Below, piece after piece: positions 1 through 64,000 of a stretch of DNA of 64,000 bases. The DNA is taken from positions 248,001 to 312,000 of the forward strand of contig JANSYQ010000002.1 in the NCBI GenBank assembly GCA_024742305.1. The letters are read 5' to 3'. Below the pieces are notes generated by a model that had not been told where the DNA came from, made no database searches, and worked only from the letters and a program-made list of their open reading frames with translations. Source of the stretch: a bacterium (lineage in GTDB: Bacteria > Bacteroidota > Bacteroidia > Flavobacteriales_D > Crocinitomicaceae). Position 1 is the first letter of the stretch, and the number at the start of each line of letters is the position of its first letter. Both the position numbers and the translations under genes were made by a program.

Positions 1-1730
1 AACTCCATCATATCGTTGTATTGGTTCACGAATCCGGCTACATCAATCAGTCCTTTCCATTTTTCGCCAATTTTTACCGCTTGTTTGAAACCAACTTCGG
101 CTGCCCATCCGGTTTCACGCGTCAAGTTTGGGTTGGCGAATACATTCAAAGCACCTACGTTTGTTGCTACATAGCGCTCTGCCACGGAAGGATATCGAAT
201 TCCCTGACCGAAGGAGGCGCGAATGTGCGAGTACTCAGCCACCTGATAATGCGCTCCAAATCGCATGATTGGATACACAGGAATCGAAGCTCCTGAGGTG
301 TCGCCACCAAAGTTGAAGTCTGAATCGCCACGGATATCGTCCATTTCGAAATATTCTAGGCGTATACCTCCGGTTAAATCCAAACGATCCAATTTGTATT
401 CGTACTGACTGTAGAGTGCGAAGTTATTCGAAAAGTGATCACCAAATAATTGCGAACTAACGTCTGTCCGAATTCCTGTAAATCCGCTGGTTAGTACCGA
501 CTTTTTACCCCACTTTCGTTGAAATTGGTAATCCGCATAACTGACTCCTGAAGCCGACGATTGCCCTGGGTTGGTGATGTTGTTATTGTTTACGAAGTAA
601 TAGCGTGTCTTCAGCGTATGCAAGTTGCGGTTCTTATCCAAATACTTTACGTAAGGGTCTATGCTGAAACGTACACCAGATTGGTAGGTTAACGTGGAAG
701 CTTCCAATGATGTATCTGCCGAACCGCTCGGTGTGTAAGCAAACGTATCGCTTTCCCAAATGATGAAATTTCCCGTTTTCTGATACTGGAAGTTGGTGCT
801 CAATCCTGCTTTTAAATCGGGTTTGTTTTTCGGACGGAAATAAAAGGTCCCGCTTAGTCGTGCACGATCTTCCTGCTCGCCTTCTCGATATCCCGGTGTG
901 GTAAATCCATTTGCAGAAATCGTGTAGCCGACATTCTTATACATTTTCCCACGGTACACCTCCGCCTGATGAAACATTGGATTTGTATCCCACCATTTTA
1001 AGGTGGATCTGCGAGGGTTTCCATAAACTCCGCTCTGCACTTTCGCGCGGGTTTCTCCTTTCAACGAAGGCAAACGTTCTTGTAAAGAGATGATTCCGTT
1101 AAGGGCACCACTTCCGTATAAAACCGAGGATGCGCCTTTCAATATTTCCGTTTGTGAGGCACATTCCATGGGAATGGCGTTCCATTTGGCATCTCCCGCA
1201 TCTCCTGAAAGAATCGGGATTCCGTTCCACAGTAACAAAACCCGACTTCCTGCTCCGTAAGCAAAGCCACTTCCACCGCGTATGCTGACTTGTCCGTCCA
1301 TGGTAAAAACACCGGGACTTTGGGATACAGCGTCTTCTAGGTTCACCAGTCCTTTGTTGTCTATGAGTTCGGGCGTAAGTATTTCCATGGAAATGGGAAC
1401 GTCCTCAATGTCCTGTCCGCGACGTCCTGAGGTAACTACCACTGTTTTGAGTTCCTGTGGCTTTGCCATAGAAATTTCGATAGTTCCCGGGCCGGAAACA
1501 ATGGTGGTATCATTCTCGTAAGTTGCAGCTTTCGTAATTAAGGTGTCCGGAAACTGTACTGGGTTGATGGTAAACATACCATCGAGATCGGATATCGCTC
1601 CACCGCCTTGCGATGAGTATACCTTTGCACCAAAGATGGGCTCGTTTGTTCCTCGCTCGACTACTTTCCCATTAATTTGAGAAAAGGCCATAAATGGGCA
1701 CAGAAGTAGCAGGAAAAGTAGGGTTTTCAT
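1..1730 (-). CDS. TonB-dependent outer membrane receptor (3' end outside window)
   Basis: The reading frame is open from an ATG at 1730 to the left edge, so the C-terminus is missing; about 576 residues are visible. The start MKTLLFLLLLCPFMAFSQ is a signal peptide. It is followed by a CarboxypepD_reg-like domain (roughly residues 19-90, with INGKVVERGTNEPIFGAKV and the typical ISDLDGMF turn), then a plug domain (about 110-230; ISMEILTPELI, VSIRGGSGFAYG, ILKGASSVLYGSGALNGII) and the first part of the beta-barrel. Family knowledge: such receptors import siderophores, vitamin B12 or other ligands across the outer membrane using TonB/ExbBD energy. The substrate cannot be read from the sequence. 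It is divergent from dprA with 44 bp between the starts. Confidence 0.9.
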   Translation of the reverse strand, partial: MKTLLFLLLLCPFMAFSQINGKVVERGTNEPIFGAKVYSSQGGGAISDLDGMFTINPVQFPDTLITKAATYENDTTIVSGPGTIEISMAKPQELKTVVVTSGRRGQDIEDVPISMEILTPELIDNKGLVNLEDAVSQSPGVFTMDGQVSIRGGSGFAYGAGSRVLLLWNGIPILSGDAGDAKWNAIPMECASQTEILKGASSVLYGSGALNGIISLQERLPSLKGETRAKVQSGVYGNPRRSTLKWWDTNPMFHQAEVYRGKMYKNVGYTISANGFTTPGYREGEQEDRARLSGTFYFRPKNKPDLKAGLSTNFQYQKTGNFIIWESDTFAYTPSGSADTSLEASTLTYQSGVRFSIDPYVKYLDKNRNLHTLKTRYYFVNNNNITNPGQSSASGVSYADYQFQRKWGKKSVLTSGFTGIRTDVSSQLFGDHFSNNFALYSQYEYKLDRLDLTGGIRLEYFEMDDIRGDSDFNFGGDTSGASIPVYPIMRFGAHYQVAEYSHIRASFGQGIRYPSVAERYVATNVGALNVFANPNLTRETGWAAEVGFKQAVKIGEKWKGLIDVAGFVNQYNDMME

Positions 1731-1774
1731 TAGCAATAATTCGTATATTCAAGTAGTCTAAAATACCAATTATT

Positions 1775-2899
1775 TTGAACTACACCTACCACCACTATCA
1801 AACAGCACTGGCATTTTTGCACGGTGTTGGACCAAGAAGAGCAAGAGCGTTGATGGCGCATCTGCCTTCGTTGGATATCCTTTTTACAGCGTCTTCTAAA
1901 GACCTCGCCCAAATTACAGGGCTTTCTCCCGGCTTTTTCAGTAAGATGGAACGAAACAAAGCCCTTGAAAAGGCAGATCGCGTGCTCGATTTTCATCAAA
2001 GGCATCAAGTACAATCGCTTTTCTACAAGGATTCCCGTTTTTCGAGAAGATTGAATCAATGTGCCGATGCACCTACTCAACTTTTTATGAAAGGTGAAGT
2101 TGATTTGAACCAAGCACGGTTTGTCGCAGTGGTTGGAACTCGCTCCGCTACAGAATACGGGCAGCGATTGTGTCGGGATTTAATTGCCTCTTTTCAAGGA
2201 AGAAATATAGTTGTGGTGAGTGGTTTAGCGTTAGGAATAGACGCTTATGTACATCGGTACTGTTTGGAGTTTGATGTCCCTACCATCGGAGTGTTAGGGC
2301 ACGGCTTGGATCGCGTTTATCCTTCCTCCAATCGAACGTTAGCCAATCAAATGTTGCAATCGGGTGCATTACTATCAGAGTTCATTCCCGGCACGGAACC
2401 CGACAGGGAGAACTTTCCGAAACGAAATAGAATTGTTGCGGGTATGTGCGATGCGACAATTGTTGTGGAAAGTAAAAGTTCCGGTGGTTCGCTGATCACT
2501 GCGCAAATTGCCAATAGCTATAACAGAGATGTCTTTGCTTTTCCCGGTTTAGTTTATCAGGCTACCTCGCAAGGTTGTAACAATTTAATTGCCGCATCGA
2601 AGGCACATTTGTTAGAGACTCCGGAATCTTTCGTTGAATTTATGCAGTGGGATGAAGTCATTGAATCCAATCAGAAATCGCAGTTTGTTTGCTTCCCTGA
2701 AATTTCCACGATGCAACAAGAAATTGTGCAAGAGGTGCAATCGTATCCAAAAATTCAGCTAGATGTACTTTCAGCGCAGTTAGCCATTCCGATTTCCACT
2801 TTGCAAGTCGAGCTGCTTCAATTGCGACTCGCCGGAATTGTTGAGGAATTGCCGGGCAAGCGATTGCAATTGATTCATGGCATTCATTCTACTACGTAA
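1775..2899 (+). CDS. dprA: DNA-processing protein DprA
   Basis: This 374-residue protein has the DprA/Smf Rossmann-like core. GTRSATEYG lies at about residue 121, SGLALGIDAYVHR near 150, followed by the FPKRNRIVAG and GSLITAQIA motifs. A short N-terminal helical region (LHGVGPRRARAL) precedes the core and a winged-helix-like C-terminal segment ends it. DprA loads RecA onto incoming single-stranded DNA during natural transformation. The start used is TTG at 1775; the next in-frame ATG (near 1850) would remove conserved N-terminal residues. It is divergent from the TonB receptor and convergent with the ppiD-like gene, with a shared hairpin terminator between the stops. Confidence 0.93.
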   Translation: MNYTYHHYQTALAFLHGVGPRRARALMAHLPSLDILFTASSKDLAQITGLSPGFFSKMERNKALEKADRVLDFHQRHQVQSLFYKDSRFSRRLNQCADAPTQLFMKGEVDLNQARFVAVVGTRSATEYGQRLCRDLIASFQGRNIVVVSGLALGIDAYVHRYCLEFDVPTIGVLGHGLDRVYPSSNRTLANQMLQSGALLSEFIPGTEPDRENFPKRNRIVAGMCDATIVVESKSSGGSLITAQIANSYNRDVFAFPGLVYQATSQGCNNLIAASKAHLLETPESFVEFMQWDEVIESNQKSQFVCFPEISTMQQEIVQEVQSYPKIQLDVLSAQLAIPISTLQVELLQLRLAGIVEELPGKRLQLIHGIHSTT

Positions 2900-2911
2900 C
2901 CAAGCACAAAA

Positions 2912-2942
2912 AAACCCTGACAATTAGTATTTGTCAGGGTTT
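2912..2942. terminator. Bidirectional terminator between dprA and ppiD-like gene
   Basis: Two perfect 12-bp arms (AAACCCTGACAA at 2912-2923 and TTGTCAGGGTTT at 2931-2942) flank a 7-nt loop, with A and T runs on the outer sides. It lies between two convergent stop codons, so it can serve both genes. Confidence 0.85.
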
Positions 2943-2962
2943 CTATTACTTCTACCGAACGT

Positions 2963-5158
2963 TTACTTTCGGATATTGATTTCGTAGAATCGACGGTTAT
3001 CAATGATTTCCGCCATGTCTTTCAATGCGTTCATTGCAGCCGACTGCACTTGACCACGACGCGTTGCTAACATTTGGTTCTTTTGAACTGAGAAGTCTGT
3101 AGTTTCCGGAGCGTTCTTCAACTCTTCCACTTTCACTACATAAACTCCAGCATTTCCTTTCAATGGTTGTGAGAGACTTCCTGGTTTCAAACCAGAGAAC
3201 AAAGCACCAACTACTTGCGGCTCACGTGCTCCTGGTCCTAAGTTGGATTTACCTAAAACAACTTCTCCTGTTTGCGCGAACAAGTTTTCTTGCTGCTCCA
3301 ATTCAGAGAGTGTTTTGCCGATCATCTTTTGATACAATCGGCGGTACTTCATTTCTTTCACGTACTCCGCCTCTACCATAGAGCGAGCATTTTCGAAAGT
3401 TGTTTCTCCTTTCACTTTGATATCTGCTAGCGCAGCAACTACCCAACGATCTCCATCTTTGATTGGTGATTGTACCAAGTCTCCTACTTCGGCTCCTTCT
3501 TCAAAAGCCAAGCGCAACAATTCGTTCTCTGCAAACTCGTTCGAGAATCCACCGGAAACTTTTGGTTCGTTTTCAGCAATTGTCATGGTACGAACTATCA
3601 TACCTTCACGCTTCGCAAGCGTATCAAACTTCACCACTTTAGCGTATTTCCCTTTGACACTGCTCATCTTCGTGTACATATCGTCCAACAACTCATAAGC
3701 GCTTGTTTCAGCGTTGTTGATGGTTTCCATGCTTGGTGTCAATGTACGTTGCACAACTGCTAAAGAAGGAACAACATCTTCTTGACGATCCAACACTTCA
3801 ATGATGTGGTATCCAAACTGCGTTTGCACATAACCGATAGTTCCAATCGCTTTTTCTTTTGCAAACTCTTCGAACTCAGGCACCATTTCTTTGCTTAAGA
3901 AGTTTTCGTATTTACCTCCTTTTGCAACGGATGGTTGATCATCACTAAACTCTGTTACATATTCTTCGAAGTTTGCTGAAGTAATTAGCGGCATCAAAGA
4001 GTCTGTTGTTTTCTTCGCTTTCGCAACCGCAACACTATCTTCGCGAGCACCTGAGATCAAAATGTGACGTACAGAGTAAAGTGGTCCTTTAGAAATCACT
4101 TTTGCTACTCGTTTTCCACCTGCTTGCTCGTAAGGTCCGATTACGTCACCTACCTCTGCATTTTTGAAAACGGAGTCCATGTCAGCCGGATACGTAAATC
4201 CTTGTGTCGCCATTTGATTTTCTGAACCTTCCGGACGGAAACCAGCTAGGCTTGCGTACGGCAATGGGTTAGGACCTGCGTTTCGAACCGTAAACAAGGA
4301 ATCGTTTTTGGTGTTCTTGAATCCTTTCACGAGGTTCTCAAGTTTTCTTTCGAATTCCGCAGAATCTTTTGCAGAGGGCAATACTTTGATGTCTGCCCAA
4401 CGAATCAATCGTTCAGAGCGACGGTTTTTGTATTTCGAGTTCGACTTGTGCTTTTTATAGAATGCACGTAGCGCTTTTTCACTCATGTCGATGGACTCTT
4501 CTTTCACCGTATTGTAGTTCATCACAACATACTTCACGGCTTTCATTTCGTTCTCCGCCATGTACTGTTGCTTAGCTTCCAAGTTGGTAACGTACATACC
4601 CTGCGCAACGATGTCGAAATATTTTTGACGACGACGCATGTCCATGTAGTAATCTTTGGTTTGCTCCCAAGCTTTCTTTGCGTCTTTACTATCGTCGCTT
4701 TTCAGTTGGTTGATTTGATTCTCGAGCGCTTTTGGATCGAAGTTTCCTGCCGCATCCTTAAAGTTATTTTTCAAATCCGGAAGTGGATCGAAACCATTTC
4801 GTGCGTAAAGGAAGGCATCAAATTCATCTTCGCTTACGTGAATTCCGAGTGCTTCGTACTCTTTTTCTAAAAGGGATTCCTCAACGAATTGGGACCATAC
4901 CAAGTCTTCGTTAACTTCCTGTACTGGCTGACCTGAGCGGGCAGCATTTGTTTTGGCTACTTCACGCGCCTCGTCCAACTTTGAGTTGTATCCATCGCGA
5001 TCTAGTTTTTCACCGTACATGAGTCCAATGCCGTACTCTTCCTCAACTCCACCGCCGAAGTTCGGTCCACCGGAAGTGAAAATGAATACAACAATTGCGC
5101 CTCCTACTACGATGAGTAGCAACCAGGATTTCTCGCGAATTTTACCAATTAGTGCCAT
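2963..5158 (-). CDS. PpiD/SurA-like peptidyl-prolyl isomerase, membrane-anchored
   Basis: The 731-residue protein starts with a short cytoplasmic segment and one membrane helix (about residues 11-29, SWLLLIVVGGAIVVFIF), then a SurA_N-type helical chaperone region. A parvulin (PpiC) domain lies at about 358-465: it begins YSVRHILISGA and contains the FGYHIIEV strand typical of parvulins. A second, weaker parvulin-like stretch (ENLFAQTGEVV..., VYVVKVEEL) occupies the last third. PpiD-type proteins sit in the inner membrane and help outer-membrane and secreted proteins fold in the periplasm. Many secreted T9SS and beta-barrel proteins are encoded nearby, but no operon link is visible. A promoter candidate with an unusual inverted repeat lies directly upstream. 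Confidence 0.88.
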   Translation of the reverse strand: MALIGKIREKSWLLLIVVGGAIVVFIFTSGGPNFGGGVEEEYGIGLMYGEKLDRDGYNSKLDEAREVAKTNAARSGQPVQEVNEDLVWSQFVEESLLEKEYEALGIHVSEDEFDAFLYARNGFDPLPDLKNNFKDAAGNFDPKALENQINQLKSDDSKDAKKAWEQTKDYYMDMRRRQKYFDIVAQGMYVTNLEAKQQYMAENEMKAVKYVVMNYNTVKEESIDMSEKALRAFYKKHKSNSKYKNRRSERLIRWADIKVLPSAKDSAEFERKLENLVKGFKNTKNDSLFTVRNAGPNPLPYASLAGFRPEGSENQMATQGFTYPADMDSVFKNAEVGDVIGPYEQAGGKRVAKVISKGPLYSVRHILISGAREDSVAVAKAKKTTDSLMPLITSANFEEYVTEFSDDQPSVAKGGKYENFLSKEMVPEFEEFAKEKAIGTIGYVQTQFGYHIIEVLDRQEDVVPSLAVVQRTLTPSMETINNAETSAYELLDDMYTKMSSVKGKYAKVVKFDTLAKREGMIVRTMTIAENEPKVSGGFSNEFAENELLRLAFEEGAEVGDLVQSPIKDGDRWVVAALADIKVKGETTFENARSMVEAEYVKEMKYRRLYQKMIGKTLSELEQQENLFAQTGEVVLGKSNLGPGAREPQVVGALFSGLKPGSLSQPLKGNAGVYVVKVEELKNAPETTDFSVQKNQMLATRRGQVQSAAMNALKDMAEIIDNRRFYEINIRK

Positions 5159-5180
5159 TATTTTTGCTTAAATGAGTTTG

Positions 5181-5212
5181 CGAATATAGTTAGATGTATT
5201 CATTTAAGCAAA
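5181..5212 (-). promoter_or_regulatory. Promoter of ppiD-like gene embedded in a 13-bp inverted repeat
   Basis: On the minus strand TTTG (5209-5212) is followed after 20 nt by TATATTCG (5181-5188), close to the Bacteroidota TTTG/TAnnTTTG promoter. The -33 element is part of a perfect 13-bp arm (TTTGCTTAAATGA) whose partner arm is at 5163-5175, 5 bp before the ATG. The repeat could be an operator or a 5'-UTR hairpin. Confidence 0.5.
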
Positions 5213-5260
5213 CTTCTGCTTCTCTTATGATTTAGGCATTGTAGAAGAAATGAAGGGACA

Positions 5261-5298
5261 AAAAAAACCGCTCCCATTTCTATTGAAATAAGAGCGGT
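5261..5298 (-). terminator. Terminator of the giant repeat-protein gene
   Basis: Minus-strand hairpin with ACCGCTC (5292-5298) pairing to GAGCGGT (5267-5273) and extra pairs inside (ATTTC/AAAT), followed by seven T residues. It lies 22 bp past the stop codon. Confidence 0.8.
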
Positions 5299-5319
5299 CT
5301 TAGGTTCTAATTTTGAAGC

Positions 5320-8300
5320 TTATCGGATTCCACCTCCACCTCTTGTTGAAGTTGGAGTTCTACCTGTAGGTGTCTTGTTTTCTTCCTCTTCTTTTTTCTT
5401 TTCTTCTTCGGCTTTTTTCTTCGCAGCTTCCTCCGCTGCTTTCTTTTTAGCCGCTTCTTCCGCTGCCTTTTTAGCTGCTGCTTTTTTAGCTGCTTCTTCA
5501 GCCGCTTTTTTCTTAGCTGCTTCTTCGGCTGCCTTCTTAGCTGCTGCCTCTTGTGCGGCTTTTTTAGCTGCCGCTTCTTGAGCTGCCTTCTTTGCCGCTT
5601 CTTGAGCTGCCTTCTTTGCCGCTTCCTCAGCTGCTCTTTTCTTAGCTGCTTCTTCGGCTGCCTTCTTAGCTGCTGCCTCTTGTGCGGCTTTTTTAGCCGC
5701 AGCTTCTTGAGCCGCTTTCTTTGCTGCTTCCTCAGCTGCCTTTTTCTTGGCTGCTTCTTCCGCTGCTTTCTTGGCTGCCGCCTGTTGTGCGGCTTTTTTA
5801 GCCGCAGCTTCTTGAGCCGCTTTCTTTGCTGCCTCCTCTGCCGCTTTTTTCTTAGCTGCTTCTTCGGCTGCTTTCTTAGCCGCTGCCTCTTTCGCTTCTT
5901 GCTGTGCTTTTATGGTTCCTGAACCGCTGGTATTGGCATCTCGGCCTCCGTTTCCTGAACCTCCGCTACCACCGGAGGTACCTCCGCCTTGGTTTCCACC
6001 ATTGTTGTTGCCTCCTGTTGTTCCAGAACCTGTTGTTCCGCCACCCCCTGGGATCAATCCTCCACCGGTTTGACCTCCGTAGGTATTTGACTGTGTTCCA
6101 CTACCGCTTCCGTTCTGCTGAGACGATCCATTTCCGCCACCATTGTTATTGATGGTACCGTTACCGCTATTCTCACAAGGACTTGTTGGTCTGTTGATAC
6201 CAATTCCATACGCAGGAACACTTGATGCTTCGATACAAACTGTCCAGTGACCCATAGAGCCTGGGTGCGTTGTACTTACATCTACGGTTAACACACCTTG
6301 GAACAAGTAATAATTTCCATTTTGTACCGGATAAGGAGAACCGTTTACCATGGCATCACCTCCACCAGCAATTGGCTTGAAGAAGATCGAGCTCGCCGGA
6401 CCTGAATAAGAGAATGAACTGTTGTTAGCCAAATCATCGCGGCTGTACGTTCCTGAAGGTGTTACCAAACAGAACTCCCAATCTGCGTTACCTGGATTAA
6501 ATCGAGGTCCACAAGCCGTAGGACAAGGTCCTTGAGTAGCGCCATCCGCTTTGTAAGTTGGCCATTCGGATACTAGAATTTCCATTTGCTGCGGACTAGA
6601 ACTTCCTGACGGCGTGTAACAAATAATCATCGTAGCCTCTGAAATCTTATTCACTACTACCTCACTATTTGCCGTACCACAGTTGTTCGTTGCAGTAACC
6701 AAAATTGTGTTGGTCGGAGTGTTCAGTGGCACCGATGTCGTGTAAACATTCGTTGCACTATTAAACGATCCACCTGAAACTGCATTACCATTCACCGTCA
6801 CTGTCACCTCTGAGGCACTCGTAATGTGCGCCAATGTTACACTAACATCAATATGATCGTCAGACGTGTCAGTTCCTCCTGCTGGAGAGGTAATGGAAAC
6901 CGTCGGTTCGTCACAAGGTTGATCGTAAATAAGCTGCAATGTAGATCCGTCTACTCCACATTCGCTGGTTCCTTGCACTACTATTGTGTTTGTTCCTGTT
7001 TGCAATGTTACTTGAACAGTATACGTTCCTGCGGTTTCGTCATAAACTCCTGTTACTCCGCTTCCGTTTAACGTAGCTTGTAACGCAGCCGCACTTTCTA
7101 CGCCAGTAACGTTAGCAACAACTGAAACTGTTTGGTTGGTAGTTGCTCCTGCTTGAGGCGATACGATTTGAACTGATGGTGGTACACATGGTGTGTACGT
7201 CACATTCAACGTTTCCGTGGTTGTTCCACAAGCATTTGTTGCCACTAATACAATCGCATTTACTCCTTGATTCAGATTAATGCTCGCACTCACTGAACCA
7301 CTTGTGTCCATTGCTACATACTGCTGAATTCCATTTACTGTCAACTGAACGTTTCCTGCTCCAGTTGCTCCTGTTACCTGAGCAGATACTTGTACAGAGT
7401 TCGTGTTCACGGTAGAACCATTCACCGGTGAGCTAAAGCTCAATTGTGGTGTATTACATGGTTCGTTGTAAGTGATTGTTCGAACGTGACTATCTGTTCC
7501 ACATGAGTTCGTTGCTGTAATTTCAATAGTATTGCTTCCACTGGTCAATGTCAATGGTGAACTGTACGTGTTCGTTGTTGTATTGAACGTTCCGCTAACG
7601 GCATTGCCATTTAAGGTTACGGTTACATCGTTCGCTGAAGTTACTCCTGAAATGACTGCCTGCAAGTTCACATTGGCATTCGTTGTTGTTGTCTGTAATG
7701 GAGACACAATCTGAATTCCTGGTGTTACACATGGACTGTAGGTAACATTTACTGTTTCTGTTGCCGTTCCACAATCATTCGATGCAATGACCTCAATGAT
7801 ATTGTTTCCACTCTGAACCGGAACCGTTGCTGTGTACGTGTGCGTTGCACTGTTGTAGGATCCTTGGTGTGTTGCTCCATTCACTAACAACTGTACTTCT
7901 CCAGCAGTTGAAATATTGACAATCGTTGCTGCAAGCTGAACCGTGTTCGTAGCTACTTGCGCATTGTTCGACGGTGTTGCAATACTTACCTGTGGTTCCA
8001 AACAAGGCTCGTTATATGTTACTGAAACTGACTTGCTATCGTTTCCACAGCTATTGCTTGCCGAAACTACGATGTTGTTAGTTCCACTTGTCAGCGTAAT
8101 GTTTGCTGTAAACATGTTCGACATGGCGTTGTACGAACCTGAAACTGGCGATCCATTCACCGTTAAGGAGATGTCATTCGCTGAGTTTACATTGTTTACC
8201 ACGGCCTGAAGCGAAGTGGTTCCACTCTGTGTTGTTCCTCCTTGAGGTGCTACCAGTTGCACTGTTGGTGCCAAACAAGGTCGGTACAATACAGTAATGT

Positions 8301-11300
8301 TCTCCGACGCCGATCCACACTCATTTGTAACAATTACCTGAATCGTGTTGGCTCCTTGCTGCAAGTTTATTGTCGCAGTGAAAGCTCCTGTGGTTACGTT
8401 CAGATTTCCTGATTGTACGTTTCCATTTACGATCAGCTGCACTTGGTTCGCATTTGCAGCGTTTTGAACAGATGCCGAAAGTTGAACAGTTGTGTTTGCC
8501 GCATTCGTTCCGTTTGCAGGCGATGTAATACTTACTTGTGGTGCATCACATGGCTCAACGTAGTTGATTGTAGTGGATTGTGAATCAGAACCACAATCGT
8601 TCGACGCAGTCACCGTGATGGTATTCACTCCATTTGCCAATGTTACTGTGAAGGAGTACATATTCGTGCTTGCGTTGTACGATCCCGTAACGGTGTTTCC
8701 GTTGTGGGTTGCTGTAATCTCACTTGCATTGTTCACTCCCGTAACCTGCGCCTCGATGTTCACCGATTGCGTATTTCTCAGTCCTCTTGGCGTTGTAACG
8801 AACTGAACGGATGGAGGCGTACAAGGCGCGTACGTAATGCTTGTTGTTTGTGAAATAGTTCCACACTCATTCGTCGCCACCACTTGTATGCTGTTTGCAC
8901 CTGCGTTTAGCGGCACATTTGCAGTGAAGGCTCCCGTCATAGCGTTGTAGTTACCTGAGTATACTACTCCATTCACAATCACTTCAATATTTGCTGCGTC
9001 TACATTCAACACTGTAGCTGTAACCACTGTATTGGCATTTTCTGTACTTCCTCCGTTTGGAGAAACAATAGAAACTACCGGTTGTAAACATGGAGAGTAA
9101 TCAATAACAAACATTTCGCTCACCGTGCTACATCCGTTGTTCACAGTCATAACAATTGTATTCAGCCCTTGCTGCAAGTTGATTGTGTTGTGGTACACTT
9201 GAGTGATGTGGTTGTACGATCCTGATACATCCATAGACCCATTTACAGACAATTGTACTTGGTTCGCGCTGGATACATTTTGTAAAATCGATTGTACATC
9301 AAACTGCGCATCCGTAACAGAAAGTTGATTTCCGATTGGGTTGATCATCGCAATGATTGGATCATCACAAGGCTGCGTGTAGTATACTACAATCGTTTCG
9401 CTATCCGCTCCACAGTTGTTTGTTGCGTTAATTGTAATCGTGTTGGCTCCTTCGATCAATGCTAGTGTTGCTGAGAACACGTTTGTTTGGTTGTTGAAGA
9501 ACCCACCTTGTACCGGAACTCCGTTCAGCATAAGTGTGATCTGACTTGCAGAGTTCACGTTTTGCACTACATACTGAATTGGCATTGCCGACTGATGCTG
9601 CGTTGAGATAGTCGATGCCAATGAAATCATCGGAACCGGACAGTTCACTTCGTACAGTACATTTGTTGTTTCAGAATCGCTACCACACTCATTGTTCACG
9701 ACAATTTGAATGATATTCGTTCCTGCGTTCAATGCTGCTGTGTTCGTGTAGATTCTCGTCACAGGGTTGAAGTTTCCTCCTGCTACTTGCACTCCGTTCA
9801 CCAACATTTGAATTTGGTTTACGTTTGTTGCGTTGGTTACAGAAGCTTCGATCAACTGTGTCCCTGTCGAGTTTGTAGTTCCTGTGCGCACTGGCGTTAG
9901 GATGTTCACGATTGGGTTCGAACACGGTGTATAGTTCACCGTCATTGTTTCTGTATCCGTTCCACAGTCGTTTCCTACCGTTATTTGAATTCGGTTGGCT
10001 CCTGGCGTCAAGGCAATATTTGCCTCTAACTGGTTTGAACCGCTGTTGTAGTTGAACGCTCTGTTGGCACCGTTAACGCGGAATCCAATTGCATTACGAT
10101 CATCAATTCCGAAAATCGTTGCACGAATAAGCGCTGATGGTGAAGTTACATTGATTACGGATCCGTTTCCGGAAGCGAAGTTAATTCGTGGATCTTCACA
10201 ATCCGTATACATGATCGTGATCGTTTCTGTATCTGATCCACAATCGTTTGTTGTAGTAATTGTAATCGTGTTAGATCCTTCACGCAAGTTAACCGTACTT
10301 TCAAAACTTCCGTTCCCTTGCTGGTAGAAGAAGTTAGATGATGTCACTCCGTTAACTGTGTAGCTGATTGACCCTCCGTTTGCAATGCTTGCTCGAACGC
10401 GGTACACTGGGTTGTCAACATTGATGTTGTTTTGAGATGGATCCGTAAAACGAACAATTGGTGCACGACAAGGGTTGTAGTTAATGGTCACTGTTTCCAT
10501 ATCTGAACCACATGAGTTCGAAGCAACCACTTGAATTTGGTTAGCTCCTTGGTTCAGTACCACACTTCCTTCCAACATGCGTGTTGTTGTGCTGTAGAAG
10601 AAGTTCCCTGACTCCTGTCCATTCACACGAACGCGTACATTCTGAATGCTATTGATGTTCTCAATTTGCGCTCGGAACGCGAATACTTGGCTTTCCACTG
10701 TCGCGCTAGCTGTACTAGGTCGCTGAATCTGAATAATCGGATCCGGACATGGCGCGATGTTGTTGTTCGTTGTATTGTTTACTGCATCGCTTCCTCTCAA
10801 ATGGAAACGAAGGAAAAAGTTCGTGTAATGGTAAATGTCATTGGAACGACCCCATAAACCGGGCGTTGGATCAACATAACCGTCCCAATCATCTTTACGT
10901 GTAAACGTTGACTTATGCTCAAGTCCTAAAGCGAAACGAGGTCCAGGATAGTAAGCAATCCCGACTCCCAAACTTGGCATAAAGTCCAAATTGTAATCTC
11001 CGCCTTCACTTCCTTGATTCATTGCTGTTTCATACACTCCGTCTAAAATAGCTCCACCAGGAAGTGTATTCGAGATGAAGTTTGGATCATAGTCGTACTG
11101 ACCGGAAAAACCGAACGATGAATCTATGTTTACCAAGTCTGAATAGGTTTGGTTCCATGTGATATTGGCACCTCCAAAAATGTAAGGATCCCATCCCGTG
11201 CGTTGACGCAAACGGTTGGCGTGCAATACCAATTCCAATCCAAGATGATGATTACGCGCTGAGAAATTGTTTACTGTATAACCAGGATTATCTGCATACG

Positions 11301-11616
11301 CTTGGTACTCCGTTGGAGTATATCCCGTATACCCATTCAGGTTCGTGGTATCGTAATCCTGTCCATACCAGTTTCCTTGAAGGTAACGCATGCGTAGATC
11401 CCATGCGAAAATAGCGTCAGCACGAGTTGCAAAACTTCTACCAAAAGTGAATCCCCAACCTGCGTTGGTTTCATTCTCAATATCGGTAGAGTTCCATGCA
11501 GCCCCCACGTTTAATCCAAAGAACCACGGGGAATTGTGGTCATAACGCTGAACGTTCTGTGCGAACAGCCCGGGCATAACATACAAACAAAATGCTAGGG
11601 TAATCAACTTTTTCAT
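5320..11616 (-). CDS. Giant envelope protein: beta-barrel-like N-terminus, 15 Ig-like repeats, Ala/Lys helix
   Basis: The preferred start is ATG 11616, giving the signal peptide MKKLITLAFCLYVMPGLFAQ and 2,098 residues; an ATG 24 nt upstream would only lengthen the leader. After about 290 residues that look like an outer-membrane beta-barrel (alternating aromatic strands, LGLELVLHANRL, PYIFGGANITWNQ), there are 15 tandem repeats of about 85-90 residues. Each has the pattern VNG..., then N-x-I-x-V, ending near ATN-x-CGSDSETITINY-x-PC, which suggests Ig/Big-like domains, each with two conserved cysteines. Next comes a domain of about 130 residues rich in Trp and Cys, a Gly/Asn linker (about 5915-6165), about 178 residues of Ala/Lys/Glu heptads (about 5372-5905), and the end TPTSTRGGGGIR. 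No T9SS sorting domain is visible. Function unknown; a structural or adhesive envelope role is inferred. Confidence 0.85.
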   Translation of the reverse strand: MKKLITLAFCLYVMPGLFAQNVQRYDHNSPWFFGLNVGAAWNSTDIENETNAGWGFTFGRSFATRADAIFAWDLRMRYLQGNWYGQDYDTTNLNGYTGYTPTEYQAYADNPGYTVNNFSARNHHLGLELVLHANRLRQRTGWDPYIFGGANITWNQTYSDLVNIDSSFGFSGQYDYDPNFISNTLPGGAILDGVYETAMNQGSEGGDYNLDFMPSLGVGIAYYPGPRFALGLEHKSTFTRKDDWDGYVDPTPGLWGRSNDIYHYTNFFLRFHLRGSDAVNNTTNNNIAPCPDPIIQIQRPSTASATVESQVFAFRAQIENINSIQNVRVRVNGQESGNFFYSTTTRMLEGSVVLNQGANQIQVVASNSCGSDMETVTINYNPCRAPIVRFTDPSQNNINVDNPVYRVRASIANGGSISYTVNGVTSSNFFYQQGNGSFESTVNLREGSNTITITTTNDCGSDTETITIMYTDCEDPRINFASGNGSVINVTSPSALIRATIFGIDDRNAIGFRVNGANRAFNYNSGSNQLEANIALTPGANRIQITVGNDCGTDTETMTVNYTPCSNPIVNILTPVRTGTTNSTGTQLIEASVTNATNVNQIQMLVNGVQVAGGNFNPVTRIYTNTAALNAGTNIIQIVVNNECGSDSETTNVLYEVNCPVPMISLASTISTQHQSAMPIQYVVQNVNSASQITLMLNGVPVQGGFFNNQTNVFSATLALIEGANTITINATNNCGADSETIVVYYTQPCDDPIIAMINPIGNQLSVTDAQFDVQSILQNVSSANQVQLSVNGSMDVSGSYNHITQVYHNTINLQQGLNTIVMTVNNGCSTVSEMFVIDYSPCLQPVVSIVSPNGGSTENANTVVTATVLNVDAANIEVIVNGVVYSGNYNAMTGAFTANVPLNAGANSIQVVATNECGTISQTTSITYAPCTPPSVQFVTTPRGLRNTQSVNIEAQVTGVNNASEITATHNGNTVTGSYNASTNMYSFTVTLANGVNTITVTASNDCGSDSQSTTINYVEPCDAPQVSITSPANGTNAANTTVQLSASVQNAANANQVQLIVNGNVQSGNLNVTTGAFTATINLQQGANTIQVIVTNECGSASENITVLYRPCLAPTVQLVAPQGGTTQSGTTSLQAVVNNVNSANDISLTVNGSPVSGSYNAMSNMFTANITLTSGTNNIVVSASNSCGNDSKSVSVTYNEPCLEPQVSIATPSNNAQVATNTVQLAATIVNISTAGEVQLLVNGATHQGSYNSATHTYTATVPVQSGNNIIEVIASNDCGTATETVNVTYSPCVTPGIQIVSPLQTTTTNANVNLQAVISGVTSANDVTVTLNGNAVSGTFNTTTNTYSSPLTLTSGSNTIEITATNSCGTDSHVRTITYNEPCNTPQLSFSSPVNGSTVNTNSVQVSAQVTGATGAGNVQLTVNGIQQYVAMDTSGSVSASINLNQGVNAIVLVATNACGTTTETLNVTYTPCVPPSVQIVSPQAGATTNQTVSVVANVTGVESAAALQATLNGSGVTGVYDETAGTYTVQVTLQTGTNTIVVQGTSECGVDGSTLQLIYDQPCDEPTVSITSPAGGTDTSDDHIDVSVTLAHITSASEVTVTVNGNAVSGGSFNSATNVYTTSVPLNTPTNTILVTATNNCGTANSEVVVNKISEATMIICYTPSGSSSPQQMEILVSEWPTYKADGATQGPCPTACGPRFNPGNADWEFCLVTPSGTYSRDDLANNSSFSYSGPASSIFFKPIAGGGDAMVNGSPYPVQNGNYYLFQGVLTVDVSTTHPGSMGHWTVCIEASSVPAYGIGINRPTSPCENSGNGTINNNGGGNGSSQQNGSGSGTQSNTYGGQTGGGLIPGGGGTTGSGTTGGNNNGGNQGGGTSGGSGGSGNGGRDANTSGSGTIKAQQEAKEAAAKKAAEEAAKKKAAEEAAKKAAQEAAAKKAAQQAAAKKAAEEAAKKKAAEEAAKKAAQEAAAKKAAQEAAAKKAAEEAAKKRAAEEAAKKAAQEAAKKAAQEAAAKKAAQEAAAKKAAEEAAKKKAAEEAAKKAAAKKAAEEAAKKKAAEEAAKKKAEEEKKKEEEENKTPTGRTPTSTRGGGGIR
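5372..5905 (-). repeat. Ala/Lys/Glu low-complexity coding repeat (TolA-like helix)
   Basis: Tandem short DNA repeats encode units such as AAEEAAKKKAAEEAAKKAAQ over about 178 residues. The composition predicts one long alpha-helix, like domain II of TolA. The repetitive DNA is prone to length variation and assembly error. Confidence 0.85.
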
Positions 11617-11726
11617 AAGCAACGATTTTTCGATTTGCATACACGCTTATTCCATAATTGTGCCAAATCTCGGAAACAGCGGTATTTCAAGTAGTAACTT
11701 TAAGTTTAGGGTGACCAAAAATATCT

Positions 11727-11734
11727 TAAATTTG
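11727..11734 (+). promoter_or_regulatory. Candidate -7 promoter element TAAATTTG
   Basis: An exact match to TAnnTTTG lies 38 bp before the ATG of the T9SS cargo gene. The upstream -33 element is poor (TTTA at about 11705), so this is only a candidate. Confidence 0.4.
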
Positions 11735-11771
11735 TTAGAATAACTAGAAAAATCAAGCGTTTTAAGGGGAT

Positions 11772-13046
11772 ATGCGATCAGTTGTTATATTATTGTTAAC
11801 GACGTTATTCTCCGGGGCTTATGTCTCGGCACAGGAGGCGTACAGCATGTGTCAGAATGCACTTGAGTTATGTCCCGGCACGCCTATTTCTGTCAATAAT
11901 ATTGACGCGAATATTACAGGATGCGTGAATTGTGAGGATGACTTTACGTATTGTTTTGCTCCCGATAATACCATTTGGTTTCAATTTACCACGAATGCTA
12001 TTGGTGGAAATATTCAGATAGACTTCACAAATTTGGTTTTTGAAGCCAACCCCGGGCAGGACAATGAACTGCAGGCCGCATTGGTAGAAGCGACTACTCC
12101 TTGTGCTGCCAATACGTATACGCAGATTGGTACATGTCATTCCAATGAAACCACAAATTTCGCACTGACCGCTGCTGGACTTCTTCCAAATACCACGTAT
12201 TACCTTATTGTCGACGGTGATAATAACGGAGCGGGCATCACTTCGCCTGCTGAATGTACTTTCGATTTGGAAATTTCTGGTCCTGCGGTAGATCGAACTC
12301 CTCCGACTTCAACTGTAAGCACCAATACGCCGAATGCCTGCGAAAATGATATTGTGACATACACAGTTACGCTAACGGACTGTCCGGATACAAGCAGCTT
12401 CTCATGGTTTGTGAATGGAAGTTTGGTCGCAACGACGAGTACTCCTTTTTTCCAAACATCAGGCTTGGTAGATGGGGATGTCGTTTCGGTGAGTAATGCC
12501 TGCTATTCTGTTTGTCCTATTCCAGTGCAGTCTACCGCTGCTGCTATTTCCATTGAATCCGTTCAAGTGGATGCAGGAAACAGTATCACCGTTCCAGCTG
12601 GAGCTACAGTACAGTTGAATGGTTCCACAAACGCTTCCTCTTGGACATGGTCGCCGCCGTTCTTGGTCAGTGATACTTCTGCATTAAACCCCTTTGCGAC
12701 GGTGGAGGAAACCACCACATTTGCACTTACGGCAACGGAAAACGGGTGCAGTAATACGGCATACGTTACTATTTCTGTAGATGAGCTTTTGGAGATTCCG
12801 AATACCTTCTCTCCGAATGGGGACAATGTAAATGACACGTGGGAAATTGACGGGCTGGAGCTTTATCCTGACAATCAAATGACGATTTTTACGCGGTGGG
12901 GACAACGGGTGTTTCAAACGACTGCCTACTCAAAAACGAAGATGTGGGATGGCGACAATCACGCGGAGGGCGTGTACTATTTCGTTCTTGACCTGAACGA
13001 CGACAACGGCACCCAATACAAAGGAACTCTAACTTTAATTCGATGA
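11772..13046 (+). CDS. T9SS type B sorting-domain (gliding motility C-terminal) secreted protein
   Basis: This 424-residue protein has a signal peptide (MRSVVILLLTTLFSGAYVSAQ), a Cys-rich N-terminal domain of the kind found in T9SS cargo (CQNALELCPGTP, TIWFQFTTN), two Ig/PKD-like domains, and a C-terminal gliding-motility-type sorting domain. The sorting domain is marked by IPNTFSPNGDNVNDTW, then FTRWGQRVF and YKGTLTLIR. It is therefore predicted to be exported by the type IX system and displayed or released outside the cell. Its stop overlaps the start of the PorP/SprF gene by 4 nt (ATGA), the usual arrangement of a type B cargo with its own PorP/SprF partner. Confidence 0.88.
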   Translation: MRSVVILLLTTLFSGAYVSAQEAYSMCQNALELCPGTPISVNNIDANITGCVNCEDDFTYCFAPDNTIWFQFTTNAIGGNIQIDFTNLVFEANPGQDNELQAALVEATTPCAANTYTQIGTCHSNETTNFALTAAGLLPNTTYYLIVDGDNNGAGITSPAECTFDLEISGPAVDRTPPTSTVSTNTPNACENDIVTYTVTLTDCPDTSSFSWFVNGSLVATTSTPFFQTSGLVDGDVVSVSNACYSVCPIPVQSTAAAISIESVQVDAGNSITVPAGATVQLNGSTNASSWTWSPPFLVSDTSALNPFATVEETTTFALTATENGCSNTAYVTISVDELLEIPNTFSPNGDNVNDTWEIDGLELYPDNQMTIFTRWGQRVFQTTAYSKTKMWDGDNHAEGVYYFVLDLNDDNGTQYKGTLTLIR

Positions 13047-13972
13047 GAAAGGTACTTTTCATGATATCTTTTTTGGTGTTTTCTCATCAGGGGTTTGCTC
13101 AGCAGTTACCGCAGTATTCGCAATGGTATCTTCATCAATTTGCCATCAACCCTGCGCACGCGGGAATCAAACAATGTATTGATGTCCATACTTTGTATCG
13201 CAATCAGTGGTTGGGATTTGAAGGTTCTCCACAGTCTGGATTTTTGAGCATGAGCATTCCGCTTCAGGCACGTAGAAGACGTATTTTTGGTGCTCGACAT
13301 GGAACGGGGTTTAAGTTCGAAACCGATCAGTTTGGACCGTTCTCAATGTCTCGCCTGAATTTGGCCTACGCAGCCCATTTCAATTTTACGCAGGACAATC
13401 GTCTTTCACTAGGCGTTTATGGCGGAGTTGTTCAAACCGGTTATGACCCTTCAGAATTGACGACACACGACCCAGATCCAACGGTGTTGCAACAATCTAA
13501 CAACTTATCTTCTGATGCCTCTTTTGGGGCTTGGTACAATTCAACGAACTACTATTTTGGCTTGATTTTTCGAAACTTGATTCCTTCTCGATGGGAGGAT
13601 GTTGGTACCGATTCACGACATCGTTTTCATGCATCGTTGAACGGAGGATATCGTTGGGCATTCAAGGAAAATTGGACGCTTTTACCTGGATTTCACCTTC
13701 GAATTCCACCAAGAAGTCCCGCTTCGTTGGACCTCAACTTGTACACGGATTACAACAACGTTTTTGGCTTCGGACTCGGGTTTCGAGTGGGCGATGCCAT
13801 CAATGCCACGGCCGTGTATAAAATCAAAGAACAATTTGCCATTGCCTACACTTTCGATTACAGTGTAACACGCATTCAATCGGTTGCGAACAACACGCAC
13901 GAAATTTCCCTTCGATTCACCACTTGTAAGCCTGAAAGAACTGGCGCTGCTAACTGTCCGCTGTTCGAGTAG
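13043..13972 (+). CDS. PorP/SprF family type IX secretion membrane protein
   Basis: This 309-residue protein starts with a signal peptide (MRKVLFMISFLVFSHQGFAQ). It continues with the PorP/SprF hallmark QLPQYSQWYLHQFAINPAHAG, then the conserved YRNQWLGFEG and a beta-strand-rich body (ARHGTGFKFETDQFG, LNLAYAAHFNF, YNNVFGFGLGFRVGDAI). Members are outer-membrane barrels that dock specific type B T9SS substrates or hold them at the surface. Translational overlap with the preceding cargo gene (4 nt) makes that protein the obvious partner. Confidence 0.92.
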   Translation: MRKVLFMISFLVFSHQGFAQQLPQYSQWYLHQFAINPAHAGIKQCIDVHTLYRNQWLGFEGSPQSGFLSMSIPLQARRRRIFGARHGTGFKFETDQFGPFSMSRLNLAYAAHFNFTQDNRLSLGVYGGVVQTGYDPSELTTHDPDPTVLQQSNNLSSDASFGAWYNSTNYYFGLIFRNLIPSRWEDVGTDSRHRFHASLNGGYRWAFKENWTLLPGFHLRIPPRSPASLDLNLYTDYNNVFGFGLGFRVGDAINATAVYKIKEQFAIAYTFDYSVTRIQSVANNTHEISLRFTTCKPERTGAANCPLFE

Positions 13973-14032
13973 GTCTTGGCGTTGGTTTCATTTATTCGTA
14001 TCTTGTAGGCTGAACTTAATACTCATGTACTT

Positions 14033-17000
14033 ATGAAACGAATCTCTGTGGCAGCCCTGCTGCTTGCGGCTATTCTACCTATCACAAGTAATGCTCAAGA
14101 ATCACAGCTGCTCCTGCGTTCAGGGGACTATGTCGTTCCGGATGTTTCTGTGAAGGAATGGAATACCAACGAAGTCATTGACAATCAATATTTACGCATC
14201 ATCGTGTTTGACGAAATTCCAACGAATGCCATGAAGGAACAATTGCGTAAATCGGGCATTGCTTTGTATGATTATCTCCCAAGAAATGCTTTTTATGCGT
14301 CGATTTCCGTGAACGCTGATTTCTCTGTGTTAAATGATGCCATTGTGATGGAAATTCAACCGGAGTTTAAGTTAACAGAAATCTTGCGCGACAAAAATTA
14401 TCCTCATTGGACCTTGTTTGGTGAAGATCAAATTGAGTTGATTGGAGCGTACTTTCCTCCGTTTGACGAAGCGGATGCTGCAGCGCTATTGGCGCAAATC
14501 GGAGGTACCTTTGTTTCCAAAAACGAGGCGCAACAAACGATGAATGTACGGGTGCCACTGGATCAATTGGAGGCATTATATGCACTTCCAGGGTTCTACT
14601 ATTTTGAGACCTTGCCTGATGAGGGAATGCCTGAAAATTTGGTAGGACGAACGAACCATCGAAGCAACATGCTTTATCAAGATTTTGCAGGAGGATTGCA
14701 ATACAATGGTGAAGGAGTAAACGTTATGATGCAAGACGACGGAGCTATTGGCCCGCACATTGATTACACAGGACGCATTGATCAAACCAACTGTAATGGC
14801 TGTTCTACCAACCCAGCCAATGATCATGGTGATCACGTATCAGGAACGATTATGGGTGCAGGAAATTTAGATCCAGACAACCGGGGCATGGCCAACGGAG
14901 TTGATTTGGATGTGTACAATTCTAGCAATAACAACTACAATTTGTTCCCGGGCTTGTTCGATAACGACGGAATCGTGATTACTTCAAAGAGTTACAGTAA
15001 CGGATGTAATTCCGGATATACTTCACTGGCGAGACAATTGGATCAGCAGGTGCATGATCGACCGCAATTGACGCACGTTTTCTCGGCTGGAAATAGTGGA
15101 TCGCAAGATTGTGGTTACGGTGCCGGAAGCGGTTGGGGAAATATTACAGGCGGACACAAAGCCGGAAAGAATGTAATTGCCGTTGGGAACTTATCTCATA
15201 CGGATGTTTTGGCCGGTTCATCAAGCCGAGGTCCTGCGGAGGATGGTCGAATTAAGCCCGACATTTGTGCCGTTGGATCGTCAGTAACTTCCACAGGTCC
15301 TGATAATATCTACTTTACTATTTCTGGTACCTCGATGTCATGTCCAGGTGTTTCTGGTACAATTGCACAATTGTATCATGCTTACCGCGACTTGAATGGT
15401 GGAAACGACCCAGATGCTGCACTAATTAAAGGTGCGGTATTGAATACTGGAGAAGATTTAGGAAATACTGGGCCTGATTTTCGTTATGGATGGGGGCGCA
15501 TTAATGCACGTGCCGCTTTCGATGTGATTAAAAACAATCAATACGTAAGTGACAATATTTCTCAAGGTGCTACAAATAGTCATCAAATTACAGTCCCTTC
15601 AGGAGTGAGTGAATTGCGCATTATGACTTATTGGACCGATTTTGAAGGTTCTACCACAGCAGCCATTGCCTTGGTCAATGATATCAATATGACGGTGGAA
15701 GATCCAACAATGACAACACATCTTCCTTGGTTGTTGGATGAATCTCCGAATGCAACTGCGCTAAATACACCCGCTACTACAGGAGTTGATAACCTGAACA
15801 ATATGGAGCAGGTTTCTATTGTAAATCCTGCGAGCGGAACGTACACCGTAAATGTAGACGGTTTTGCCATCCCACAAGGACCACAAGAGTATTACGTGGT
15901 CTACTCTTTCGTCATGGACGATGTCGTTCTTACCTATCCTATTGGTGGAGAAGGCATAGTACCAGGAGCCAACACTGTTCGCTGGGATGCTTCTGAAGGA
16001 ACTTCTTCTTTCGATTTGGAATATACCACCGACAACGGAGCCAACTGGACCTTGATTGGAACGCCGAATGCAGATAGCCGCTACTTTACTTGGATCACTC
16101 CAAATACCGTAACGGGACAGGCAAAAGTGCGTATCTCACGAAATGGTCAGTCGGATGAAAGTCAAGAGGTGTTTACAATTATGCCACAGCCAAATGGGCT
16201 CGACTTTGAGTGGGTGTGTCCGGATTCCGCGAAATTCGTTTGGAACCCTGTTTCAGGAGCTACGGGATACGAAATTAGTATGCTTGGAAACAAATACATG
16301 GATTCCATTGGAACAAGTACGACCAATAGTTTTGTAGTTTCTGTTCCTTCCAACAACGATGGTTGGTTCAGCGTTCGCGCCCTTGGACCAAACAATGCGC
16401 GCGGCGAACGAGCCGTAGCAATTCAGAAACCCGACGTAGAATTTGGTTGCTTGTGGGCACCACCTATCTCTGGTTTCGCACTAGATTGCCCTGATGCGGG
16501 GGTGGGTCACTGTTTCGATCTTATTGATCAATCCGTGAATACTACCGCAAGTTCATCGTATACTTGGTACTTCCCTGGAGGAACGCCATCCACCTCTACG
16601 AGCGCAACGCCAACAGTATGCTACTCTTCACCGGGATCGTATGATATTGCCATGGTGGTTGATAATGGTTATGGGACAGACTCCATTTACACAGTAGGAG
16701 CAGTGACGGTTTTACCATCTCCAGGTCTTCCATATTTTGAAGGATTCGAGAATTATTCCAACTTCTTCAGCATAGACGAATGGGATGCTGAAAGTCCGGG
16801 GAACGCCACAGCATTTTTGATTACGACTCAAGCGGCTCTATCAGGAAGTAAGAGCGCCCTGTTGTTCAACTATACACAGCCGGATGGCTTGACAGATGAA
16901 CTGATTTCCGGACCTATTGACTTGAGTTCGTTGAATCCGGGAGACGTCATGACCATGAGTTTCCGATATGCATACCGTAAGAAGCAGTCGAATGACAATG

Positions 17001-17551
17001 AATTCTTGCGTGTTTCTGTCACAGAAGGGTGTGAAGATAATTGGGTGGTGCGCAAAACCTTATTTGGTGACTTGCTGTCCCCTTTAACGGCTTCCACTTC
17101 TTGGTTCCCGTCGGACACATCAGATTGGACCACAGTTCACATGACCAACATTACGGACAACTTCTTTACGGGAGATTTCCGCATGAAGTTTACGTTTGAG
17201 TCTGATGGGGGAAACAACTTCTTTTTAGACAACATCAACTTGTACGAAGGTTCGCCTTCGGACGATTTGGTGATTGCTTCCGTAGGTGAAAACTCAGGGA
17301 TTGATCACATGAACGTTTACCCGGTTCCAACGTCCAATGAATTGAATGTGGCGTTTGGATTGAGTGCTTCTGAGAAGACAAATTTGCGCATTTTGGATCT
17401 CACCGGAAAAGAGGTTCAGGCGTATGCTGTGAATGGTACCGCAGGAAATAACATTGCCATTTTGGATGTTCAATCGCTGGCTCCTGGGTCGTATATCGTT
17501 TCGATTCAGACAACTAAAGGCAGTGTTCAAAAACGCTTTGTCATCGAGTAG
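14033..17551 (+). CDS. Secreted S8 subtilisin-like protease with PKD and T9SS type A sorting domains
   Basis: The 1,172-residue protein has a signal peptide (residues 1-22), a propeptide-like region of about 190 residues, and a subtilase domain with an intact triad: D235 in MMQDDGA, H265 in NDHGDHVSG and S434 in SGTSMSCPG. Downstream are beta-sandwich domains, a fibronectin III-like stretch (FVWNPVSGATGYEIS), a PKD domain (YTWYFPGGTPST, YSSPGSYDIAMVV), a MAM/jelly-roll-like domain, and a C-terminal T9SS type A sorting domain (MNVYPVPTSNELNV, LDLTGKEV, PGSYIVSI). It is predicted to be exported through T9SS and to degrade extracellular protein. A monocistronic unit is suggested by 60 bp upstream and a terminator downstream. 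Confidence 0.93.
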   Translation: MKRISVAALLLAAILPITSNAQESQLLLRSGDYVVPDVSVKEWNTNEVIDNQYLRIIVFDEIPTNAMKEQLRKSGIALYDYLPRNAFYASISVNADFSVLNDAIVMEIQPEFKLTEILRDKNYPHWTLFGEDQIELIGAYFPPFDEADAAALLAQIGGTFVSKNEAQQTMNVRVPLDQLEALYALPGFYYFETLPDEGMPENLVGRTNHRSNMLYQDFAGGLQYNGEGVNVMMQDDGAIGPHIDYTGRIDQTNCNGCSTNPANDHGDHVSGTIMGAGNLDPDNRGMANGVDLDVYNSSNNNYNLFPGLFDNDGIVITSKSYSNGCNSGYTSLARQLDQQVHDRPQLTHVFSAGNSGSQDCGYGAGSGWGNITGGHKAGKNVIAVGNLSHTDVLAGSSSRGPAEDGRIKPDICAVGSSVTSTGPDNIYFTISGTSMSCPGVSGTIAQLYHAYRDLNGGNDPDAALIKGAVLNTGEDLGNTGPDFRYGWGRINARAAFDVIKNNQYVSDNISQGATNSHQITVPSGVSELRIMTYWTDFEGSTTAAIALVNDINMTVEDPTMTTHLPWLLDESPNATALNTPATTGVDNLNNMEQVSIVNPASGTYTVNVDGFAIPQGPQEYYVVYSFVMDDVVLTYPIGGEGIVPGANTVRWDASEGTSSFDLEYTTDNGANWTLIGTPNADSRYFTWITPNTVTGQAKVRISRNGQSDESQEVFTIMPQPNGLDFEWVCPDSAKFVWNPVSGATGYEISMLGNKYMDSIGTSTTNSFVVSVPSNNDGWFSVRALGPNNARGERAVAIQKPDVEFGCLWAPPISGFALDCPDAGVGHCFDLIDQSVNTTASSSYTWYFPGGTPSTSTSATPTVCYSSPGSYDIAMVVDNGYGTDSIYTVGAVTVLPSPGLPYFEGFENYSNFFSIDEWDAESPGNATAFLITTQAALSGSKSALLFNYTQPDGLTDELISGPIDLSSLNPGDVMTMSFRYAYRKKQSNDNEFLRVSVTEGCEDNWVVRKTLFGDLLSPLTASTSWFPSDTSDWTTVHMTNITDNFFTGDFRMKFTFESDGGNNFFLDNINLYEGSPSDDLVIASVGENSGIDHMNVYPVPTSNELNVAFGLSASEKTNLRILDLTGKEVQAYAVNGTAGNNIAILDVQSLAPGSYIVSIQTTKGSVQKRFVIE

Positions 17552-17589
17552 TTCCTCCTATTGAATTAGCGATTAACCGCATAAAATAG

Positions 17590-17624
17590 AAAAAGCGACT
17601 TTCTTTTGGAGGGTCGCTTTTTTC
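17590..17624. terminator. Terminator between the subtilase gene and the NAD(P)-binding gene
   Basis: AAAAAGCGAC (17590-17599) pairs with GTCGCTTTTT (17613-17622) around a 13-nt loop, with T runs in both directions. It sits between convergent stop codons. Confidence 0.85.
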
Positions 17625-17663
17625 GTTGGTGGAGGTACTATATCTAAAAGTGATTTTCGAAGC

Positions 17664-18323
17664 TTAAGAGGAAACCGCCTGCATGATATCATTGTATTCA
17701 AACATCGTTTTTTCGTTTTCTGAATTGGCCAAAACGATCATTGCCTCGGCAATTTTATCTGCTTGTATCGATCTGTATTTTTTCAGTCCACCGAAAAGGA
17801 GTGGATTGAATACCTTCATGAGAAGGATCGTGATGCGTTCACCTGTTCTCTGTTCGTTTCTATCACCGACTATTAGCGAAGGGCGCATAAGTAATGTATT
17901 GGGGATATTTTGCTCCAAAACCGCTTGCTCCATTTCACCTTTTGTTTTTAGATAAAAGTTGGAGGATGTTGAATTGGCACCAACCGACGAAATAATGGCT
18001 ATTGTGTTGATTTCATTTTGACGACAGAGTTCAGCCGCCGCTTTCGGAATACCGAAGTCGATTTTTCGATAAAGCTCGGTATCCGGAGTTTTCTTCTTTG
18101 TTGTGCCGATGCAGCAGAATACTTCATCACCAAGAAAATCATCGCTAAACGCTCCTAGGTCCAATATGTCACCAATGAACTGTTGCAGTTTTTCGTGCTC
18201 TGCATCTAGTTTCGATCTACCAAAGACTTTAACGCAAGCATAGCGCTCATCTTTCAGTAGTTTTTGCAGCAAGAGTCCTCCAGTTAGTCCTGTGGCTCCC
18301 AGAACGATGGCGGTTTTTGACAT
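17664..18323 (-). CDS. NAD(P)H-binding atypical SDR family protein
   Basis: From the ATG at 18323 the protein has 219 residues and begins MSKTAIVLGATGLTGGLLLQ, the glycine-rich nucleotide-binding loop of atypical short-chain dehydrogenases of the HTATIP2/YbjT kind. An upstream in-frame ATG at 18371 would add 16 residues that do not resemble the family. Other family features are DEVFCCIGTTKKK, IISSVGAN, the YLKTKGEME active-site-like segment (Tyr followed by Lys) and MRPSLIVGDRNEQRTGER. The substrate is unknown; members are often annotated as NAD-dependent epimerase or oxidoreductase. It lies downstream of the gpx-GNAT pair on the same strand but is separated by a repeat-rich gap. Confidence 0.8.
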   Translation of the reverse strand: MSKTAIVLGATGLTGGLLLQKLLKDERYACVKVFGRSKLDAEHEKLQQFIGDILDLGAFSDDFLGDEVFCCIGTTKKKTPDTELYRKIDFGIPKAAAELCRQNEINTIAIISSVGANSTSSNFYLKTKGEMEQAVLEQNIPNTLLMRPSLIVGDRNEQRTGERITILLMKVFNPLLFGGLKKYRSIQADKIAEAMIVLANSENEKTMFEYNDIMQAVSS

Positions 18324-18371
18324 TTGGGTGACTCTAGAAGTTACGATTTTTGGTGAAGTTTTCCTAGGCAT

Positions 18372-18451
18372 TTAACATTTGGTAATTAGACATTTCTCTA
18401 ATTAGCTTTTTGTAGTAATGTACAATTGCGTAATTAGCGAAATGTAAAATG
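18372..18451. repeat. Intergenic cluster of CTAATTA repeats
   Basis: Three copies of CTAATTA and paired ACATTT/AAATGT blocks lie in 80 bp. The outer blocks (AACATTT and AAATGTT) are inverted, so the whole gap can fold. It resembles small dispersed intergenic repeats of Bacteroidota, but no second copy is in this window. Confidence 0.4.
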
Positions 18452-18736
18452 TTACTTTCCTAGTACATCCTGAATCTCAGGTTTCTTTTTGAACATTGCC
18501 GCTGCAAAAGGACACAAGGGCAACACTTCCAAAGCGTTTTTTCTGGCAAATGCAACAGCGGCATTCAGCAGTTTCAATCCTGCACTTTGACCTCGCAGCT
18601 CATCCTCTACGTGCGTGTGGTCGATAATCATACGAGTTTCTCCTGCCATGGAGTAGGTCATTTCTGCCAAAACCTTACCTTCCTGTTCGATGTAGAACTG
18701 TCCTTTGGCTCCTAGCTCTTTGTGTTTTACTTCCAT
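18452..18736 (-). CDS. GNAT family N-acetyltransferase (YidJ-like)
   Basis: This 94-residue protein matches the small GNAT family COG2388: GQFYIEQEGKVLAEMTYS, then IDHTHVEDELRGQSAGLKLL (the acetyl-CoA loop, R/Q-G-x-G/A-like) and PLCPFAAAMFKKKPE near the end. These minimal acetyltransferases have unknown substrates. The ATG shares one nucleotide with the stop of the glutathione peroxidase gene upstream, so the two are co-translated. Confidence 0.85.
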   Translation of the reverse strand: MEVKHKELGAKGQFYIEQEGKVLAEMTYSMAGETRMIIDHTHVEDELRGQSAGLKLLNAAVAFARKNALEVLPLCPFAAAMFKKKPEIQDVLGK

Positions 18737-19242
18737 TAGATCGCTTTTTTGATGTCTTCACTCATCGGTTCAACAGTTGGTGCAAACTTCTGCTCCAATT
18801 CACCGTTTTCCGAGACGAGGTACTTTTGAAAATTCCATTTTACGGAAGAGCTGAACTTTCCGTTAACAGCTTTGTTTGTCAACCACGTATAAATATCGTG
18901 CTGTTCTTTCCCACGAACTTTAATTTTCTCAGTAATGGTGAAACTAACACCGTAGTTCTTTTGGCAGAAACTTTGAATCTGCTCTGCATCTCCAGGTTCT
19001 TGAAACGCAAATTGATTGCACGGCAGACCAATGATCTCCAACTTACCCCCATATTCTTGATGCAGTTTTTCTAGACCTTCGTATTGTGGTGTTAATCCGC
19101 ACTTCGAGGCAACGTTCACAAAGAGTACTTTTTTCCCTTTCAGAGCACTTAAATCAAGCGGTGTTCCGTCCAGCTTATTGATTTTAATATCGTAGATACT
19201 TTTTGGAACTTGACTGGTTCCCTTTTTTCCAAATCCAAACAT
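18736..19242 (-). CDS. Glutathione peroxidase family thiol peroxidase
   Basis: The ATG at 19242 is preceded by AGAAAGGAAATT, a good ribosome site; the longer frame would need a TTG. The 168-residue protein has the catalytic tetrad of Cys-type glutathione peroxidases: C48 in NVASKCGLTPQY, Q81 in NQFAFQEP, and W136/N137 in VKWNFQKYL. A likely resolving cysteine is C93 (SFCQKNYGVSF). Such enzymes usually take electrons from thioredoxin and reduce lipid or hydrogen peroxides. The N-terminus has no signal peptide, so it is cytoplasmic. It forms an operon with the GNAT gene. Confidence 0.92.
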   Translation of the reverse strand: MFGFGKKGTSQVPKSIYDIKINKLDGTPLDLSALKGKKVLFVNVASKCGLTPQYEGLEKLHQEYGGKLEIIGLPCNQFAFQEPGDAEQIQSFCQKNYGVSFTITEKIKVRGKEQHDIYTWLTNKAVNGKFSSSVKWNFQKYLVSENGELEQKFAPTVEPMSEDIKKAI

Positions 19243-19270
19243 AATTTCCTTTCTATTCAAATGTAATGAT

Positions 19271-19302
19271 AAAAAAAGAGGAGCTCTGCTGTGCTCCTCT
19301 TT
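19271..19302 (-). terminator. Terminator hairpin, last of a tandem series
   Basis: On the minus strand AAAGAGGAGC pairs with GCTCCTCTTT (19293-19302 and 19275-19284), followed by a run of seven T residues overlapping the stem end. It ends the hairpin series that follows the fasciclin gene and lies just upstream of gpx. Confidence 0.75.
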
Positions 19303-19746
19303 AGCTATAAACGCTACAAACCTAACCCTACACTATAATCGTTTGTGTAATTTGATTTTCCGTCTGCTCAATAAAGGGGGAGGTTGTTCAAATCTCCCCC
19401 TAAGTTTCCCTCCACTCAAATCTACCTTACACTAATTTCTTTTGGATTTGGTTAGCTTTAAAAGAGGGGGAACATAAAGGGTTCCCCCTAACCTATAAAC
19501 GCTACAAACCTAACCCTACACTATAGTCGTTGTACAAATTGATTCTTTCCATCTTCTCTTTTTCAAGGGAGGAGAACCGTTGTGCTCCTCCCTTAAAAAT
19601 CCTTCGCCTCAAATCAACCTTGCACTAATATTGTTGCTTTCGTTTTGAAAGACTTTTGCGTTTGATCCTGTTAGAGCTTTAAAAGAGGGGGAACATATCG
19701 GGTTCCCCCTAACCTATAAACGCTACAAACCTAACCCTACACTATA
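19275..19746 (-). repeat. Tandem array of five hairpins alternating with two conserved boxes
   Basis: A 33-bp box (starting CTATAAACGCTACAAACC) occurs at 19305-19337, 19493-19525 and 19714-19746 with no differences over those 33 bp. A second box, related to CTCAAATCAACCTTGCACTAAT, occurs at about 19415-19437 and 19608-19630. Between and beside them are five hairpins: 19275-19302, about 19374-19401, about 19464-19490, about 19564-19593 and about 19684-19711. They have G-rich stems (GGGGGAAC/GTTCCCCC or GGGAGGAG/CTCCTCCC), several followed by T runs on the minus strand. The array begins right after the stop of the fasciclin gene and fills the gap to gpx. Confidence 0.85.
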
Positions 19747-19750
19747 TTCT

Positions 19751-21721
19751 TTACTTAACGTTGAATGCTGATTGGCTAGCTCCAAGTGACGTATTTACTA
19801 CTAGCAAGTACTGTCCTGATGCTAAATCAGATACGTTAATGTTCATTTTTTCTCCAGTTGCATTGATCGTTTTCAATACTGCTCCATTCATGGATACTAC
19901 CTGAATTGTTTCAATTTCTTTGTCCGCTGCTACGGTAATGAATTCCGTTGCTGGGTTTGGATACAAGTTCACGTCGATTGTGTTCTCGTCCAATGAAGCC
20001 GTTGCAGGATCCAATACTTTGTTGATTACGTGAACAACACCGTTATCTACATCTACGTCTGCCATTGTTACCTCTGCATCGTTGATGAACACGCCTCCTG
20101 TAAGGTTAACCAACACGTCATTTCCTTCCAAAGTAGTTACGTTTCCTGCTGTCAAATCTCCTGACAATACCTCAGCACCTAATGTGTGGTACAAGAGTAC
20201 ATCTGCCAAGTTTGGTGCTGCCAAAAGGTCGTTCAATGTAATTCCAGCTGCTGCTACGTAATCGTCGAATGCCTGATCAGTTGGAGCAAACACTGTGTAC
20301 TCTGTATATGGATCACTCAATGCAGGAAGCAATTCTGCTTCGATTACCGCTGCCGTCAAAGTTGTAAAACCATTATCGATAGCTGCATCTACTACTGTTT
20401 CATTTGGTAAAATTACCTCGTTCAACGTATGCACGATTCCGTTGTCTGCGTTCAAATCTGCCAATTGTACTTCTGCTTGGTTGATGAAAACAGCCCCTCC
20501 TCCGGTTACTGTAGTTTTGATGGTGTTTGTTGGACTCAATGCCGTAACAATGCCTCCATCTTGAACGCTCGCAGCGTCAACTTCTGATCCTAATACGTGG
20601 TACAAAAGGATGTCTTGCAAGTTTGGCAATGCCAACAAATCGTTCGTCGTAATACCTAGATCTGCCGCTGCATTATCGAATGCTGTGTTATCCGGGGCGA
20701 ATACTGTCAATGTTGCAAATGGATCCGTTACTGCTGGCAACAATTCTGCTGTAGCAACTGCTTCTACCAAAGTGGAGAATCCATTGTCGATAGCAATGTC
20801 AGCTACCGTTTCTACTGGCAATACCACTGCATCCAACGTGTGAACAAGTCCATTATCTGCTGTTAAATCAGTTAAAACAACTTGTGCTTGATTTACGAAT
20901 ACGTCTCCTGCACCAGTAACCGTTGTTTTCAATGTGTTCGTTGGACTCAACGCTGTTACAACACCTCCATTTTGAACGCTTGCTGCATCTACTTCTGTTC
21001 CAAGTACGTGGTACAATAGAATGTCTTGAAGGTTTGGCAATGCTAAAAGGTCATTTACCGTTACTCCCAGTGTTGTTGCCAAATCATCGAAAGCCGCGTT
21101 GTCTGGCGCAAATACTGTTAGTGTTGCGAATGGATCTGTTACTGCTGGTAACAATTCTGCAGTAGCTACTGCTGTAACTAGAGTGGAGAAACCATTATCA
21201 ATTGCGATATCAGCAACTGTTTCTCCCGGTAGAATAACAGCGTCCATGGAGTGAACTACCCCGTTATCTGCCGTAAGATCTGCTGCATTTACTTGCGCGT
21301 GGTTCGCAAATACGTCTCCTGTTCCGGTGACTGTAATTTTAATAGTATTGGCATTGTTCAACGGTGTTTCAATTTGACCGTTAGACAAAGACGCTGCGTT
21401 ATTCGTTGTTCCCAAAACATGGTACAACAGAATTTGATCCAAATTAGGCAAAGCAAGAAGTCCTGCTACGTTTGTTCCCAAGGCTGTTGCCAAGTCATCA
21501 AATGCTTGATCATCTGGAGCCCAAACTGTTAAGCTGGCATTTGGATCCTGTAACGCTCCTTGTAGATTCGCCGTTATGATTGCTTGTTCTAAACTCGTAT
21601 GATTCGGACTGGGTACAATAACGTCATCAAAGACGTTGGTCTGAGCCGAAACACCGAAAGTCATCATGCTCAACACTGCCGCTGAGAAGATCGCTTTCAA
21701 TGGTAGTATTCTTCTTTTCAT
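19751..21721 (-). CDS. Secreted fasciclin (FAS1) protein with four FAS1 domains and T9SS sorting domain
   Basis: The start is ATG 21721 (signal peptide MKRRILPLKAIFSAAVLSMM...VSAQ), giving 656 residues; a longer frame adds 13 residues before the signal. Four FAS1 domains follow, each with the TVFAPDNAAFDDL-like H1 motif, LLYHVLG and DNGVVHxxDAVILP-like H2 motif. Domains 2 and 3 share long identical stretches (for example AVATAELLPAVTDPFATLTV), pointing to recent duplication. The C-terminus is a T9SS type A sorting domain (DVNLYPNPATEFITV, LASGQYLLVV). FAS1 domains mediate adhesion. The strong promoter-like site and the hairpin array after the stop suggest a well-expressed single gene. Confidence 0.93.
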   Translation of the reverse strand: MKRRILPLKAIFSAAVLSMMTFGVSAQTNVFDDVIVPSPNHTSLEQAIITANLQGALQDPNASLTVWAPDDQAFDDLATALGTNVAGLLALPNLDQILLYHVLGTTNNAASLSNGQIETPLNNANTIKITVTGTGDVFANHAQVNAADLTADNGVVHSMDAVILPGETVADIAIDNGFSTLVTAVATAELLPAVTDPFATLTVFAPDNAAFDDLATTLGVTVNDLLALPNLQDILLYHVLGTEVDAASVQNGGVVTALSPTNTLKTTVTGAGDVFVNQAQVVLTDLTADNGLVHTLDAVVLPVETVADIAIDNGFSTLVEAVATAELLPAVTDPFATLTVFAPDNTAFDNAAADLGITTNDLLALPNLQDILLYHVLGSEVDAASVQDGGIVTALSPTNTIKTTVTGGGAVFINQAEVQLADLNADNGIVHTLNEVILPNETVVDAAIDNGFTTLTAAVIEAELLPALSDPYTEYTVFAPTDQAFDDYVAAAGITLNDLLAAPNLADVLLYHTLGAEVLSGDLTAGNVTTLEGNDVLVNLTGGVFINDAEVTMADVDVDNGVVHVINKVLDPATASLDENTIDVNLYPNPATEFITVAADKEIETIQVVSMNGAVLKTINATGEKMNINVSDLASGQYLLVVNTSLGASQSAFNVK

Positions 21722-21757
21722 TTCTGTTTTGTTTAATTGATTACCGAAATAGTTCAA

Positions 21758-21789
21758 CAAACATACAACAGATTGTTTAACTATTCCAA
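21758..21789 (-). promoter_or_regulatory. Promoter of the fasciclin gene
   Basis: On the minus strand TTGG (21786-21789) is followed after exactly 20 nt by TATGTTTG (21758-21765), a full match to TAnnTTTG, 37 bp before the start codon. Confidence 0.65.
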
Positions 21790-21802
21790 TTTTTAGTTAA
21801 AC
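21775..21802. promoter_or_regulatory. Inverted repeat over the -33 box of the fasciclin promoter
   Basis: GTTTAACTA (21775-21783) and TAGTTAAAC (21794-21802) are perfect 9-bp arms with a 10-bp spacer that contains the -33 element, a position expected of an operator. Confidence 0.45.
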
Positions 21803-22089
21803 ATTTTTATAATTCCACCACTGTATTTACCATGGTAACAAACGGAGTTCCTTTGTTTTCGGGGGCTTCAACGAAATGTTAAAAAAATTAAATACTTGTA
21901 TTTTTCAGTGTTTAACGTTTGTCTAAACTGATTTAGCGTCGCACATAGTGAGAGTCAAGCTTTGCCCATGACAAACAAAACGCATGGGTCGACCTCACGA
22001 CTCTTATTCAATCGGTGCTGTTTAAAAGTTCTTACCTGCGGTGCGTTTACCCTCATCTCTATCAGTGATCTTTGTAAAAAAGTGTCGCT
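21803..22089. other. Intergenic region between divergent fasciclin and ompA-like genes
   Basis: No coding frame is evident. Nested inverted repeats lie at about 21948-22003: GTGAG/CTCAC and GAGTC/GACTC outside, CCCATG/CATGGG inside, which could fold as a structured RNA or protein-binding site. CTTTGTAAAA at about 22071 may belong to the promoter of the plus-strand gene. Confidence 0.4.
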
Positions 22090-23058
22090 ATGAAATATCT
22101 TGTTGCCATTAGCATTTTCGGAGGACTACTGTTCTCGTGTGTTCCTGCGAAGAAGTACAATGAATTATTAGAAAAAGAACGCGAGTGCAGCGAATCTTTG
22201 GCAAAATACAAGAACGATGCCCTTAATTACGAGGCTAGCTCGAAAGATTTCCAATCCAAATATGAGTTGGCTGCTGAGCAACTGGATCAATTACAGGCTG
22301 ATTCGGCCAAAATGGGAGCCGATTATCGTTTGCTTCGCGCAAAATACGACAAGCAAGTGGCGACTATCGAGGCACTTGAGGTCAACTACAACAAACTTCG
22401 ACTGAGCGGAGCCAAAGACGTTGCAGAATTAAGCGCAGAATTGGAGGCGCGCCGTATTGAGCTACAAAAGAAAGAGGATGCTTTGTTGAAAAAAGAAGCT
22501 GACTTGAAAGAGCAGCAAGCCTTAATTACTGAGCAGCAGGAGGAGTTGAAACATCTTCAGCAAATCATTAAACAACAAGAAGAAGCAACACGATTACTAA
22601 AAGATAAGGTGGCGAAAGCACTTAAAAACTTTGAGTCTCAAGGGTTGACCGTGGAAGAGCGTAATGGAAAAATTTACGTGAGTTTGGAGGCAAAGCTCCT
22701 ATTCGCATCAGGAAGCACTACGGTAGAACCGAATGGGAAAAGTGCACTCATAGAACTGGCAAAGGTTTTAGAAAGCGAGAAAGAGCTGGAAATTATTGTA
22801 GAAGGACATACGGATACGGACCCTATGAATAGTTCGCGACATCCGAAAAACAACTGGGAACTATCCGTTCTTCGTGCTACATCCGTCATTGAAATTATGC
22901 TAGGGAACTCCGATATGGATCCACAACAACTTATGGCAGCGGGTAGGTCAGAGTTTCACCCGGTGGACCCAAACAACAAGGCGAAGAATAGACGCATCGA
23001 GATTATTATTTCTCCTAACCTCGACGCGTTATATGAATTAATATCGGAAGATAAATAA
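22090..23058 (+). CDS. OmpA family lipoprotein with coiled coil
   Basis: This 322-residue protein carries a lipoprotein signal ending LLFSC, so C17 would be lipidated. A long Lys/Glu/Gln-rich coiled coil (about residues 20-190) is followed by an OmpA-like peptidoglycan-binding domain (about 200-310) with LLFASGSTTVEPNGK, VEGHTDTDPM, NWELSVLRATSV and NKAKNRRIEI. The protein is predicted to sit in the outer membrane with the C-terminal domain bound to peptidoglycan, helping anchor the envelope. It appears to be a single gene. Confidence 0.92.
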   Translation: MKYLVAISIFGGLLFSCVPAKKYNELLEKERECSESLAKYKNDALNYEASSKDFQSKYELAAEQLDQLQADSAKMGADYRLLRAKYDKQVATIEALEVNYNKLRLSGAKDVAELSAELEARRIELQKKEDALLKKEADLKEQQALITEQQEELKHLQQIIKQQEEATRLLKDKVAKALKNFESQGLTVEERNGKIYVSLEAKLLFASGSTTVEPNGKSALIELAKVLESEKELEIIVEGHTDTDPMNSSRHPKNNWELSVLRATSVIEIMLGNSDMDPQQLMAAGRSEFHPVDPNNKAKNRRIEIIISPNLDALYELISEDK

Positions 23059-23071
23059 CTGCCAGGAAGAC

Positions 23072-23515
23072 CTAGTATTCTTCGAAGCCATCATACTCCT
23101 CTCGGAAACGTTCTTGACGGTCGAGTTGTTCTTCCATCATGTCGATTCCCAAACCGAGCATATCGTAAGGTATGTTGTCTAGGGCCATATCCGCACAATC
23201 TGTGTCCATCATAGATTTCATCAAAGCGCGCGTATATTCCTTCTTTTCTTCCTTGCTTAATTTTTCAATATCTTCTTCAATCTTTTTAAGCACCTTCAGC
23301 AGCTCTCGTGGCAACTCACGTTCTGCTTTGCGTTCTATATCGCGCATAACAGATCGATCTTGCAACGAAAACAAATTCATGTCTTCATTAATTCCGATCG
23401 CCTTTACACAATCACAAATTTCTTCCGCTCTGTCTTCTGCTTTTGACTCTGGTGAACTACAACCAGTAAAAAGAAACATGGAGAAGAGTCCTCCAGTAAT
23501 AAGTAGATATTTCAT
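23072..23515 (-). CDS. Small lipoprotein of unknown function
   Basis: The 147-residue protein has a lipoprotein signal (LFTGCSS, lipidated C19) and a highly charged helical body with a CDCVKA motif near residue 35 and a conserved-looking MMDTDCADMALDN segment. I do not recognise a family with a known function. It ends 13 bp after the ompA-like gene (convergent) and is divergent from uvrC with 44 bp between starts. Confidence 0.75.
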   Translation of the reverse strand: MKYLLITGGLFSMFLFTGCSSPESKAEDRAEEICDCVKAIGINEDMNLFSLQDRSVMRDIERKAERELPRELLKVLKKIEEDIEKLSKEEKKEYTRALMKSMMDTDCADMALDNIPYDMLGLGIDMMEEQLDRQERFREEYDGFEEY

Positions 23516-23559
23516 AGTATTCGTTTCCTCTAATGTAGAAATAAATTTACTTTTAAGAT

Positions 23560-25368
23560 ATGGCGGAGGTGTCGGAAAAAATCAGGAACAAACTAAAGGT
23601 TCTGCCGGAAAAACCGGGTGTATATCAGTATTATAATAGGGCGGGCACCATCATTTATGTTGGGAAAGCAAAAAATCTAAAGAAGCGCGTTTCTTCCTAC
23701 TTCAATAAAAATCAAGACTCTGGGAAAACACGAATACTGGTAAAACGGATTGTCGACATCAAATACATTGTGGTGGATAGCGAACTGGATGCTCTTTTGT
23801 TGGAGAACAATCTGATCAAAAAGTACCAACCTAAGTACAACATCCAGCTAAAGGACGACAAAACCTACCCGTGGATTTGCATCAAAAATGAGCCTTTCCC
23901 AAGAGTTTTCACCACTCGCCGCGTCATTAAAGATGGATCGAAATATTTTGGTCCGTACCCAAGCGTAAAGGTGGTAAATACGCTTCTAGAGCTTATTCGA
24001 GATGTGTATCCGCTTCGCTCTTGTGCCCTAGACCTATCCGAGAAAAAAATTCGGGAAGGGAGACATAAGGTTTGCTTAGAGTACCACCTAGGCAATTGCA
24101 AAGGTCCTTGCGAGGGAAAAGAAACGCCGGAAGAATACGATCAATACATCAAGGATATTCAGCACATTTTGAAGGGAAATCTCGGTGCGGTAATTCGATC
24201 ATTGAAAGAGCTGATGCAACAACACGCCGAGAATCTTGAGTTTGAAGAGGCGCAAAACTTAAAGCAGAAAATTGATACCATTCAGCGTTATCAAGCGAAG
24301 TCTACAGTAGTTTCTCCAACCATTCATGAGGTGGATGTGATTACCGTTGTTCAAGATCCAAAAATGGCGTTTGTCAATTACTTGGTCATTCATAACGGAT
24401 CCATTATTCACGGCTTAACGGTGGAGGTAGCCAAAAAACTCGATGAATCGGAAGCGGAAATTATTCAATACGTACTGCCACAGATGCGTGAACGCTTCAA
24501 CAGTCAATCCAAAGAGGTGCTCGTCGCGAATCCGATGGATTTGGACACAGAGGAGTATTCTTTCTTCACACCGATGCGCGGAGATAAAAAATCGTTGGTG
24601 GAACTCTCCACACGCAATGCTACGTTTTATCAATTAGAGAAACGCAAGCATGAGAAGATCGTGAATCCGGAGCGACATACCGAACGGATTTTGGAAACGA
24701 TCAAAAAGGACTTTCGCCTAGATACTTTGCCAGTGCATATAGAGTGTTTCGACAACTCAAATTTTCATGGAACGCATGCAGTTTCAGCGTGTGTGGTATT
24801 TAAAAACGGGAAGCCAAGCAAAAAGGATTATCGCCACTTCAACATAAAAACAGTCGATGGACCTGATGATTTTGCTTCTATGGAAGAAGCTGTTTTTCGC
24901 CGATACAAACGATTGAAGGAAGAAGAGCAGCCATTGCCGCAACTCATTGTTATTGATGGAGGAAAAGGACAGCTGTCATCCGCCGTTAAAGCGTTGGACG
25001 ATCTTGGAATTCGGGGTCAAATTGCCATTGTAGGTATTGCGAAAAAGCTGGAAGAAATCTTCTTCCCCGGAGATTCGTACCCCATTTACATTGATAAACG
25101 ATCCGAAAGTTTGAAAGTGATTCAGCACCTTCGTAACGAGGCCCACCGATTTGGAATTACGCACCACCGTAACAAGAGGAGTAAAGCAGCACTGGTTTCA
25201 GAAATCACGCAAATCAAAGGAATTGGCGAAAAGACTTTCGAGGAACTGATCCGCAACTTCAAGTCGATTAATAGAGTGAGGAATGCATCGCACGAAGAGC
25301 TGGCTGAAGTCATTGGTAAGGCCAAAGCACGCATCGTTTTCGACTATTTTCAGGAGGTAAAAGGTTGA
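23560..25368 (+). CDS. uvrC: Excinuclease ABC subunit C
   Basis: The 602-residue length is normal for UvrC. The N-terminal GIY-YIG nuclease domain (GVYQYY at residues 20-25, IIYVGKAKNLKKR at 31-43) makes the 3' incision. Next are a UVR motif (about 200-235, EEAQNLKQKIDTIQRY), the RNase H-like C-terminal nuclease (HIECFDNSNFHGTHAVSA, LIVIDGGKGQL) that makes the 5' incision, and tandem HhH motifs (IKGIGEKTFEELI, VIGKAKARIV). It acts with UvrA/UvrB in nucleotide excision repair. A hairpin terminator follows. Confidence 0.97.
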   Translation: MAEVSEKIRNKLKVLPEKPGVYQYYNRAGTIIYVGKAKNLKKRVSSYFNKNQDSGKTRILVKRIVDIKYIVVDSELDALLLENNLIKKYQPKYNIQLKDDKTYPWICIKNEPFPRVFTTRRVIKDGSKYFGPYPSVKVVNTLLELIRDVYPLRSCALDLSEKKIREGRHKVCLEYHLGNCKGPCEGKETPEEYDQYIKDIQHILKGNLGAVIRSLKELMQQHAENLEFEEAQNLKQKIDTIQRYQAKSTVVSPTIHEVDVITVVQDPKMAFVNYLVIHNGSIIHGLTVEVAKKLDESEAEIIQYVLPQMRERFNSQSKEVLVANPMDLDTEEYSFFTPMRGDKKSLVELSTRNATFYQLEKRKHEKIVNPERHTERILETIKKDFRLDTLPVHIECFDNSNFHGTHAVSACVVFKNGKPSKKDYRHFNIKTVDGPDDFASMEEAVFRRYKRLKEEEQPLPQLIVIDGGKGQLSSAVKALDDLGIRGQIAIVGIAKKLEEIFFPGDSYPIYIDKRSESLKVIQHLRNEAHRFGITHHRNKRSKAALVSEITQIKGIGEKTFEELIRNFKSINRVRNASHEELAEVIGKAKARIVFDYFQEVKG

Positions 25369-25377
25369 TGTAGCAAC

Positions 25378-25414
25378 ATAAAAAAAGAGCCGTTGTAATC
25401 TCACAACGACTCTC
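25378..25414. terminator. Terminator between uvrC and the 512-residue protein gene
   Basis: AGAG-C-CGTTGT pairs with ACAACG-A-CTCT (25386-25413) around AATCTC, flanked by a seven-A run. It lies between convergent stop codons. Confidence 0.75.
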
Positions 25415-25435
25415 TTATGAATAGCTTTGTTTTTA

Positions 25436-26974
25436 TTAGTTATCGAAATTTATCGTAATCAACTTCGCCTTTTTACCGCGCGCCAGTTGAATTACAAATC
25501 GATTCTCATCTACTTTTTCTGCTGTTCCCATCATCGTAGCAAATTTGCCAATTTCTTCAGCTGTGAAAACAGTTTCAGTTTCTGAAGAGCCGTCGTCTTT
25601 TGAAATCTGAGCCATGCGTAGATCGCCAGCACTGTACAAAATTTCCACTGTCTTTTCGTTATCGTGAACCACAAACTGCCCGGTAAGATCAGAGTTCGTT
25701 GCATGGTGGAATCGTTCGTAGCGCTCTACCCACTCAATGGTTCCATCTTTCGCTGTACGCATCAAAATAATATCTGAGTGGATGTAATGGTACACTGTGT
25801 GCGTTCTTCCCTGCGAGTCTGTGTAAGTAGTTGTGTAGAAGCGGTAACGCTCGCCAATCATGAGTGAACTTCCATCTTTGTTCGTAATTACGTCGCGAAC
25901 GTAGAAGGTGTATGGATCGAATGCTTTTCCTTTTTTATCTCGACGTTCTGCGCGTTTTTTACCTCGTTTCGACATATTTTCTGTCAAGAACTGAAAGTCA
26001 AACGGGAACAGGTCTTGTTCCAAAAGTTCTTCCTTTTTAAGGTCGTATACTTGGGTAAATGCACCTCCTGTATCACCTTCTTTGTTTCCATCGCCGCGGT
26101 AAAAACCAGAAACGAACAACTTTCCGTCCTCACTGAATCGTAGTTCAAAATCAGACACAGAGTTCTCCACCTCATTCAAGTCAATGGGTAGCTCAATCAT
26201 AACCGATTCGTCTTTTCTTGACATCAAACGGAAAATGGTTTCGTACTCTGAGTCCTCGTCGTCTTCATCCGGACGGATGTGTGAAACAAAAGATACTTGG
26301 TCTTCATCAATATCCATGTTTTGGAAGAAAAGGCGGCTGTAGGATTCGTCAAAGTCAAAGTTCCATTCTTGTTCAACCGACAGTTCGTTGTCGATGGCGA
26401 AAACTTCCATTTTACTGGAGTTGTCATCAACCTCATAACACGTCCACAAGATGAAACCACCTTCATAAGCCGGGTTCGCGGCCAAACCTGTTGAAGAGTT
26501 TCTTCTCTTTTTACCCGGGAAAGACGTTATTGGTGTTGATTCTATCAACTCGAACGAGTTTTTATCGTACTCCGCCAAAAACACTTCGAACTTGTCCTCT
26601 TTTTTGTTCTTGTATTCAATGAGGTGTACCAAACGGTCTCCAGCCATGTGGAATTCACCAAAAGCGTAGATACTCAATTTATAATCGTCTGTTTTCATCG
26701 GAATGTCACCCGACGTTATCAGATTCATGTCCTTATCCCACTTGTTTATAGTGATTTTTACGCCCATCGGAATTCCGTACAATAAAAATCCTTTGGTGCT
26801 AAGGGTGTAGGAATATTCGTCGTCTGTTCCGATGTAGGTCTGTCCCACCCCTCTTTTCGATTTTCCCATGTCGGAGATTTCGCATTCGGCTCCAAACACT
26901 TCATTTTCTTGTCCGTGCACAGTTGCACAAACCAACATTCCCAGTAGTAGGGTTGTCATTTTTAGTATTCTCAT
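25436..26974 (-). CDS. Exported protein of unknown function (512 aa)
   Basis: The N-terminus is a signal peptide (MRILKMTTLLLGMLVCATVHGQ; the second Met at 26959 could also start it). The rest is acidic and beta-rich with repeated short strand-turn-strand units (WNFDFDESYSRLFFQN, GKLFVSGFYRGDG, DGSSLMIGERYRFYTTT, KDGTIEWVERYERFHH), suggesting a beta-propeller-like fold. Similar unassigned exported proteins are common in Flavobacteriia. No catalytic motif or sorting domain is visible. It has its own promoter-like element and ends at a shared terminator with uvrC. Confidence 0.75.
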   Translation of the reverse strand: MRILKMTTLLLGMLVCATVHGQENEVFGAECEISDMGKSKRGVGQTYIGTDDEYSYTLSTKGFLLYGIPMGVKITINKWDKDMNLITSGDIPMKTDDYKLSIYAFGEFHMAGDRLVHLIEYKNKKEDKFEVFLAEYDKNSFELIESTPITSFPGKKRRNSSTGLAANPAYEGGFILWTCYEVDDNSSKMEVFAIDNELSVEQEWNFDFDESYSRLFFQNMDIDEDQVSFVSHIRPDEDDEDSEYETIFRLMSRKDESVMIELPIDLNEVENSVSDFELRFSEDGKLFVSGFYRGDGNKEGDTGGAFTQVYDLKKEELLEQDLFPFDFQFLTENMSKRGKKRAERRDKKGKAFDPYTFYVRDVITNKDGSSLMIGERYRFYTTTYTDSQGRTHTVYHYIHSDIILMRTAKDGTIEWVERYERFHHATNSDLTGQFVVHDNEKTVEILYSAGDLRMAQISKDDGSSETETVFTAEEIGKFATMMGTAEKVDENRFVIQLARGKKAKLITINFDN

Positions 26975-26992
26975 AACTCAGTTTTGTAGGCG

Positions 26993-27000
26993 CAAAAGTA
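26993..27000 (-). promoter_or_regulatory. Candidate -7 element TACTTTTG
   Basis: An exact TAnnTTTG match lies 18 bp before the start at 26974 on the minus strand. No convincing -33 box is seen. Confidence 0.4.
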
Positions 27001-27106
27001 TTGAAAATGTAGGGTTGGATTCGAGAAACTGGCGAATTTCAAGGGATATCCCTTGGTTTTAGTTTGAGTGAAATTGGGGTAAGTGTCTCACTTTTCGGAA
27101 GCTACA

Positions 27107-28171
27107 TCAACTCTCCGTAAAAAGAAATTGCAGGTACTTTTGCTCTTGTTCCTCCACAGAATATGCCAAATGCTCTTTCATTGTTTTCGACTTTTGCTCA
27201 ACTTGCGCTAATGCTTCCGAAAGATTCTGAGCAAATGTCTCTTGAGTGTAATAAAAGGAAGCGGTTTGCATTTCTTCAATGTGCTTGTACTCCTCGTGAA
27301 TCATCAATGGCACTTTGTAACCGAAAGAAACGGTCATGGCACCAGAAATTTGATTCCGGAAATATTGGTCGGCGCTAGGCGTATTTGGATGTACGAGCGG
27401 CAAAATGAGATCACTGCATCGTACTACTTTGTCAAATTCCTCCTGCGAAACGAAATGGTCATAGGTTTGGATACGATCTTCCATTCCTGCCGCTGCAATA
27501 GCATCAAGAAACGGTTGCACCTCGGGTTTGCTAGGATCACTTTTCCCAAGAAATACGAATCGAACTTTGGTGTCCTGAAGCGACTGTACCATTTGAAGGA
27601 AACCCTTGAGATCTTTTCTGCGTTCTTCTACTCCGCCAATAATGGCAATTTGCTTGTTGGAGCGCTCCACTTTTTGCTCCGCTTTTGGAAAGCGAAGAGG
27701 ATAAAAATAGTCGATTACGAGTCCTTTTTGCGGCGAGACTTTCTCCTTCAGGTAATCACTTAGCAACAGGTACTTCTTAATTTTTCGGTGGATGATTTTC
27801 TGCGTAAAACTTTCGGTGAACATGCGCGTAGTGTGGATGATGCCCACAAATTCCATACTGGAAAAGTAGGCCCTGAAGCACAGATCGCGTATCACTTTAC
27901 CTTGTGCCGTATTGAAAACAACGGTGTCAACGTTTGTCGCGCTCAGTATCTTCCATACCTTTCGCACTTGTACCTTGCGGGAAAGCTCTATAATATTTAC
28001 GACGAATGTTTCTTCGGTATATTCAGCGAACGCAGGATTTCTGTCCATCACTTCGGGAGAAGTAATCAAGATCACTTCGTGCCCTTGGGACCAAATGGCA
28101 TGCATTTGCGAAAGCAAGCACTCATCATGTGAGCCGCCAATTTCCACTAAAGCGATGCGCTTTTTCTTCAT
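27107..28171 (-). CDS. Glycosyltransferase-like protein (GT-B fold)
   Basis: This 354-residue protein has two Rossmann-like halves. The N-terminal half starts KKKRIALVEIGGSHDECLL with a Gly-rich turn, and the C-terminal half starts IAIIGGVEERRKDLKGFLQM and RFVFLGKSDPSKP and contains CSDLILPLVHPNTPSADQYF, where family 4 enzymes bind the nucleotide-sugar. The usual EX7E motif is not clear. It probably transfers a sugar to a surface glycan, but the donor and acceptor cannot be told. It is divergent from the amidase gene. Confidence 0.7.
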   Translation of the reverse strand: MKKKRIALVEIGGSHDECLLSQMHAIWSQGHEVILITSPEVMDRNPAFAEYTEETFVVNIIELSRKVQVRKVWKILSATNVDTVVFNTAQGKVIRDLCFRAYFSSMEFVGIIHTTRMFTESFTQKIIHRKIKKYLLLSDYLKEKVSPQKGLVIDYFYPLRFPKAEQKVERSNKQIAIIGGVEERRKDLKGFLQMVQSLQDTKVRFVFLGKSDPSKPEVQPFLDAIAAAGMEDRIQTYDHFVSQEEFDKVVRCSDLILPLVHPNTPSADQYFRNQISGAMTVSFGYKVPLMIHEEYKHIEEMQTASFYYTQETFAQNLSEALAQVEQKSKTMKEHLAYSVEEQEQKYLQFLFTES

Positions 28172-28249
28172 ACCGATTTCAACAATTCGTTCTTGGAAAG
28201 CTTTTTGCTACACAAAGAAACAAAAAACAAACCAGCGTATTTTTATCCC

Positions 28250-29179
28250 GTGAAATTCCTTTGCCTACTTCTTTTTAGTGTTCTCTGCGCAACTTCCTCT
28301 GTTGTAGCTCAGAATAAAACAGTAACGCTTGTTATTGATCCTGGGCATGGTGGCGACGATCCGGGACACCTTCCGAACAATACCAACTTGCTTCCGGAAA
28401 AGGATTTGAACCTAAAAATTGCGACGTATCTCGGCGGATATATTGAAAAGTACTTGCAAAACGTCAAGGTGGTTTATACACGTACAACGGATGTGTATCC
28501 GAGTTTGGATGATCGCGTGGACAAAGCCAATAACCTTAACGCTGACTTTTTTATTAGTGTACACTGCAACGGTAACGAGCGCACTTCGGTTCGCGGCACA
28601 GAGACGCACGTTCATTCCATGGATCTGAAGAACTCTGTGAGTTTGGCAAAAGCGATCGAGTATCAATTTTCGAAACGTGCTGGACGAAAGTCGCGCGGAG
28701 TAAAGGACCAACGTGATTTGCAGCATTCGCTTCAGGTGTTGAAGTTTACAAATATGACCAGCGTTTTGGTAGAGTGCGGATTCCTTACCAATGATGCCGA
28801 AGCAGCCTATTTGAACACTACCTACGGACAAGAAATCATTGCATCGGCCATTTTTCGTGCCTTCCGATCTACCATAGAATCCCAATATCCCGGAACACAA
28901 TTTCGTAAATCGGCAGATTCAACCACGACAACAACTACCGCCACTACTTCGACACAATACACCATTCAGATTGCATCTTCGAAATCACCCATTGACCCGA
29001 AAAAAGATCCACAAATGCGCAAGTTGGAACTGGAAGTTTCACGTAAAGAATTGAATACTAGTAGTGCATACAAGTACATTTACCTTGCCGGCTCTTTCGA
29101 CTCTAAGGAAGGTGCCAAGCAAGCATTGGAGGGCGTCAAGTCATCCGGGTTTCGCGATGCCATCATCGTTTCCAAATAA
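28250..29179 (+). CDS. N-acetylmuramoyl-L-alanine amidase (Amidase_3) with SPOR domain
   Basis: The start chosen is GTG 28250, because it places a clean signal peptide (KFLCLLLFSVLCATSSVVAQ) at the N-terminus; the longer frame would need a TTG at 28193 inside the divergent promoter region. The 309-residue product has the zinc-binding Amidase_3 motifs: VIDPGHGGDDPG (H33), EKDLNLKIA (E50), SVHCNGNE, and the catalytic glutamate in VLVECGFLTNDAEA. A Thr-rich linker leads to a C-terminal SPOR domain (about 235-309) that binds denuded glycan at division sites. It cleaves septal peptidoglycan during daughter-cell separation. Confidence 0.9.
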   Translation: MKFLCLLLFSVLCATSSVVAQNKTVTLVIDPGHGGDDPGHLPNNTNLLPEKDLNLKIATYLGGYIEKYLQNVKVVYTRTTDVYPSLDDRVDKANNLNADFFISVHCNGNERTSVRGTETHVHSMDLKNSVSLAKAIEYQFSKRAGRKSRGVKDQRDLQHSLQVLKFTNMTSVLVECGFLTNDAEAAYLNTTYGQEIIASAIFRAFRSTIESQYPGTQFRKSADSTTTTTTATTSTQYTIQIASSKSPIDPKKDPQMRKLELEVSRKELNTSSAYKYIYLAGSFDSKEGAKQALEGVKSSGFRDAIIVSK

Positions 29180-29338
29180 AATTGCCCATTTAAGCAACCA
29201 ATCAAGGACTAAATGCGTTTAGTAGCTGTGTTAAGTCTTTAACAATCCAACGGTCATCTGTAGAATTGTTAGGGAAACGTACACGAACCCGTTAAATTTA
29301 CGGTACTAACTATATTGGAAACTTGCTAAACTCTCCTT

Positions 29339-32300
29339 ATGCAACGTACAAACCTATTGGTAGCATTGTTTATGCTACTTTTCTCCGGATTGACTTTCGC
29401 GCAAGCGCCGATCAATATGACGCCTGCCAACAACAATCAAACATTTAATACGTGTAACGGTTTTTTGATTGACTCTGGTGGTCAAGGCGGACCGGGCTAC
29501 GGCAACAACGAAAGCATTGTAATTACTATATGCCCCGACACGCCGGGCGAGATTATTTCCATCGTCTTCAACCTCTTTGATTTGGACCCCACGAACACGG
29601 GTACACAACAAAACCCGAACGTGGATTTCATGTCTGTTTACGATGGACCATCTACAGCTTCGAATACGCTTGGAACCTACACAGGAACACAACTTCAAGG
29701 TGTTGTAATTGAGGCTACTCAATTGAATGCTTCCGGTTGTATTACCTTGGAGTTTTACTCGAACAGTGTAGGAACGGGTCAATTTACGGCCTCTGTTTCG
29801 TGTGAGACCCCTTGTGCCGATCCACAAGCGGGAGGCGTTATTGTAAATGGAATTACACCCGACAGCATTCGCGTTTGCGTGGGAGACACTATCACTTTTC
29901 AGGATCAAGGATCTTTCGCACAACAAGGATTCAATTTGGTGAATTACATGTGGGATTTCATGGATGGCGATACGGCGAATGGAACGACCGTTCAGCATTC
30001 TTATGATGTTCCCGGTTATTACAACGTTCAGCTCTTTGTGACGGACGATAACGGTTGTTCAAATCCGAATCTCATTGACCTTCAAGTTCTCGTTGGAACC
30101 ATTCCGGACTTTACCGGATTTCCTGCTGATACTTCTATTTGTTTGGGCGAGTCTATGACCTTTGTTGCCGATCCAGAATCGTATGAAGTTAGTTGGAACG
30201 GATTCCCTGGCAGTCAACAAATTGATGACGGTTGTTTGCCTGACACCCTTTTGGGCGTTTCGCAAGATGTACAATTGCTTCAAACCGGATTTGCCGCAGG
30301 AACAACGATTCAAAACGTCAACGATATTCAAAGTATATGTTTGGACCTTGAGCACTCGTTCATGGGAGATTTGGTGATTTTGGTAGAATGTCCGAACGGG
30401 CAAAGCTCCATTTTGCACCAGCAAGGTGGTGGAGGAACCCAAATTGGTATTCCGAACCCGCTGGACAACGTGGATTGTTCTGATCCGACGACGCAAGGAA
30501 CACCATTTACCTATTGTTTTACGCCACAAGCAACACAAACTTGGGTGGATTGGGTGAATGCACAAGGAGGGTTTGGATTGACCATCCCCGCAGGAAATTA
30601 CGCTTCAGTTCAACCATTGAGCAACCTTGTAGGATGTCCAACTAACGGCGTTTGGACCTTAACAGTAATTGATAACTGGGCTGCGGATGATGGAACTTTG
30701 TTTGGATTTGGCTTGACCTTGGATCCATCTTACTATCCACCACCACAAACGTTCGAGCCGCAGATTGGCTTGGCGGATGACTCATCGTTTTGGTTCAATC
30801 CACAATTCGAGACCTTCTTGTCTCCGGATGCTGACTCGTTAATCGTTACCCCAACACAATCGGGTACATTTACTTACGAGTACTATGTTATGGACGATTT
30901 CGGGTGTGAATATGATACATCCGTGGTGTTGTATGTAGATCCATTAGCTCCTACTTTTGCTGGAAACGATACGTCGTTGTGTGACAACTCTATTCTTGAT
31001 TTGAACGGACAAATTACGGGCCTGACAAGCTCTTGCGATTATGTTCTTACCATGGAGGACTCCTTTGGCGATACCTGGAACGGAAACACGATGACCATTA
31101 CCATTAATGGGGTATCCACCGATTACAGCTGTACCAATCCTTCGGTGCAAGTGGAAAACTTAACCATTCCGGCTGGAGCCACGGTAACCGTAACCTTTAA
31201 TGCGAACGGAAACTTTGTGGGCGAATGTTCTTGGGAAATTGTGGATGGAAACGGAAATACGGTTGCCAATATGGGAACCGGACAGTTCGGCCCAGTAACC
31301 ACAACATTTACTGCCAACTGTGTGCCTTCTTATACATACGAATGGACGCCTCAGGCCTCTGTGAGTGATCCAACTATTCCCGATCCACAATTCACAGGCA
31401 CAGGATCACAACAATTGATTTTGACAACGTATCCGGTGGGACATCCACTTTGTGCAACTACGGATACCATGCAGGTGAATGTTTCCTCTGCTCCATATCC
31501 GGGTGAAGACACCACGATTGCTATTTGTCCAACGGCAGGAGCTTTTGATTTGTTCCCACTACTTGGTACAGGCGTTTCAACCATGGGTGCATGGTTAGAC
31601 GACCAAGGAAACCCAATCACTATGCCTTACGACCCGCAGGTGCTTCCAGCGGGGAACTATACGTACCAAACGGATAGCATGGGTTGTACAGACGAAGCGG
31701 TGGTGACCATCAATTTTGTGCCAACGACCATAGATAACGTAAGCAGTACCGATGCACTTTGTAACGGCAGTGCCGATGGAATTATCACGATAACCGCCAC
31801 AAATATGGTTGAGTATACGGTAGATCAAGGAGCTCCAGTTGCAGCGACTAGTCCATTTACGATTAACGGCTTGGCTGCAGGAACTTATACGGTTGCTGTT
31901 TTCTCGGCAGACGGATGTACAGATTCAGTAGATGTTGTGATCGGTGAGCCGGCAGTGCTTCTAGCAAGTGCGGTAACAACAGACGCGTCGTGTTTTGGGG
32001 ATTGCGACGGACAAGTTCAAGTAAGTGCCGTTGGAGGAACAACCCCGTATACATACGTTTGGTTACCGGGAACTAATGGAAACCAAAATGGATTGGGCAT
32101 TGACCTTTGCGCTGGACAATACATTACAGGTGTTGCCGACGCAAATGGCTGTACAGATTCTGTTTCATACACGATTAATGAGCCGGCTCCATTAGAACCT
32201 GCGATTGTTGGAGATGTATTGGATGGATGTTTTCCTCATACGGTAAACTTTACAAATACCACACAAGGAGCAGTAACGACCACGGAGATAGACTATGGCG

Positions 32301-32992
32301 ACGGAACCGTGGAAACTATTCAAGGAACGGGAGCGTTTAGTCATGAGTACGTAACACCTGGACAATATTCCATTACGGTGACGGTGTACAACGCGAATAA
32401 CTGTTCATACTCGGTAGACTATATTGATTACATCACGGTGTATGGAAATCCGAATGCGAATTTCCAAATCAACCCAAATAACATTTCAATGTTGGAGCCA
32501 GTTACCGCCTTGATCAACACTAGTTCTCCTGACGTTGTTTCTTGGGATTGGCAAATTACAAATGGTGAGCCACTGACATCGACCAATGAAGATGTGAGTC
32601 CGGTAACGTTCCCGTTTGATCAGCCAGGAAATTACCCAATTACACTTACTGTTACTAATGCAGCGGGATGTATTGATTCTGTTACTTACGTTGTTCAGAT
32701 CATCAGCGATGTGTTGATTTTCGCTCCGAACACCTTCACACCAGACGGAGATGAGTTCAATCAATCGTGGTTCGTCCACATGTCGGGCATCGACGTTTAC
32801 GACTTCGAGTTGGTATTGTACAACCGTTGGGGTGAGATTGTTTGGGAGTCGTACGACGTATCTGTCGGCTGGGATGGAACGTACGGAGGTAAGCCTGTTC
32901 AAGACGGTACCTACACGTGGTTTATCCGTTGTGCAGACTTAACGAACGATAATAAATATGAATTCCAGGGTCACGTGAATGTGATTCGTTAA
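29339..32992 (+). CDS. Large T9SS type B secreted multidomain protein (CUB, PKD, P-domain-like, SprB-like repeats)
   Basis: The 1,217-residue protein has a signal peptide (MQRTNLLVALFMLLFSGLTFAQ) and a CUB-like domain (about 35-160; DFMSVYDGPSTASNTLG). A PKD domain follows (NYMWDFMDGDTANGTTVQHS), then a proprotein-convertase P-like domain (ICLDLEHSFMGDLVILVECPNG, GVWTLTVIDNWAADDGTLFG). After Ig-like regions come SprB-type repeats (DALCNGSADGIITITATN, DASCFGDCDGQVQVSAVGG), two more PKD domains, and the gliding-motility C-terminal sorting domain (FAPNTFTPDGDEFNQSW, LYNRWGEIVWES, GTYTWFIRC). It is predicted to be a T9SS-exported surface adhesin or motility protein. No PorP/SprF gene follows it; the next gene is tRNA-Asn. 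Confidence 0.9.
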   Translation: MQRTNLLVALFMLLFSGLTFAQAPINMTPANNNQTFNTCNGFLIDSGGQGGPGYGNNESIVITICPDTPGEIISIVFNLFDLDPTNTGTQQNPNVDFMSVYDGPSTASNTLGTYTGTQLQGVVIEATQLNASGCITLEFYSNSVGTGQFTASVSCETPCADPQAGGVIVNGITPDSIRVCVGDTITFQDQGSFAQQGFNLVNYMWDFMDGDTANGTTVQHSYDVPGYYNVQLFVTDDNGCSNPNLIDLQVLVGTIPDFTGFPADTSICLGESMTFVADPESYEVSWNGFPGSQQIDDGCLPDTLLGVSQDVQLLQTGFAAGTTIQNVNDIQSICLDLEHSFMGDLVILVECPNGQSSILHQQGGGGTQIGIPNPLDNVDCSDPTTQGTPFTYCFTPQATQTWVDWVNAQGGFGLTIPAGNYASVQPLSNLVGCPTNGVWTLTVIDNWAADDGTLFGFGLTLDPSYYPPPQTFEPQIGLADDSSFWFNPQFETFLSPDADSLIVTPTQSGTFTYEYYVMDDFGCEYDTSVVLYVDPLAPTFAGNDTSLCDNSILDLNGQITGLTSSCDYVLTMEDSFGDTWNGNTMTITINGVSTDYSCTNPSVQVENLTIPAGATVTVTFNANGNFVGECSWEIVDGNGNTVANMGTGQFGPVTTTFTANCVPSYTYEWTPQASVSDPTIPDPQFTGTGSQQLILTTYPVGHPLCATTDTMQVNVSSAPYPGEDTTIAICPTAGAFDLFPLLGTGVSTMGAWLDDQGNPITMPYDPQVLPAGNYTYQTDSMGCTDEAVVTINFVPTTIDNVSSTDALCNGSADGIITITATNMVEYTVDQGAPVAATSPFTINGLAAGTYTVAVFSADGCTDSVDVVIGEPAVLLASAVTTDASCFGDCDGQVQVSAVGGTTPYTYVWLPGTNGNQNGLGIDLCAGQYITGVADANGCTDSVSYTINEPAPLEPAIVGDVLDGCFPHTVNFTNTTQGAVTTTEIDYGDGTVETIQGTGAFSHEYVTPGQYSITVTVYNANNCSYSVDYIDYITVYGNPNANFQINPNNISMLEPVTALINTSSPDVVSWDWQITNGEPLTSTNEDVSPVTFPFDQPGNYPITLTVTNAAGCIDSVTYVVQIISDVLIFAPNTFTPDGDEFNQSWFVHMSGIDVYDFELVLYNRWGEIVWESYDVSVGWDGTYGGKPVQDGTYTWFIRCADLTNDNKYEFQGHVNVIR

Positions 32993-33066
32993 CTGATTTT
33001 GCGCGCCGGTGCACCGGGAGATGCACTGGCACTGCGAAAAAAGCCGATATTTTTCTTCGGAAACTA

Positions 33067-33096
33067 TTTGCAGAATAAATTCTTTATATATATTTG
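33067..33096 (+). promoter_or_regulatory. Promoter of tRNA-Asn
   Basis: TTTG (33067-33070), 18 nt, then TATATTTG (33089-33096) match the Bacteroidota consensus. The tRNA begins 61 nt downstream, leaving a processed leader with inverted CTCGCC/GGCGAA blocks. Confidence 0.7.
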
Positions 33097-33157
33097 CACT
33101 CGCCTTCGCGCAAGGCTACGGCGAATGCAACTCGCCAAAACAAGAAGGTTGTGAAAC

Positions 33158-33234
33158 GCTTCTTTAGCTCAGTTGGTTAGAGCATCTGACTGTTAATCAG
33201 AGGGTCCCTGGTTCGAGCCCAGGAAGGAGCGCCA
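33158..33234 (+). tRNA. tRNA-Asn (GTT)
   Basis: The cloverleaf folds by eye: acceptor GCTTCTT with AAGGAGC (one T-G pair), D-arm GCTC...GAGC, anticodon stem TCTGA/TCAGA with loop CTGTTAA (anticodon GTT), T-arm CCTGG/CCAGG with TTCGAGC loop, discriminator G, then an encoded CCA at 33232-33234. The accessory island starts directly behind it. Confidence 0.97.
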
Positions 33235-33243
33235 AACAGGATG

Positions 33244-33283
33244 GGGCTTTTAGCGGAAACGTTGAAAGCCCTTTTTCTTTTTT
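33244..33283 (+). terminator. Terminator after tRNA-Asn
   Basis: GGGCTTT (33244-33250) pairs with AAAGCCC (33265-33271), followed by TTTTTCTTTTTT. Confidence 0.85.
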
Positions 33284-33320
33284 GCGAGTATTTTGCGAGT
33301 TTCAAGGAATGTCCGGAATG

Positions 33321-33345
33321 AAAAAAGCCCGCTCACGAGCAGGCT
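33321..33345 (-). terminator. Terminator of the HTH (excisionase-like) gene
   Basis: Minus-strand hairpin: AGCC and GCTC pair with GAGC and GGCT through one mismatch, followed by six T residues. It lies 27 bp after the stop. Confidence 0.75.
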
Positions 33346-33371
33346 ACACTTCACCAAGAAAAGTCTCAGCT

Positions 33372-33656
33372 CTAGAGTTTATCAAGACTTTTTCTGTTCT
33401 TTTCCAAGAATCTTAGAATACTTGATCGGCTGTACCGAATAATCCTTCCAAATTGACTGAATTCAATACTAAGGTTATCTCTTAGCTTCTGAAGGGTTGA
33501 TTTACCCTTACCTCGAATTCCTAATAATTCTTTTGCTTCCTCCTCCCCTATCCATTCTTGATCCTGACAGTGACGCTCTACATTTTGAATAATGCGAATC
33601 GTTAATTCGTCAATAAGTTTGTTGAAGGCTTCCTTCTCGAAAACAATAACTTCCAT
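33372..33656 (-). CDS. Helix-turn-helix protein, excisionase-like
   Basis: This 94-residue protein has the form common on Bacteroidota mobile elements: an N-terminal helical part (FNKLIDELTIRIIQNVE), the WIGEEEAKELLGIRGKGKSTLQKLRD helix-turn-helix, and RIIRYSRSSILRFLEKN, which resembles the wing and recognition contacts of MerR/excisionase DNA-binding domains. Family members control excision or element gene expression. It is the first gene of the accessory region behind tRNA-Asn. No integrase stands next to it. Confidence 0.75.
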   Translation of the reverse strand: MEVIVFEKEAFNKLIDELTIRIIQNVERHCQDQEWIGEEEAKELLGIRGKGKSTLQKLRDNLSIEFSQFGRIIRYSRSSILRFLEKNRKSLDKL

Positions 33657-33968
33657 TTTTCATAAGGCATGATGATTTCTTATTGTTCGATAACACTGCT
33701 ACGTGCGTTTTCCTGAAGATAGTTAATCTAGCTGTCAAAGGCTTGAAGGAGTGACATAAGAAATGTTAATGCTCAGACCTCATCATGCTCAATGATGTGG
33801 TCGAAGAATTCGAACATCCTCTCTGATATTCTGACATTTCTTTTCACGCTTCGGTCTTAATTACTAATTTTTAGATAAAGGTCTTGAATTCAAAAGACTA
33901 TGTTGATGGACGCCTATAAAAATTGGTGTTTCGATTTCCCCAAAGTAGTTTAATACTCAAAATAATAT
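33657..33968. other. Non-coding gap upstream of HTH gene and downstream of Gabija-type genes
   Basis: No convincing coding frame is visible. The stretch contains the 27-bp palindromic repeat at 33776-33802 and is otherwise AT-rich. The promoter of the HTH gene must lie in its left part. Confidence 0.4.
33776..33802. repeat. 27-bp imperfect palindrome, left copy flanking the Gabija-type genes
   Basis: GACCTCATCAT and ATGATGTGGTC form 11-bp arms with one mismatch around a 5-bp centre. A related copy in the same orientation lies at 37204-37230 (about 21 of 27 positions shared). The two copies bracket the two-gene defence cassette. Confidence 0.6.
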
Positions 33969-35348
33969 TTACATGAGTAGATTTAATGGTGGTTCGGAAA
34001 ACCTCTTTGAGGTTGTACCCTTCTTTGAGTTAAAATCTTTGTCTTGAACAATTAATATCACTTTTCTTTTCGCTCTTGTTACAGCATTGTACATAAGTTT
34101 TCTCAAGTAAACATCCTTTCTTTTATCAATAGTGTAACTCGGCCACAGTATGAAGACATCATCAAACTCTCTATTCTTCGCCCCGTGAATTGTCAAGAAT
34201 ATGCGAGTAGTTCTTTGCTTATCAAGAAAATTTGATGCAAAGTGCAGTCGTGAGGAAACGATCTCCGAAAATTCTTGAGATGAAAGCATGGTTACATTTC
34301 GCAGTGACATCCTTCTTCGAGCAACAGAGATTGATAATTTAACTACTACGTCTTCAACTTTGTTCCAATCGTCCAACTGATTCAAATTCACCTTTCCATT
34401 TTTTCGAAAACCAATTAAAAGCTTAAGTATATCTTTTGTCGTTCTCCTTTTTTCAGAATCAATTATAAACGGTTTGGGGTAAAGATTGTGTTTCGTAAAT
34501 GGAGATTTTAATTTTTCAACCGTTGCTCGAACAAAAGCATCTTTAGAAGTGCCTACTGGAGATAATATGGCAACTGTTCGTCCATTCTGACCCATTTCGA
34601 AAAACTTATCAGAACTCCATTGCATGTGGGCAGATATGATCCAAGCGGCTAATGATGGTGAAGAAACGCATTCAATTTTTATCGGGTTTTGACATTTCTC
34701 ATTTAGCCTGAGTGCTCTTGCAGTATCCAAAATATCGGGCTTATCAGTCCTCCAAATCTTATCCAATTCTTCGTTTTCGACCTTGGCTTTTAACCAATCT
34801 ACAGCATCACATTTCAAATCATCATCTAAACTTTGAAAATCATCCGCAGCAAGTAACAAGCAATCGTTCTTAGACAAACTTATAATTACGTCCAATTGTT
34901 CTGTAATGCAGTCTTGAAACTCATCAACTACAATAATTGGATAAGAAAACTTCAAGACATCCCTAATAACATCAATCTGCAATAATTCCAATGCAAGTTT
35001 CCTAATTATATTAACTCCTATTGTTATTTTATTCTCATCAATATTTTCAGTAAATGTATCTGGGTTTTCACTCACCACAAAGGATCCACTCTTTCCTAAG
35101 AATTGCTTGTATATTTGAACCAAATTGAAGCAGAACGCATCAATAGTTACGCATTTTACTTTTACTCCTTTTTTTTGAATTGAGTGCAATTTAGCCTCCA
35201 ATCTTTTTCTCGATCCATGCATATACGTAATAGCTAAAATACACGACGACTCATGAATTAAAGTTTCATCGAGAATAGACTCTAGTTTAGATATAATTTT
35301 AGTCGTTTTTCCAGTGCCAGCTTGTCCTATGTATGCTGAATTACTCAT
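33969..35348 (-). CDS. gajB: UvrD/Rep-like helicase, GajB-type
   Basis: The 459-residue protein is an SF1 helicase: Walker A GQAGTGKTT (residues 8-16), motif II VVDEFQD (D142/E143), a motif III-like LLAADDFQSLDD, motif V-like TIHGAKNREFDDVFIL, and motif VI LMYNAVTRAKRKV. It starts 8 nt inside the end of the upstream OLD/TOPRIM nuclease gene. An OLD-family nuclease with a UvrD-like helicase is the gene pair of Gabija anti-phage defence, where GajB senses or processes DNA ends and activates GajA. Length is slightly shorter than typical GajB (about 490). Alternative: another class 2 OLD-helicase pair with the same layout. Confidence 0.8.
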   Translation of the reverse strand: MSNSAYIGQAGTGKTTKIISKLESILDETLIHESSCILAITYMHGSRKRLEAKLHSIQKKGVKVKCVTIDAFCFNLVQIYKQFLGKSGSFVVSENPDTFTENIDENKITIGVNIIRKLALELLQIDVIRDVLKFSYPIIVVDEFQDCITEQLDVIISLSKNDCLLLAADDFQSLDDDLKCDAVDWLKAKVENEELDKIWRTDKPDILDTARALRLNEKCQNPIKIECVSSPSLAAWIISAHMQWSSDKFFEMGQNGRTVAILSPVGTSKDAFVRATVEKLKSPFTKHNLYPKPFIIDSEKRRTTKDILKLLIGFRKNGKVNLNQLDDWNKVEDVVVKLSISVARRRMSLRNVTMLSSQEFSEIVSSRLHFASNFLDKQRTTRIFLTIHGAKNREFDDVFILWPSYTIDKRKDVYLRKLMYNAVTRAKRKVILIVQDKDFNSKKGTTSKRFSEPPLNLLM

Positions 35349-37164
35349 TTATTTCTGGGAAATTAAAATTGTAAACAGTTGTATGATCGTTTGATTTACC
35401 TTCATTCTTTTCCCATAACATATTGAAATTTTCATCCTCTGTTGAAAGGTTATGAATAGAATTAATTAATCTTCTCGCACGCATCACACAATCATTATTA
35501 ATTAACATAAATTGAGCAAGTGCTTCGTGATATCCATAGTGGGTTTTAAATTGATCTAATACCTGCCTAAATGTTCTTCCTTCAAACGCTTCAATAGACT
35601 CAAGAACTGTGGTTCTTCCTTCCTTAGTCGGATTAACAATCCACTCAATGACGTCCTCCAACACCTTTCCGTCATCTAACCTTAATATTACTTTAGGTGG
35701 AACTTCAACGCCCTTAAGGTCATCAATATAACTATCACCAGCTCCATCTCCATCAACCAATGGTATCACCTCAGATATCATAGGCTGAAAAGTTTGATAA
35801 GTCTTTTTTACGTGAGAATCTTGTGTTGGAATGATCCCAAAAACCTTAGTGTGATTAGAATCGGAATGATAAGCTTCCCACCCTTCAGCCGTGATGCTGA
35901 TGTTAGTTAGCAAGCTCATCCACCTGTATTCGGTGAGGCCTTCTGGAATGATTACTTTTTGATTCATCAATGCTTCACAAACCTCTTTTCTATGTATTGT
36001 ATACAGTCTTGTAATCGCATTCGCAACTTGTGTATCCAGTTCTTTTTCAAGTAGAGGGGTAGCCTTTAATTCTCCATCGTTATTGGTAAGGACCATTATT
36101 TCCTCCGGTTTATAGTAAGAAGCTATTTCAGGTGAATGTGTTGTTGTAATAGTCTGGTTTCCTAATCCTCTAATTCTCCCCACTAACCTTCTGTGGAGTC
36201 CAGGTTGAAGATGTAGCTCTGGTTCCTCAGCACATAAAAAGAAATTCTTACCAGTCTCATTTCTGAACCGACCGAACTCAAGAAGTAGTAGTAATGTTTG
36301 TAATGAAACCAAACCAGAACCATGTTTACCAATTGGAATTACAGTATTACCTTGTCCTTCAAGAAAAGGAGTTAAGGACTCCAAAACACCTATTACATCA
36401 CCTGAGGTAGGTGAAAACGTAATTTTCGAATCGCTCTCAACTATGAATCCAGACAGCTCATTGTTCAGTCGCTCAATAATATCCTTTAAAGGTGCATTAT
36501 CTTCAATTTTATTTGGATTGGCACGTAATTCATCTCTCAACTTCAAAACAGTTTCACCTGGAATTGCTTCTTGAAATTTTAACACTCTTCGGAATAATTC
36601 AGAATTGAAGGTCATTGTTCTGTCCCAAGTACGCTTTGAAGGCAAAAGATAGAATCCAAGTTCTTTGAGATGAACATGCCCTCTCAGTCGGTTTAATGAT
36701 GTATCTTCAAATGGATCTGTATCCCCTGTAAAAAAATAACGGATTGCTTCAAACTCAAGTTCGTCAGCATCAAATCTTGCACAAAAGGCAATCTCAACAC
36801 CAAGCACTGCTCCCTCTGGTTTATTTCCATGCGTTAATATACCTGTTTCATGACTGTACCATACTGGAACACCCCCACTATTGTTATTAAACCATTCTGG
36901 GGATTTACTTGGGTCGTCATCTATAAAACCCGTAATTACACCTTTTATAATTAATCTATCTTCTGGTTTTGGATTCCCACCAAAAAAATCGTAATCAGTG
37001 AGAGACCTTGAAAGTCTATCTCTACCGAGCAACATACCAATTGCATCAATTACCGTACTTTTTCCAGAATTGTTCTTTCCCAGTATTACTTGATGCTTAT
37101 GGAATTTTATTAGTGACTTCTTAACGCCTCTAAAGTTTTTAATTTCAATTTGAGATAATACCAT
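35341..37164 (-). CDS. gajA: OLD-family ATPase/TOPRIM nuclease, GajA-type
   Basis: The ATG at 37164 is used (the longer frame needs a TTG), giving 607 residues. The ABC-type ATPase half has Walker A GKNNSGKST (29-37) and Walker B with H-loop (CAEEPELHLQP around E313/E314, TTTHSPE). The C-terminal TOPRIM nuclease has E408 in IIPEGLTEY and D471/D473 in LVDGDGAGD. GajA nicks DNA and is restrained by nucleotides until phage replication depletes them. The gene overlaps the helicase gene by 8 nt. The cassette is AT-rich compared with the core chromosome and is flanked by 27-bp repeats. Confidence 0.83.
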   Translation of the reverse strand: MVLSQIEIKNFRGVKKSLIKFHKHQVILGKNNSGKSTVIDAIGMLLGRDRLSRSLTDYDFFGGNPKPEDRLIIKGVITGFIDDDPSKSPEWFNNNSGGVPVWYSHETGILTHGNKPEGAVLGVEIAFCARFDADELEFEAIRYFFTGDTDPFEDTSLNRLRGHVHLKELGFYLLPSKRTWDRTMTFNSELFRRVLKFQEAIPGETVLKLRDELRANPNKIEDNAPLKDIIERLNNELSGFIVESDSKITFSPTSGDVIGVLESLTPFLEGQGNTVIPIGKHGSGLVSLQTLLLLLEFGRFRNETGKNFFLCAEEPELHLQPGLHRRLVGRIRGLGNQTITTTHSPEIASYYKPEEIMVLTNNDGELKATPLLEKELDTQVANAITRLYTIHRKEVCEALMNQKVIIPEGLTEYRWMSLLTNISITAEGWEAYHSDSNHTKVFGIIPTQDSHVKKTYQTFQPMISEVIPLVDGDGAGDSYIDDLKGVEVPPKVILRLDDGKVLEDVIEWIVNPTKEGRTTVLESIEAFEGRTFRQVLDQFKTHYGYHEALAQFMLINNDCVMRARRLINSIHNLSTEDENFNMLWEKNEGKSNDHTTVYNFNFPEINE

Positions 37165-37203
37165 AGTTAAAGTCAATTATAACATGTAGATTGATATTTC
37201 TGC

Positions 37204-37230
37204 GACCCCGTCATGATGAATTAGGTGGTC
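37204..37230. repeat. 27-bp imperfect palindrome, right copy flanking the Gabija-type genes
   Basis: Begins GACCCCGTCATGATG and ends AGGTGGTC; related to the copy at 33776-33802 in the same orientation. It lies 39 bp upstream of the gajA start, so it could also act as an operator. Confidence 0.55.
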
Positions 37231-37244
37231 ATATTCTATTGATA

Positions 37245-38594
37245 CTAGGCAAAAGGGTCATCTGAAAATTTCTTGTGAATCACAGGTTCATCTTTTTCTT
37301 CTTCCATTTGTCGAATGAGCATTCGCGTTTCCCTAAACTCTTGAGCTTCCGGAACTTTTATGAACTCAACCGCATCATCTTCGACTACAGTAGAAACAAC
37401 CTTTTCGATCTCATCAAGACTTGCCTGGAAATACTCCTTTCGCATATTCACTTTGTTGACTCTTCGATCCTTGAACGCTTGATGCAGCGATGCTTCCAAT
37501 CCAGGGGCATCTTTGGAGAACATCATTGCGTGAACATCAAATTGAAATGGAACGGATGCATCTCCGAGTTCCTTTACACGATCCATAGGCTCAAGTCTCC
37601 TTGTCATTCCAATCTTGTACACATTCTCTCCAAATGATCCAAGATTTGAAATAATATAGACGTGTCCTGATCTCGTTTCCTGCGCCCTTGAAATAGCACG
37701 CTCTTTATTCTCCGTCGCCTCTTGTAGTTTCTGTCTTAAAGCTTCAATCTGTGCATTCAACTTCTCATGCTCATCACCACTAACATAGCCTAGTTCCTTC
37801 TCTGCTTTATCCAAAGCCTTTTGGAATTTTGCTTCTTCATCTAAAGCCTTTTTGCGCGCGCGTTCTAGTTCTTTTTGCGCGCGCTCTTCCTCTCGTTGTT
37901 CAGCTCTGATCTCTTTTTCCTCTTCCTTTTCTTCGTGCTTCTTCTTGCGGTATTCATACGTGAGTTGCAATTCCTTTTCTTTCATGATGACATACTCCTT
38001 CACAATCGTCATATCATTACTCGCTCCTAACTTGTTTATAGCCTCACTCGCCTTCCAGATGCGCTCTTTAATGCGCACCACATTGTTCCAGTTCACTTTG
38101 GCGATAAGGGCATCACATTCACCATTAAATGCTCGAAGCATCAGTTTGGTTTGTCGTTTCATCATTTGCTGGCCCTTACTCTTACTCCCCTCAACAACCC
38201 ATTCGGTTCCACAGCGCACAGCAGATTCATTATGGATCATATACTTTTGATCCTCCTTGGCTTCTCGAATAGCATCTTTGAATGTTTCAGAGTCCTCATA
38301 GTCAAACACAGGCTCATAGATTCCAAAGGAAATTGATTCAAGATCGTTATGAAACAAATTGATTTCCTGTTCCAAACGTTCATAGTTCTCTTGACCTCGC
38401 GAATACTTAACACGAAGTTCTTCGATTTGGCTCAGCAAATCATCTAATACAGCTTGTTTCATTTCAACCTCTTTCTCAATCGAAGTGATCGGAGTATAAC
38501 GGTCTAACTCGTTTATTAGTTCTTGATTCTTCTCTTCAAGAGCTTGATTTTGCTGCTGTAGTTCCGCAAGCTTTTTACGATTAAATAAATCCAT
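37245..38594 (-). CDS. DUF4041 coiled-coil protein with C-terminal GIY-YIG (T5orf172) domain
   Basis: The 449-residue protein begins with a coiled coil (about 5-80), followed by the DUF4041-type segment (FGIYEPVFDYEDSETFKDAIREAKEDQKYMI, KLMLRAFNGECDALIAKVNW), a second very charged coiled coil (about 215-320), and a GIY-YIG nuclease-like domain: GHVYIISNLGSFGENVYKIGMTRR and PFQFDVHAMMFSKDAPGLEASLH. These proteins occur on phages, mobile elements and defence islands; the function is not established. It follows the Gabija-type pair on the same strand but has its own upstream palindrome, so it is probably a separate unit. Confidence 0.82.
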   Translation of the reverse strand: MDLFNRKKLAELQQQNQALEEKNQELINELDRYTPITSIEKEVEMKQAVLDDLLSQIEELRVKYSRGQENYERLEQEINLFHNDLESISFGIYEPVFDYEDSETFKDAIREAKEDQKYMIHNESAVRCGTEWVVEGSKSKGQQMMKRQTKLMLRAFNGECDALIAKVNWNNVVRIKERIWKASEAINKLGASNDMTIVKEYVIMKEKELQLTYEYRKKKHEEKEEEKEIRAEQREEERAQKELERARKKALDEEAKFQKALDKAEKELGYVSGDEHEKLNAQIEALRQKLQEATENKERAISRAQETRSGHVYIISNLGSFGENVYKIGMTRRLEPMDRVKELGDASVPFQFDVHAMMFSKDAPGLEASLHQAFKDRRVNKVNMRKEYFQASLDEIEKVVSTVVEDDAVEFIKVPEAQEFRETRMLIRQMEEEKDEPVIHKKFSDDPFA

Positions 38595-38625
38595 GGTCGA
38601 TCGTATCTTATATCAGTGAATGGTG

Positions 38626-38640
38626 TGATTTGCAATCACC
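38626..38640. promoter_or_regulatory. 15-bp palindrome upstream of the DUF4041 gene
   Basis: GTGATT-TGC-AATCAC is a perfect inverted repeat 32 bp before the start, a plausible operator. Confidence 0.4.
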
Positions 38641-38751
38641 TAAAATACACAATGCACAACTATCTCACAATACTTGATTGATTTTATCTGAACATATAAC
38701 TTGACATCAATCAACTTCTATGAATAATGAAGAATGCCCACCAGACTTGAT

Positions 38752-38773
38752 AAAAGACACCAAATATGGTGTC
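38752..38773 (-). terminator. Terminator of the RuvC-like gene
   Basis: GACACC and GGTGTC (38756-38773) pair around a 6-nt loop, with TTTT next on the minus strand, 6 bp after the stop. Confidence 0.65.
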
Positions 38774-38778
38774 CCTAA

Positions 38779-39282
38779 TCAATCGTATTGTGAAAAGTGG
38801 GTTATTACCATCGAGAGTGCATCAAATTCGCACCAAGCTGGAGTTTCTGATCCATCGAAACTGGATCGCTCCCGTGGTCGTCGTGATGCATAGTACGGAA
38901 ATTGCTTGATGATAACATCGGCAATCCCTGGCTTGTTTAACCCAAAGAAGGAACCTGATATTACTTTTCGTGAGTAATGTTGAATGGGATATCCCAATTC
39001 ATTAATCAATTCCTCAATCTGGAAAAACAGTTTCTTCATTCGCTCTCCCCTGCTCTGGTTCCGACTAAAGGCTGGTTCTAAAAGAACCAACTTCGGATCA
39101 AAGCGTTGAATCAAGTTCTTCACATACTCTAGGTATGCATCTGGATTCTTGGGAGAAAGGTAACGGTAATTACTACTTTTTACATGGGTGGGGGTATCCA
39201 TCGCTGCATAGCCAAGTGCTCGGTAGTGCGGATATATCGCTAAAACAGTGGACCTTTGGTTTGCTGTTTTAGTTTTTCCCAT
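38779..39282 (-). CDS. RuvC-like (RNase H fold) protein with altered active site
   Basis: This 167-residue protein has the RuvC layout. The first strand, STVLAIYPHYRALGYAAMD (11-29), parallels the LGIDPGxRxTGYG motif of Holliday junction resolvases; a second strand, KLVLLEPAF, carries a glutamate; the C-terminal helix EFDALSMVITH resembles xADALAxAxTH. The first catalytic Asp is replaced by Tyr (Y17), so metal-dependent cleavage may be lost or rearranged. The gene starts 14 nt inside the XRE regulator gene upstream. It probably has a recombination or replication role in the mobile element; this assignment rests on motifs seen by eye. Confidence 0.55.
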   Translation of the reverse strand: MGKTKTANQRSTVLAIYPHYRALGYAAMDTPTHVKSSNYRYLSPKNPDAYLEYVKNLIQRFDPKLVLLEPAFSRNQSRGERMKKLFFQIEELINELGYPIQHYSRKVISGSFFGLNKPGIADVIIKQFPYYASRRPRERSSFDGSETPAWCEFDALSMVITHFSQYD

Positions 39283-39592
39283 CTTCCGTAAATTGACTTA
39301 GGAAATGGATACGTTCTGCGAGGTCTACGCCATTGCTTTGATACGTTATTTCATCAATGCGGGCCTCGGCGTATCCTTCCAAAAACAATCGAAATTCTTC
39401 TATCTCGCGTTTGAGAAGTACTTCGAGTGGTTCAGCGAACAATACGTGATAACACACAACCATTTCAAGACTTGGATAGCGCTTTCCATTCTCGACACGG
39501 GAGAGTGTTCCCCAGGACTTTTGCTTCAAAAGCATGCGAACGTCATCCAGCGTGAGTGGAGATCGTTTGCGTGCCTTTTTCAATACATGCAT
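39269..39592 (-). CDS. XRE-family helix-turn-helix regulator
   Basis: This 107-residue protein has a Cro/C1-type HTH at about residues 12-62 (LTLDDVRMLLKQKSWGTLSRVENGKRYPSLEMVVCYHVLF) with the SxxxxGxxxPS turn characteristic of the family, and a helical tail. It overlaps the start of the RuvC-like gene by 14 nt, so the two are co-translated and probably co-regulated. Confidence 0.82.
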   Translation of the reverse strand: MHVLKKARKRSPLTLDDVRMLLKQKSWGTLSRVENGKRYPSLEMVVCYHVLFAEPLEVLLKREIEEFRLFLEGYAEARIDEITYQSNGVDLAERIHFLSQFTEDGKN

Positions 39593-39816
39593 AAAGTTCT
39601 TTTCTATTTAATTCGAATAATTCTGTACCTGCCTAGACAGGACATTTCTATCCTAACCTCTTTCGCAGTTTCAAGCATGGCGATACCTTCGTGCCTCCTG
39701 AGCACGGCGCCTACTTTCGTGCGCTAGGGCTTTGGACACCCTACGCACAGAACCGCCCTTGTGCGCGCTAACGCGACGCCCAAGCGGCGAACCTGCACGC
39801 AGTGCGCCAAAGACTC
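39593..39816. other. GC-rich intergenic patch
   Basis: Between about 39,660 and 39,840 the base composition becomes clearly GC-rich within an AT-rich island. It contains a copy of the CATGGCGA...CGTG...GAGCACGG element (39676-39707), related to 40363-40407, and several GTGCGC words. No coding frame is credible. Confidence 0.5.
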
Positions 39817-40365
39817 CTAGCTGCAACGAAAGCAGGAACAAGAAAGACCTTGCCTACGTTTGAGGATACACTCCACACGTTCTGTATCAGTTTGTTTTTT
39901 GAATTTGGAAGATATTTTCTGTGTCTCTTGTTGTCTATCTTTATATATAGTTATCGGCACATTATGCATTGGAGTGTTGTCTAATTGTGCTGATATAATC
40001 TCTGCTTTTGCCTTGGTGAAGTCGGTTGGTTCATAGTGAATATCACTGCGGTATTTTCTGTGTTTGGGTGATAACTCTTTTCCAGTTGGATCGGTGATTT
40101 TAATAAAGTCTCGTGATGAAAGAGACTCAACCGCTTTGGTTATTGAGCGCGGCGAGAGGCCGGTTTTTTTCTGGAATTGGCTATGGGATATTCTATCGCG
40201 TTGTTTGTTCCATCCTATGGTTTGACGAATAATGGTGAGTAATAGCTTAAGTTCTGCTTCTGAGAGCTTCGGGAGCCAGGTATCGAGGAGGATATCTGAC
40301 ACTTTGGTAAATCCTTGATCATTCATAACGAAAGGAAGTGTATCGAAGTTCGATGGAGGGGTCAT
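39817..40365 (-). CDS. Replication-initiation-like winged-helix protein (phage RepO-like)
   Basis: The ATG at 40365 gives 182 residues; ATG 40326 is an alternative and GTG 40392 is unlikely. The N-terminal half resembles the DNA-binding domain of phage replication protein O: FTKVSDILLDTWLPKLSEAELKLLL, then IGWNKQRDRISHSQFQKKTGLSPRSITKAVESLSSRDFIKI. In this family it binds the origin of the element. The C-terminal half is charged and ends in a Cys-rich tail encoded by the GC-rich patch. The start region lies inside a 45-bp palindromic element. Confidence 0.7.
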   Translation of the reverse strand: MTPPSNFDTLPFVMNDQGFTKVSDILLDTWLPKLSEAELKLLLTIIRQTIGWNKQRDRISHSQFQKKTGLSPRSITKAVESLSSRDFIKITDPTGKELSPKHRKYRSDIHYEPTDFTKAKAEIISAQLDNTPMHNVPITIYKDRQQETQKISSKFKKQTDTERVECILKRRQGLSCSCFRCS

Positions 40366-40407
40366 GGCGACAGTTTCGTGACCCCTGAGCACGGAAGTGT
40401 TGCCATG
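40363..40407. repeat. 45-bp symmetrical palindromic element
   Basis: CATGGC (40363-40368) pairs with GCCATG (40402-40407), and CGTG (40377-40380) with CACG (40390-40393), exactly symmetrical about 40385. A half-conserved copy lies at 39676-39707, and a copy of the right arm in reverse orientation at 49547-49570. Confidence 0.6.
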
Positions 40408-40441
40408 ATTTAATTTTTGGTTGTGTTAACTTCAAATTCGT

Positions 40442-40597
40442 ATGGCACAACGATCTTTTGAATTAAATCAAAAGGACATTGAGGAATTCAAGGTTCTTTA
40501 TGAGAAATACTACACTGTGGAGCTAAATAATTCTCAAGCTAAGATGCTTGCTCAGCACCTTATAGCTTTTATGGCATTCATTACGTATAAGCAATAG
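40442..40597 (+). CDS. Small protein upstream of serine recombinase (51 aa)
   Basis: A short frame begins MAQRSFELNQKDIEEFKVLY and ends AFITYKQ. It resembles the small proteins of about 50 residues (pattern LxxxDIExFKxLYxxxxxVEL) often found beside site-specific recombinase genes in several bacterial lineages. Function unknown. It is on the same strand as the recombinase, 126 bp upstream, with a terminator-like hairpin between them. Confidence 0.6.
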   Translation: MAQRSFELNQKDIEEFKVLYEKYYTVELNNSQAKMLAQHLIAFMAFITYKQ

Positions 40598-40665
40598 TTT
40601 TCAATCTCCTTTGATTCGTGTTATAACAAAAAGGCATGATCATTATTTAGAAGTCTAAGTTAAAG

Positions 40666-40712
40666 AGGAGGGACGAACGGTAATCATGCATTATCTTTCG
40701 CCCCTCCTTTTT
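40666..40712 (+). terminator. Terminator/attenuator just before the recombinase gene
   Basis: AGGAGGG-A-CGAA pairs with TTCG-C-CCCTCCT (one A-C mismatch) around a 19-nt loop, followed by TTTT. It ends 11 bp before the recombinase ATG. It may terminate the small gene or attenuate recombinase expression. Confidence 0.65.
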
Positions 40713-40723
40713 GATTTACAACT

Positions 40724-42328
40724 ATGATTAAATACTTTGTTTATGCAAGAAAAAGTCGAGACAAAGCTGAAGAACAAGTAATGTCAATTAACGGGCAGCT
40801 AGACGCAATCAATAACTTGGCTAGAAAAAATGGCTTTGTGATTGCACAGATATTCAAAGAAGAAAAAAGTGCAAAAAAACCGGGTCGACCAATTTTCAAT
40901 GAAATGATGGAACGAATTCGAGCCGGAGAAGCCAACGGAATAATATGCTGGAAATTAAATAGACTTGCCAGAAATCCTGTTGATGGAGGTGCAATATCTT
41001 GGGCTCTTCAAACCAATATCATACAAGCTATCCACAGTGTAGAAAGAACATATCTACCTACGGATAATGTACTGATGATGCAAATTGATTTCGGAATCGC
41101 AACTCAATTTATCAAGGATCTATCAAGTGATACCAAAAGAGGGCTCAGAGACAAAGCAAAGCTTGGGTGGAATCCGAAGGCTTCACTACCAATGGGATAT
41201 TTACACAACCCTAAGAAGCAGCTTGCAGATGAACAAATTATCTGCGATCCCGAACGATATTCTATAATTAAGGAGTTATGGAAGCGGATGGAAACAGGCG
41301 CCTATTCAGTTCTTGATATTCGTCGAATGGCAAGGGTTCTCGGCCTTGTCAATAAAAAAGGGAAAGAATACTCTCTTAATGCTTTCTACTTGATGTTCAG
41401 AAACCCAATGTATTATGGTAAATTCTACTGGAAAGACGAAAATGGAAATAGTGTTCTTTGGGAGGGAAAACATAAAAAGATGATTGATGAAGTCACCTTT
41501 CACAAGGTACAACAACTGATTTGCGACAGGAATCAAAACAAGGGGGCAAAGAGCTACTTTTTTCCATATCGTGGACTCATTTCCTGTGGCGAGTGCGGAG
41601 GGCATGTTACTGCCGAAAGAAAGATTCAGGCTATTTGTACGAAGTGCTCACATAAGTACTCCATTAGACGAAATGAGGTATGTCCGAAATGTAACACCTC
41701 ATTATCTTCAATGAATAATCCGAGTATCATAGACATAACCTATTACCGTTGTATGAAGAACCGCAACCAGAATTGCACTCAAAAAACCATAAACGCGAAT
41801 AGCATCAATCAAACTATACAATCACTACTTGAGAACATCTCAATTCCTAGGAAGCTGCATGATTGGCTTATGCAACGCACCGATGCTTATTACAACTCTC
41901 GTACAACGGATCAGAGTCTATTGATTAACTCTTTGAAAAAAAAGCTGGCTAGGGAGAAACAAAAATTGGAGAATCTAATCGAGCTTCGCGTCTCGGGAGA
42001 AATAAACAAGGAAGAAGCCGAAACACTAAAACTAAAATATAACCTAGAAATAAAAGCTGTCGAAGAAGAGATATTTCAGAAAGAAAAAGCTCAGTCAATT
42101 GAGAAACGCAATGCTGAGATATACTTGAAATTTGCTAAAAACTGTGTTGAAAGATTCAAGAATGGTGACGACCATGAAAAAAAAGCAATTACCGCATTTT
42201 TCATTTCGAACCTAACCTTATTGGATAAAACCCTTTATTTTTCAACAAAAAAAGCACCGGAAGTACTTTCTTTGATGCAGAAAACCTTACTCTCTGAAAT
42301 AAGCGTTTCGAACCTAAAATCTTGTTGA
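40724..42328 (+). CDS. Large serine recombinase
   Basis: This 534-residue protein has the N-terminal resolvase catalytic domain: YARKSRDKAEEQ with nucleophile S11, INGQLDAINNLA, and IICWKLNRLARNPVDGG. The Recombinase domain follows (about 160-275, GYLHNPKK, MFRNPMYYGKFYW), then a zinc-ribbon (CGECGG, CTKC, CPKC, YYRC) and a C-terminal coiled coil (about 410-470), all as in phage-type large serine integrases. It catalyses integration or excision between att sites. The att sites cannot be identified here; large serine integrases seldom use tRNA genes, so the tRNA-Asn boundary may have another cause. Confidence 0.93.
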   Translation: MIKYFVYARKSRDKAEEQVMSINGQLDAINNLARKNGFVIAQIFKEEKSAKKPGRPIFNEMMERIRAGEANGIICWKLNRLARNPVDGGAISWALQTNIIQAIHSVERTYLPTDNVLMMQIDFGIATQFIKDLSSDTKRGLRDKAKLGWNPKASLPMGYLHNPKKQLADEQIICDPERYSIIKELWKRMETGAYSVLDIRRMARVLGLVNKKGKEYSLNAFYLMFRNPMYYGKFYWKDENGNSVLWEGKHKKMIDEVTFHKVQQLICDRNQNKGAKSYFFPYRGLISCGECGGHVTAERKIQAICTKCSHKYSIRRNEVCPKCNTSLSSMNNPSIIDITYYRCMKNRNQNCTQKTINANSINQTIQSLLENISIPRKLHDWLMQRTDAYYNSRTTDQSLLINSLKKKLAREKQKLENLIELRVSGEINKEEAETLKLKYNLEIKAVEEEIFQKEKAQSIEKRNAEIYLKFAKNCVERFKNGDDHEKKAITAFFISNLTLLDKTLYFSTKKAPEVLSLMQKTLLSEISVSNLKSC

Positions 42329-42526
42329 TACATAAGGGTTTAAGGCTGTTTTACGAGCTTAGTTTCCTACAGGGGTCCAAGCCAACGTCTATCTCGAACC
42401 GAATATTTCAGTCTTGTTTCATCTATTGACCTAAATTTCATCGTTAAGTTATTCAGTACTTTACAAACTTGACTTTACATTCTTGCAAATATTATTATTC
42501 AGAATTCCGCTTAATGCGGTTTTCTT

Positions 42527-43726
42527 TTACATAAACTCAATTTTCTTACCGGTACTCGGATGGAACATTGTAATCTCACCATCGCTACTTACTTTAACGG
42601 GAAACGCATCATGTCTTCTTGCCGATAATGCTGCTGTCGTCCTAGCACCAGCGGCTGATAAACCGTCTGCCGTCCTAATCATTGAGCCGAACCCATAAAC
42701 CCGATTGTCTCCAAATATGATTGCCCCGTCCATACTGGACATCTCAAGGAACTTTCGCTTATAAATTCTTTGAGTGTTTTCTAAGTCGAATCTAAAATCA
42801 TTAAAGGACTCACCTATCCCCTTCCTGATCTCATCTGCATGTTCACTACCGATTATTGACTCTTGATTCGAAACATTTTCAGTAAAACTTGCATTATTGG
42901 TAAAAACCAGCAGTGCACCGTGTCGTTTATAGCTCAAATCAAAAAGTATTTCATAAAGATTACAGCCGATCCGATAGCTTTTATGGCTGAACGACCCTAA
43001 CAGTCCCGTAAGCATGTTCTTTAGGTGAGAAGGATCATATAAATACCAATTACCTTTTCTATATGATGCTCTTAAACCTGATGAATCACAAATAATTAAG
43101 TCTCCTCGGGTCGTTCTATGAAAAGACCAGTGCCAATCCTTAGTTAGCTTATACTGCTGGTATGAATGTAAGAATTCCGGATAAAACTTGTAACGATATG
43201 ATTCTCCTATGTCATCTACTCTCACATACTCATAACCGATAAATTCAACCTTACCATTTACTACAAAAAACACGCTTTGATCCTTCCCTAGTGGATCGAT
43301 AAGTTTGTGAAATGAACTGTCAGTCACATCAAAAGAAGCTGGTGTTCCATCTTCCAAATTGAACAACAGGTTAATCGCAATGGAATCATTCTCATAGGTA
43401 CGTCCATGCATTTCGTCATTGAATTCAATAAGCTTTTTCCAGTCAATTTTCTCCTCAATATTTGTCAACCATTGAATAGCCACTGCTTCTTGGATAATCC
43501 TCTTTGCCGTACTGTTTGAAAAACTCGATGTTGTTTCAATTAATCCCTTTAGTTCTGCGGATGCAAAGTCTCTAATTGACTCGAGTTCTGGCGTTGGTCT
43601 ATATGCTTTTATATAAGTCGTGGTTTCCCCGCATGTAACAAAGTTCGTTGTTACCTCACTTCCATAGTCGAACCAGTTCGGAATCATATTAAGAAAGGTT
43701 TCGATTGCCTCTTTTTCGCTTATCAT
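42527..43726 (-). CDS. DAC (DisA_N-like) domain protein, probably a sensor
   Basis: The 399-residue protein ends in a segment that follows the diadenylate-cyclase fold: MDGAIIFGDNRVYGFGSMI with the DGA motif (D333-A335), and GARTTAALSARRHDAFPV (360-377) where active enzymes have G-T-R-H-R-A-A-L. The RHR motif is therefore RTT (R362-T364), so nucleotide synthesis is unlikely and nucleotide sensing more so, as proposed for DACN-type sensor domains of conflict systems. The N-terminal 300 residues are not recognised. It is divergent from the HerA/VirD4-like ATPase gene with a 132-bp shared upstream region. Confidence 0.65.
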   Translation of the reverse strand: MISEKEAIETFLNMIPNWFDYGSEVTTNFVTCGETTTYIKAYRPTPELESIRDFASAELKGLIETTSSFSNSTAKRIIQEAVAIQWLTNIEEKIDWKKLIEFNDEMHGRTYENDSIAINLLFNLEDGTPASFDVTDSSFHKLIDPLGKDQSVFFVVNGKVEFIGYEYVRVDDIGESYRYKFYPEFLHSYQQYKLTKDWHWSFHRTTRGDLIICDSSGLRASYRKGNWYLYDPSHLKNMLTGLLGSFSHKSYRIGCNLYEILFDLSYKRHGALLVFTNNASFTENVSNQESIIGSEHADEIRKGIGESFNDFRFDLENTQRIYKRKFLEMSSMDGAIIFGDNRVYGFGSMIRTADGLSAAGARTTAALSARRHDAFPVKVSSDGEITMFHPSTGKKIEFM

Positions 43727-43858
43727 TTACTTTACGAATAGTGATTTTTACAATTGCTAAAAGTATCAAAATTTCATTTTCAATAACGTTGGAAACTGCC
43801 ATCGAATAATTAATGTCTCCTTGCAATTTACCTCATAACGAGCAAACATGTCATCGTT

Positions 43859-45061
43859 ATGAGAACCGATGCAAATAACAAAATATACTTTGCTAAAACC
43901 CTCGAATCTCACGGAGGCAAACTCTTCGCTCAGCACCAAAAAGACAAAATATACCACTCCCTCATTACAGGAGCCACCGGAACCGGAAAGTCAAATCTTC
44001 TCAAAACCATGATTCTTGGGGAAATCGAAAACAACGCGGGGTCAGTTATTGTTTTTGATCCGAATGGGGATCTTGTCCATGACATCATTGGAGACTGCTC
44101 ACCAAAACGAAGAAAAGATATTATCCTTATTGATCCTTCAAGACCCAATCATCAATATGGTTACAATCCACTCAAAAAAGTACCTGATGAACACAAACAT
44201 AGAGTGGTGTCTGAAGTCATGGAAATATTTTCGCGATTATACCCACAAAACGGCGCACGTGCTGATCATATTCTTAGACATTGCCTCTATCTCCTACTCG
44301 AGCAAAATCATGCGTCTCTGGCGGATATTCCAAAACTTCTTGTTGATGACGAGTTTCGCTACCAATGTCGCCTTCGCACAAACAACGAGACTATTCAGAA
44401 TTTCTGGCTTAAGGAGTTTCCTAAATATCGATCAGATGCCATTTTACCGATTCTTTCTCAACTTGGGTTTCTTCTCAATCATCCTGCAATCAGAAGCACC
44501 GTAATAGAGCCAAAATACGACCTTCACCTTCGGCATGTCATTGATAATAAGAAGATCATTCTTATTGCTATTTCCAAAGGAAAACTTGGAAGTGATGTAA
44601 GTGCATTTATCGGTTCAATTCTTCTTACCTCACTCACCATTGCAGTGTACGGTCGAGCTAATATGCCAGAATGGAAACGACCCTACAGTTCCCTTTACAT
44701 TGACGAGTTCCAAAACTTCAATATTTCTTCAATTATTGGTGCTTTTGCAGAGGTGCGTAAATATGGTCTCGCTATGACCGTAGCGACACAGAGACTCTCT
44801 TCCTTAAAACCAGAAATTGCAGCGGCAACTATTGGTAACGTGGGAAGCTTATTCACCTTCCGAGTTTCTTATGATGAAGCCAGAGTATTAGCAAAATATA
44901 TGATGCCACGTATTACCGCAGAAGACATTGTTTCACTTCCAAATTACCACATAGCACTATCAATGATGATCAATGGAACTGTTTCGATACCTTTTATTGC
45001 TATGACAGCAACTCCAAAAGAATTGTTTAATCGCAAGTCTATGGATATCCCATCTCCTTAA
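43859..45061 (+). CDS. HerA/VirD4-like P-loop ATPase
   Basis: This 400-residue protein has Walker A TGATGTGKSN (residues 37-46), Walker B SLYIDEFQNF (D282/E283) and the C-terminal segments of TraD/TraG-type coupling proteins (VATQRLSSLKPEIAAATIGNVGSLFTFR, DIVSLPNYHIAL). There is no membrane segment, unlike true coupling proteins, so it is a soluble HerA/FtsK-superfamily DNA-pumping ATPase. It may mobilise the element or act with the divergent DAC-like sensor. Its 3' end overlaps the convergent PLD gene by 23 bp. Confidence 0.8.
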   Translation: MRTDANNKIYFAKTLESHGGKLFAQHQKDKIYHSLITGATGTGKSNLLKTMILGEIENNAGSVIVFDPNGDLVHDIIGDCSPKRRKDIILIDPSRPNHQYGYNPLKKVPDEHKHRVVSEVMEIFSRLYPQNGARADHILRHCLYLLLEQNHASLADIPKLLVDDEFRYQCRLRTNNETIQNFWLKEFPKYRSDAILPILSQLGFLLNHPAIRSTVIEPKYDLHLRHVIDNKKIILIAISKGKLGSDVSAFIGSILLTSLTIAVYGRANMPEWKRPYSSLYIDEFQNFNISSIIGAFAEVRKYGLAMTVATQRLSSLKPEIAAATIGNVGSLFTFRVSYDEARVLAKYMMPRITAEDIVSLPNYHIALSMMINGTVSIPFIAMTATPKELFNRKSMDIPSP

Positions 45062-46022
45062 ATATGAATTGAGCGAACTCTGGAGTGAGCCCAAGTTTAT
45101 CTTTCTTCCATTGCAATGCACCCAGTGTTTTACCTCCAGTAGTTGTAATTGAACGATTTGGGTTCTCAGATAAATACTTTTCTAAAAGTGCGCTCGCATA
45201 CAAATTTTGAGTCATCCAATTTCTTCCAAAATCTGGTGTTAAGTTTCTTCCTTTTAAATAAAACTTCCACCTTTTCTTCCACTCCTCATCTGGATTATCA
45301 AATTCGTTCCAATTTGAAGTTACCTCATATAGAGTTAAAATACGTTTAGCGCCTATTCCATATGCAATAAGAATATCACCGATATTTATAGCCTCAGGCC
45401 TTACTGCGAAGTGTAATTCGTCTTGCTCTTCCCCAAAAGTCCATTCTTCTGTAACTGGATCTTCTGAAACTCCAATTGGCTTTAGCCAAAACCTCCTGTT
45501 CAATGGAGTTTTTTTCTCTAAACCCCAAATCTTCGGTAAATACATGCCATACCCTTCATCATTCGACCAATCATTGTTTTTCAACAAGGGCTTCTCGACA
45601 TCTACGATTCTTTCGGCCTTCTGCCAAAATCTTTCGAAAATATCAATAGTTTCCTTTGACTCTTTTTTGTCGAAAAACAATCCAATTTCATGACGTCTTT
45701 TGAATGCTGTTTCAGTTAAGTTTGCTGAACTTACAAGGCACCTATCATCAACAATATAAATTTTAGCGTGTATACCTGTAAGTGAGCGAAGCTCTCCATG
45801 TTTTATTATTTCTTGAAATACAGTATAATTAACCGCTCTTAACTCATTTATATCTGTAATGAACCTTTTGTCTATCTCTTGTGAAAGAAATTTCCCATTG
45901 CTCAATTCATCAATAAAATCAAGGCTTCCTACATAAGGGCAGCATATCCAAAGTCTTGATTCAGTATTAATCAATAGTTTTTTAAACTCGTTTAAGAGAT
46001 CATCGCCAAACAATGTCTTCAT
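45039..46022 (-). CDS. Phospholipase D-like nuclease with possible EVE/PUA-like C-terminal domain
   Basis: The ATG at 46022 (MKTLFGDDLL) is preferred to an in-frame start 36 nt upstream; 327 residues. The N-terminal PLDc domain carries one HxKx4D motif, H85-A-K87-IYIV-D92, followed by SSANLTETAFKRRHEIGL. A single motif implies dimerisation, as in Nuc/BfiI-type nucleases. The C-terminal part (about 190-260) contains ELHFAVRPEAINIGDILIAY and RILTLYEVTSNW, which read like an EVE/PUA-like modified-base-binding domain. Inference: a modification-dependent restriction-type nuclease. No methylase is co-transcribed. Confidence 0.65.
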   Translation of the reverse strand: MKTLFGDDLLNEFKKLLINTESRLWICCPYVGSLDFIDELSNGKFLSQEIDKRFITDINELRAVNYTVFQEIIKHGELRSLTGIHAKIYIVDDRCLVSSANLTETAFKRRHEIGLFFDKKESKETIDIFERFWQKAERIVDVEKPLLKNNDWSNDEGYGMYLPKIWGLEKKTPLNRRFWLKPIGVSEDPVTEEWTFGEEQDELHFAVRPEAINIGDILIAYGIGAKRILTLYEVTSNWNEFDNPDEEWKKRWKFYLKGRNLTPDFGRNWMTQNLYASALLEKYLSENPNRSITTTGGKTLGALQWKKDKLGLTPEFAQFIFKEMGYP

Positions 46023-46052
46023 AAATAGTGATTTAATAAATAAAGCTACGAT

Positions 46053-46087
46053 AAACACCGAAACTTATTCAGTTTCGGTGTTTTTTT
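46053..46087. terminator. Strong hairpin between the PLD gene and the mobile-element operon
   Basis: AAACACCGAAAC (46053-46064) and GTTTCGGTGTTT (46072-46083) are perfect 12-bp arms around 7 nt. It lies 10 bp past the stop of the minus-strand operon and before the PLD gene. The longer T run is on the plus strand. Confidence 0.7.
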
Positions 46088-46097
46088 GATTCAATTG

Positions 46098-46637
46098 TTA
46101 CTTATTTAAAGCCTTGAATCCGTTCACACGAATGATGTGAGTCCGCGAGTTTTCGGCATCTTCTGGGACAATTCGAAGCAGACGATTGTTTGAGAATAAG
46201 CTTCTGAGTTTGATGTTAAACTCACCATACTTTACAGGATGTTCACCTTCCTTCAAACTCTTTTCATAATTCTCGTACAACGCTCCATTGGTCATTTCTC
46301 CAGTTTTTGATTTCTGAAGAATATCAAAAGCTGATTGAGCGACTTCATTCAGTCGACTTCGCTCTTGAATTTCATCTTCATCAAAGAAGAATATTTCCAA
46401 TTCGTCTGCTTCTTTGAGTTGTTCATCACTCATGTAGTCAGTCATAAACTTGAGAGCCTGTCTTCCGCTTCTGATGCGACTATCTGCATCAGAAATAAAT
46501 TCCGCAGCCTCCTCCTTTATTTTGACTTGTTCTTCACGTGCTTCAATATCCAACTTCAAATTGGTAAGCATGTCTTCGATCACGTTCACATTTCCGTCAA
46601 CGATCACGGCTTCTTTGGTTGCAGTTGTTTCTGCCAT
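46098..46637 (-). CDS. Hypothetical protein, last gene of the dam-radC operon
   Basis: The ATG at 46637 is used (the frame can extend to a GTG 6 nt upstream); 179 residues. It is acidic and helical with a central FFFDEDEIQERSRLNEVAQSAFDIL and a C-terminal half (GALYENYEKSLKEGEHPVKYGEFNIKL, LLRIVPEDAENSRTHIIRV) that looks like a winged-helix fold. No family with a known function is recognised. It is 35 bp downstream of the next operon gene and is followed by a strong hairpin. Confidence 0.65.
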   Translation of the reverse strand: MAETTATKEAVIVDGNVNVIEDMLTNLKLDIEAREEQVKIKEEAAEFISDADSRIRSGRQALKFMTDYMSDEQLKEADELEIFFFDEDEIQERSRLNEVAQSAFDILQKSKTGEMTNGALYENYEKSLKEGEHPVKYGEFNIKLRSLFSNNRLLRIVPEDAENSRTHIIRVNGFKALNK

Positions 46638-46672
46638 ATTCACTTGTTTTTAATTGATTACTAGGTGTTCTG

Positions 46673-47200
46673 TTAATCCTCCTCGATAAAATACACCTCG
46701 GCTTCCGTCAGGATTTTACCCTGCTGGTCTCTTACCTCAACATACTTTGCTGGAGTAACATTTGCGGACAGTTCGATATCAGAAATTCCATACCGAACTA
46801 CCTGTTCACTATGCGCATCTGTGTGCACATCGATAATTTTGAATTCTGCAAAAAATGTTTGTTTTGTTGAAAGCAATCCAAAATGAAGCATCAACTTTTC
46901 GAGCGTCAATTGATACGCTAAAAACGAAAGTTCCATCATGTAATTTCCAGAATTCATAAGCCATCGTACTTTGAGAGAAGAATGCTCTATGATTGAAAGA
47001 ATTTCACCACGATACATTTCAAAGAATTCACTTTGTAGATCATACTTAAGCCCGTTGTTCCGATACATATCTCGTAAATATTGAATCGGATCTTCGGTCT
47101 CGGTTGCAGCGATGGCTATTTCTTTCTCGATTGAATTTACCTTGTTGTCTTGAACAAGTGCCAATTCATAGAGCTTCTTTTTGATGTCTATACCCTCCAT
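46673..47200 (-). CDS. Mobile-element hypothetical protein, paralogue of 63371-63727
   Basis: This 175-residue protein contains YRNNGLKYDLQSEFFEMYRG and SFLAYQLTLEKLMLHFGLL, which match position by position the protein at 63371-63727 (YRDNGLRYDLANEFFDAHVD, SFLAYQIVLQELLLDLGLL). This version has an additional C-terminal beta-rich region (about 125-175). The function is unknown; such short acidic proteins belong to the backbone of Bacteroidota plasmids and integrative elements. Its start overlaps the upstream gene by 13 nt. Confidence 0.7.
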   Translation of the reverse strand: MEGIDIKKKLYELALVQDNKVNSIEKEIAIAATETEDPIQYLRDMYRNNGLKYDLQSEFFEMYRGEILSIIEHSSLKVRWLMNSGNYMMELSFLAYQLTLEKLMLHFGLLSTKQTFFAEFKIIDVHTDAHSEQVVRYGISDIELSANVTPAKYVEVRDQQGKILTEAEVYFIEED

Positions 47201-47634
47201 ATCTTCTTTGCTTTTTCAAACCCTACCCAGTTATGATTTTCATCATATCCACGTGCAGCGAGTTCTTGCCTGATAAACTTATTGAGTGGAATATCCATTG
47301 CGAGGATGAAGCGTAAAACTTCTCCATCCATCGTTGAGAATGCTCCTCGAATTTCAGCCCAATGATCAAGCGGATTGGTGTCTTGTGCGATGGTATCGAT
47401 ATGATCATAATCCATCTCAGCATAACTAGTCGTGAGAGGGTGAATAACCACATTTTCAGTTATTTCAAGAATATCATCAGATACCATTAAGTTCATACCG
47501 CTATGATATGCAACCGCATAAAATGGCGTGATTTCTTTTCTTCGCACTAAGAAGTTTCGATAAACCGCATCATCAATGAATTTCTGCTCATTGCCACCGT
47601 ACACGATGGCAATATTTTCTATTCCTTGATCCAT
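47188..47634 (-). CDS. Hypothetical protein of the dam-radC operon (148 aa)
   Basis: No family is recognised. It has a YHSGMNLMVSDDILEITENVVIHP segment and a C-terminal FIRQELAARGYDENHNWVGFEKA region. It overlaps its neighbours on both sides (13 and 16 nt), so translational coupling is clear. Confidence 0.65.
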   Translation of the reverse strand: MDQGIENIAIVYGGNEQKFIDDAVYRNFLVRRKEITPFYAVAYHSGMNLMVSDDILEITENVVIHPLTTSYAEMDYDHIDTIAQDTNPLDHWAEIRGAFSTMDGEVLRFILAMDIPLNKFIRQELAARGYDENHNWVGFEKAKKIWRV

Positions 47635-48140
47635 AATGGGTAAATGTTAATTTCAGACTCCCGTCCGGCAGGAACGGCTTCCAAGGCTTCTTCATGGGTT
47701 TCATAAAAAGTTGATGGTGGAGACTCCACTTCATACTTATCTTCTTGCCTGACTGAACTTACAAAGAGTGCAAAGACACGTCTAATTCGCGTAGTTGCTT
47801 TCCGCTTCAATGAACGGTAATTACTCCAGTCATATTCGTCCCAATCTTGAATAGGCTTTTGGCCGATGTAATGACCTTCACAATCTAAATGCATAAGCAT
47901 GAAGTATACGTCCTCTTGGGTGAATTCAGACTCTTCGGCAAAGGCGTGACAATAGCGAAGGAGTACTTCATATTTGCCTTCTAGCGTAAGGCCCTTCGTT
48001 TGATTTGAAACAAGGGTTATCTCAGAGTCCTCCCACCCCTGTTCTTCTGCAGCTACTTTAAATGCTTCAAGAAGAAATGGGGATTCTTTGAAAGGAAAGA
48101 GGTTTATGCGAACCTGTTTGTCTACGAGTTTTTTAGTCAT
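47619..48140 (-). CDS. Hypothetical protein of the dam-radC operon (173 aa)
   Basis: No family is recognised. It is rich in acidic and aromatic residues (EGHYIGQKPIQDWDEYDWSNY) with a basic RSLKRKATTRIRRVFALF helix. It overlaps radC by 8 nt and the next gene by 16 nt. Confidence 0.65.
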   Translation of the reverse strand: MTKKLVDKQVRINLFPFKESPFLLEAFKVAAEEQGWEDSEITLVSNQTKGLTLEGKYEVLLRYCHAFAEESEFTQEDVYFMLMHLDCEGHYIGQKPIQDWDEYDWSNYRSLKRKATTRIRRVFALFVSSVRQEDKYEVESPPSTFYETHEEALEAVPAGRESEINIYPLWIKE

Positions 48141-48630
48141 GTTCTGTTATTGTTTTGAGGTTAAACTGTGGCAAACAACCTTCGTCTGCCATGGAAATAT
48201 GAGAATCGGTGGTGATCACGATATGATCAAGTAATTTGATATCAAAGGCTCCCAAGCACTGCGTGATAACTTTTGTCAGTGCTCTATCATTCTCTGAAAA
48301 ACAAGCTTTCCTTGAAGGATGGTTGTGCATGACAATCACCGCAAAAGCATGCGTCATTACAGCGATATGTGCTATTTCTTTGGTAGCTATTGCCACTGTG
48401 TATTGAGTTCCTTGTGCAATCATCGAAATGCCAAGAAGCCGATGTGTTGTCGTTAGGCTCAGTACCCAAAAGCACTCTTTGTAATCAAGCTGATCATCTT
48501 CAAGCAAAGCATGAAGAGTTTTTACGGCTTCATCTGAGCTATTCACCGACACCATGTCATCAAACAAGGGTCGTTTATAGCAAATGCGGATTTCACGAGG
48601 TACGAGTACCTCACGTGACGGTAAGTTCAT
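48133..48630 (-). CDS. RadC/JAB-domain protein
   Basis: This 165-residue protein has the RadC-type JAMM metal site: E52 in KECFW, H102-x-H104-P in VMHNHPS and D115 in ENDRAL. It lacks the N-terminal HhH region of chromosomal RadC, like the short RadC homologues of plasmids and integrative elements. Its role is unclear; JAB domains are metallo-hydrolases but RadC activity is unproven. It stands second in the operon behind the methylase. Confidence 0.88.
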   Translation of the reverse strand: MNLPSREVLVPREIRICYKRPLFDDMVSVNSSDEAVKTLHALLEDDQLDYKECFWVLSLTTTHRLLGISMIAQGTQYTVAIATKEIAHIAVMTHAFAVIVMHNHPSRKACFSENDRALTKVITQCLGAFDIKLLDHIVITTDSHISMADEGCLPQFNLKTITEHD

Positions 48631-48672
48631 GTTTGATAAATTTTGAATGTTGGGTGCGGACTATTCCGAGTT

Positions 48673-49467
48673 TCAATTGTTGATTTCGTAATTCGCAACA
48701 AGCATTTCAGTCTTTCGTTTTTTGGTGCCGTCCTGATTTCTTGATGCTGGTTTACTTTGGTCGACAGAGATAGAATACCAATCGTAGTCTTCAATAAATC
48801 CGTCGAGTATATCATTTGGAAAGGATGACAGGAGAAATTTTCCTTTGAGCTTCGTGAGCGTCTTCAAAAGTTCTGTGTAATGTTCTCGTGTGTATCCTTT
48901 GTAATGCCCTTGAACGGTATCGATATAGGGTGGATCGAGATAGAAAAACGTTCGATTCGTATCACGGCGCTCTATTAATTCAAGAGCGTCCGTATTCTCT
49001 ATCTGCACCCCTTCAAAGCGTTTTCGCAAGCTCTCATTCCATAACAATCGCTTGTTATGGAATGTTTTTGCTTTTGTTCCTTGGGTATAGCAACCGAAGG
49101 AATCAAGAGTTCCGGAGAACCCAGTTCCCGTTAGGACGTAAAATGCCCAGGCAACCTGAAGATCTGAAAAGTGATGTGGAATCTGCCTGATGCTCCACGC
49201 AACTCGATGTATGGTTCGATCATACAGGGTTGATTCAATTCTTTGTTTAAGACTTTCAAAATCAGTTTGTACTACTCGATAAAAGATTGATATCATCGCA
49301 TCGAGATCATTTATAATTTCTGATTTCGAAGGATTTTTTGCCATGAAAACCGCAGCACTTCCTAGGAAGGGTTCGCAGTAAATGTCATGGTCTGGTAGTA
49401 AGGGTAAGATTCGACTTACCAGTTTTTGCTTCCCCCCGTAATAAGTGATTGGGGTTTTCAAGTTCAT
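48673..49467 (-). CDS. dam: D12-class DNA adenine methylase
   Basis: This 264-residue protein has the Dam/MethyltransfD12 motifs: TPITYYGGKQKLVSRIL (S-adenosylmethionine-binding, residues 5-21), EPFLGSAAVFMAKNPS, and YLDPPYIDTVQGHY with the catalytic DPPY. It methylates adenine N6 in a short site that cannot be deduced. No restriction endonuclease partner is adjacent, so it is an orphan methylase of the mobile element, probably protecting it from host restriction. First gene of the 46098-49467 operon. Confidence 0.92.
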   Translation of the reverse strand: MNLKTPITYYGGKQKLVSRILPLLPDHDIYCEPFLGSAAVFMAKNPSKSEIINDLDAMISIFYRVVQTDFESLKQRIESTLYDRTIHRVAWSIRQIPHHFSDLQVAWAFYVLTGTGFSGTLDSFGCYTQGTKAKTFHNKRLLWNESLRKRFEGVQIENTDALELIERRDTNRTFFYLDPPYIDTVQGHYKGYTREHYTELLKTLTKLKGKFLLSSFPNDILDGFIEDYDWYSISVDQSKPASRNQDGTKKRKTEMLVANYEINN

Positions 49468-49546
49468 ACGTGTAATGATGATTAGGGCTAATAACTATTC
49501 AGTTAAGTACTCTTTACCCCTACCCTACACGAATGAAAAAATCAGT

Positions 49547-49570
49547 CATGGCGACGTCACCGTGCTCCAG
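49547..49570 (-). repeat. Reverse-oriented copy of the CATGGC palindromic element arm
   Basis: CATGGCGAC followed after 5 nt by CGTGCTC, spaced as in the reverse complement of 40384-40407 (about 18 of 24 positions shared). Only one arm is present. Confidence 0.4.
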
Positions 49571-49586
49571 TATCACATTCATTGAA

Positions 49587-49617
49587 TAAAAAAAGGGCTA
49601 TCCTATAATGGATGCCC
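49587..49617 (-). terminator. Terminator of the outer-membrane-protein gene
   Basis: GGGC-ATCC pairs with GGAT-GCCC (one bulge) on the minus strand, followed by eight T residues, 34 bp after the stop. Confidence 0.75.
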
Positions 49618-49650
49618 CTTTGCTTTGTAGTCCAATTCGTTTCTACAAGA

Positions 49651-50382
49651 TTATTTGTTTGAAAGAATGAATCCCAATTTAATCGTAGTAAGTGAAACTG
49701 ACTTTGTTCGGTCATAGACTTCCTCGTCTGGTAATTGATTGGTTGAAAGCGCGTATCGAAATGTTTGGAAATTGTGTTTGCCATTGAGCGAGTAGCCAAG
49801 GCTTACAATCCATTGATCATTGAACGTTGCACTCCCTTCAAATTTGATCCCAATCGAGCGCCCTAGTGAATACGTCGATTCAACAGAACTAAAGTCTCCT
49901 TGAGAACCCGTGAAATAATGGATGTGGTAGGACTTTGAAACTTTCAAGAAGTTAATGAGTGGTGTTATTGAACCACCCAAAACAAGTTTATCATTAATTG
50001 GTTTACGAAAACCAAGGCCAATGTTCAAAGGAATATTAAAGTAATTAGGAAACGTGTATTCATGCGTTCCGTCTGCTTCGGTTTCAAATCGGTCTTTTAC
50101 TTTTGATTTAATTGGATTCCAATAAAAATCAACTCCCGTCGTGAGAAATAACCCTTGCTCATTGAGACTATGGGTAAAATTGTATCCAAGCCCCAATCCT
50201 GTACCTGCATAACCAAACTCATCTGAGGGTAATGCGGCAGAATAGAGAAAGTCGCTTATTTGCCCACCCCCGAAGTTCAGTACTGGTTGAGTTATGGTTG
50301 CGTGAATTGAGGATTGATTCTGTGCGTGACAGGTTGCACTTAGGATGAGTAACGTTGAAAAAAGAATTGTTTTTGTCTTCAT
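49651..50382 (-). CDS. Outer-membrane beta-barrel protein
   Basis: The 243-residue protein has a signal peptide (MKTKTILFSTLLILSATCHAQ) and a body of alternating hydrophobic strands (GTGLGLGYNFTHSLNEQG, LFLTTGVDFYW, FNIPLNIGLGFRKP, QWIVSLGYSLNG, TTIKLGFILSNK) typical of the OMP_b-brl family. The role is unknown. It is odd to find it among mobile-element genes; surface proteins on elements can change phage receptors or mating. It shares its upstream region with an HTH regulator. Confidence 0.8.
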   Translation of the reverse strand: MKTKTILFSTLLILSATCHAQNQSSIHATITQPVLNFGGGQISDFLYSAALPSDEFGYAGTGLGLGYNFTHSLNEQGLFLTTGVDFYWNPIKSKVKDRFETEADGTHEYTFPNYFNIPLNIGLGFRKPINDKLVLGGSITPLINFLKVSKSYHIHYFTGSQGDFSSVESTYSLGRSIGIKFEGSATFNDQWIVSLGYSLNGKHNFQTFRYALSTNQLPDEEVYDRTKSVSLTTIKLGFILSNK

Positions 50383-50486
50383 TGTGATTGTGTTTAATTG
50401 TGCTGGAACATTCCGAGAAATAGCCTAGCGGTTTTTAAATTCTATTCAAGGCGACACGTGTTCTCAAACACCTGATGAAAGTCAAA

Positions 50487-50532
50487 TGTAAACAATTTAC
50501 ACCAAATATGTTACACGTTAATAGTGTAACAT
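50487..50532. promoter_or_regulatory. Two operator-like palindromes before the HTH gene
   Basis: TGTAAA-CAA-TTTACA (50487-50501) and ATGTTACAC-GTTAATA-GTGTAACAT (50508-50532, perfect 9-bp arms) lie between the divergent outer-membrane and HTH genes. This fits autoregulation by the HTH protein. Confidence 0.6.
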
Positions 50533-50578
50533 TTTCAATGTGCTTACCCGAAATTTGAAACAATCCAATTTCAAACTC

Positions 50579-50827
50579 ATGTGCGCCAAGAAAACTGATG
50601 TATCTGTTTCCGATCCGAGAAACAAATTAATTGCTGACCGGATTGTCGAACTTCGAAAAAATGCTGGCTTTAGCTCACAAGAAGATTTTGCGAATGAATT
50701 TGGAATTGGTCGAATGTCCTATTGGAGAGCGGAATCTGGGAAAACTAATATTACGACAAAACTCCTTTTTCAAATTCTGGATGCTCACAAGATGAGTTTG
50801 AGTGAGTTCTTTGAGCCTCTTAAATAA
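50579..50827 (+). CDS. XRE-family helix-turn-helix regulator
   Basis: The ATG at 50579 (MCAKKTDVSVSDPRNKL) is preferred over a GTG at 50540; 82 residues. A Cro/C1-type HTH spans about 20-70: IVELRKNAGFSSQEDFANEFGIGRMSYWRAESGKTNIT, then LFQILDAHKMSLSEFF. It probably represses itself and the divergent outer-membrane gene through the palindromes upstream. Confidence 0.85.
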   Translation: MCAKKTDVSVSDPRNKLIADRIVELRKNAGFSSQEDFANEFGIGRMSYWRAESGKTNITTKLLFQILDAHKMSLSEFFEPLK

Positions 50828-50880
50828 GAAAAGTGTAGGGCGTAAATTTTGTATCTTATCGCAGCACTCATTTCAATGCT

Positions 50881-51096
50881 ATGAATAAAATACTCTACAT
50901 CTTCTGGTTAATATGCTCTCTAATAATTTTTATATTGGCTTATTACGGACTCACTTCAATTCAAGAAGTTTTACCAGTTGCTTCAGTAGGCGGAAAAAGA
51001 CCTACCCCATCCTTTCCTTATGCTTTGGTAATCACCCTTTCGATAGTAATTCCTCCATTAATTTATTGGGCCTTCATTCGCAACTCAAAGAGCTAA
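50881..51096 (+). CDS. Small membrane protein (71 aa)
   Basis: Two hydrophobic helices (IFWLICSLIIFILAYYGL and YALVITLSIVIPPLIYWAF) are joined by a short loop with VGGKRPTPSFP. No family is recognised. It faces another tiny membrane protein gene; the two stops are 5 bp apart. Confidence 0.55.
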   Translation: MNKILYIFWLICSLIIFILAYYGLTSIQEVLPVASVGGKRPTPSFPYALVITLSIVIPPLIYWAFIRNSKS

Positions 51097-51101
51097 TCCA
51101 A

Positions 51102-51248
51102 TCAGGTGAGAACGGATACAATGACGAAAAGTAAAATACAGGTAATCATCATTGAAAACATGAAATAATCATTTTTCGTTGGTTCATAATCCTCCTCATT
51201 ATTTCCGGTAATGAGAGACATGAGATCGCCTATCCACTGCTTAATCAT
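51102..51248 (-). CDS. Very small single-span membrane protein (48 aa)
   Basis: The frame starts MIKQWIGDLMSLITGNNEE and ends with one hydrophobic helix, MFSMMITCILLFVIVSVLT. It lies 14 bp downstream of the 89-residue protein gene on the same strand, so the two may be co-transcribed. It is supported only by composition and context. Confidence 0.45.
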   Translation of the reverse strand: MIKQWIGDLMSLITGNNEEDYEPTKNDYFMFSMMITCILLFVIVSVLT

Positions 51249-51262
51249 AGAGAGTGTTCTTT

Positions 51263-51532
51263 TTACGAGTGATCTTTTTCTAGGAGTGAAGATATATATT
51301 CATCCGCAGACTTCCCATCCGTTATTTTTCGAATAAGTTGGTCGACTTCATAAATCTGAATATCATACTTATGTGCGCTTTCCGTTTGTGCCGCAATCTG
51401 ATTGGCTAATTTAAAGGCTTCTCGCTGAGCTTCGAAATGCACAAGATTAAATAATGCGCTGAATTGCTCTAAACTCAGTTGCACTCTACCTTGTGCTCTT
51501 ACCCTATTTCTGAAAAAATTGCTGTATTCCAT
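51263..51532 (-). CDS. Hypothetical protein (89 aa), possible regulator
   Basis: It begins MEYSNFFRNRVRAQGRVQLS and is mostly helical (SALFNLVHFEAQREAFKLANQIAAQ). No family is recognised. An inverted repeat (ATAGTTTA at 51531-51538, TAAACTAT at 51559-51566) overlaps its start codon, a position typical for autoregulation, but no DNA-binding motif is evident. Confidence 0.55.
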   Translation of the reverse strand: MEYSNFFRNRVRAQGRVQLSLEQFSALFNLVHFEAQREAFKLANQIAAQTESAHKYDIQIYEVDQLIRKITDGKSADEYISSLLEKDHS

Positions 51533-51566
51533 AGTTTAAAGATATCGTCTACAGATAGTAAACTAT
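51531..51566. promoter_or_regulatory. Inverted repeat at the start of the 89-aa gene
   Basis: Perfect 8-bp arms ATAGTTTA/TAAACTAT, 20 bp apart, in the divergent region before the TIGR02391 gene. Confidence 0.35.
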
Positions 51567-51675
51567 TTACGTTTTATAAGTATTTATACTCATTGCAGAA
51601 TTAAAATCAATCAAATACTTTTGATTACACTATCATGATAATCATATACACCTGAATCAATTTAAATAAATTTTC

Positions 51676-52479
51676 ATGCCCAAACAGCACCCTCCCATTT
51701 CAGGAGGAATACTTGAAGGAATTGCTAAAATTCTTGCCCATACAGATTATGGACTAACTGGAACAGAACTTTCAAAATTTATTTCTGAAGCGAGACTGAT
51801 AGATACTGATCCCTCGATGACAAAATGGAAAAGGCTCTACAATTCATTTGTTGAGTTCCAAAACAGAAAGGGGGTTTCAAATAACATCTATACCTTCATA
51901 ATGATCACGATGAACCCAGGAAGGTTCATTGGAAAAAATGATGAATACGAGCATCTTCGTAATGAGCTGAACAAGAGATTATCACTGATTGGAATAGAAC
52001 TCAAAACCAATGGGAAACTCTCAAAAGTCAAATCTGCAAAGACCATATCCGAAGCTGAACAAAGAGTTAACCGTTTCAAAGAAAAGCTGAAACAAAGAAA
52101 CGCACATGAAAAGATTTTTGAATTCTGTAATGAGCAACTGGTTACTGAAAACTACTTTCATAGTGTTTTTGAGGCAACAAAGAGCATCGCGGAAACCATA
52201 CGTTCCAAAACCATGTTAACTACTGATGGGACAAGTCTCATTGACACAGCATTCTCGATTTCCAGTCCTTTAATTCAAATTAATGATCTTTCAACTGAAA
52301 CGAAACAAAGTGAACATAAAGGGTTTGCAAATTTGATTCGAGGTGTATTTGGCATGTTCAGAAATACTACTGCTCACGCTCCGAGCATTGTGTGGCCAAT
52401 CTCGGAAGAAGATGCATTAGATATTCTAAGCACGATCTCCTTGATACACCGAAAGCTCGAACTTTCGGAGAACTTCTAA
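51676..52479 (+). CDS. TIGR02391 (Ymh-type) protein with HEPN-like C-terminal domain
   Basis: The 267-residue protein has an N-terminal helical domain (GGILEGIAKILAHTDYGLTGTELSKFI) and the TIGR02391 C-terminal domain: VFEATKSIAETIRSKT, DGTSLIDTAFS, then GVFGMFRNTTAHAP. The R229-x4-H234 motif is the active-site signature of HEPN ribonucleases. In other defence loci such proteins act as toxic RNases or their sensors. It is followed after 10 bp by the AAA ATPase gene and belongs to the same operon. Its presence is an addition to the basic Septu layout. Confidence 0.75.
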   Translation: MPKQHPPISGGILEGIAKILAHTDYGLTGTELSKFISEARLIDTDPSMTKWKRLYNSFVEFQNRKGVSNNIYTFIMITMNPGRFIGKNDEYEHLRNELNKRLSLIGIELKTNGKLSKVKSAKTISEAEQRVNRFKEKLKQRNAHEKIFEFCNEQLVTENYFHSVFEATKSIAETIRSKTMLTTDGTSLIDTAFSISSPLIQINDLSTETKQSEHKGFANLIRGVFGMFRNTTAHAPSIVWPISEEDALDILSTISLIHRKLELSENF

Positions 52480-52489
52480 TAGAAAAGTC

Positions 52490-54508
52490 ATGACAAGAGA
52501 AAATCAAAAAGCCATATTTGAATTCCTTTCTGAACAAAATGATGCATTTATAGCTATTGATCAGGATGACGATGATGGATATATTCCATTCATTTCAATG
52601 ATATGGGATATCGACAACATGCCCTCAACCGACATTAGATACAAGTCGGAAAGTATGAGGGATGATATAATTCGACACACGATTCATGCGCCCGATTGGG
52701 ACCTTGAAGAATTGTTCATCAATAAGCTCAAACTGTATGAAGACGAAAGCAAATTCCTCAGGTTTGTTGAATTATCATTAGCACCAAAATTTTGCCAATA
52801 TGCCAAAGATTCAGAATTCAGGATGGGTGCTATCAACCCCTATTTAGAGGGTGATGGATTAACACTTCAGCCAAAAAGAGAAGTTGATTCTGAACTTGAT
52901 CCGTACAACTATGATTCAAGAACGATATATAAAATAATTGATTTTGACCTCATTCAACATCTTCCTAATGGAGTTGAATTAAACACCATCCCCATCCATG
53001 TAAATTCTCCTGGAAGTGGTGCTCAATACTCCAATACAGTTGCTGTGCCAGAAAAATTACCAGCGCTCGTTCTTAATCATTGGGATCGATGGAATGATTC
53101 AGGATGGCTTACAATTTTTTATCTTTTTTACTGTACCGATGATGGAATCGAAAATATTGGAAAGATAAAAATCATGGAATCAGACTCGCATAATATCATG
53201 ACTGTTATTCCAAATTCATTCTTTGAATTAAACGACTCCTATTGTTCGCTGGGTCAATCTGATGACTTCTATTATGATCTACGAGATAGATTTCCTGATG
53301 AGTATTTAAATATTCTTTACGCGTTGCGTGATGCAGCCTTTTTCCCAAAAATTCATGAAGATTTTGAAAAAAACTCAGGATTCAATAATTCTCTACTCAG
53401 AAGCAGTCAAGCTGGCAGAGTGCTCCGGCTTATTCGACACAAAATTGAAGGACGAGATATCGATAACCTCTATGACTTCCACTACGAATACAAACCACCG
53501 TACTCTAGGCAACCTGTCGATATTCACTTCGGCTTCAAAACTCCTCAAAATAGTACCGATCGAATATTCGCTCTCATTGGAGAAAATGGCGTAGGTAAAA
53601 CGCAACTTATGTCTCAACTTCCGATAAGTATTGCCGAAGGCAAATCCCAGTTTTTTTCACCACAAATCCCTTTGTTCAGTAAGATCATTGCCGTCTCTTA
53701 TAGTGCCTTTGACGAATTTAAAATCCCAAAGAAGAATGTACATTTTAACTATCATCATTGTGGTTTGAGGAAAGAGGATGGAAAACCTTACACAAAAAGG
53801 GGACTGACAATGCGATTTAATAAAAGTTGCTTACGAATATCATATTTGGAAAGAATGCAAACATGGCGGAGAATTTTATCAAATTTCATAGAAAACAGTA
53901 TACTGGATCTGTTCATATTGCCATGGAATCGCAATATGACGGAAGAGTTATATCCAGGCCAATTCTTATCAAGAAAAAATGGTTTTGTATACCATAACGA
54001 TGGCTTTTCCGAGGCACGCCAAAAAATGAGCTCAGGTCAAAACATCTTACTCTACATTATAACCGAAATTGTAGCTAACATTCGATTTGACTCACTTATT
54101 CTCTATGACGAGCCGGAAACTCATCTTCATCCTAACGCAATTAGCCGTTTAGTTAACGCTATTTATGAACTCGTACAAGATTTTGAGTCTTATTGTCTAA
54201 TTGCGACCCACTCCCCAATGGTTATTCGTGAACTTTCCTCAAAAAACGTATTTGTAATGGAAAGGAATGAGCGAAACCTATCAGTTCGTAGAATTGGAAT
54301 TGAATCATTTGGTGAAAATATTTCAGTTTTGACCGATGTAGTGTTTGGTAATGGCTCCATTACCAAACAGTTTTCGACAATTATCAATGAACTCATTGAA
54401 TCAGGAAAAAGCTACGATGAAATTGTGGAAGAATTCGACTCTGGAAGACCGCTCAGTTTAAACACTCGCCTTCATATTCAATCACTATTAAACCAGAATA
54501 ATGCGTAA
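52490..54508 (+). CDS. AAA/ABC-type ATPase, PtuA-like
   Basis: This 672-residue protein has an extended N-terminus: about 85-130 reads like an AbiJ-NTD3-type module (FVELSLAPKFCQYAKDSEFR, INPYLEGDGLTLQP). The ATPase core has Walker A GENGVGKT (364-371), a signature-like MSSGQN (about 514) and Walker B LYDEPETHLHP (D540/E541) with H-loop IATHSP. It overlaps the HNH gene by 8 nt. An SMC/OLD-like ATPase plus an HNH nuclease is the Septu pair (PtuA-PtuB); the ATPase here is longer than usual PtuA (about 450-550). The assignment is by architecture, not alignment. Confidence 0.75.
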   Translation: MTRENQKAIFEFLSEQNDAFIAIDQDDDDGYIPFISMIWDIDNMPSTDIRYKSESMRDDIIRHTIHAPDWDLEELFINKLKLYEDESKFLRFVELSLAPKFCQYAKDSEFRMGAINPYLEGDGLTLQPKREVDSELDPYNYDSRTIYKIIDFDLIQHLPNGVELNTIPIHVNSPGSGAQYSNTVAVPEKLPALVLNHWDRWNDSGWLTIFYLFYCTDDGIENIGKIKIMESDSHNIMTVIPNSFFELNDSYCSLGQSDDFYYDLRDRFPDEYLNILYALRDAAFFPKIHEDFEKNSGFNNSLLRSSQAGRVLRLIRHKIEGRDIDNLYDFHYEYKPPYSRQPVDIHFGFKTPQNSTDRIFALIGENGVGKTQLMSQLPISIAEGKSQFFSPQIPLFSKIIAVSYSAFDEFKIPKKNVHFNYHHCGLRKEDGKPYTKRGLTMRFNKSCLRISYLERMQTWRRILSNFIENSILDLFILPWNRNMTEELYPGQFLSRKNGFVYHNDGFSEARQKMSSGQNILLYIITEIVANIRFDSLILYDEPETHLHPNAISRLVNAIYELVQDFESYCLIATHSPMVIRELSSKNVFVMERNERNLSVRRIGIESFGENISVLTDVVFGNGSITKQFSTIINELIESGKSYDEIVEEFDSGRPLSLNTRLHIQSLLNQNNA

Positions 54509-55370
54509 TCTTCCACACTTTTATGATGAATCGTTTTCATTCTTTCATGACGTAGTGAAAAGCAAACATAAAAAACGAGATGACCCTGGTTTTCTTGATA
54601 GACTGGAAACCTACTACGAGGATATTGATATATTATTTGAAGAGTACAATAAGCTCTTCAAAGAGAACAAACTTCATACGGTCATTGCAAGCACTGTTGA
54701 AGACCAGCAAAAGTCCGATCTACTAGACCTTTATCACTATGATAATAAAAGGATTCAAGCGCTTAAGACCCTTGTTACCACCATAGATGATAACCGCGCA
54801 TTGAATACATGCCAGAATTGCACCGTACGAATAGTTGAAAGCATGGATCATCAAGTGCCAAAAAATGACTTTCCAGAATTTTCTGTTCATCCATTAAACC
54901 TATTCCCAAGCTGCGAAAAATGTAACAAAAAGAAAGGTAAATATTGGAGGACAGAAACAGGACGGCTCTTTCTAAATCTTTATTTAGACCCACTACCAGA
55001 AGCTCAATATTTATTCTGTAATGTCAGCGTTGAAGATGAAAAGGTAGAAGCTCATTTCGAATTAAGGAACAACGAATGTATTTCAACAGAACTTTTTCAG
55101 CTTTTAAAAAGTCATTACGACCGCTTAGAACTTTGCAGTCTATTTTCGTTAAGTTGCGGCACAGTTATATCAAGAATGGCAACCTACATTAAGAATCATA
55201 GTGATATGCTTAGTATTGAACAAATGCAGTCAATTACATTAAAATCAAATCAAGATGAAAAAAACATATATGGCCAAAACCATTGGGAATTCATCCTGCA
55301 AGATACGTTAATTACGAGCGAGGATTTTATCAATTTTGCCCTTACAAATCATATTCAAGTGGCGGATTGA
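54501..55370 (+). CDS. HNH endonuclease, PtuB-like
   Basis: The 289-residue protein has a zinc-bound HNH core: C104-x2-C107, then D116-H117 in MDHQVP, the LNLFPSCEKCNKKKG segment with C138-x2-C141 and N142. The N-terminal 100 and C-terminal 130 residues are helical and not recognised. It starts inside the ATPase gene (8-nt overlap). In Septu the HNH protein cleaves DNA or tRNA when released from its ATPase. Confidence 0.82.
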   Translation: MRNLPHFYDESFSFFHDVVKSKHKKRDDPGFLDRLETYYEDIDILFEEYNKLFKENKLHTVIASTVEDQQKSDLLDLYHYDNKRIQALKTLVTTIDDNRALNTCQNCTVRIVESMDHQVPKNDFPEFSVHPLNLFPSCEKCNKKKGKYWRTETGRLFLNLYLDPLPEAQYLFCNVSVEDEKVEAHFELRNNECISTELFQLLKSHYDRLELCSLFSLSCGTVISRMATYIKNHSDMLSIEQMQSITLKSNQDEKNIYGQNHWEFILQDTLITSEDFINFALTNHIQVAD

Positions 55371-55374
55371 AAGT

Positions 55375-55872
55375 TTATTTAAAGATAATAATCAGCGGTA
55401 GCACCGCACAAAGAGTCAACAAAATCGTCCAATAAGTTATTGAGGATAACCCAACTGCTGTTTTCTTCCTTTTCTTTCCAAGAAATTTAAGGTACTTACG
55501 CTCTTTTTTACTGTTCTTCTTGTAAAAGGTAAATAGCCCCTCCATTGATTCCTTTTCAAACTTCTCCTCAATCTTTATTAAATAAACCTCTCGATTCTCA
55601 AGAATACTATTCAATGCGAGAACCCTTATTCCTCCAAGTCCTGAAATAATGAAAGGAATCCACCACGCCAATACAAACCAGTCTCCATAATCTTCAACTT
55701 TTGCGCTTAGTAACCATGCGAAAATGATACCTGAAACAAGCAAACATCCTTTCTCTATTCGATTGATTTCAAGAATTAATTCTTTCCGCTCATTAATGGC
55801 AGTTTCATATTCTATCTTTCTAAACTCCGAGTCTTTCATTTCGGTAAAATAATAATTATCTTTAACCTTCAT
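55375..55872 (-). CDS. Membrane protein with three hydrophobic segments (165 aa)
   Basis: Hydrophobic helices lie at about 42-57 (GCLLVSGIIFAWLLS), 66-84 (FVLAWWIPFIISGLGG) and 143-164 (YWTILLTLCAVLPLIIIF), with a basic coiled region between. No family is recognised with confidence. If the first ATG is used, its start codon overlaps the start codon of the divergent LRAT-like gene in the word CATG; the next Met (55839) would relieve this. It may counteract or localise the LRAT-like proteins. Confidence 0.6.
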   Translation of the reverse strand: MKVKDNYYFTEMKDSEFRKIEYETAINERKELILEINRIEKGCLLVSGIIFAWLLSAKVEDYGDWFVLAWWIPFIISGLGGIRVLALNSILENREVYLIKIEEKFEKESMEGLFTFYKKNSKKERKYLKFLGKKRKKTAVGLSSITYWTILLTLCAVLPLIIIFK

Positions 55873-56272
55873 GAATCATGTTACGAACATAGAGCCTGGC
55901 ACCATTCTTCGAGTGTTTTGCCCAAACAAAATGGTTTGGCACTATGGTATTATGAGCTGGAATGGACGAGTCATTGATCGAGCGAAAAGAGGAATTCTGA
56001 GTAGAACTTGGAGAGAATTTTCCGAGGGGTGTCAGGTCGAAATCGCACCTACACATCGAGAAGATTTACCAAAGAAAATAATTCATCAAAGGGCCTTATC
56101 CAATATTGGTCAAAAAGGCTATCACATGATTTTTCAGAATTGTGAACACTTCGTAAGCTGGTGTAGAAAAGGAAAATTCACTTCGAAACAACTAAATTAC
56201 GTCCTGATAATAATTGGCATTGTCATTGCCGTAGTTCTGTTGCTTCGCTCTGACACTAAAAAGTCTCAATAA
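55871..56272 (+). CDS. LRAT-like NlpC/P60-superfamily protein, first of a tandem pair
   Basis: The 133-residue protein has the LRAT core: IEPGTILRVFCPNKMVWHYGI with H24, and the catalytic NCEHFVSWC with C91, then one C-terminal transmembrane helix (about 106-125). LRAT-like thiol enzymes act on phospholipids as acyltransferases or hydrolases. Membrane anchoring and the tandem copy suggest a lipid target, perhaps an effector. Its stop shares one base with the start of the next gene. Confidence 0.78.
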   Translation: MNHVTNIEPGTILRVFCPNKMVWHYGIMSWNGRVIDRAKRGILSRTWREFSEGCQVEIAPTHREDLPKKIIHQRALSNIGQKGYHMIFQNCEHFVSWCRKGKFTSKQLNYVLIIIGIVIAVVLLLRSDTKKSQ

Positions 56273-56703
56273 TGATACGTAATCGTCAATTAAATCGGAT
56301 TAAGCCTGGGACGATCGTACGTGTATATTGTCCAAGTAAAATGGTTTACCATTATGGTATTGCTTCCAATAACAACACCGTAATCGATCAAGCCCCTAGA
56401 AAAGGTGTTGCAAAAAGATCTTGGTGGGAATTTTCGGAAGGACAAAATGTAGAAATTGTACCTCATGAAGAAAATGATTTTTCACTAGAAGAAACACACC
56501 ATCGGGCATTACGCAGTATAGGAAGAAATGACTATAATATCCTACATTCAAATTGTGAGCATTTTATCAACGAATGTAGACGGGGAATTCTTGAGTCTCC
56601 GCAATTAAAAAAAGCAGGTGATTATGCTACTGGTGGCGCTATCCTATTAATACTGGGATACCTCCTCTTTGGATCGTCAGATAATAAAAATCTTAATTCT
56701 TAA
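56272..56703 (+). CDS. LRAT-like NlpC/P60-superfamily protein, second of a tandem pair
   Basis: This 143-residue paralogue of the preceding protein keeps H27 in VYHYGI, C95 in SNCEHFINEC, and a C-terminal membrane helix (about 117-134). The WxEFSEG segment is also shared. About half of the core positions look identical, so the duplication is not very recent. Predicted to be a membrane-bound lipid-modifying enzyme. Confidence 0.78.
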   Translation: MIRNRQLNRIKPGTIVRVYCPSKMVYHYGIASNNNTVIDQAPRKGVAKRSWWEFSEGQNVEIVPHEENDFSLEETHHRALRSIGRNDYNILHSNCEHFINECRRGILESPQLKKAGDYATGGAILLILGYLLFGSSDNKNLNS

Positions 56704-57120
56704 ATTCAGTTTTTGGGGATTTCCAAGGGGTCTCCCTTGGACAGGTGGCAAGTTTCGTAATGAAACAAAGTGTAATTACTAGAAACTTGCAAACCTGCGC
56801 TGTCAGATACAACCCTAGAAGCAAATATTAAATCTGAAGCGCACGTTCCCTTTCACGCCACCCCAACCCGTTTGAAATGAACCCAAAAAGAGAGGAATAG
56901 GACGCAATCGCCACGACTGTTTCGGTGATTGAAAAGAAACCAAAACAGCCTCACCTACCCAATTCCCCAATCACCAAAATAGGAGAAGATCAGTCCTTAC
57001 TCTTCCTTTTCATTTCAAACAAAAGCATCCCACAAAAAAGGATGCTCGATTGTTTTCTGACGGATTTCAGATGGTGAGGTATCCTCAGAAAACAAGCGCA
57101 ACAGAACAAAAAGCCAAACA
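56704..57120. other. 417-bp structured non-coding region
   Basis: No coding frame is convincing. It contains a hairpin CCAAGGG/CCCTTGG (56723-56740), perfect 9-bp arms GCAAGTTTC (from about 56747) and GAAACTTGC (ending about 56789), a terminator (57021-57046), and 11-bp arms TTGTTTTCTGA (57050-57060) and TCAGAAAACAA (57085-57095). A small RNA or several protein-binding sites are possible. Confidence 0.45.
57021..57046 (-). terminator. Terminator of the DUF2958 gene
   Basis: AGCATCC and GGATGCT pair around nine nt on the minus strand, followed by TTTTG. It lies 75 bp after the stop, beyond an 11-bp inverted repeat. Confidence 0.6.
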
Positions 57121-57426
57121 TCAGTTTAGTTTATTCATAAGTTCATTAAAGGACATTGGAGTGAAATGAATGTCTCTTTCAATTCGTATTCCGAAAGGAC
57201 GCTCAATTGATTCAAGTTCTGTAATAGAGAATGATCCCCATTCATCTTCAAAGAGTCCAGTAACATAACCGTAGCAAATATTTGTTTCAGGATCGTATTC
57301 AGTTGCATACAATGTTGCTGAACCACATGGATCAAAGAACTTTGCAACAACCATTGGGTTTTCATTTTCTGACTGATCTCCGATTCGATTAAATTCTTGT
57401 AATAATGTTTTTGTTGTCAATTTCAT
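57121..57426 (-). CDS. DUF2958 family protein
   Basis: This 101-residue protein matches the DUF2958 pattern: VVAKFFDPCGSATLYATEYDPETNICYGYV, then EWGSFSITELESIE and RIERDIHFTPMSFNELM. DUF2958 proteins are typical of plasmids and integrative elements; their function is unknown. The leader upstream resembles that of the gene at 63371-63727, so both may be backbone genes under common control. Confidence 0.8.
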   Translation of the reverse strand: MKLTTKTLLQEFNRIGDQSENENPMVVAKFFDPCGSATLYATEYDPETNICYGYVTGLFEDEWGSFSITELESIERPFGIRIERDIHFTPMSFNELMNKLN

Positions 57427-57681
57427 AGGTTATTTGTGTTAAGCGAATAACAGCCACGTCAATAAAAAGAAGCAAGAGATTAGTGCAGGAAGCAATTACG
57501 GACTGAAAGGAAGTAAGCATTTCTTGCGGTATTCTCGGTTCTTTTTAGTGTGCTGTTGTATTCGCCCGTAAATCATTTATGAAATTGGAAATACTCAGTA
57601 GGAAGCAGATGCTGGACTTTAACTCTATCTTTTTAATTACATTTAATTCACACTGATCCTAAACATTAATTAAATTCCGAT
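57427..57681. promoter_or_regulatory. Leader of the DUF2958 gene and upstream region of the 1,258-aa gene
   Basis: It contains GTTAAGCGAATAA (57438-57450), CTGAAAGGAA (57503-57512) and an inverted GTATTCGC (57558-57565). The same three words occur upstream of the gene at 63371-63727. The right part is AT-rich and must hold the promoter of the 1,258-aa gene; no clear TAnnTTTG box is seen. Confidence 0.5.
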
Positions 57682-60600
57682 ATGAGTTATCTCCAACGCA
57701 GTATTGATGCTTTAAGCAAGAGATACCATCTAACCACAGAACACAATACTGATCATATCTATCGCACCGATGCACAAACGAACGAGGAAAACCTACTTTA
57801 TGGTGTTTCAAATATTCTTGGAAGACTCATATATGAGGCAACGCTTCCATCTCTACCTACAGAACAAGACTTACACTGGAGTGCCAAGGAGTTCAATATA
57901 AAAAATAACTCAAATGTTGACCCGTATGATATTGTTGAACGTGGATGGCTGCGAATAATTAATGGCCAAGTAAGAATCTCGATGTCTCTCATGAGAGCCA
58001 TTTTTGACCTACGCAACAATCGTATAGAAGTTCCAGATGCATTCATTAACGATATGAAATTCCTCGATACTTTTGATGCTGCCAGGCCTAGACACGATCA
58101 TCCTCTCGTCTCACATCAGTCCCTCACATTTCTCTCAAAGGATCAAATTGATTTCCTTAAAAGAAAAGAATGTATCGTCGAACTTAGAACAGGACAAAAG
58201 TACAGAGTTAGCGCTCAGAACTTCGGTCATTTCCTTCAGAATGAAATTTGTGCCGTTCTTTGGTCACACTTGTATAACGATAGTAATCTGAATGGAAAGG
58301 ATAAAATCTCAGAGTTCATTCGTCGAACGGAGGTCTTCAATATCAGCATACCTCATAATATCGGTGAATATCTTAACCTCAATAAGCAAAAAGCCCTCCG
58401 CGATAGTGCCTTCGAGGTCTTGATGAATGAAGAAGATGTGAAGTACTCAAACAGTGAATTTTATAAAGTTTGGTTCGATTCCCCTATGTACACTAGGAGA
58501 GGTGAAATTTTTAATCCTGTTCCAAAGAATTTCATTGATTATAGTAGCAGCTATGCGTTTTTGCTAAGTATAGGACGTTACGATTCAAATTATCCTGATC
58601 TCTACGAAAGTGAGGATACTCGCCTCTTACACGATTTATTACTTGAACTTATTATCCAGCTGGATGATCCAACACAAAACTATCCTGCCTTCCGGCAAGT
58701 CATTCAAGATATTACCCGACCTTACCTTGTGTACCGAACTTTTCAAAGGCTGAAGCGAAGGTGGAAGTATCTGATCCCATATACTTTGCTCGATCCTAGC
58801 TCGATCGAAATTGGTCTTCTCGCAACACATCATATGGAAATCAATAGGAACCTGCGCATCGAAGATCAAATGGCTCAAGATCAAATGACTGAAGATATAC
58901 AAACTCAGTCTGATTTATGGCTCAAGCTTTACGAGTTATTCTTGGATACCGTCACTGAAGAAAGCCCAATTACTGATGAGTCTGTACATTCATTGTATGC
59001 AATTCTCAGATATCAAAGTATGGTTCACTATTGGCCGCAAGCAAGATTAAGTCTAAAACAACAAACGGAGCGCGGCAGGAGATTAGAGGAAGGGTTCAAA
59101 CTATTAACAAGATTACGTCATACTCACTCAGCTTTACCTTGGTATGCTTTCATTCTTGACCGCCTTTTGACTCATCTTACATCAGAATCTTTCCCTGCTA
59201 CCGTCGGAACATTCACGCTGCTTGATCTCTCGCGTTTAGAGTTTGCCCTACAACTCCGTATGATTGCATCTAGAATTCCGATTATTGAGAAGTCTGTACC
59301 GTTTAACGTCTCAGAATTCTTCTCCGAAATAGACAAACTACTCCAAGAAATAGTAACACCATTTTTCACAGAAAAAACGTACAAGCACATTGACCGTATT
59401 ACAGGCGAATCAAGTACAAAAAACCTAACTCGCTACCATCACAGGTATGGTGAGGAGATTATCGATTGGGGACCTTACTGGATATTTCTGGATGAGTCTG
59501 GCTTGTACAACTCATTTATATCTAAAGCGTTATCGAGTATCCAGGTTGACGATTCAGAAAAAGGCCAGTTCAGTGATGTGAATCAGGAGTCTTTGAAGAA
59601 GATTCGGTTTCTTCTTAAGGCGATAGGGATTGGTATTGTTCAAATCGATAGATACACCTCAAAAATGAACATACTCTCGCGTAATACCATTCAAACAAGG
59701 GGAAAATTAATGGGCAAGCTAAAAGAGCTCACAACAATTCATATAAAATTAGATCTTAAGAAGTGTAGATTAAACGCTTTTACAGAAAAGAACTTTGGAA
59801 GTTTTCCAGTACTCTTTGAGGAAACACCTTCACAAGTTGTTTTCTCCGCTTTGGCGAGCCTCGGAGATGAAGATAAATCTGTGTTTCTATCAACTCTTTT
59901 AAAAGAAGAGATAGATTTATTACTGCTCCTGGAAATTCTCAATACCATGAATGATCCACAATCTAAAAATATTATTTCTGAGGTAATATCTTCGATTGAT
60001 GTGGAGCAATATCTCAAGTCAACAAGCAATTTTACTACGTGGAAAAACACCTTAATTGAAGCCATTCGATCTGATAAAAGTTTCGATTTCGTAGAGACCA
60101 TTCTAGAACGTATTGAAGAGCATCTAGAGCGAGTACCAATGCTCAAAAATCGCGAAACTGAGCATCTCTTTGAACTTAAACTCGCCTTGGCCACAAAAAA
60201 TAAAGACTTGGAGACGCTCAAAACGGTTCAAATGCATAAAGCAAATCAAGCTGTCACATTTAACCGAATGCCTCCAGATGAAATACGACGTCAATTCTAT
60301 ATGGGTATTCATTATGTGTATAACGCCAAACAACCTCATAAAGCGATAGAAATTTTTGAAAAACTTCATTCCCTTGACCCAGATAACGTTGAATTTGCTT
60401 ACAGACTCTATCATGCAAGAACAATTGAGGCTTTAGAAAAAAACAACGCTGATCTCTTTCATTCAGCACGTACCTTTTGGGATGATTTTTTTAAAGACTC
60501 AAAAGATGAAAATGAATTAAAACGTTTGCAACTATTGATTCTTTTTACGCATACCTTTCACGCAAGTTTCTTTCTTGAAATTGAACAGGTTCGTTATAAC

Positions 60601-61458
60601 CTTTCAAAATTACATCCAGACATGAAGTACTACTCTGGATTAATTGAATCAGTCTACCTTTGCCTTTCGCGTAAAAGTACAGCAGAAGAATCTGGCTCAT
60701 ATTTATATCTCGCATCAACGTACTATGTGCGAAGTGGAGAACCCCAACCATCAATACTAACTCATCTATTAAGCATCCATGATGATTCGAAAGAATTAGC
60801 GTTGCTCAAGGATACCTTCTCTCGCATACGAGATTTATCGCCAGAAAAGATTATTCAAACCATTCCTGAAAGATTAAATGGAAACGCTTATAACCTTACC
60901 CACTTCATCTCAGAAGAAGTCGTTCGAGCCGGAAAACTTATGAACGAGAGAGTTGTTTCACTCAGTGCAATACAAAGAGAAAACAAGTACAACGATTTAA
61001 TACTCGCAATCCTTAAAATGAGGCTTGCCGTGTGGGGTTGGTCAATTCAAGACCAAGGGCGAGTTGGTATCAGTACAACGGGAGTAGAATTAGGTGAATC
61101 TGACTTTCTCGTAGCGTCAGGAGAACAGAATCTTTGCCTGATAGAAGCCATGACGCTCACCGGAAAAAATAAGCGGAAGACGAGAGAGCACGTTTTGAAG
61201 TGTTTTACGTACGTCAATCATCTTACTGAATTCATCATGCTCACCTACTTTCTTGGTAATGATTCAAAATTCAACGATACTTGGAAGAAGTACAAAACTG
61301 ATGTAGAGTCGATTTGTTACTCTTCTGAAACAGACATTATCGGTTCATTTGAAGATTTAACGGATACTCAACAAAGAACACGCTCTATACAACTCGGAAA
61401 AACGAAACACAAATCTACAATTACAATGCTCCATGTCTTTATCAATATCCCTCAGTAA
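57682..61458 (+). CDS. 1,258-aa helical-repeat protein with nuclease-like C-terminal core; possible novel defence component
   Basis: Most of the protein is alpha-helical with no P-loop. A TPR-like unit is visible at about 868-916 (RRQFYMGIHYVYNAKQPHKAIEIFEKLHSLDPDN). Near the C-terminus (about 1110-1200) a helix with NDLILAILKMRLAVWGW is followed by GISTTGVELGESDFLV and LCLIEAMTLTGKNKRKTREHV: the E1139/D1141/E1155 pattern resembles the PD-(D/E)xK core, although the final Lys is replaced (E-A-M). The stop is 18 bp before the PD-(D/E)xK gene, so the two form one unit. I do not recognise it as part of any named system. Confidence 0.7.
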   Translation: MSYLQRSIDALSKRYHLTTEHNTDHIYRTDAQTNEENLLYGVSNILGRLIYEATLPSLPTEQDLHWSAKEFNIKNNSNVDPYDIVERGWLRIINGQVRISMSLMRAIFDLRNNRIEVPDAFINDMKFLDTFDAARPRHDHPLVSHQSLTFLSKDQIDFLKRKECIVELRTGQKYRVSAQNFGHFLQNEICAVLWSHLYNDSNLNGKDKISEFIRRTEVFNISIPHNIGEYLNLNKQKALRDSAFEVLMNEEDVKYSNSEFYKVWFDSPMYTRRGEIFNPVPKNFIDYSSSYAFLLSIGRYDSNYPDLYESEDTRLLHDLLLELIIQLDDPTQNYPAFRQVIQDITRPYLVYRTFQRLKRRWKYLIPYTLLDPSSIEIGLLATHHMEINRNLRIEDQMAQDQMTEDIQTQSDLWLKLYELFLDTVTEESPITDESVHSLYAILRYQSMVHYWPQARLSLKQQTERGRRLEEGFKLLTRLRHTHSALPWYAFILDRLLTHLTSESFPATVGTFTLLDLSRLEFALQLRMIASRIPIIEKSVPFNVSEFFSEIDKLLQEIVTPFFTEKTYKHIDRITGESSTKNLTRYHHRYGEEIIDWGPYWIFLDESGLYNSFISKALSSIQVDDSEKGQFSDVNQESLKKIRFLLKAIGIGIVQIDRYTSKMNILSRNTIQTRGKLMGKLKELTTIHIKLDLKKCRLNAFTEKNFGSFPVLFEETPSQVVFSALASLGDEDKSVFLSTLLKEEIDLLLLLEILNTMNDPQSKNIISEVISSIDVEQYLKSTSNFTTWKNTLIEAIRSDKSFDFVETILERIEEHLERVPMLKNRETEHLFELKLALATKNKDLETLKTVQMHKANQAVTFNRMPPDEIRRQFYMGIHYVYNAKQPHKAIEIFEKLHSLDPDNVEFAYRLYHARTIEALEKNNADLFHSARTFWDDFFKDSKDENELKRLQLLILFTHTFHASFFLEIEQVRYNLSKLHPDMKYYSGLIESVYLCLSRKSTAEESGSYLYLASTYYVRSGEPQPSILTHLLSIHDDSKELALLKDTFSRIRDLSPEKIIQTIPERLNGNAYNLTHFISEEVVRAGKLMNERVVSLSAIQRENKYNDLILAILKMRLAVWGWSIQDQGRVGISTTGVELGESDFLVASGEQNLCLIEAMTLTGKNKRKTREHVLKCFTYVNHLTEFIMLTYFLGNDSKFNDTWKKYKTDVESICYSSETDIIGSFEDLTDTQQRTRSIQLGKTKHKSTITMLHVFINIPQ

Positions 61459-61476
61459 ATCTCATCCGTGTAACTC

Positions 61477-63195
61477 ATGATGTTTGCTTTAACTCCTACA
61501 TACGCAGATATTTTCGAAGATTCACCCGCTCGGTTTAACAACCTGATCGAAAATATACATATTGACCTTATTATCAAAGTTGTGAGTAACACAAATGCAC
61601 AATTATTTACTGCGCAATTCGAAGAACGAATCCAACGAAAGTTACTTGCTCAATGGATACATGATTTAGAGCCCATTGATCAACTAAAAATTGCTCAGGC
61701 ATTCAACCAATTCGTCCAAAGGAGAGGTAAGAGGTTTGGACTATTCTCCAGTCACTATTTATTAGCGTTCTTACATGCTTGCCTTGTACAACATGAGAGT
61801 GAATCCGATAGTGATCAGATAAAGTCACTAGAGCCTGAAGCAATCCTTGATCTTTTCAAAGCCTATCTCATCTTTACGGAGGAATTGAATGATCAAATTG
61901 AATTTCGAGACCTTTCAGTTGAGCACTTCTATGAGCGTACCTGGCCATTATTAATCAAACAAACAGAAATGAATAGGACAACCAACTACTTTTCTGTCAT
62001 GCTCAAATCTATGTGCTTTTTTGATTACTTCCAGTTTGAACTTGACAAGGAAGAATACGTAAATAACTTCATCCAGTTAAATGGATGTGAGGACGGAAAA
62101 AACTATGCATTTAGAAACATTAAACTTATACAAGACGGAACCAACACGGGAAACGAAAATAACTATCGCGAGTGTTTTTTTCGATCACAACAAGAGTTTC
62201 TTCCCATGTACGACAATATGTCGATTGACCTCACCACCTACCCTATAGAGTTTCAAAAATCAAAAAATCTCACTGGGATCAGGAAAACACCCTTGTATAA
62301 GGCTTCTGAAGATCAATATTGCGTAATTGATTGGAATCTTTTCTCAAGAAAAATATACGATGGTCTCATTTTTGATTTTTATCACAGATCTGGCATCAAG
62401 AATGAACAGATGAAAAATGATTTCGTAAATCACTATTTACCGCTTGTCTCAGAAATGATCGAAAAACACCTTTTCCGAAACTTAATCAGAAGCATTTTTG
62501 AGAGAACACCTTCGGCTCAAATCATTTTCGATGATGGCGAGGTAAACGGCGCTCCCGACGCGTATGTGAGAATTGGTAAAAGAATTTTCCTCTTTGAAAT
62601 CAAGGATTCATATTTTTCAGCAAACGCCATTGAATCTGGAGACTATAAAAGTCTCAAAAATGAAATTGATCGGAAATACAATAACTATAAGAAAGGAACA
62701 GGTCAAATCGTGAATCAATTGAAGTTCTTGAAGGAGAACTCGTACGAGGAGAAAACCTTTAGTCAGTTACAATTAAAACACCGTAATATCATGGTGTATC
62801 CTATAATACTCTATACCGACCCTACTTATCGACTACTCGGTTCAGAGTCATACCTCAATAAAGAATTCTGTGAAAAGTTGCAGAAAGAAAAGTTAGATAG
62901 TACCTACGGGCTCGTACGAAGACTATCCTTCATTAGTATTGATTTCTTCTTAGAGAACTTAATGCAGCTGAAAGAGCCTAAAAGTCGCTTAGACAAACTC
63001 GTTGATCACTATGAAAAAACAATCAAAGCAAGGCGTAAAAAATTTGCTCGAGAAGAGACAATGACGAGTCATTTTGCAATGTACGCTCACTTCGAAGATA
63101 TAGTTTTGGGTGATGAGCTCTTTGCAAAAGATGATGGATACATCAAACAAGTATTTAACGATCTAAATCTCATGAGAGGTTTTGCAATCTCTTGA
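61477..63195 (+). CDS. PD-(D/E)xK nuclease (572 aa), partner of the 1,258-aa protein
   Basis: The N-terminal 340 residues are helical and unrecognised. A nuclease core follows: IIFDDGEVNGAPDAYVRIG with D361, then IFLFEIKDS with E374 and K376, the complete PD-(D/E)xK signature of Mrr/REase-like enzymes. After it come QIVNQLKFL and IMVYPIILYTD, strands and helices in the expected order. It is therefore predicted to cut DNA or RNA. Two adjacent ATGs (61477, 61480) could start it. It is the second and last gene of the unit. Confidence 0.75.
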   Translation: MMFALTPTYADIFEDSPARFNNLIENIHIDLIIKVVSNTNAQLFTAQFEERIQRKLLAQWIHDLEPIDQLKIAQAFNQFVQRRGKRFGLFSSHYLLAFLHACLVQHESESDSDQIKSLEPEAILDLFKAYLIFTEELNDQIEFRDLSVEHFYERTWPLLIKQTEMNRTTNYFSVMLKSMCFFDYFQFELDKEEYVNNFIQLNGCEDGKNYAFRNIKLIQDGTNTGNENNYRECFFRSQQEFLPMYDNMSIDLTTYPIEFQKSKNLTGIRKTPLYKASEDQYCVIDWNLFSRKIYDGLIFDFYHRSGIKNEQMKNDFVNHYLPLVSEMIEKHLFRNLIRSIFERTPSAQIIFDDGEVNGAPDAYVRIGKRIFLFEIKDSYFSANAIESGDYKSLKNEIDRKYNNYKKGTGQIVNQLKFLKENSYEEKTFSQLQLKHRNIMVYPIILYTDPTYRLLGSESYLNKEFCEKLQKEKLDSTYGLVRRLSFISIDFFLENLMQLKEPKSRLDKLVDHYEKTIKARRKKFAREETMTSHFAMYAHFEDIVLGDELFAKDDGYIKQVFNDLNLMRGFAIS

Positions 63196-63360
63196 TACAA
63201 AAAAACTCACAGAACAGTACCTCTTGGAGTTAACCGTTAAGTTTAAATCAGATGTACTCCTTCATTTCAAACAAAGTTTTCTACCCCACACATCACTCGA
63301 ATAGGACACGTGAATAGTAAAGGACACAATCTGTAAAAGACATGTGTCCGATCTTGAATT

Positions 63361-63384
63361 AAAAAACACCCTAAAAATGGGCGT
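63361..63384 (-). terminator. Terminator overlapping the stop codon of the 118-aa gene
   Basis: On the minus strand ACGCCC pairs with GGGTGT (one G-T pair), followed by TTTTTT. The loop contains the last sense codons and part of the stop, so the coding end itself forms the hairpin. Confidence 0.7.
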
Positions 63385-63727
63385 CTTCTTTTTTGAGTAA
63401 TCCAAGGTCTAACAGTAATTCTTGAAGAACAATTTGATACGCTAGGAAAGAAGCATCAATCCTGAATGTTTCGATATCGATATACTTTTTGGCTAACTCG
63501 AGATTGTCCTGAATACATGATTCAATTTCGTCAACGTGAGCGTCAAAAAACTCATTAGCTAAGTCATATCGTAAACCATTATCGCGATAGAGTGATAAAA
63601 GAAATTCGGCCATAGTATCGAAGCTATGTTCATCAACCAAGACCTTTTCACAAATATCCCAAAGAATTGATTCAGGATTATCTTTTTGAAGTTCGAATAA
63701 TTGTTTTTTTATTTCTGTGTTATTCAT
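63371..63727 (-). CDS. Mobile-element hypothetical protein, paralogue of 46673-47200
   Basis: The ATG at 63727 gives 118 residues (MNNTEIKKQLFELQ); a longer frame upstream runs into the leader repeat and is not credible. It shares YRDNGLRYDLANEFFD and SFLAYQIVLQELLLDLGLL with the 175-aa protein at 46673-47200 but lacks the C-terminal extension. Function unknown. Its leader matches that of the DUF2958 gene. Confidence 0.75.
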   Translation of the reverse strand: MNNTEIKKQLFELQKDNPESILWDICEKVLVDEHSFDTMAEFLLSLYRDNGLRYDLANEFFDAHVDEIESCIQDNLELAKKYIDIETFRIDASFLAYQIVLQELLLDLGLLKKEDAHF

Positions 63728-63939
63728 AGTGCATTGTATAGTTAAGCGAATAATGCACGAGGGATATATCTGAAAGGAAATGAGTCTGCAACTAGGAATC
63801 TGACCCCTAGGGAGGAGCATTGGTTGCGGGCGAATGATTTCAGATACCCTTGTGCCACTTATTCGCGGCTATACCATGTATGATAACACAGTGATAAATA
63901 ATGAATCTACTTTCAAAACACAAAGAAGTAAGGTGATGG
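63728..63939. promoter_or_regulatory. Leader region of the 118-aa gene
   Basis: GTTAAGCGAATAA (63741-63753), CTGAAAGGAA (63770-63779) and TTATTCGC (63859-63866) recur from the region upstream of the DUF2958 gene. GCGAATAA and TTATTCGC are inverted and enclose about 105 bp. Confidence 0.5.
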
Positions 63940-64000
63940 CTATTCGGTGATAAGGACTTTCTTAATCGATCCATTTGAATAGATAAAGATGAGAATCTCT
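63940..64000 (-). CDS. C-terminal end of a gene running off the right edge
   Basis: An open minus-strand frame enters from the right edge and ends at a TAG at 63940; the visible residues read EILIFIYSNGSIKKVLITE. The strand-turn-strand pattern looks coding, but only 19 codons are visible. Confidence 0.35.
   Translation of the reverse strand, partial: EILIFIYSNGSIKKVLITE

What the first reader, a model, noticed from the sequence alone, without database searches (positions are those of the whole stretch)
57682..63195. Two-gene unit: 1,258-aa helical protein plus PD-(D/E)xK nuclease, candidate undescribed defence system
Seen: two genes 18 bp apart, isolated between backbone genes (DUF2958 and the 118-aa protein). 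The second has a full nuclease signature (D361, E374, K376). The first is a very large helical protein without a P-loop whose C-terminus has a related core (E1139, D1141, E1155) with the Lys missing. Known: defence systems often pair a large sensor scaffold with a nuclease. Inference: the large protein senses and the small one cuts, or a degenerate nuclease domain binds nucleic acid and recruits the active one. I know no named system with this layout.
Basis: partly seen in the sequence, partly recalled or inferred. Interest (0 to 1): 0.8.

Follow-up and report, generated by a model that had tools for sequence, protein, structure and literature searches.

The report
TPR nuclease beside Upx-like nuclease
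Two neighbouring bacterial genes in a probable mobile DNA island each appear to encode a nucleic-acid-cutting defence protein; their relatives are usually found apart, and the larger belongs to an unnamed family whose cutting domain also ends several other kinds of sensor protein.

Summary
The two genes are real: 1,258 aa (P0001, 57682-61458) and 572 aa (P0002, 61477-63195), 18 bp apart. P0002 is a PD-(D/E)xK nuclease: D361, E374, K376 are invariant in 13 aligned sequences, and its AlphaFold model shows the core. Foldseek's first PDB row is the defence protein Upx (E 2.7e-3). P0001 is a helical, partly TPR-like protein ending in a PD-(D/E)xK-like domain. Its Lys is probably moved to the next helix, not missing: D1141, E1155, H1170, K1173 are invariant in 14 aligned sequences. 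That domain also ends an LRR-Roc-COR GTPase and other proteins.

The obligate pair fails. P0002 occurs in 13 of 395 genomes, own included; P0001 adjoins it in two, the window's and G057 (order swapped). Of nine P0001-family loci, two adjoin P0002; others adjoin AbiE, a Wadjet-like operon, unnamed genes or nothing close. Pfam, PADLOC and NCBIfam name neither protein. My reading: two separate defence nucleases, facultatively linked, in a tRNA-Asn island. No function was tested.

The parts
57682..61458 (+). P0001: 1,258-aa large helical protein of an unnamed family, with C-terminal PD-(D/E)xK-like domain
   Evidence: ORF; profile of the other family rows finds it at E 1.5e-82; no Pfam, PADLOC or NCBIfam family above cut-off
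60268..60804 (+). TPR-like stretch of P0001 (about residues 863-1041)
60907..61455 (+). C-terminal PD-(D/E)xK-like domain of P0001 (residues 1076-1258); E1100, D1141, E1155, K1173
   Evidence: 14-sequence alignment with invariant Q, S, G, D, E, H, K, Y, Y, H; predicted helix-strand-strand-strand-helix-strand order at low confidence
61459..61476 (+). 18-bp gap between the two genes
   Evidence: sequence, measured
61477..63195 (+). P0002: 572-aa PD-(D/E)xK nuclease with a helical N-terminal half, Upx-like in fold
   Evidence: ORF; profile of the other family rows finds it at E 3.1e-65; AF2 pLDDT 76.4, pTM 0.78; fold matches
62404..62814 (+). nuclease core of P0002 (about residues 310-446): E329, D361, E374, K376, Q410
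   Evidence: invariant columns in 13 aligned sequences; secondary structure of the model
33190..33232 (+). 3' part of tRNA-Asn, 43 bp repeated exactly 55,914 bp further on, outside the window: probable left attachment site of the island that carries the pair
   Evidence: tRNA; a 20-base piece occurs at exactly two places in the genome, up to 1 mismatch allowed; comparison of the two copies

Best explanation
These are two separate defence-type nucleases that sit next to each other, not one obligate two-gene machine. P0001 is most likely self-contained: its long helical, partly TPR-like array senses an infection cue or holds the protein inactive, and its C-terminal PD-(D/E)xK-like domain then cuts nucleic acid with D1141, E1155 and a Lys that moved to the next helix (K1173). 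P0002 is a Upx-like PD-(D/E)xK nuclease with its own helical half, usually encoded without P0001. In this island the two are probably co-transcribed (18 bp apart) and may add to or regulate each other, but relatives of each persist without the other. Shown by computation: families, motifs, fold of P0002, neighbourhoods. Inferred: nuclease activity, sensing, defence role, co-transcription.
Confidence: 0.55

Rival explanations
1. One reading: a dedicated two-gene defence system in which P0001 senses and P0002 cuts, P0001's own domain being dead and only recruiting.
For: 18-bp spacing in the window and 20 bp in G057 in the other order; a swapped order with kept adjacency can mark a true complex (general knowledge); P0001's motif III Lys is absent.
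Against: 11 of 13 P0002 genomes in the 395-genome sample lack an adjacent P0001 relative, and 7 of 9 P0001-family loci lack P0002 (for L039 the contig ends 140 bp after the gene, so a downstream partner could not be seen). D, E, H, K of the domain stay invariant in loci without P0002.
Confidence: 0.2
2. P0001 is a rider or guard gene: it attaches to the end of different defence operons (P0002, AbiE, a Wadjet-like operon, others) and fires its nuclease when the primary system is hit or disabled.
For: P0001 relatives start 3 bp after an AbiEii gene in L039 and, as a broken remnant, in L064; 4 bp inside a JetD-like gene after MukB/JetC-like and MksE genes in L063 (the JetD match is weak, PADLOC E 6.1e-5 and Pfam below cut-off); 20 bp after P0002 in L022; between a 443-aa and a 247-aa gene in L038. 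A HamB gene is followed by a 485-aa gene bearing the same C-terminal domain.
Against: Half of all ORFs counted in the fetched loci (139 of 279) have a same-strand neighbour within 25 bp, so 6 of 8 distinct loci with one is not striking; L052 and L054 have none; defence genes cluster anyway; the 443-, 247- and 599-aa neighbours have no family match above cut-off.
Confidence: 0.18
3. Neighbours by chance in a defence-rich mobile island, with unrelated triggers, and possibly one or both not defence at all (for example island maintenance or toxin-antitoxin-like). This overlaps the favoured reading, so the odds given do not add up to 1.
For: GC drop from about 0.44 to about 0.38 after the tRNA, 43-bp repeat and a tyrosine-recombinase-like gene next to the far repeat; families mostly apart; broken or deleted relatives of P0001 in G277, G851, G202 and G565 show that the gene is readily lost.
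Against: Second adjacency in G057; company of known defence genes in several loci.
Confidence: 0.25

Closest known systems
Upx (PDB 9wuf; that it is a single-gene anti-phage protein is recalled)
   Different: P0002 is 572 aa and would match only the C-terminal half of Upx; no PADLOC model hits it at E up to 1; no PDB sequence match up to E 10
PD-(D/E)xK restriction and nicking nucleases (Nt.BspD6I, HindIII, FokI)
   Same: core fold and catalytic residues of P0002
   Different: 13% identity or less to these three in the structural alignment; helical N-terminal half; its other neighbour has no Pfam match, so no methyltransferase is next to it
PD-(D/E)xK families in which the motif III Lys moved (as Lys or Arg) to the helix after strand 3: DUF506, DUF790, DUF1626 (PMC1913061, passages seen)
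   Same: P0001 C-terminus: D and E on strands 2 and 3, Lys in the following helix
   Different: no Pfam relationship: the 14 members gave no Pfam family matched by more than one member at E up to 1; fused to a helical array
NLR-like and Roc-COR sensor proteins with C-terminal effectors
   Same: own-genome LRR-Roc-COR protein carries the same C-terminal domain
   Different: P0001 has no P-loop NTPase
Septu, Wadjet, AbiE, Hachiman
   Same: genes like theirs neighbour P0001-family or C-terminal-domain genes
   Different: P0001 and P0002 match no PADLOC model at E up to 1

Membership tests
PD-(D/E)xK nuclease superfamily (P0002) | D...(D/E)xK catalytic residues conserved | tested here: met
   D361, E374, K376 invariant in 13 of 13 aligned sequences, P0002 included
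[quoted passage not shown]
PD-(D/E)xK nuclease superfamily (P0001 C-terminus) | catalytic D and E of motifs II and III | tested here: met
   D1141 and E1155 invariant in 14 of 14 aligned sequences; that these columns are motifs II and III rests on a low-confidence model
PD-(D/E)xK nuclease superfamily (P0001 C-terminus) | Lys in motif III, ExK | tested here: not met
   E1155-A-M in P0001, EAF in its seven aligned full relatives; invariant Lys instead at 1173 in the next helix, a variation described in PMC1913061
PD-(D/E)xK nuclease superfamily (P0001 C-terminus) | core fold | tested here: inconclusive
   strand and helix order fits, but model confidence is low and the rows of the fold search cover the helical part
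Upx | sequence family of Upx | tested here: inconclusive
   no PADLOC family at E up to 1 (that the library holds a Upx model is recalled, not checked); no PDB sequence up to E 10
Upx | single large chain | tested here: not met
   P0002 is 572 aa; the chain of 9wuf has 1,212 residues, numbered to at least 1272
Dedicated two-gene system P0001+P0002 | homologues kept together | tested here: not met
   adjacent in 2 of 13 P0002 genomes and 2 of 9 P0001-family loci
NLR-like / STAND sensor (Avs, bNACHT) | P-loop NTPase module | tested here: not met
   no P-loop pattern and no Pfam NTPase in P0001
Anti-phage defence system | protects cells from phage or plasmid | not testable with these tools
   needs a challenge experiment

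The most novel reading that the evidence does not exclude
P0001 belongs to an unnamed family of mobile sensor-nucleases whose C-terminal nuclease domain (motif G[ES]xD...E...HxxK, Lys in the helix) is a portable effector shared by TPR-type proteins, LRR-Roc-COR GTPases and an extra gene of a Hachiman-like operon. The TPR-type members ride at the end of unrelated defence operons (AbiE, Wadjet-like, Upx-like nuclease) as a common backup that kills the cell when the primary defence is engaged or disabled.
Probability: 0.17. Interest if true: 0.75.

Novelty: new variant of a known kind. Interest (0 to 1): 0.5.

Why it matters
The C-terminal domain is a candidate effector nuclease without a name in Pfam, PADLOC or, for P0001 itself, NCBIfam. 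Yet it ends several unrelated proteins, among them an LRR-Roc-COR GTPase, a sensor type for which one literature search showed no use of the term Roc-COR in the 12 papers listed of 41 found. If it cuts, annotators gain a new label and experimenters a motif (D1141, E1155, K1173) to mutate, and it becomes testable whether large helical proteins serve as shared backups for other defence systems.

Tried and rejected
Known-system match: Pfam, NCBIfam and PADLOC scans of both proteins gave nothing above cut-off (PHROGs was not scanned). Solved-structure sequence searches with both family profiles gave nothing, and with the C-terminal profile four chance-level rows (E 0.37-1).

Phage and plasmid links: no match in plasmids for P0001, its C-terminus or its relative L039; none in phages for L039, for the G057 P0002 or for the Salmonella-type relative; none of the latter in E. 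coli genomes in 'near' mode. Viral contigs gave no confirmed relative for the A1, A2 or G057-P0002 queries. P0002 matched 4 of 72,556 plasmid records, all Hymenobacter, 22-24% identity; three of the four regions were fetched, and none held a P0001 relative.

'Partner swapping' as a statistical claim: rejected, because half of the ORFs in these loci have a close same-strand neighbour. The PIN-like reading of the 247-aa L038 gene and the HEPN-like reading (RNAELH) of the 599-aa L023/L040 gene are mine by eye; Pfam, PADLOC and PDB sequence searches did not support them. G341 (E 9.9e-4 over 69 residues) was dropped from the family count as probably spurious. The place of P0001 itself in the family tree is unsure (long branch).

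The rows shown for P0001's model (50 each) are mostly large helical-repeat proteins of unrelated function; VIA's rows cover about P0001 residues 698-1042, so the N-terminal part and the nuclease-like end were barely tested. Upx is not among the rows shown for P0001; that excludes nothing.

Literature: in the listings of searches (several capped) I saw no paper on this pair or family. Seen: listings and abstract starts only, except passages of PMC13092281 and PMC1913061. Absence from these listings is not absence from print.
Full report
What is there. The window's right end holds two genes on the + strand: P0001 (57682-61458, 1,258 aa) and P0002 (61477-63195, 572 aa), 18 bp apart. A DUF2958 gene lies upstream on the other strand and a 149-aa frame downstream on the other strand. 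Neither protein matches a Pfam, PADLOC or NCBIfam family above its cut-off.

Both belong to real families. P0001 finds a 1,348-aa relative in G057 (E 9.2e-39) and a similar one in G292 (2.1e-32); P0002 finds relatives in 12 other genomes of the 395 examined. Profiles of the other aligned rows, the window's row removed after alignment, recover P0001 at 1.5e-82 (residues 18-128, 149-424, 592-1256) and P0002 at 3.1e-65 (2-541). P0001 is a diverged member, 21-23% identical to the rest, and 85-96 residues shorter than the unbroken ones, mostly by lacking a stretch near residue 115.

Other carriers of the domain. It is rare: 5 of 395 phylum genomes match the domain profile, own included. In the own genome, contig 40, a 925-aa LRR-Roc-COR GTPase ends in it (E 5.0e-12; domains). 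A 514-aa protein in G339 and a 485-aa protein in G514 (E 5.6e-24) carry it; the latter follows a HamB-type helicase gene by 24 bp. Plasmid hits include GTP-binding or COR proteins of Spirosoma and Photobacterium, a 304-aa Vibrio protein 52 bp after an AAA ATPase gene, and 1,252-1,269-aa proteins of Burkholderia (83 bp after an OLD-family ATPase with TOPRIM), Salmonella (a HATPase gene 1.2 kb on) and Edwardsiella. The Salmonella and Burkholderia proteins are 33% identical over their length and form a clade apart from the P0001 family in a midpoint-drawn tree.

Do the two genes travel together? P0001-family loci with the whole gene, from all searches: window, G057 (L022), G292 (L023), UBA4411 (L040 = L053, G572), Flavobacterium sasangense (L038), NP5 (L039), G407 (L052), G565 (L054, split by a stop) and G996 (L063): nine, of which G292 and UBA4411 are nearly identical. 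Counts per search, remnants and domain-only matches included: 6 of 395, 2 of 100, 4 of 294, 5 of 395, own or centre genome among them. P0002 relatives adjoin two of the nine: the window (P0001 first) and G057 (P0002 first, 20 bp). Twelve genomes from these searches, scanned with the P0002 profile, gave two with a match: G057, and G277 elsewhere in that genome. L038-L040 had none within the loci, and L039's contig ends 140 bp after the gene. From the other side, 13 of 395 genomes have P0002; of the 12 besides the window's, only G057 has a P0001 relative beside it (whole genomes also scanned). In that sample 2 of 3 genomes with full-length P0001 also have P0002 (p 0.003), but the window itself prompted the test; without it the count is 1 of 2. 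So there is a hint of association, not a fixed pair.

Other neighbours of P0001 relatives. An AbiEi-AbiEii pair ends 3 bp before it in L039, and before a 128-aa remnant in L064. In L063 it starts 4 bp inside a JetD-like gene (weak match) that follows MukB/JetC-like and MksE genes, with a GajB-like gene further up. In L022 a Septu pair (PtuA, PtuB) and an HNH gene precede P0002 and P0001. L038 has a 443-aa gene 3 bp before and a 247-aa gene 7 bp after; L023 and L040 have a 599-aa gene 20 bp after, none with a family match above cut-off. L052 and L054 have no close neighbour. Since 139 of 279 ORFs counted in these loci have a same-strand neighbour within 25 bp, 6 of 8 distinct loci with one is suggestive only. 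Remnants in G277 (two ends, middle gone), G851 and G202 (N-termini) and the stop in G565 show frequent decay.

P0002 relatives in part sit in defence company: 5 of 10 neighbours scanned had a PADLOC match at E up to 0.001, among them an Argonaute-associated REase-type gene in L028 and a type I methyltransferase in L036; 5 had none.

Setting. A 43-bp stretch at the 3' end of the tRNA-Asn (window 33190-33232) recurs 55,914 bp downstream, and its 20-base piece occurs nowhere else in the genome. A gene beside the far copy ends in a tyrosine-recombinase-like sequence (my reading of the translation), and GC falls from about 0.44 to about 0.38 past the tRNA. The pair thus lies in a probable integrated island of about 56 kb that also carries PD-Lambda-3_B-like, PtuA/PDC-M01A-like and PDC-M01B genes (51676-55370).

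Mechanism I favour. Each protein carries its own helical part and its own nuclease: P0001 as helical/TPR-like sensor plus C-terminal nuclease, P0002 as Upx-like nuclease. Both would cut nucleic acid when a phage or plasmid cue appears. Steps shown: families, motifs, P0002 fold, neighbourhoods. Steps inferred: cutting, cue, defence, any cooperation. The rivals are a true pair (about 0.2), a rider or guard gene (about 0.18) and mere chance neighbours in an island (about 0.25); the last overlaps the favoured reading, so the odds do not add up to 1.

Novelty. The kind (helical sensor plus PD-(D/E)xK nuclease) is known; the P0001 family and its C-terminal domain are unnamed in the libraries scanned, and the domain's spread over TPR-type, Roc-COR and operon-extra-gene contexts is the interesting part. 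I call it a new variant of a known kind.

Noticed in passing
window 33190-33232 and G000:C54:337104-337146: 43-bp exact repeat of the tRNA-Asn 3' end bounds a probable 55.9-kb integrated island; a tyrosine-recombinase-like gene lies beside the far copy.
   Followed up: partly
L056:4368-7145 (G000:C40): 925-aa LRR-Roc-COR GTPase of the same genome with the P0001-type C-terminal domain.
   Followed up: partly
L084:1718-4456 (Photobacterium toruni plasmid): COR-domain protein with this C-terminal domain lies between TniB/HTH and TniQ, Csy2, Csy3 genes, as if cargo inside a type I-F CRISPR-associated transposon.
   Followed up: no
L055:7101-12178: HamB helicase gene followed after 24 bp by a 485-aa gene with the C-terminal domain: a possible extra gene of a Hachiman-like operon; the 341-aa gene before HamB was not searched.
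   Followed up: partly
window 51676-55370: PD-Lambda-3_B-like gene, PtuA/PDC-M01A-like ATPase gene and PDC-M01B gene in a row.
   Followed up: no
window 42527-45061: A gene with a DAC (diadenylate cyclase-like) domain beside a T4CP/HerA-like ATPase gene on the other strand.
   Followed up: no
window 35341-42328: AAA_15 (OLD-like) ATPase gene and a DUF4041/T5orf172 gene after the tRNA; a serine recombinase gene at 40724-42328.
   Followed up: no
L022 and L038: Two loci with P0001 relatives (G057 and Flavobacterium sasangense) share downstream genes (83% and 94% identical), so the same chromosomal spot seems to hold different partner genes.
   Followed up: no
L024, L064, L065, L054: Broken or deleted copies of P0001 relatives in four genomes.
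   Followed up: partly
L039: Contig labelled Rickettsiales MAG NP5 carries a P0001 relative whose nearest kin in the tree is from the window's own order (G407); possibly misbinned.
   Followed up: no
L032, L033: P0002 relatives there are followed by a 339-347-aa gene whose frame overlaps the nuclease gene, 61% identical between the two.
   Followed up: no
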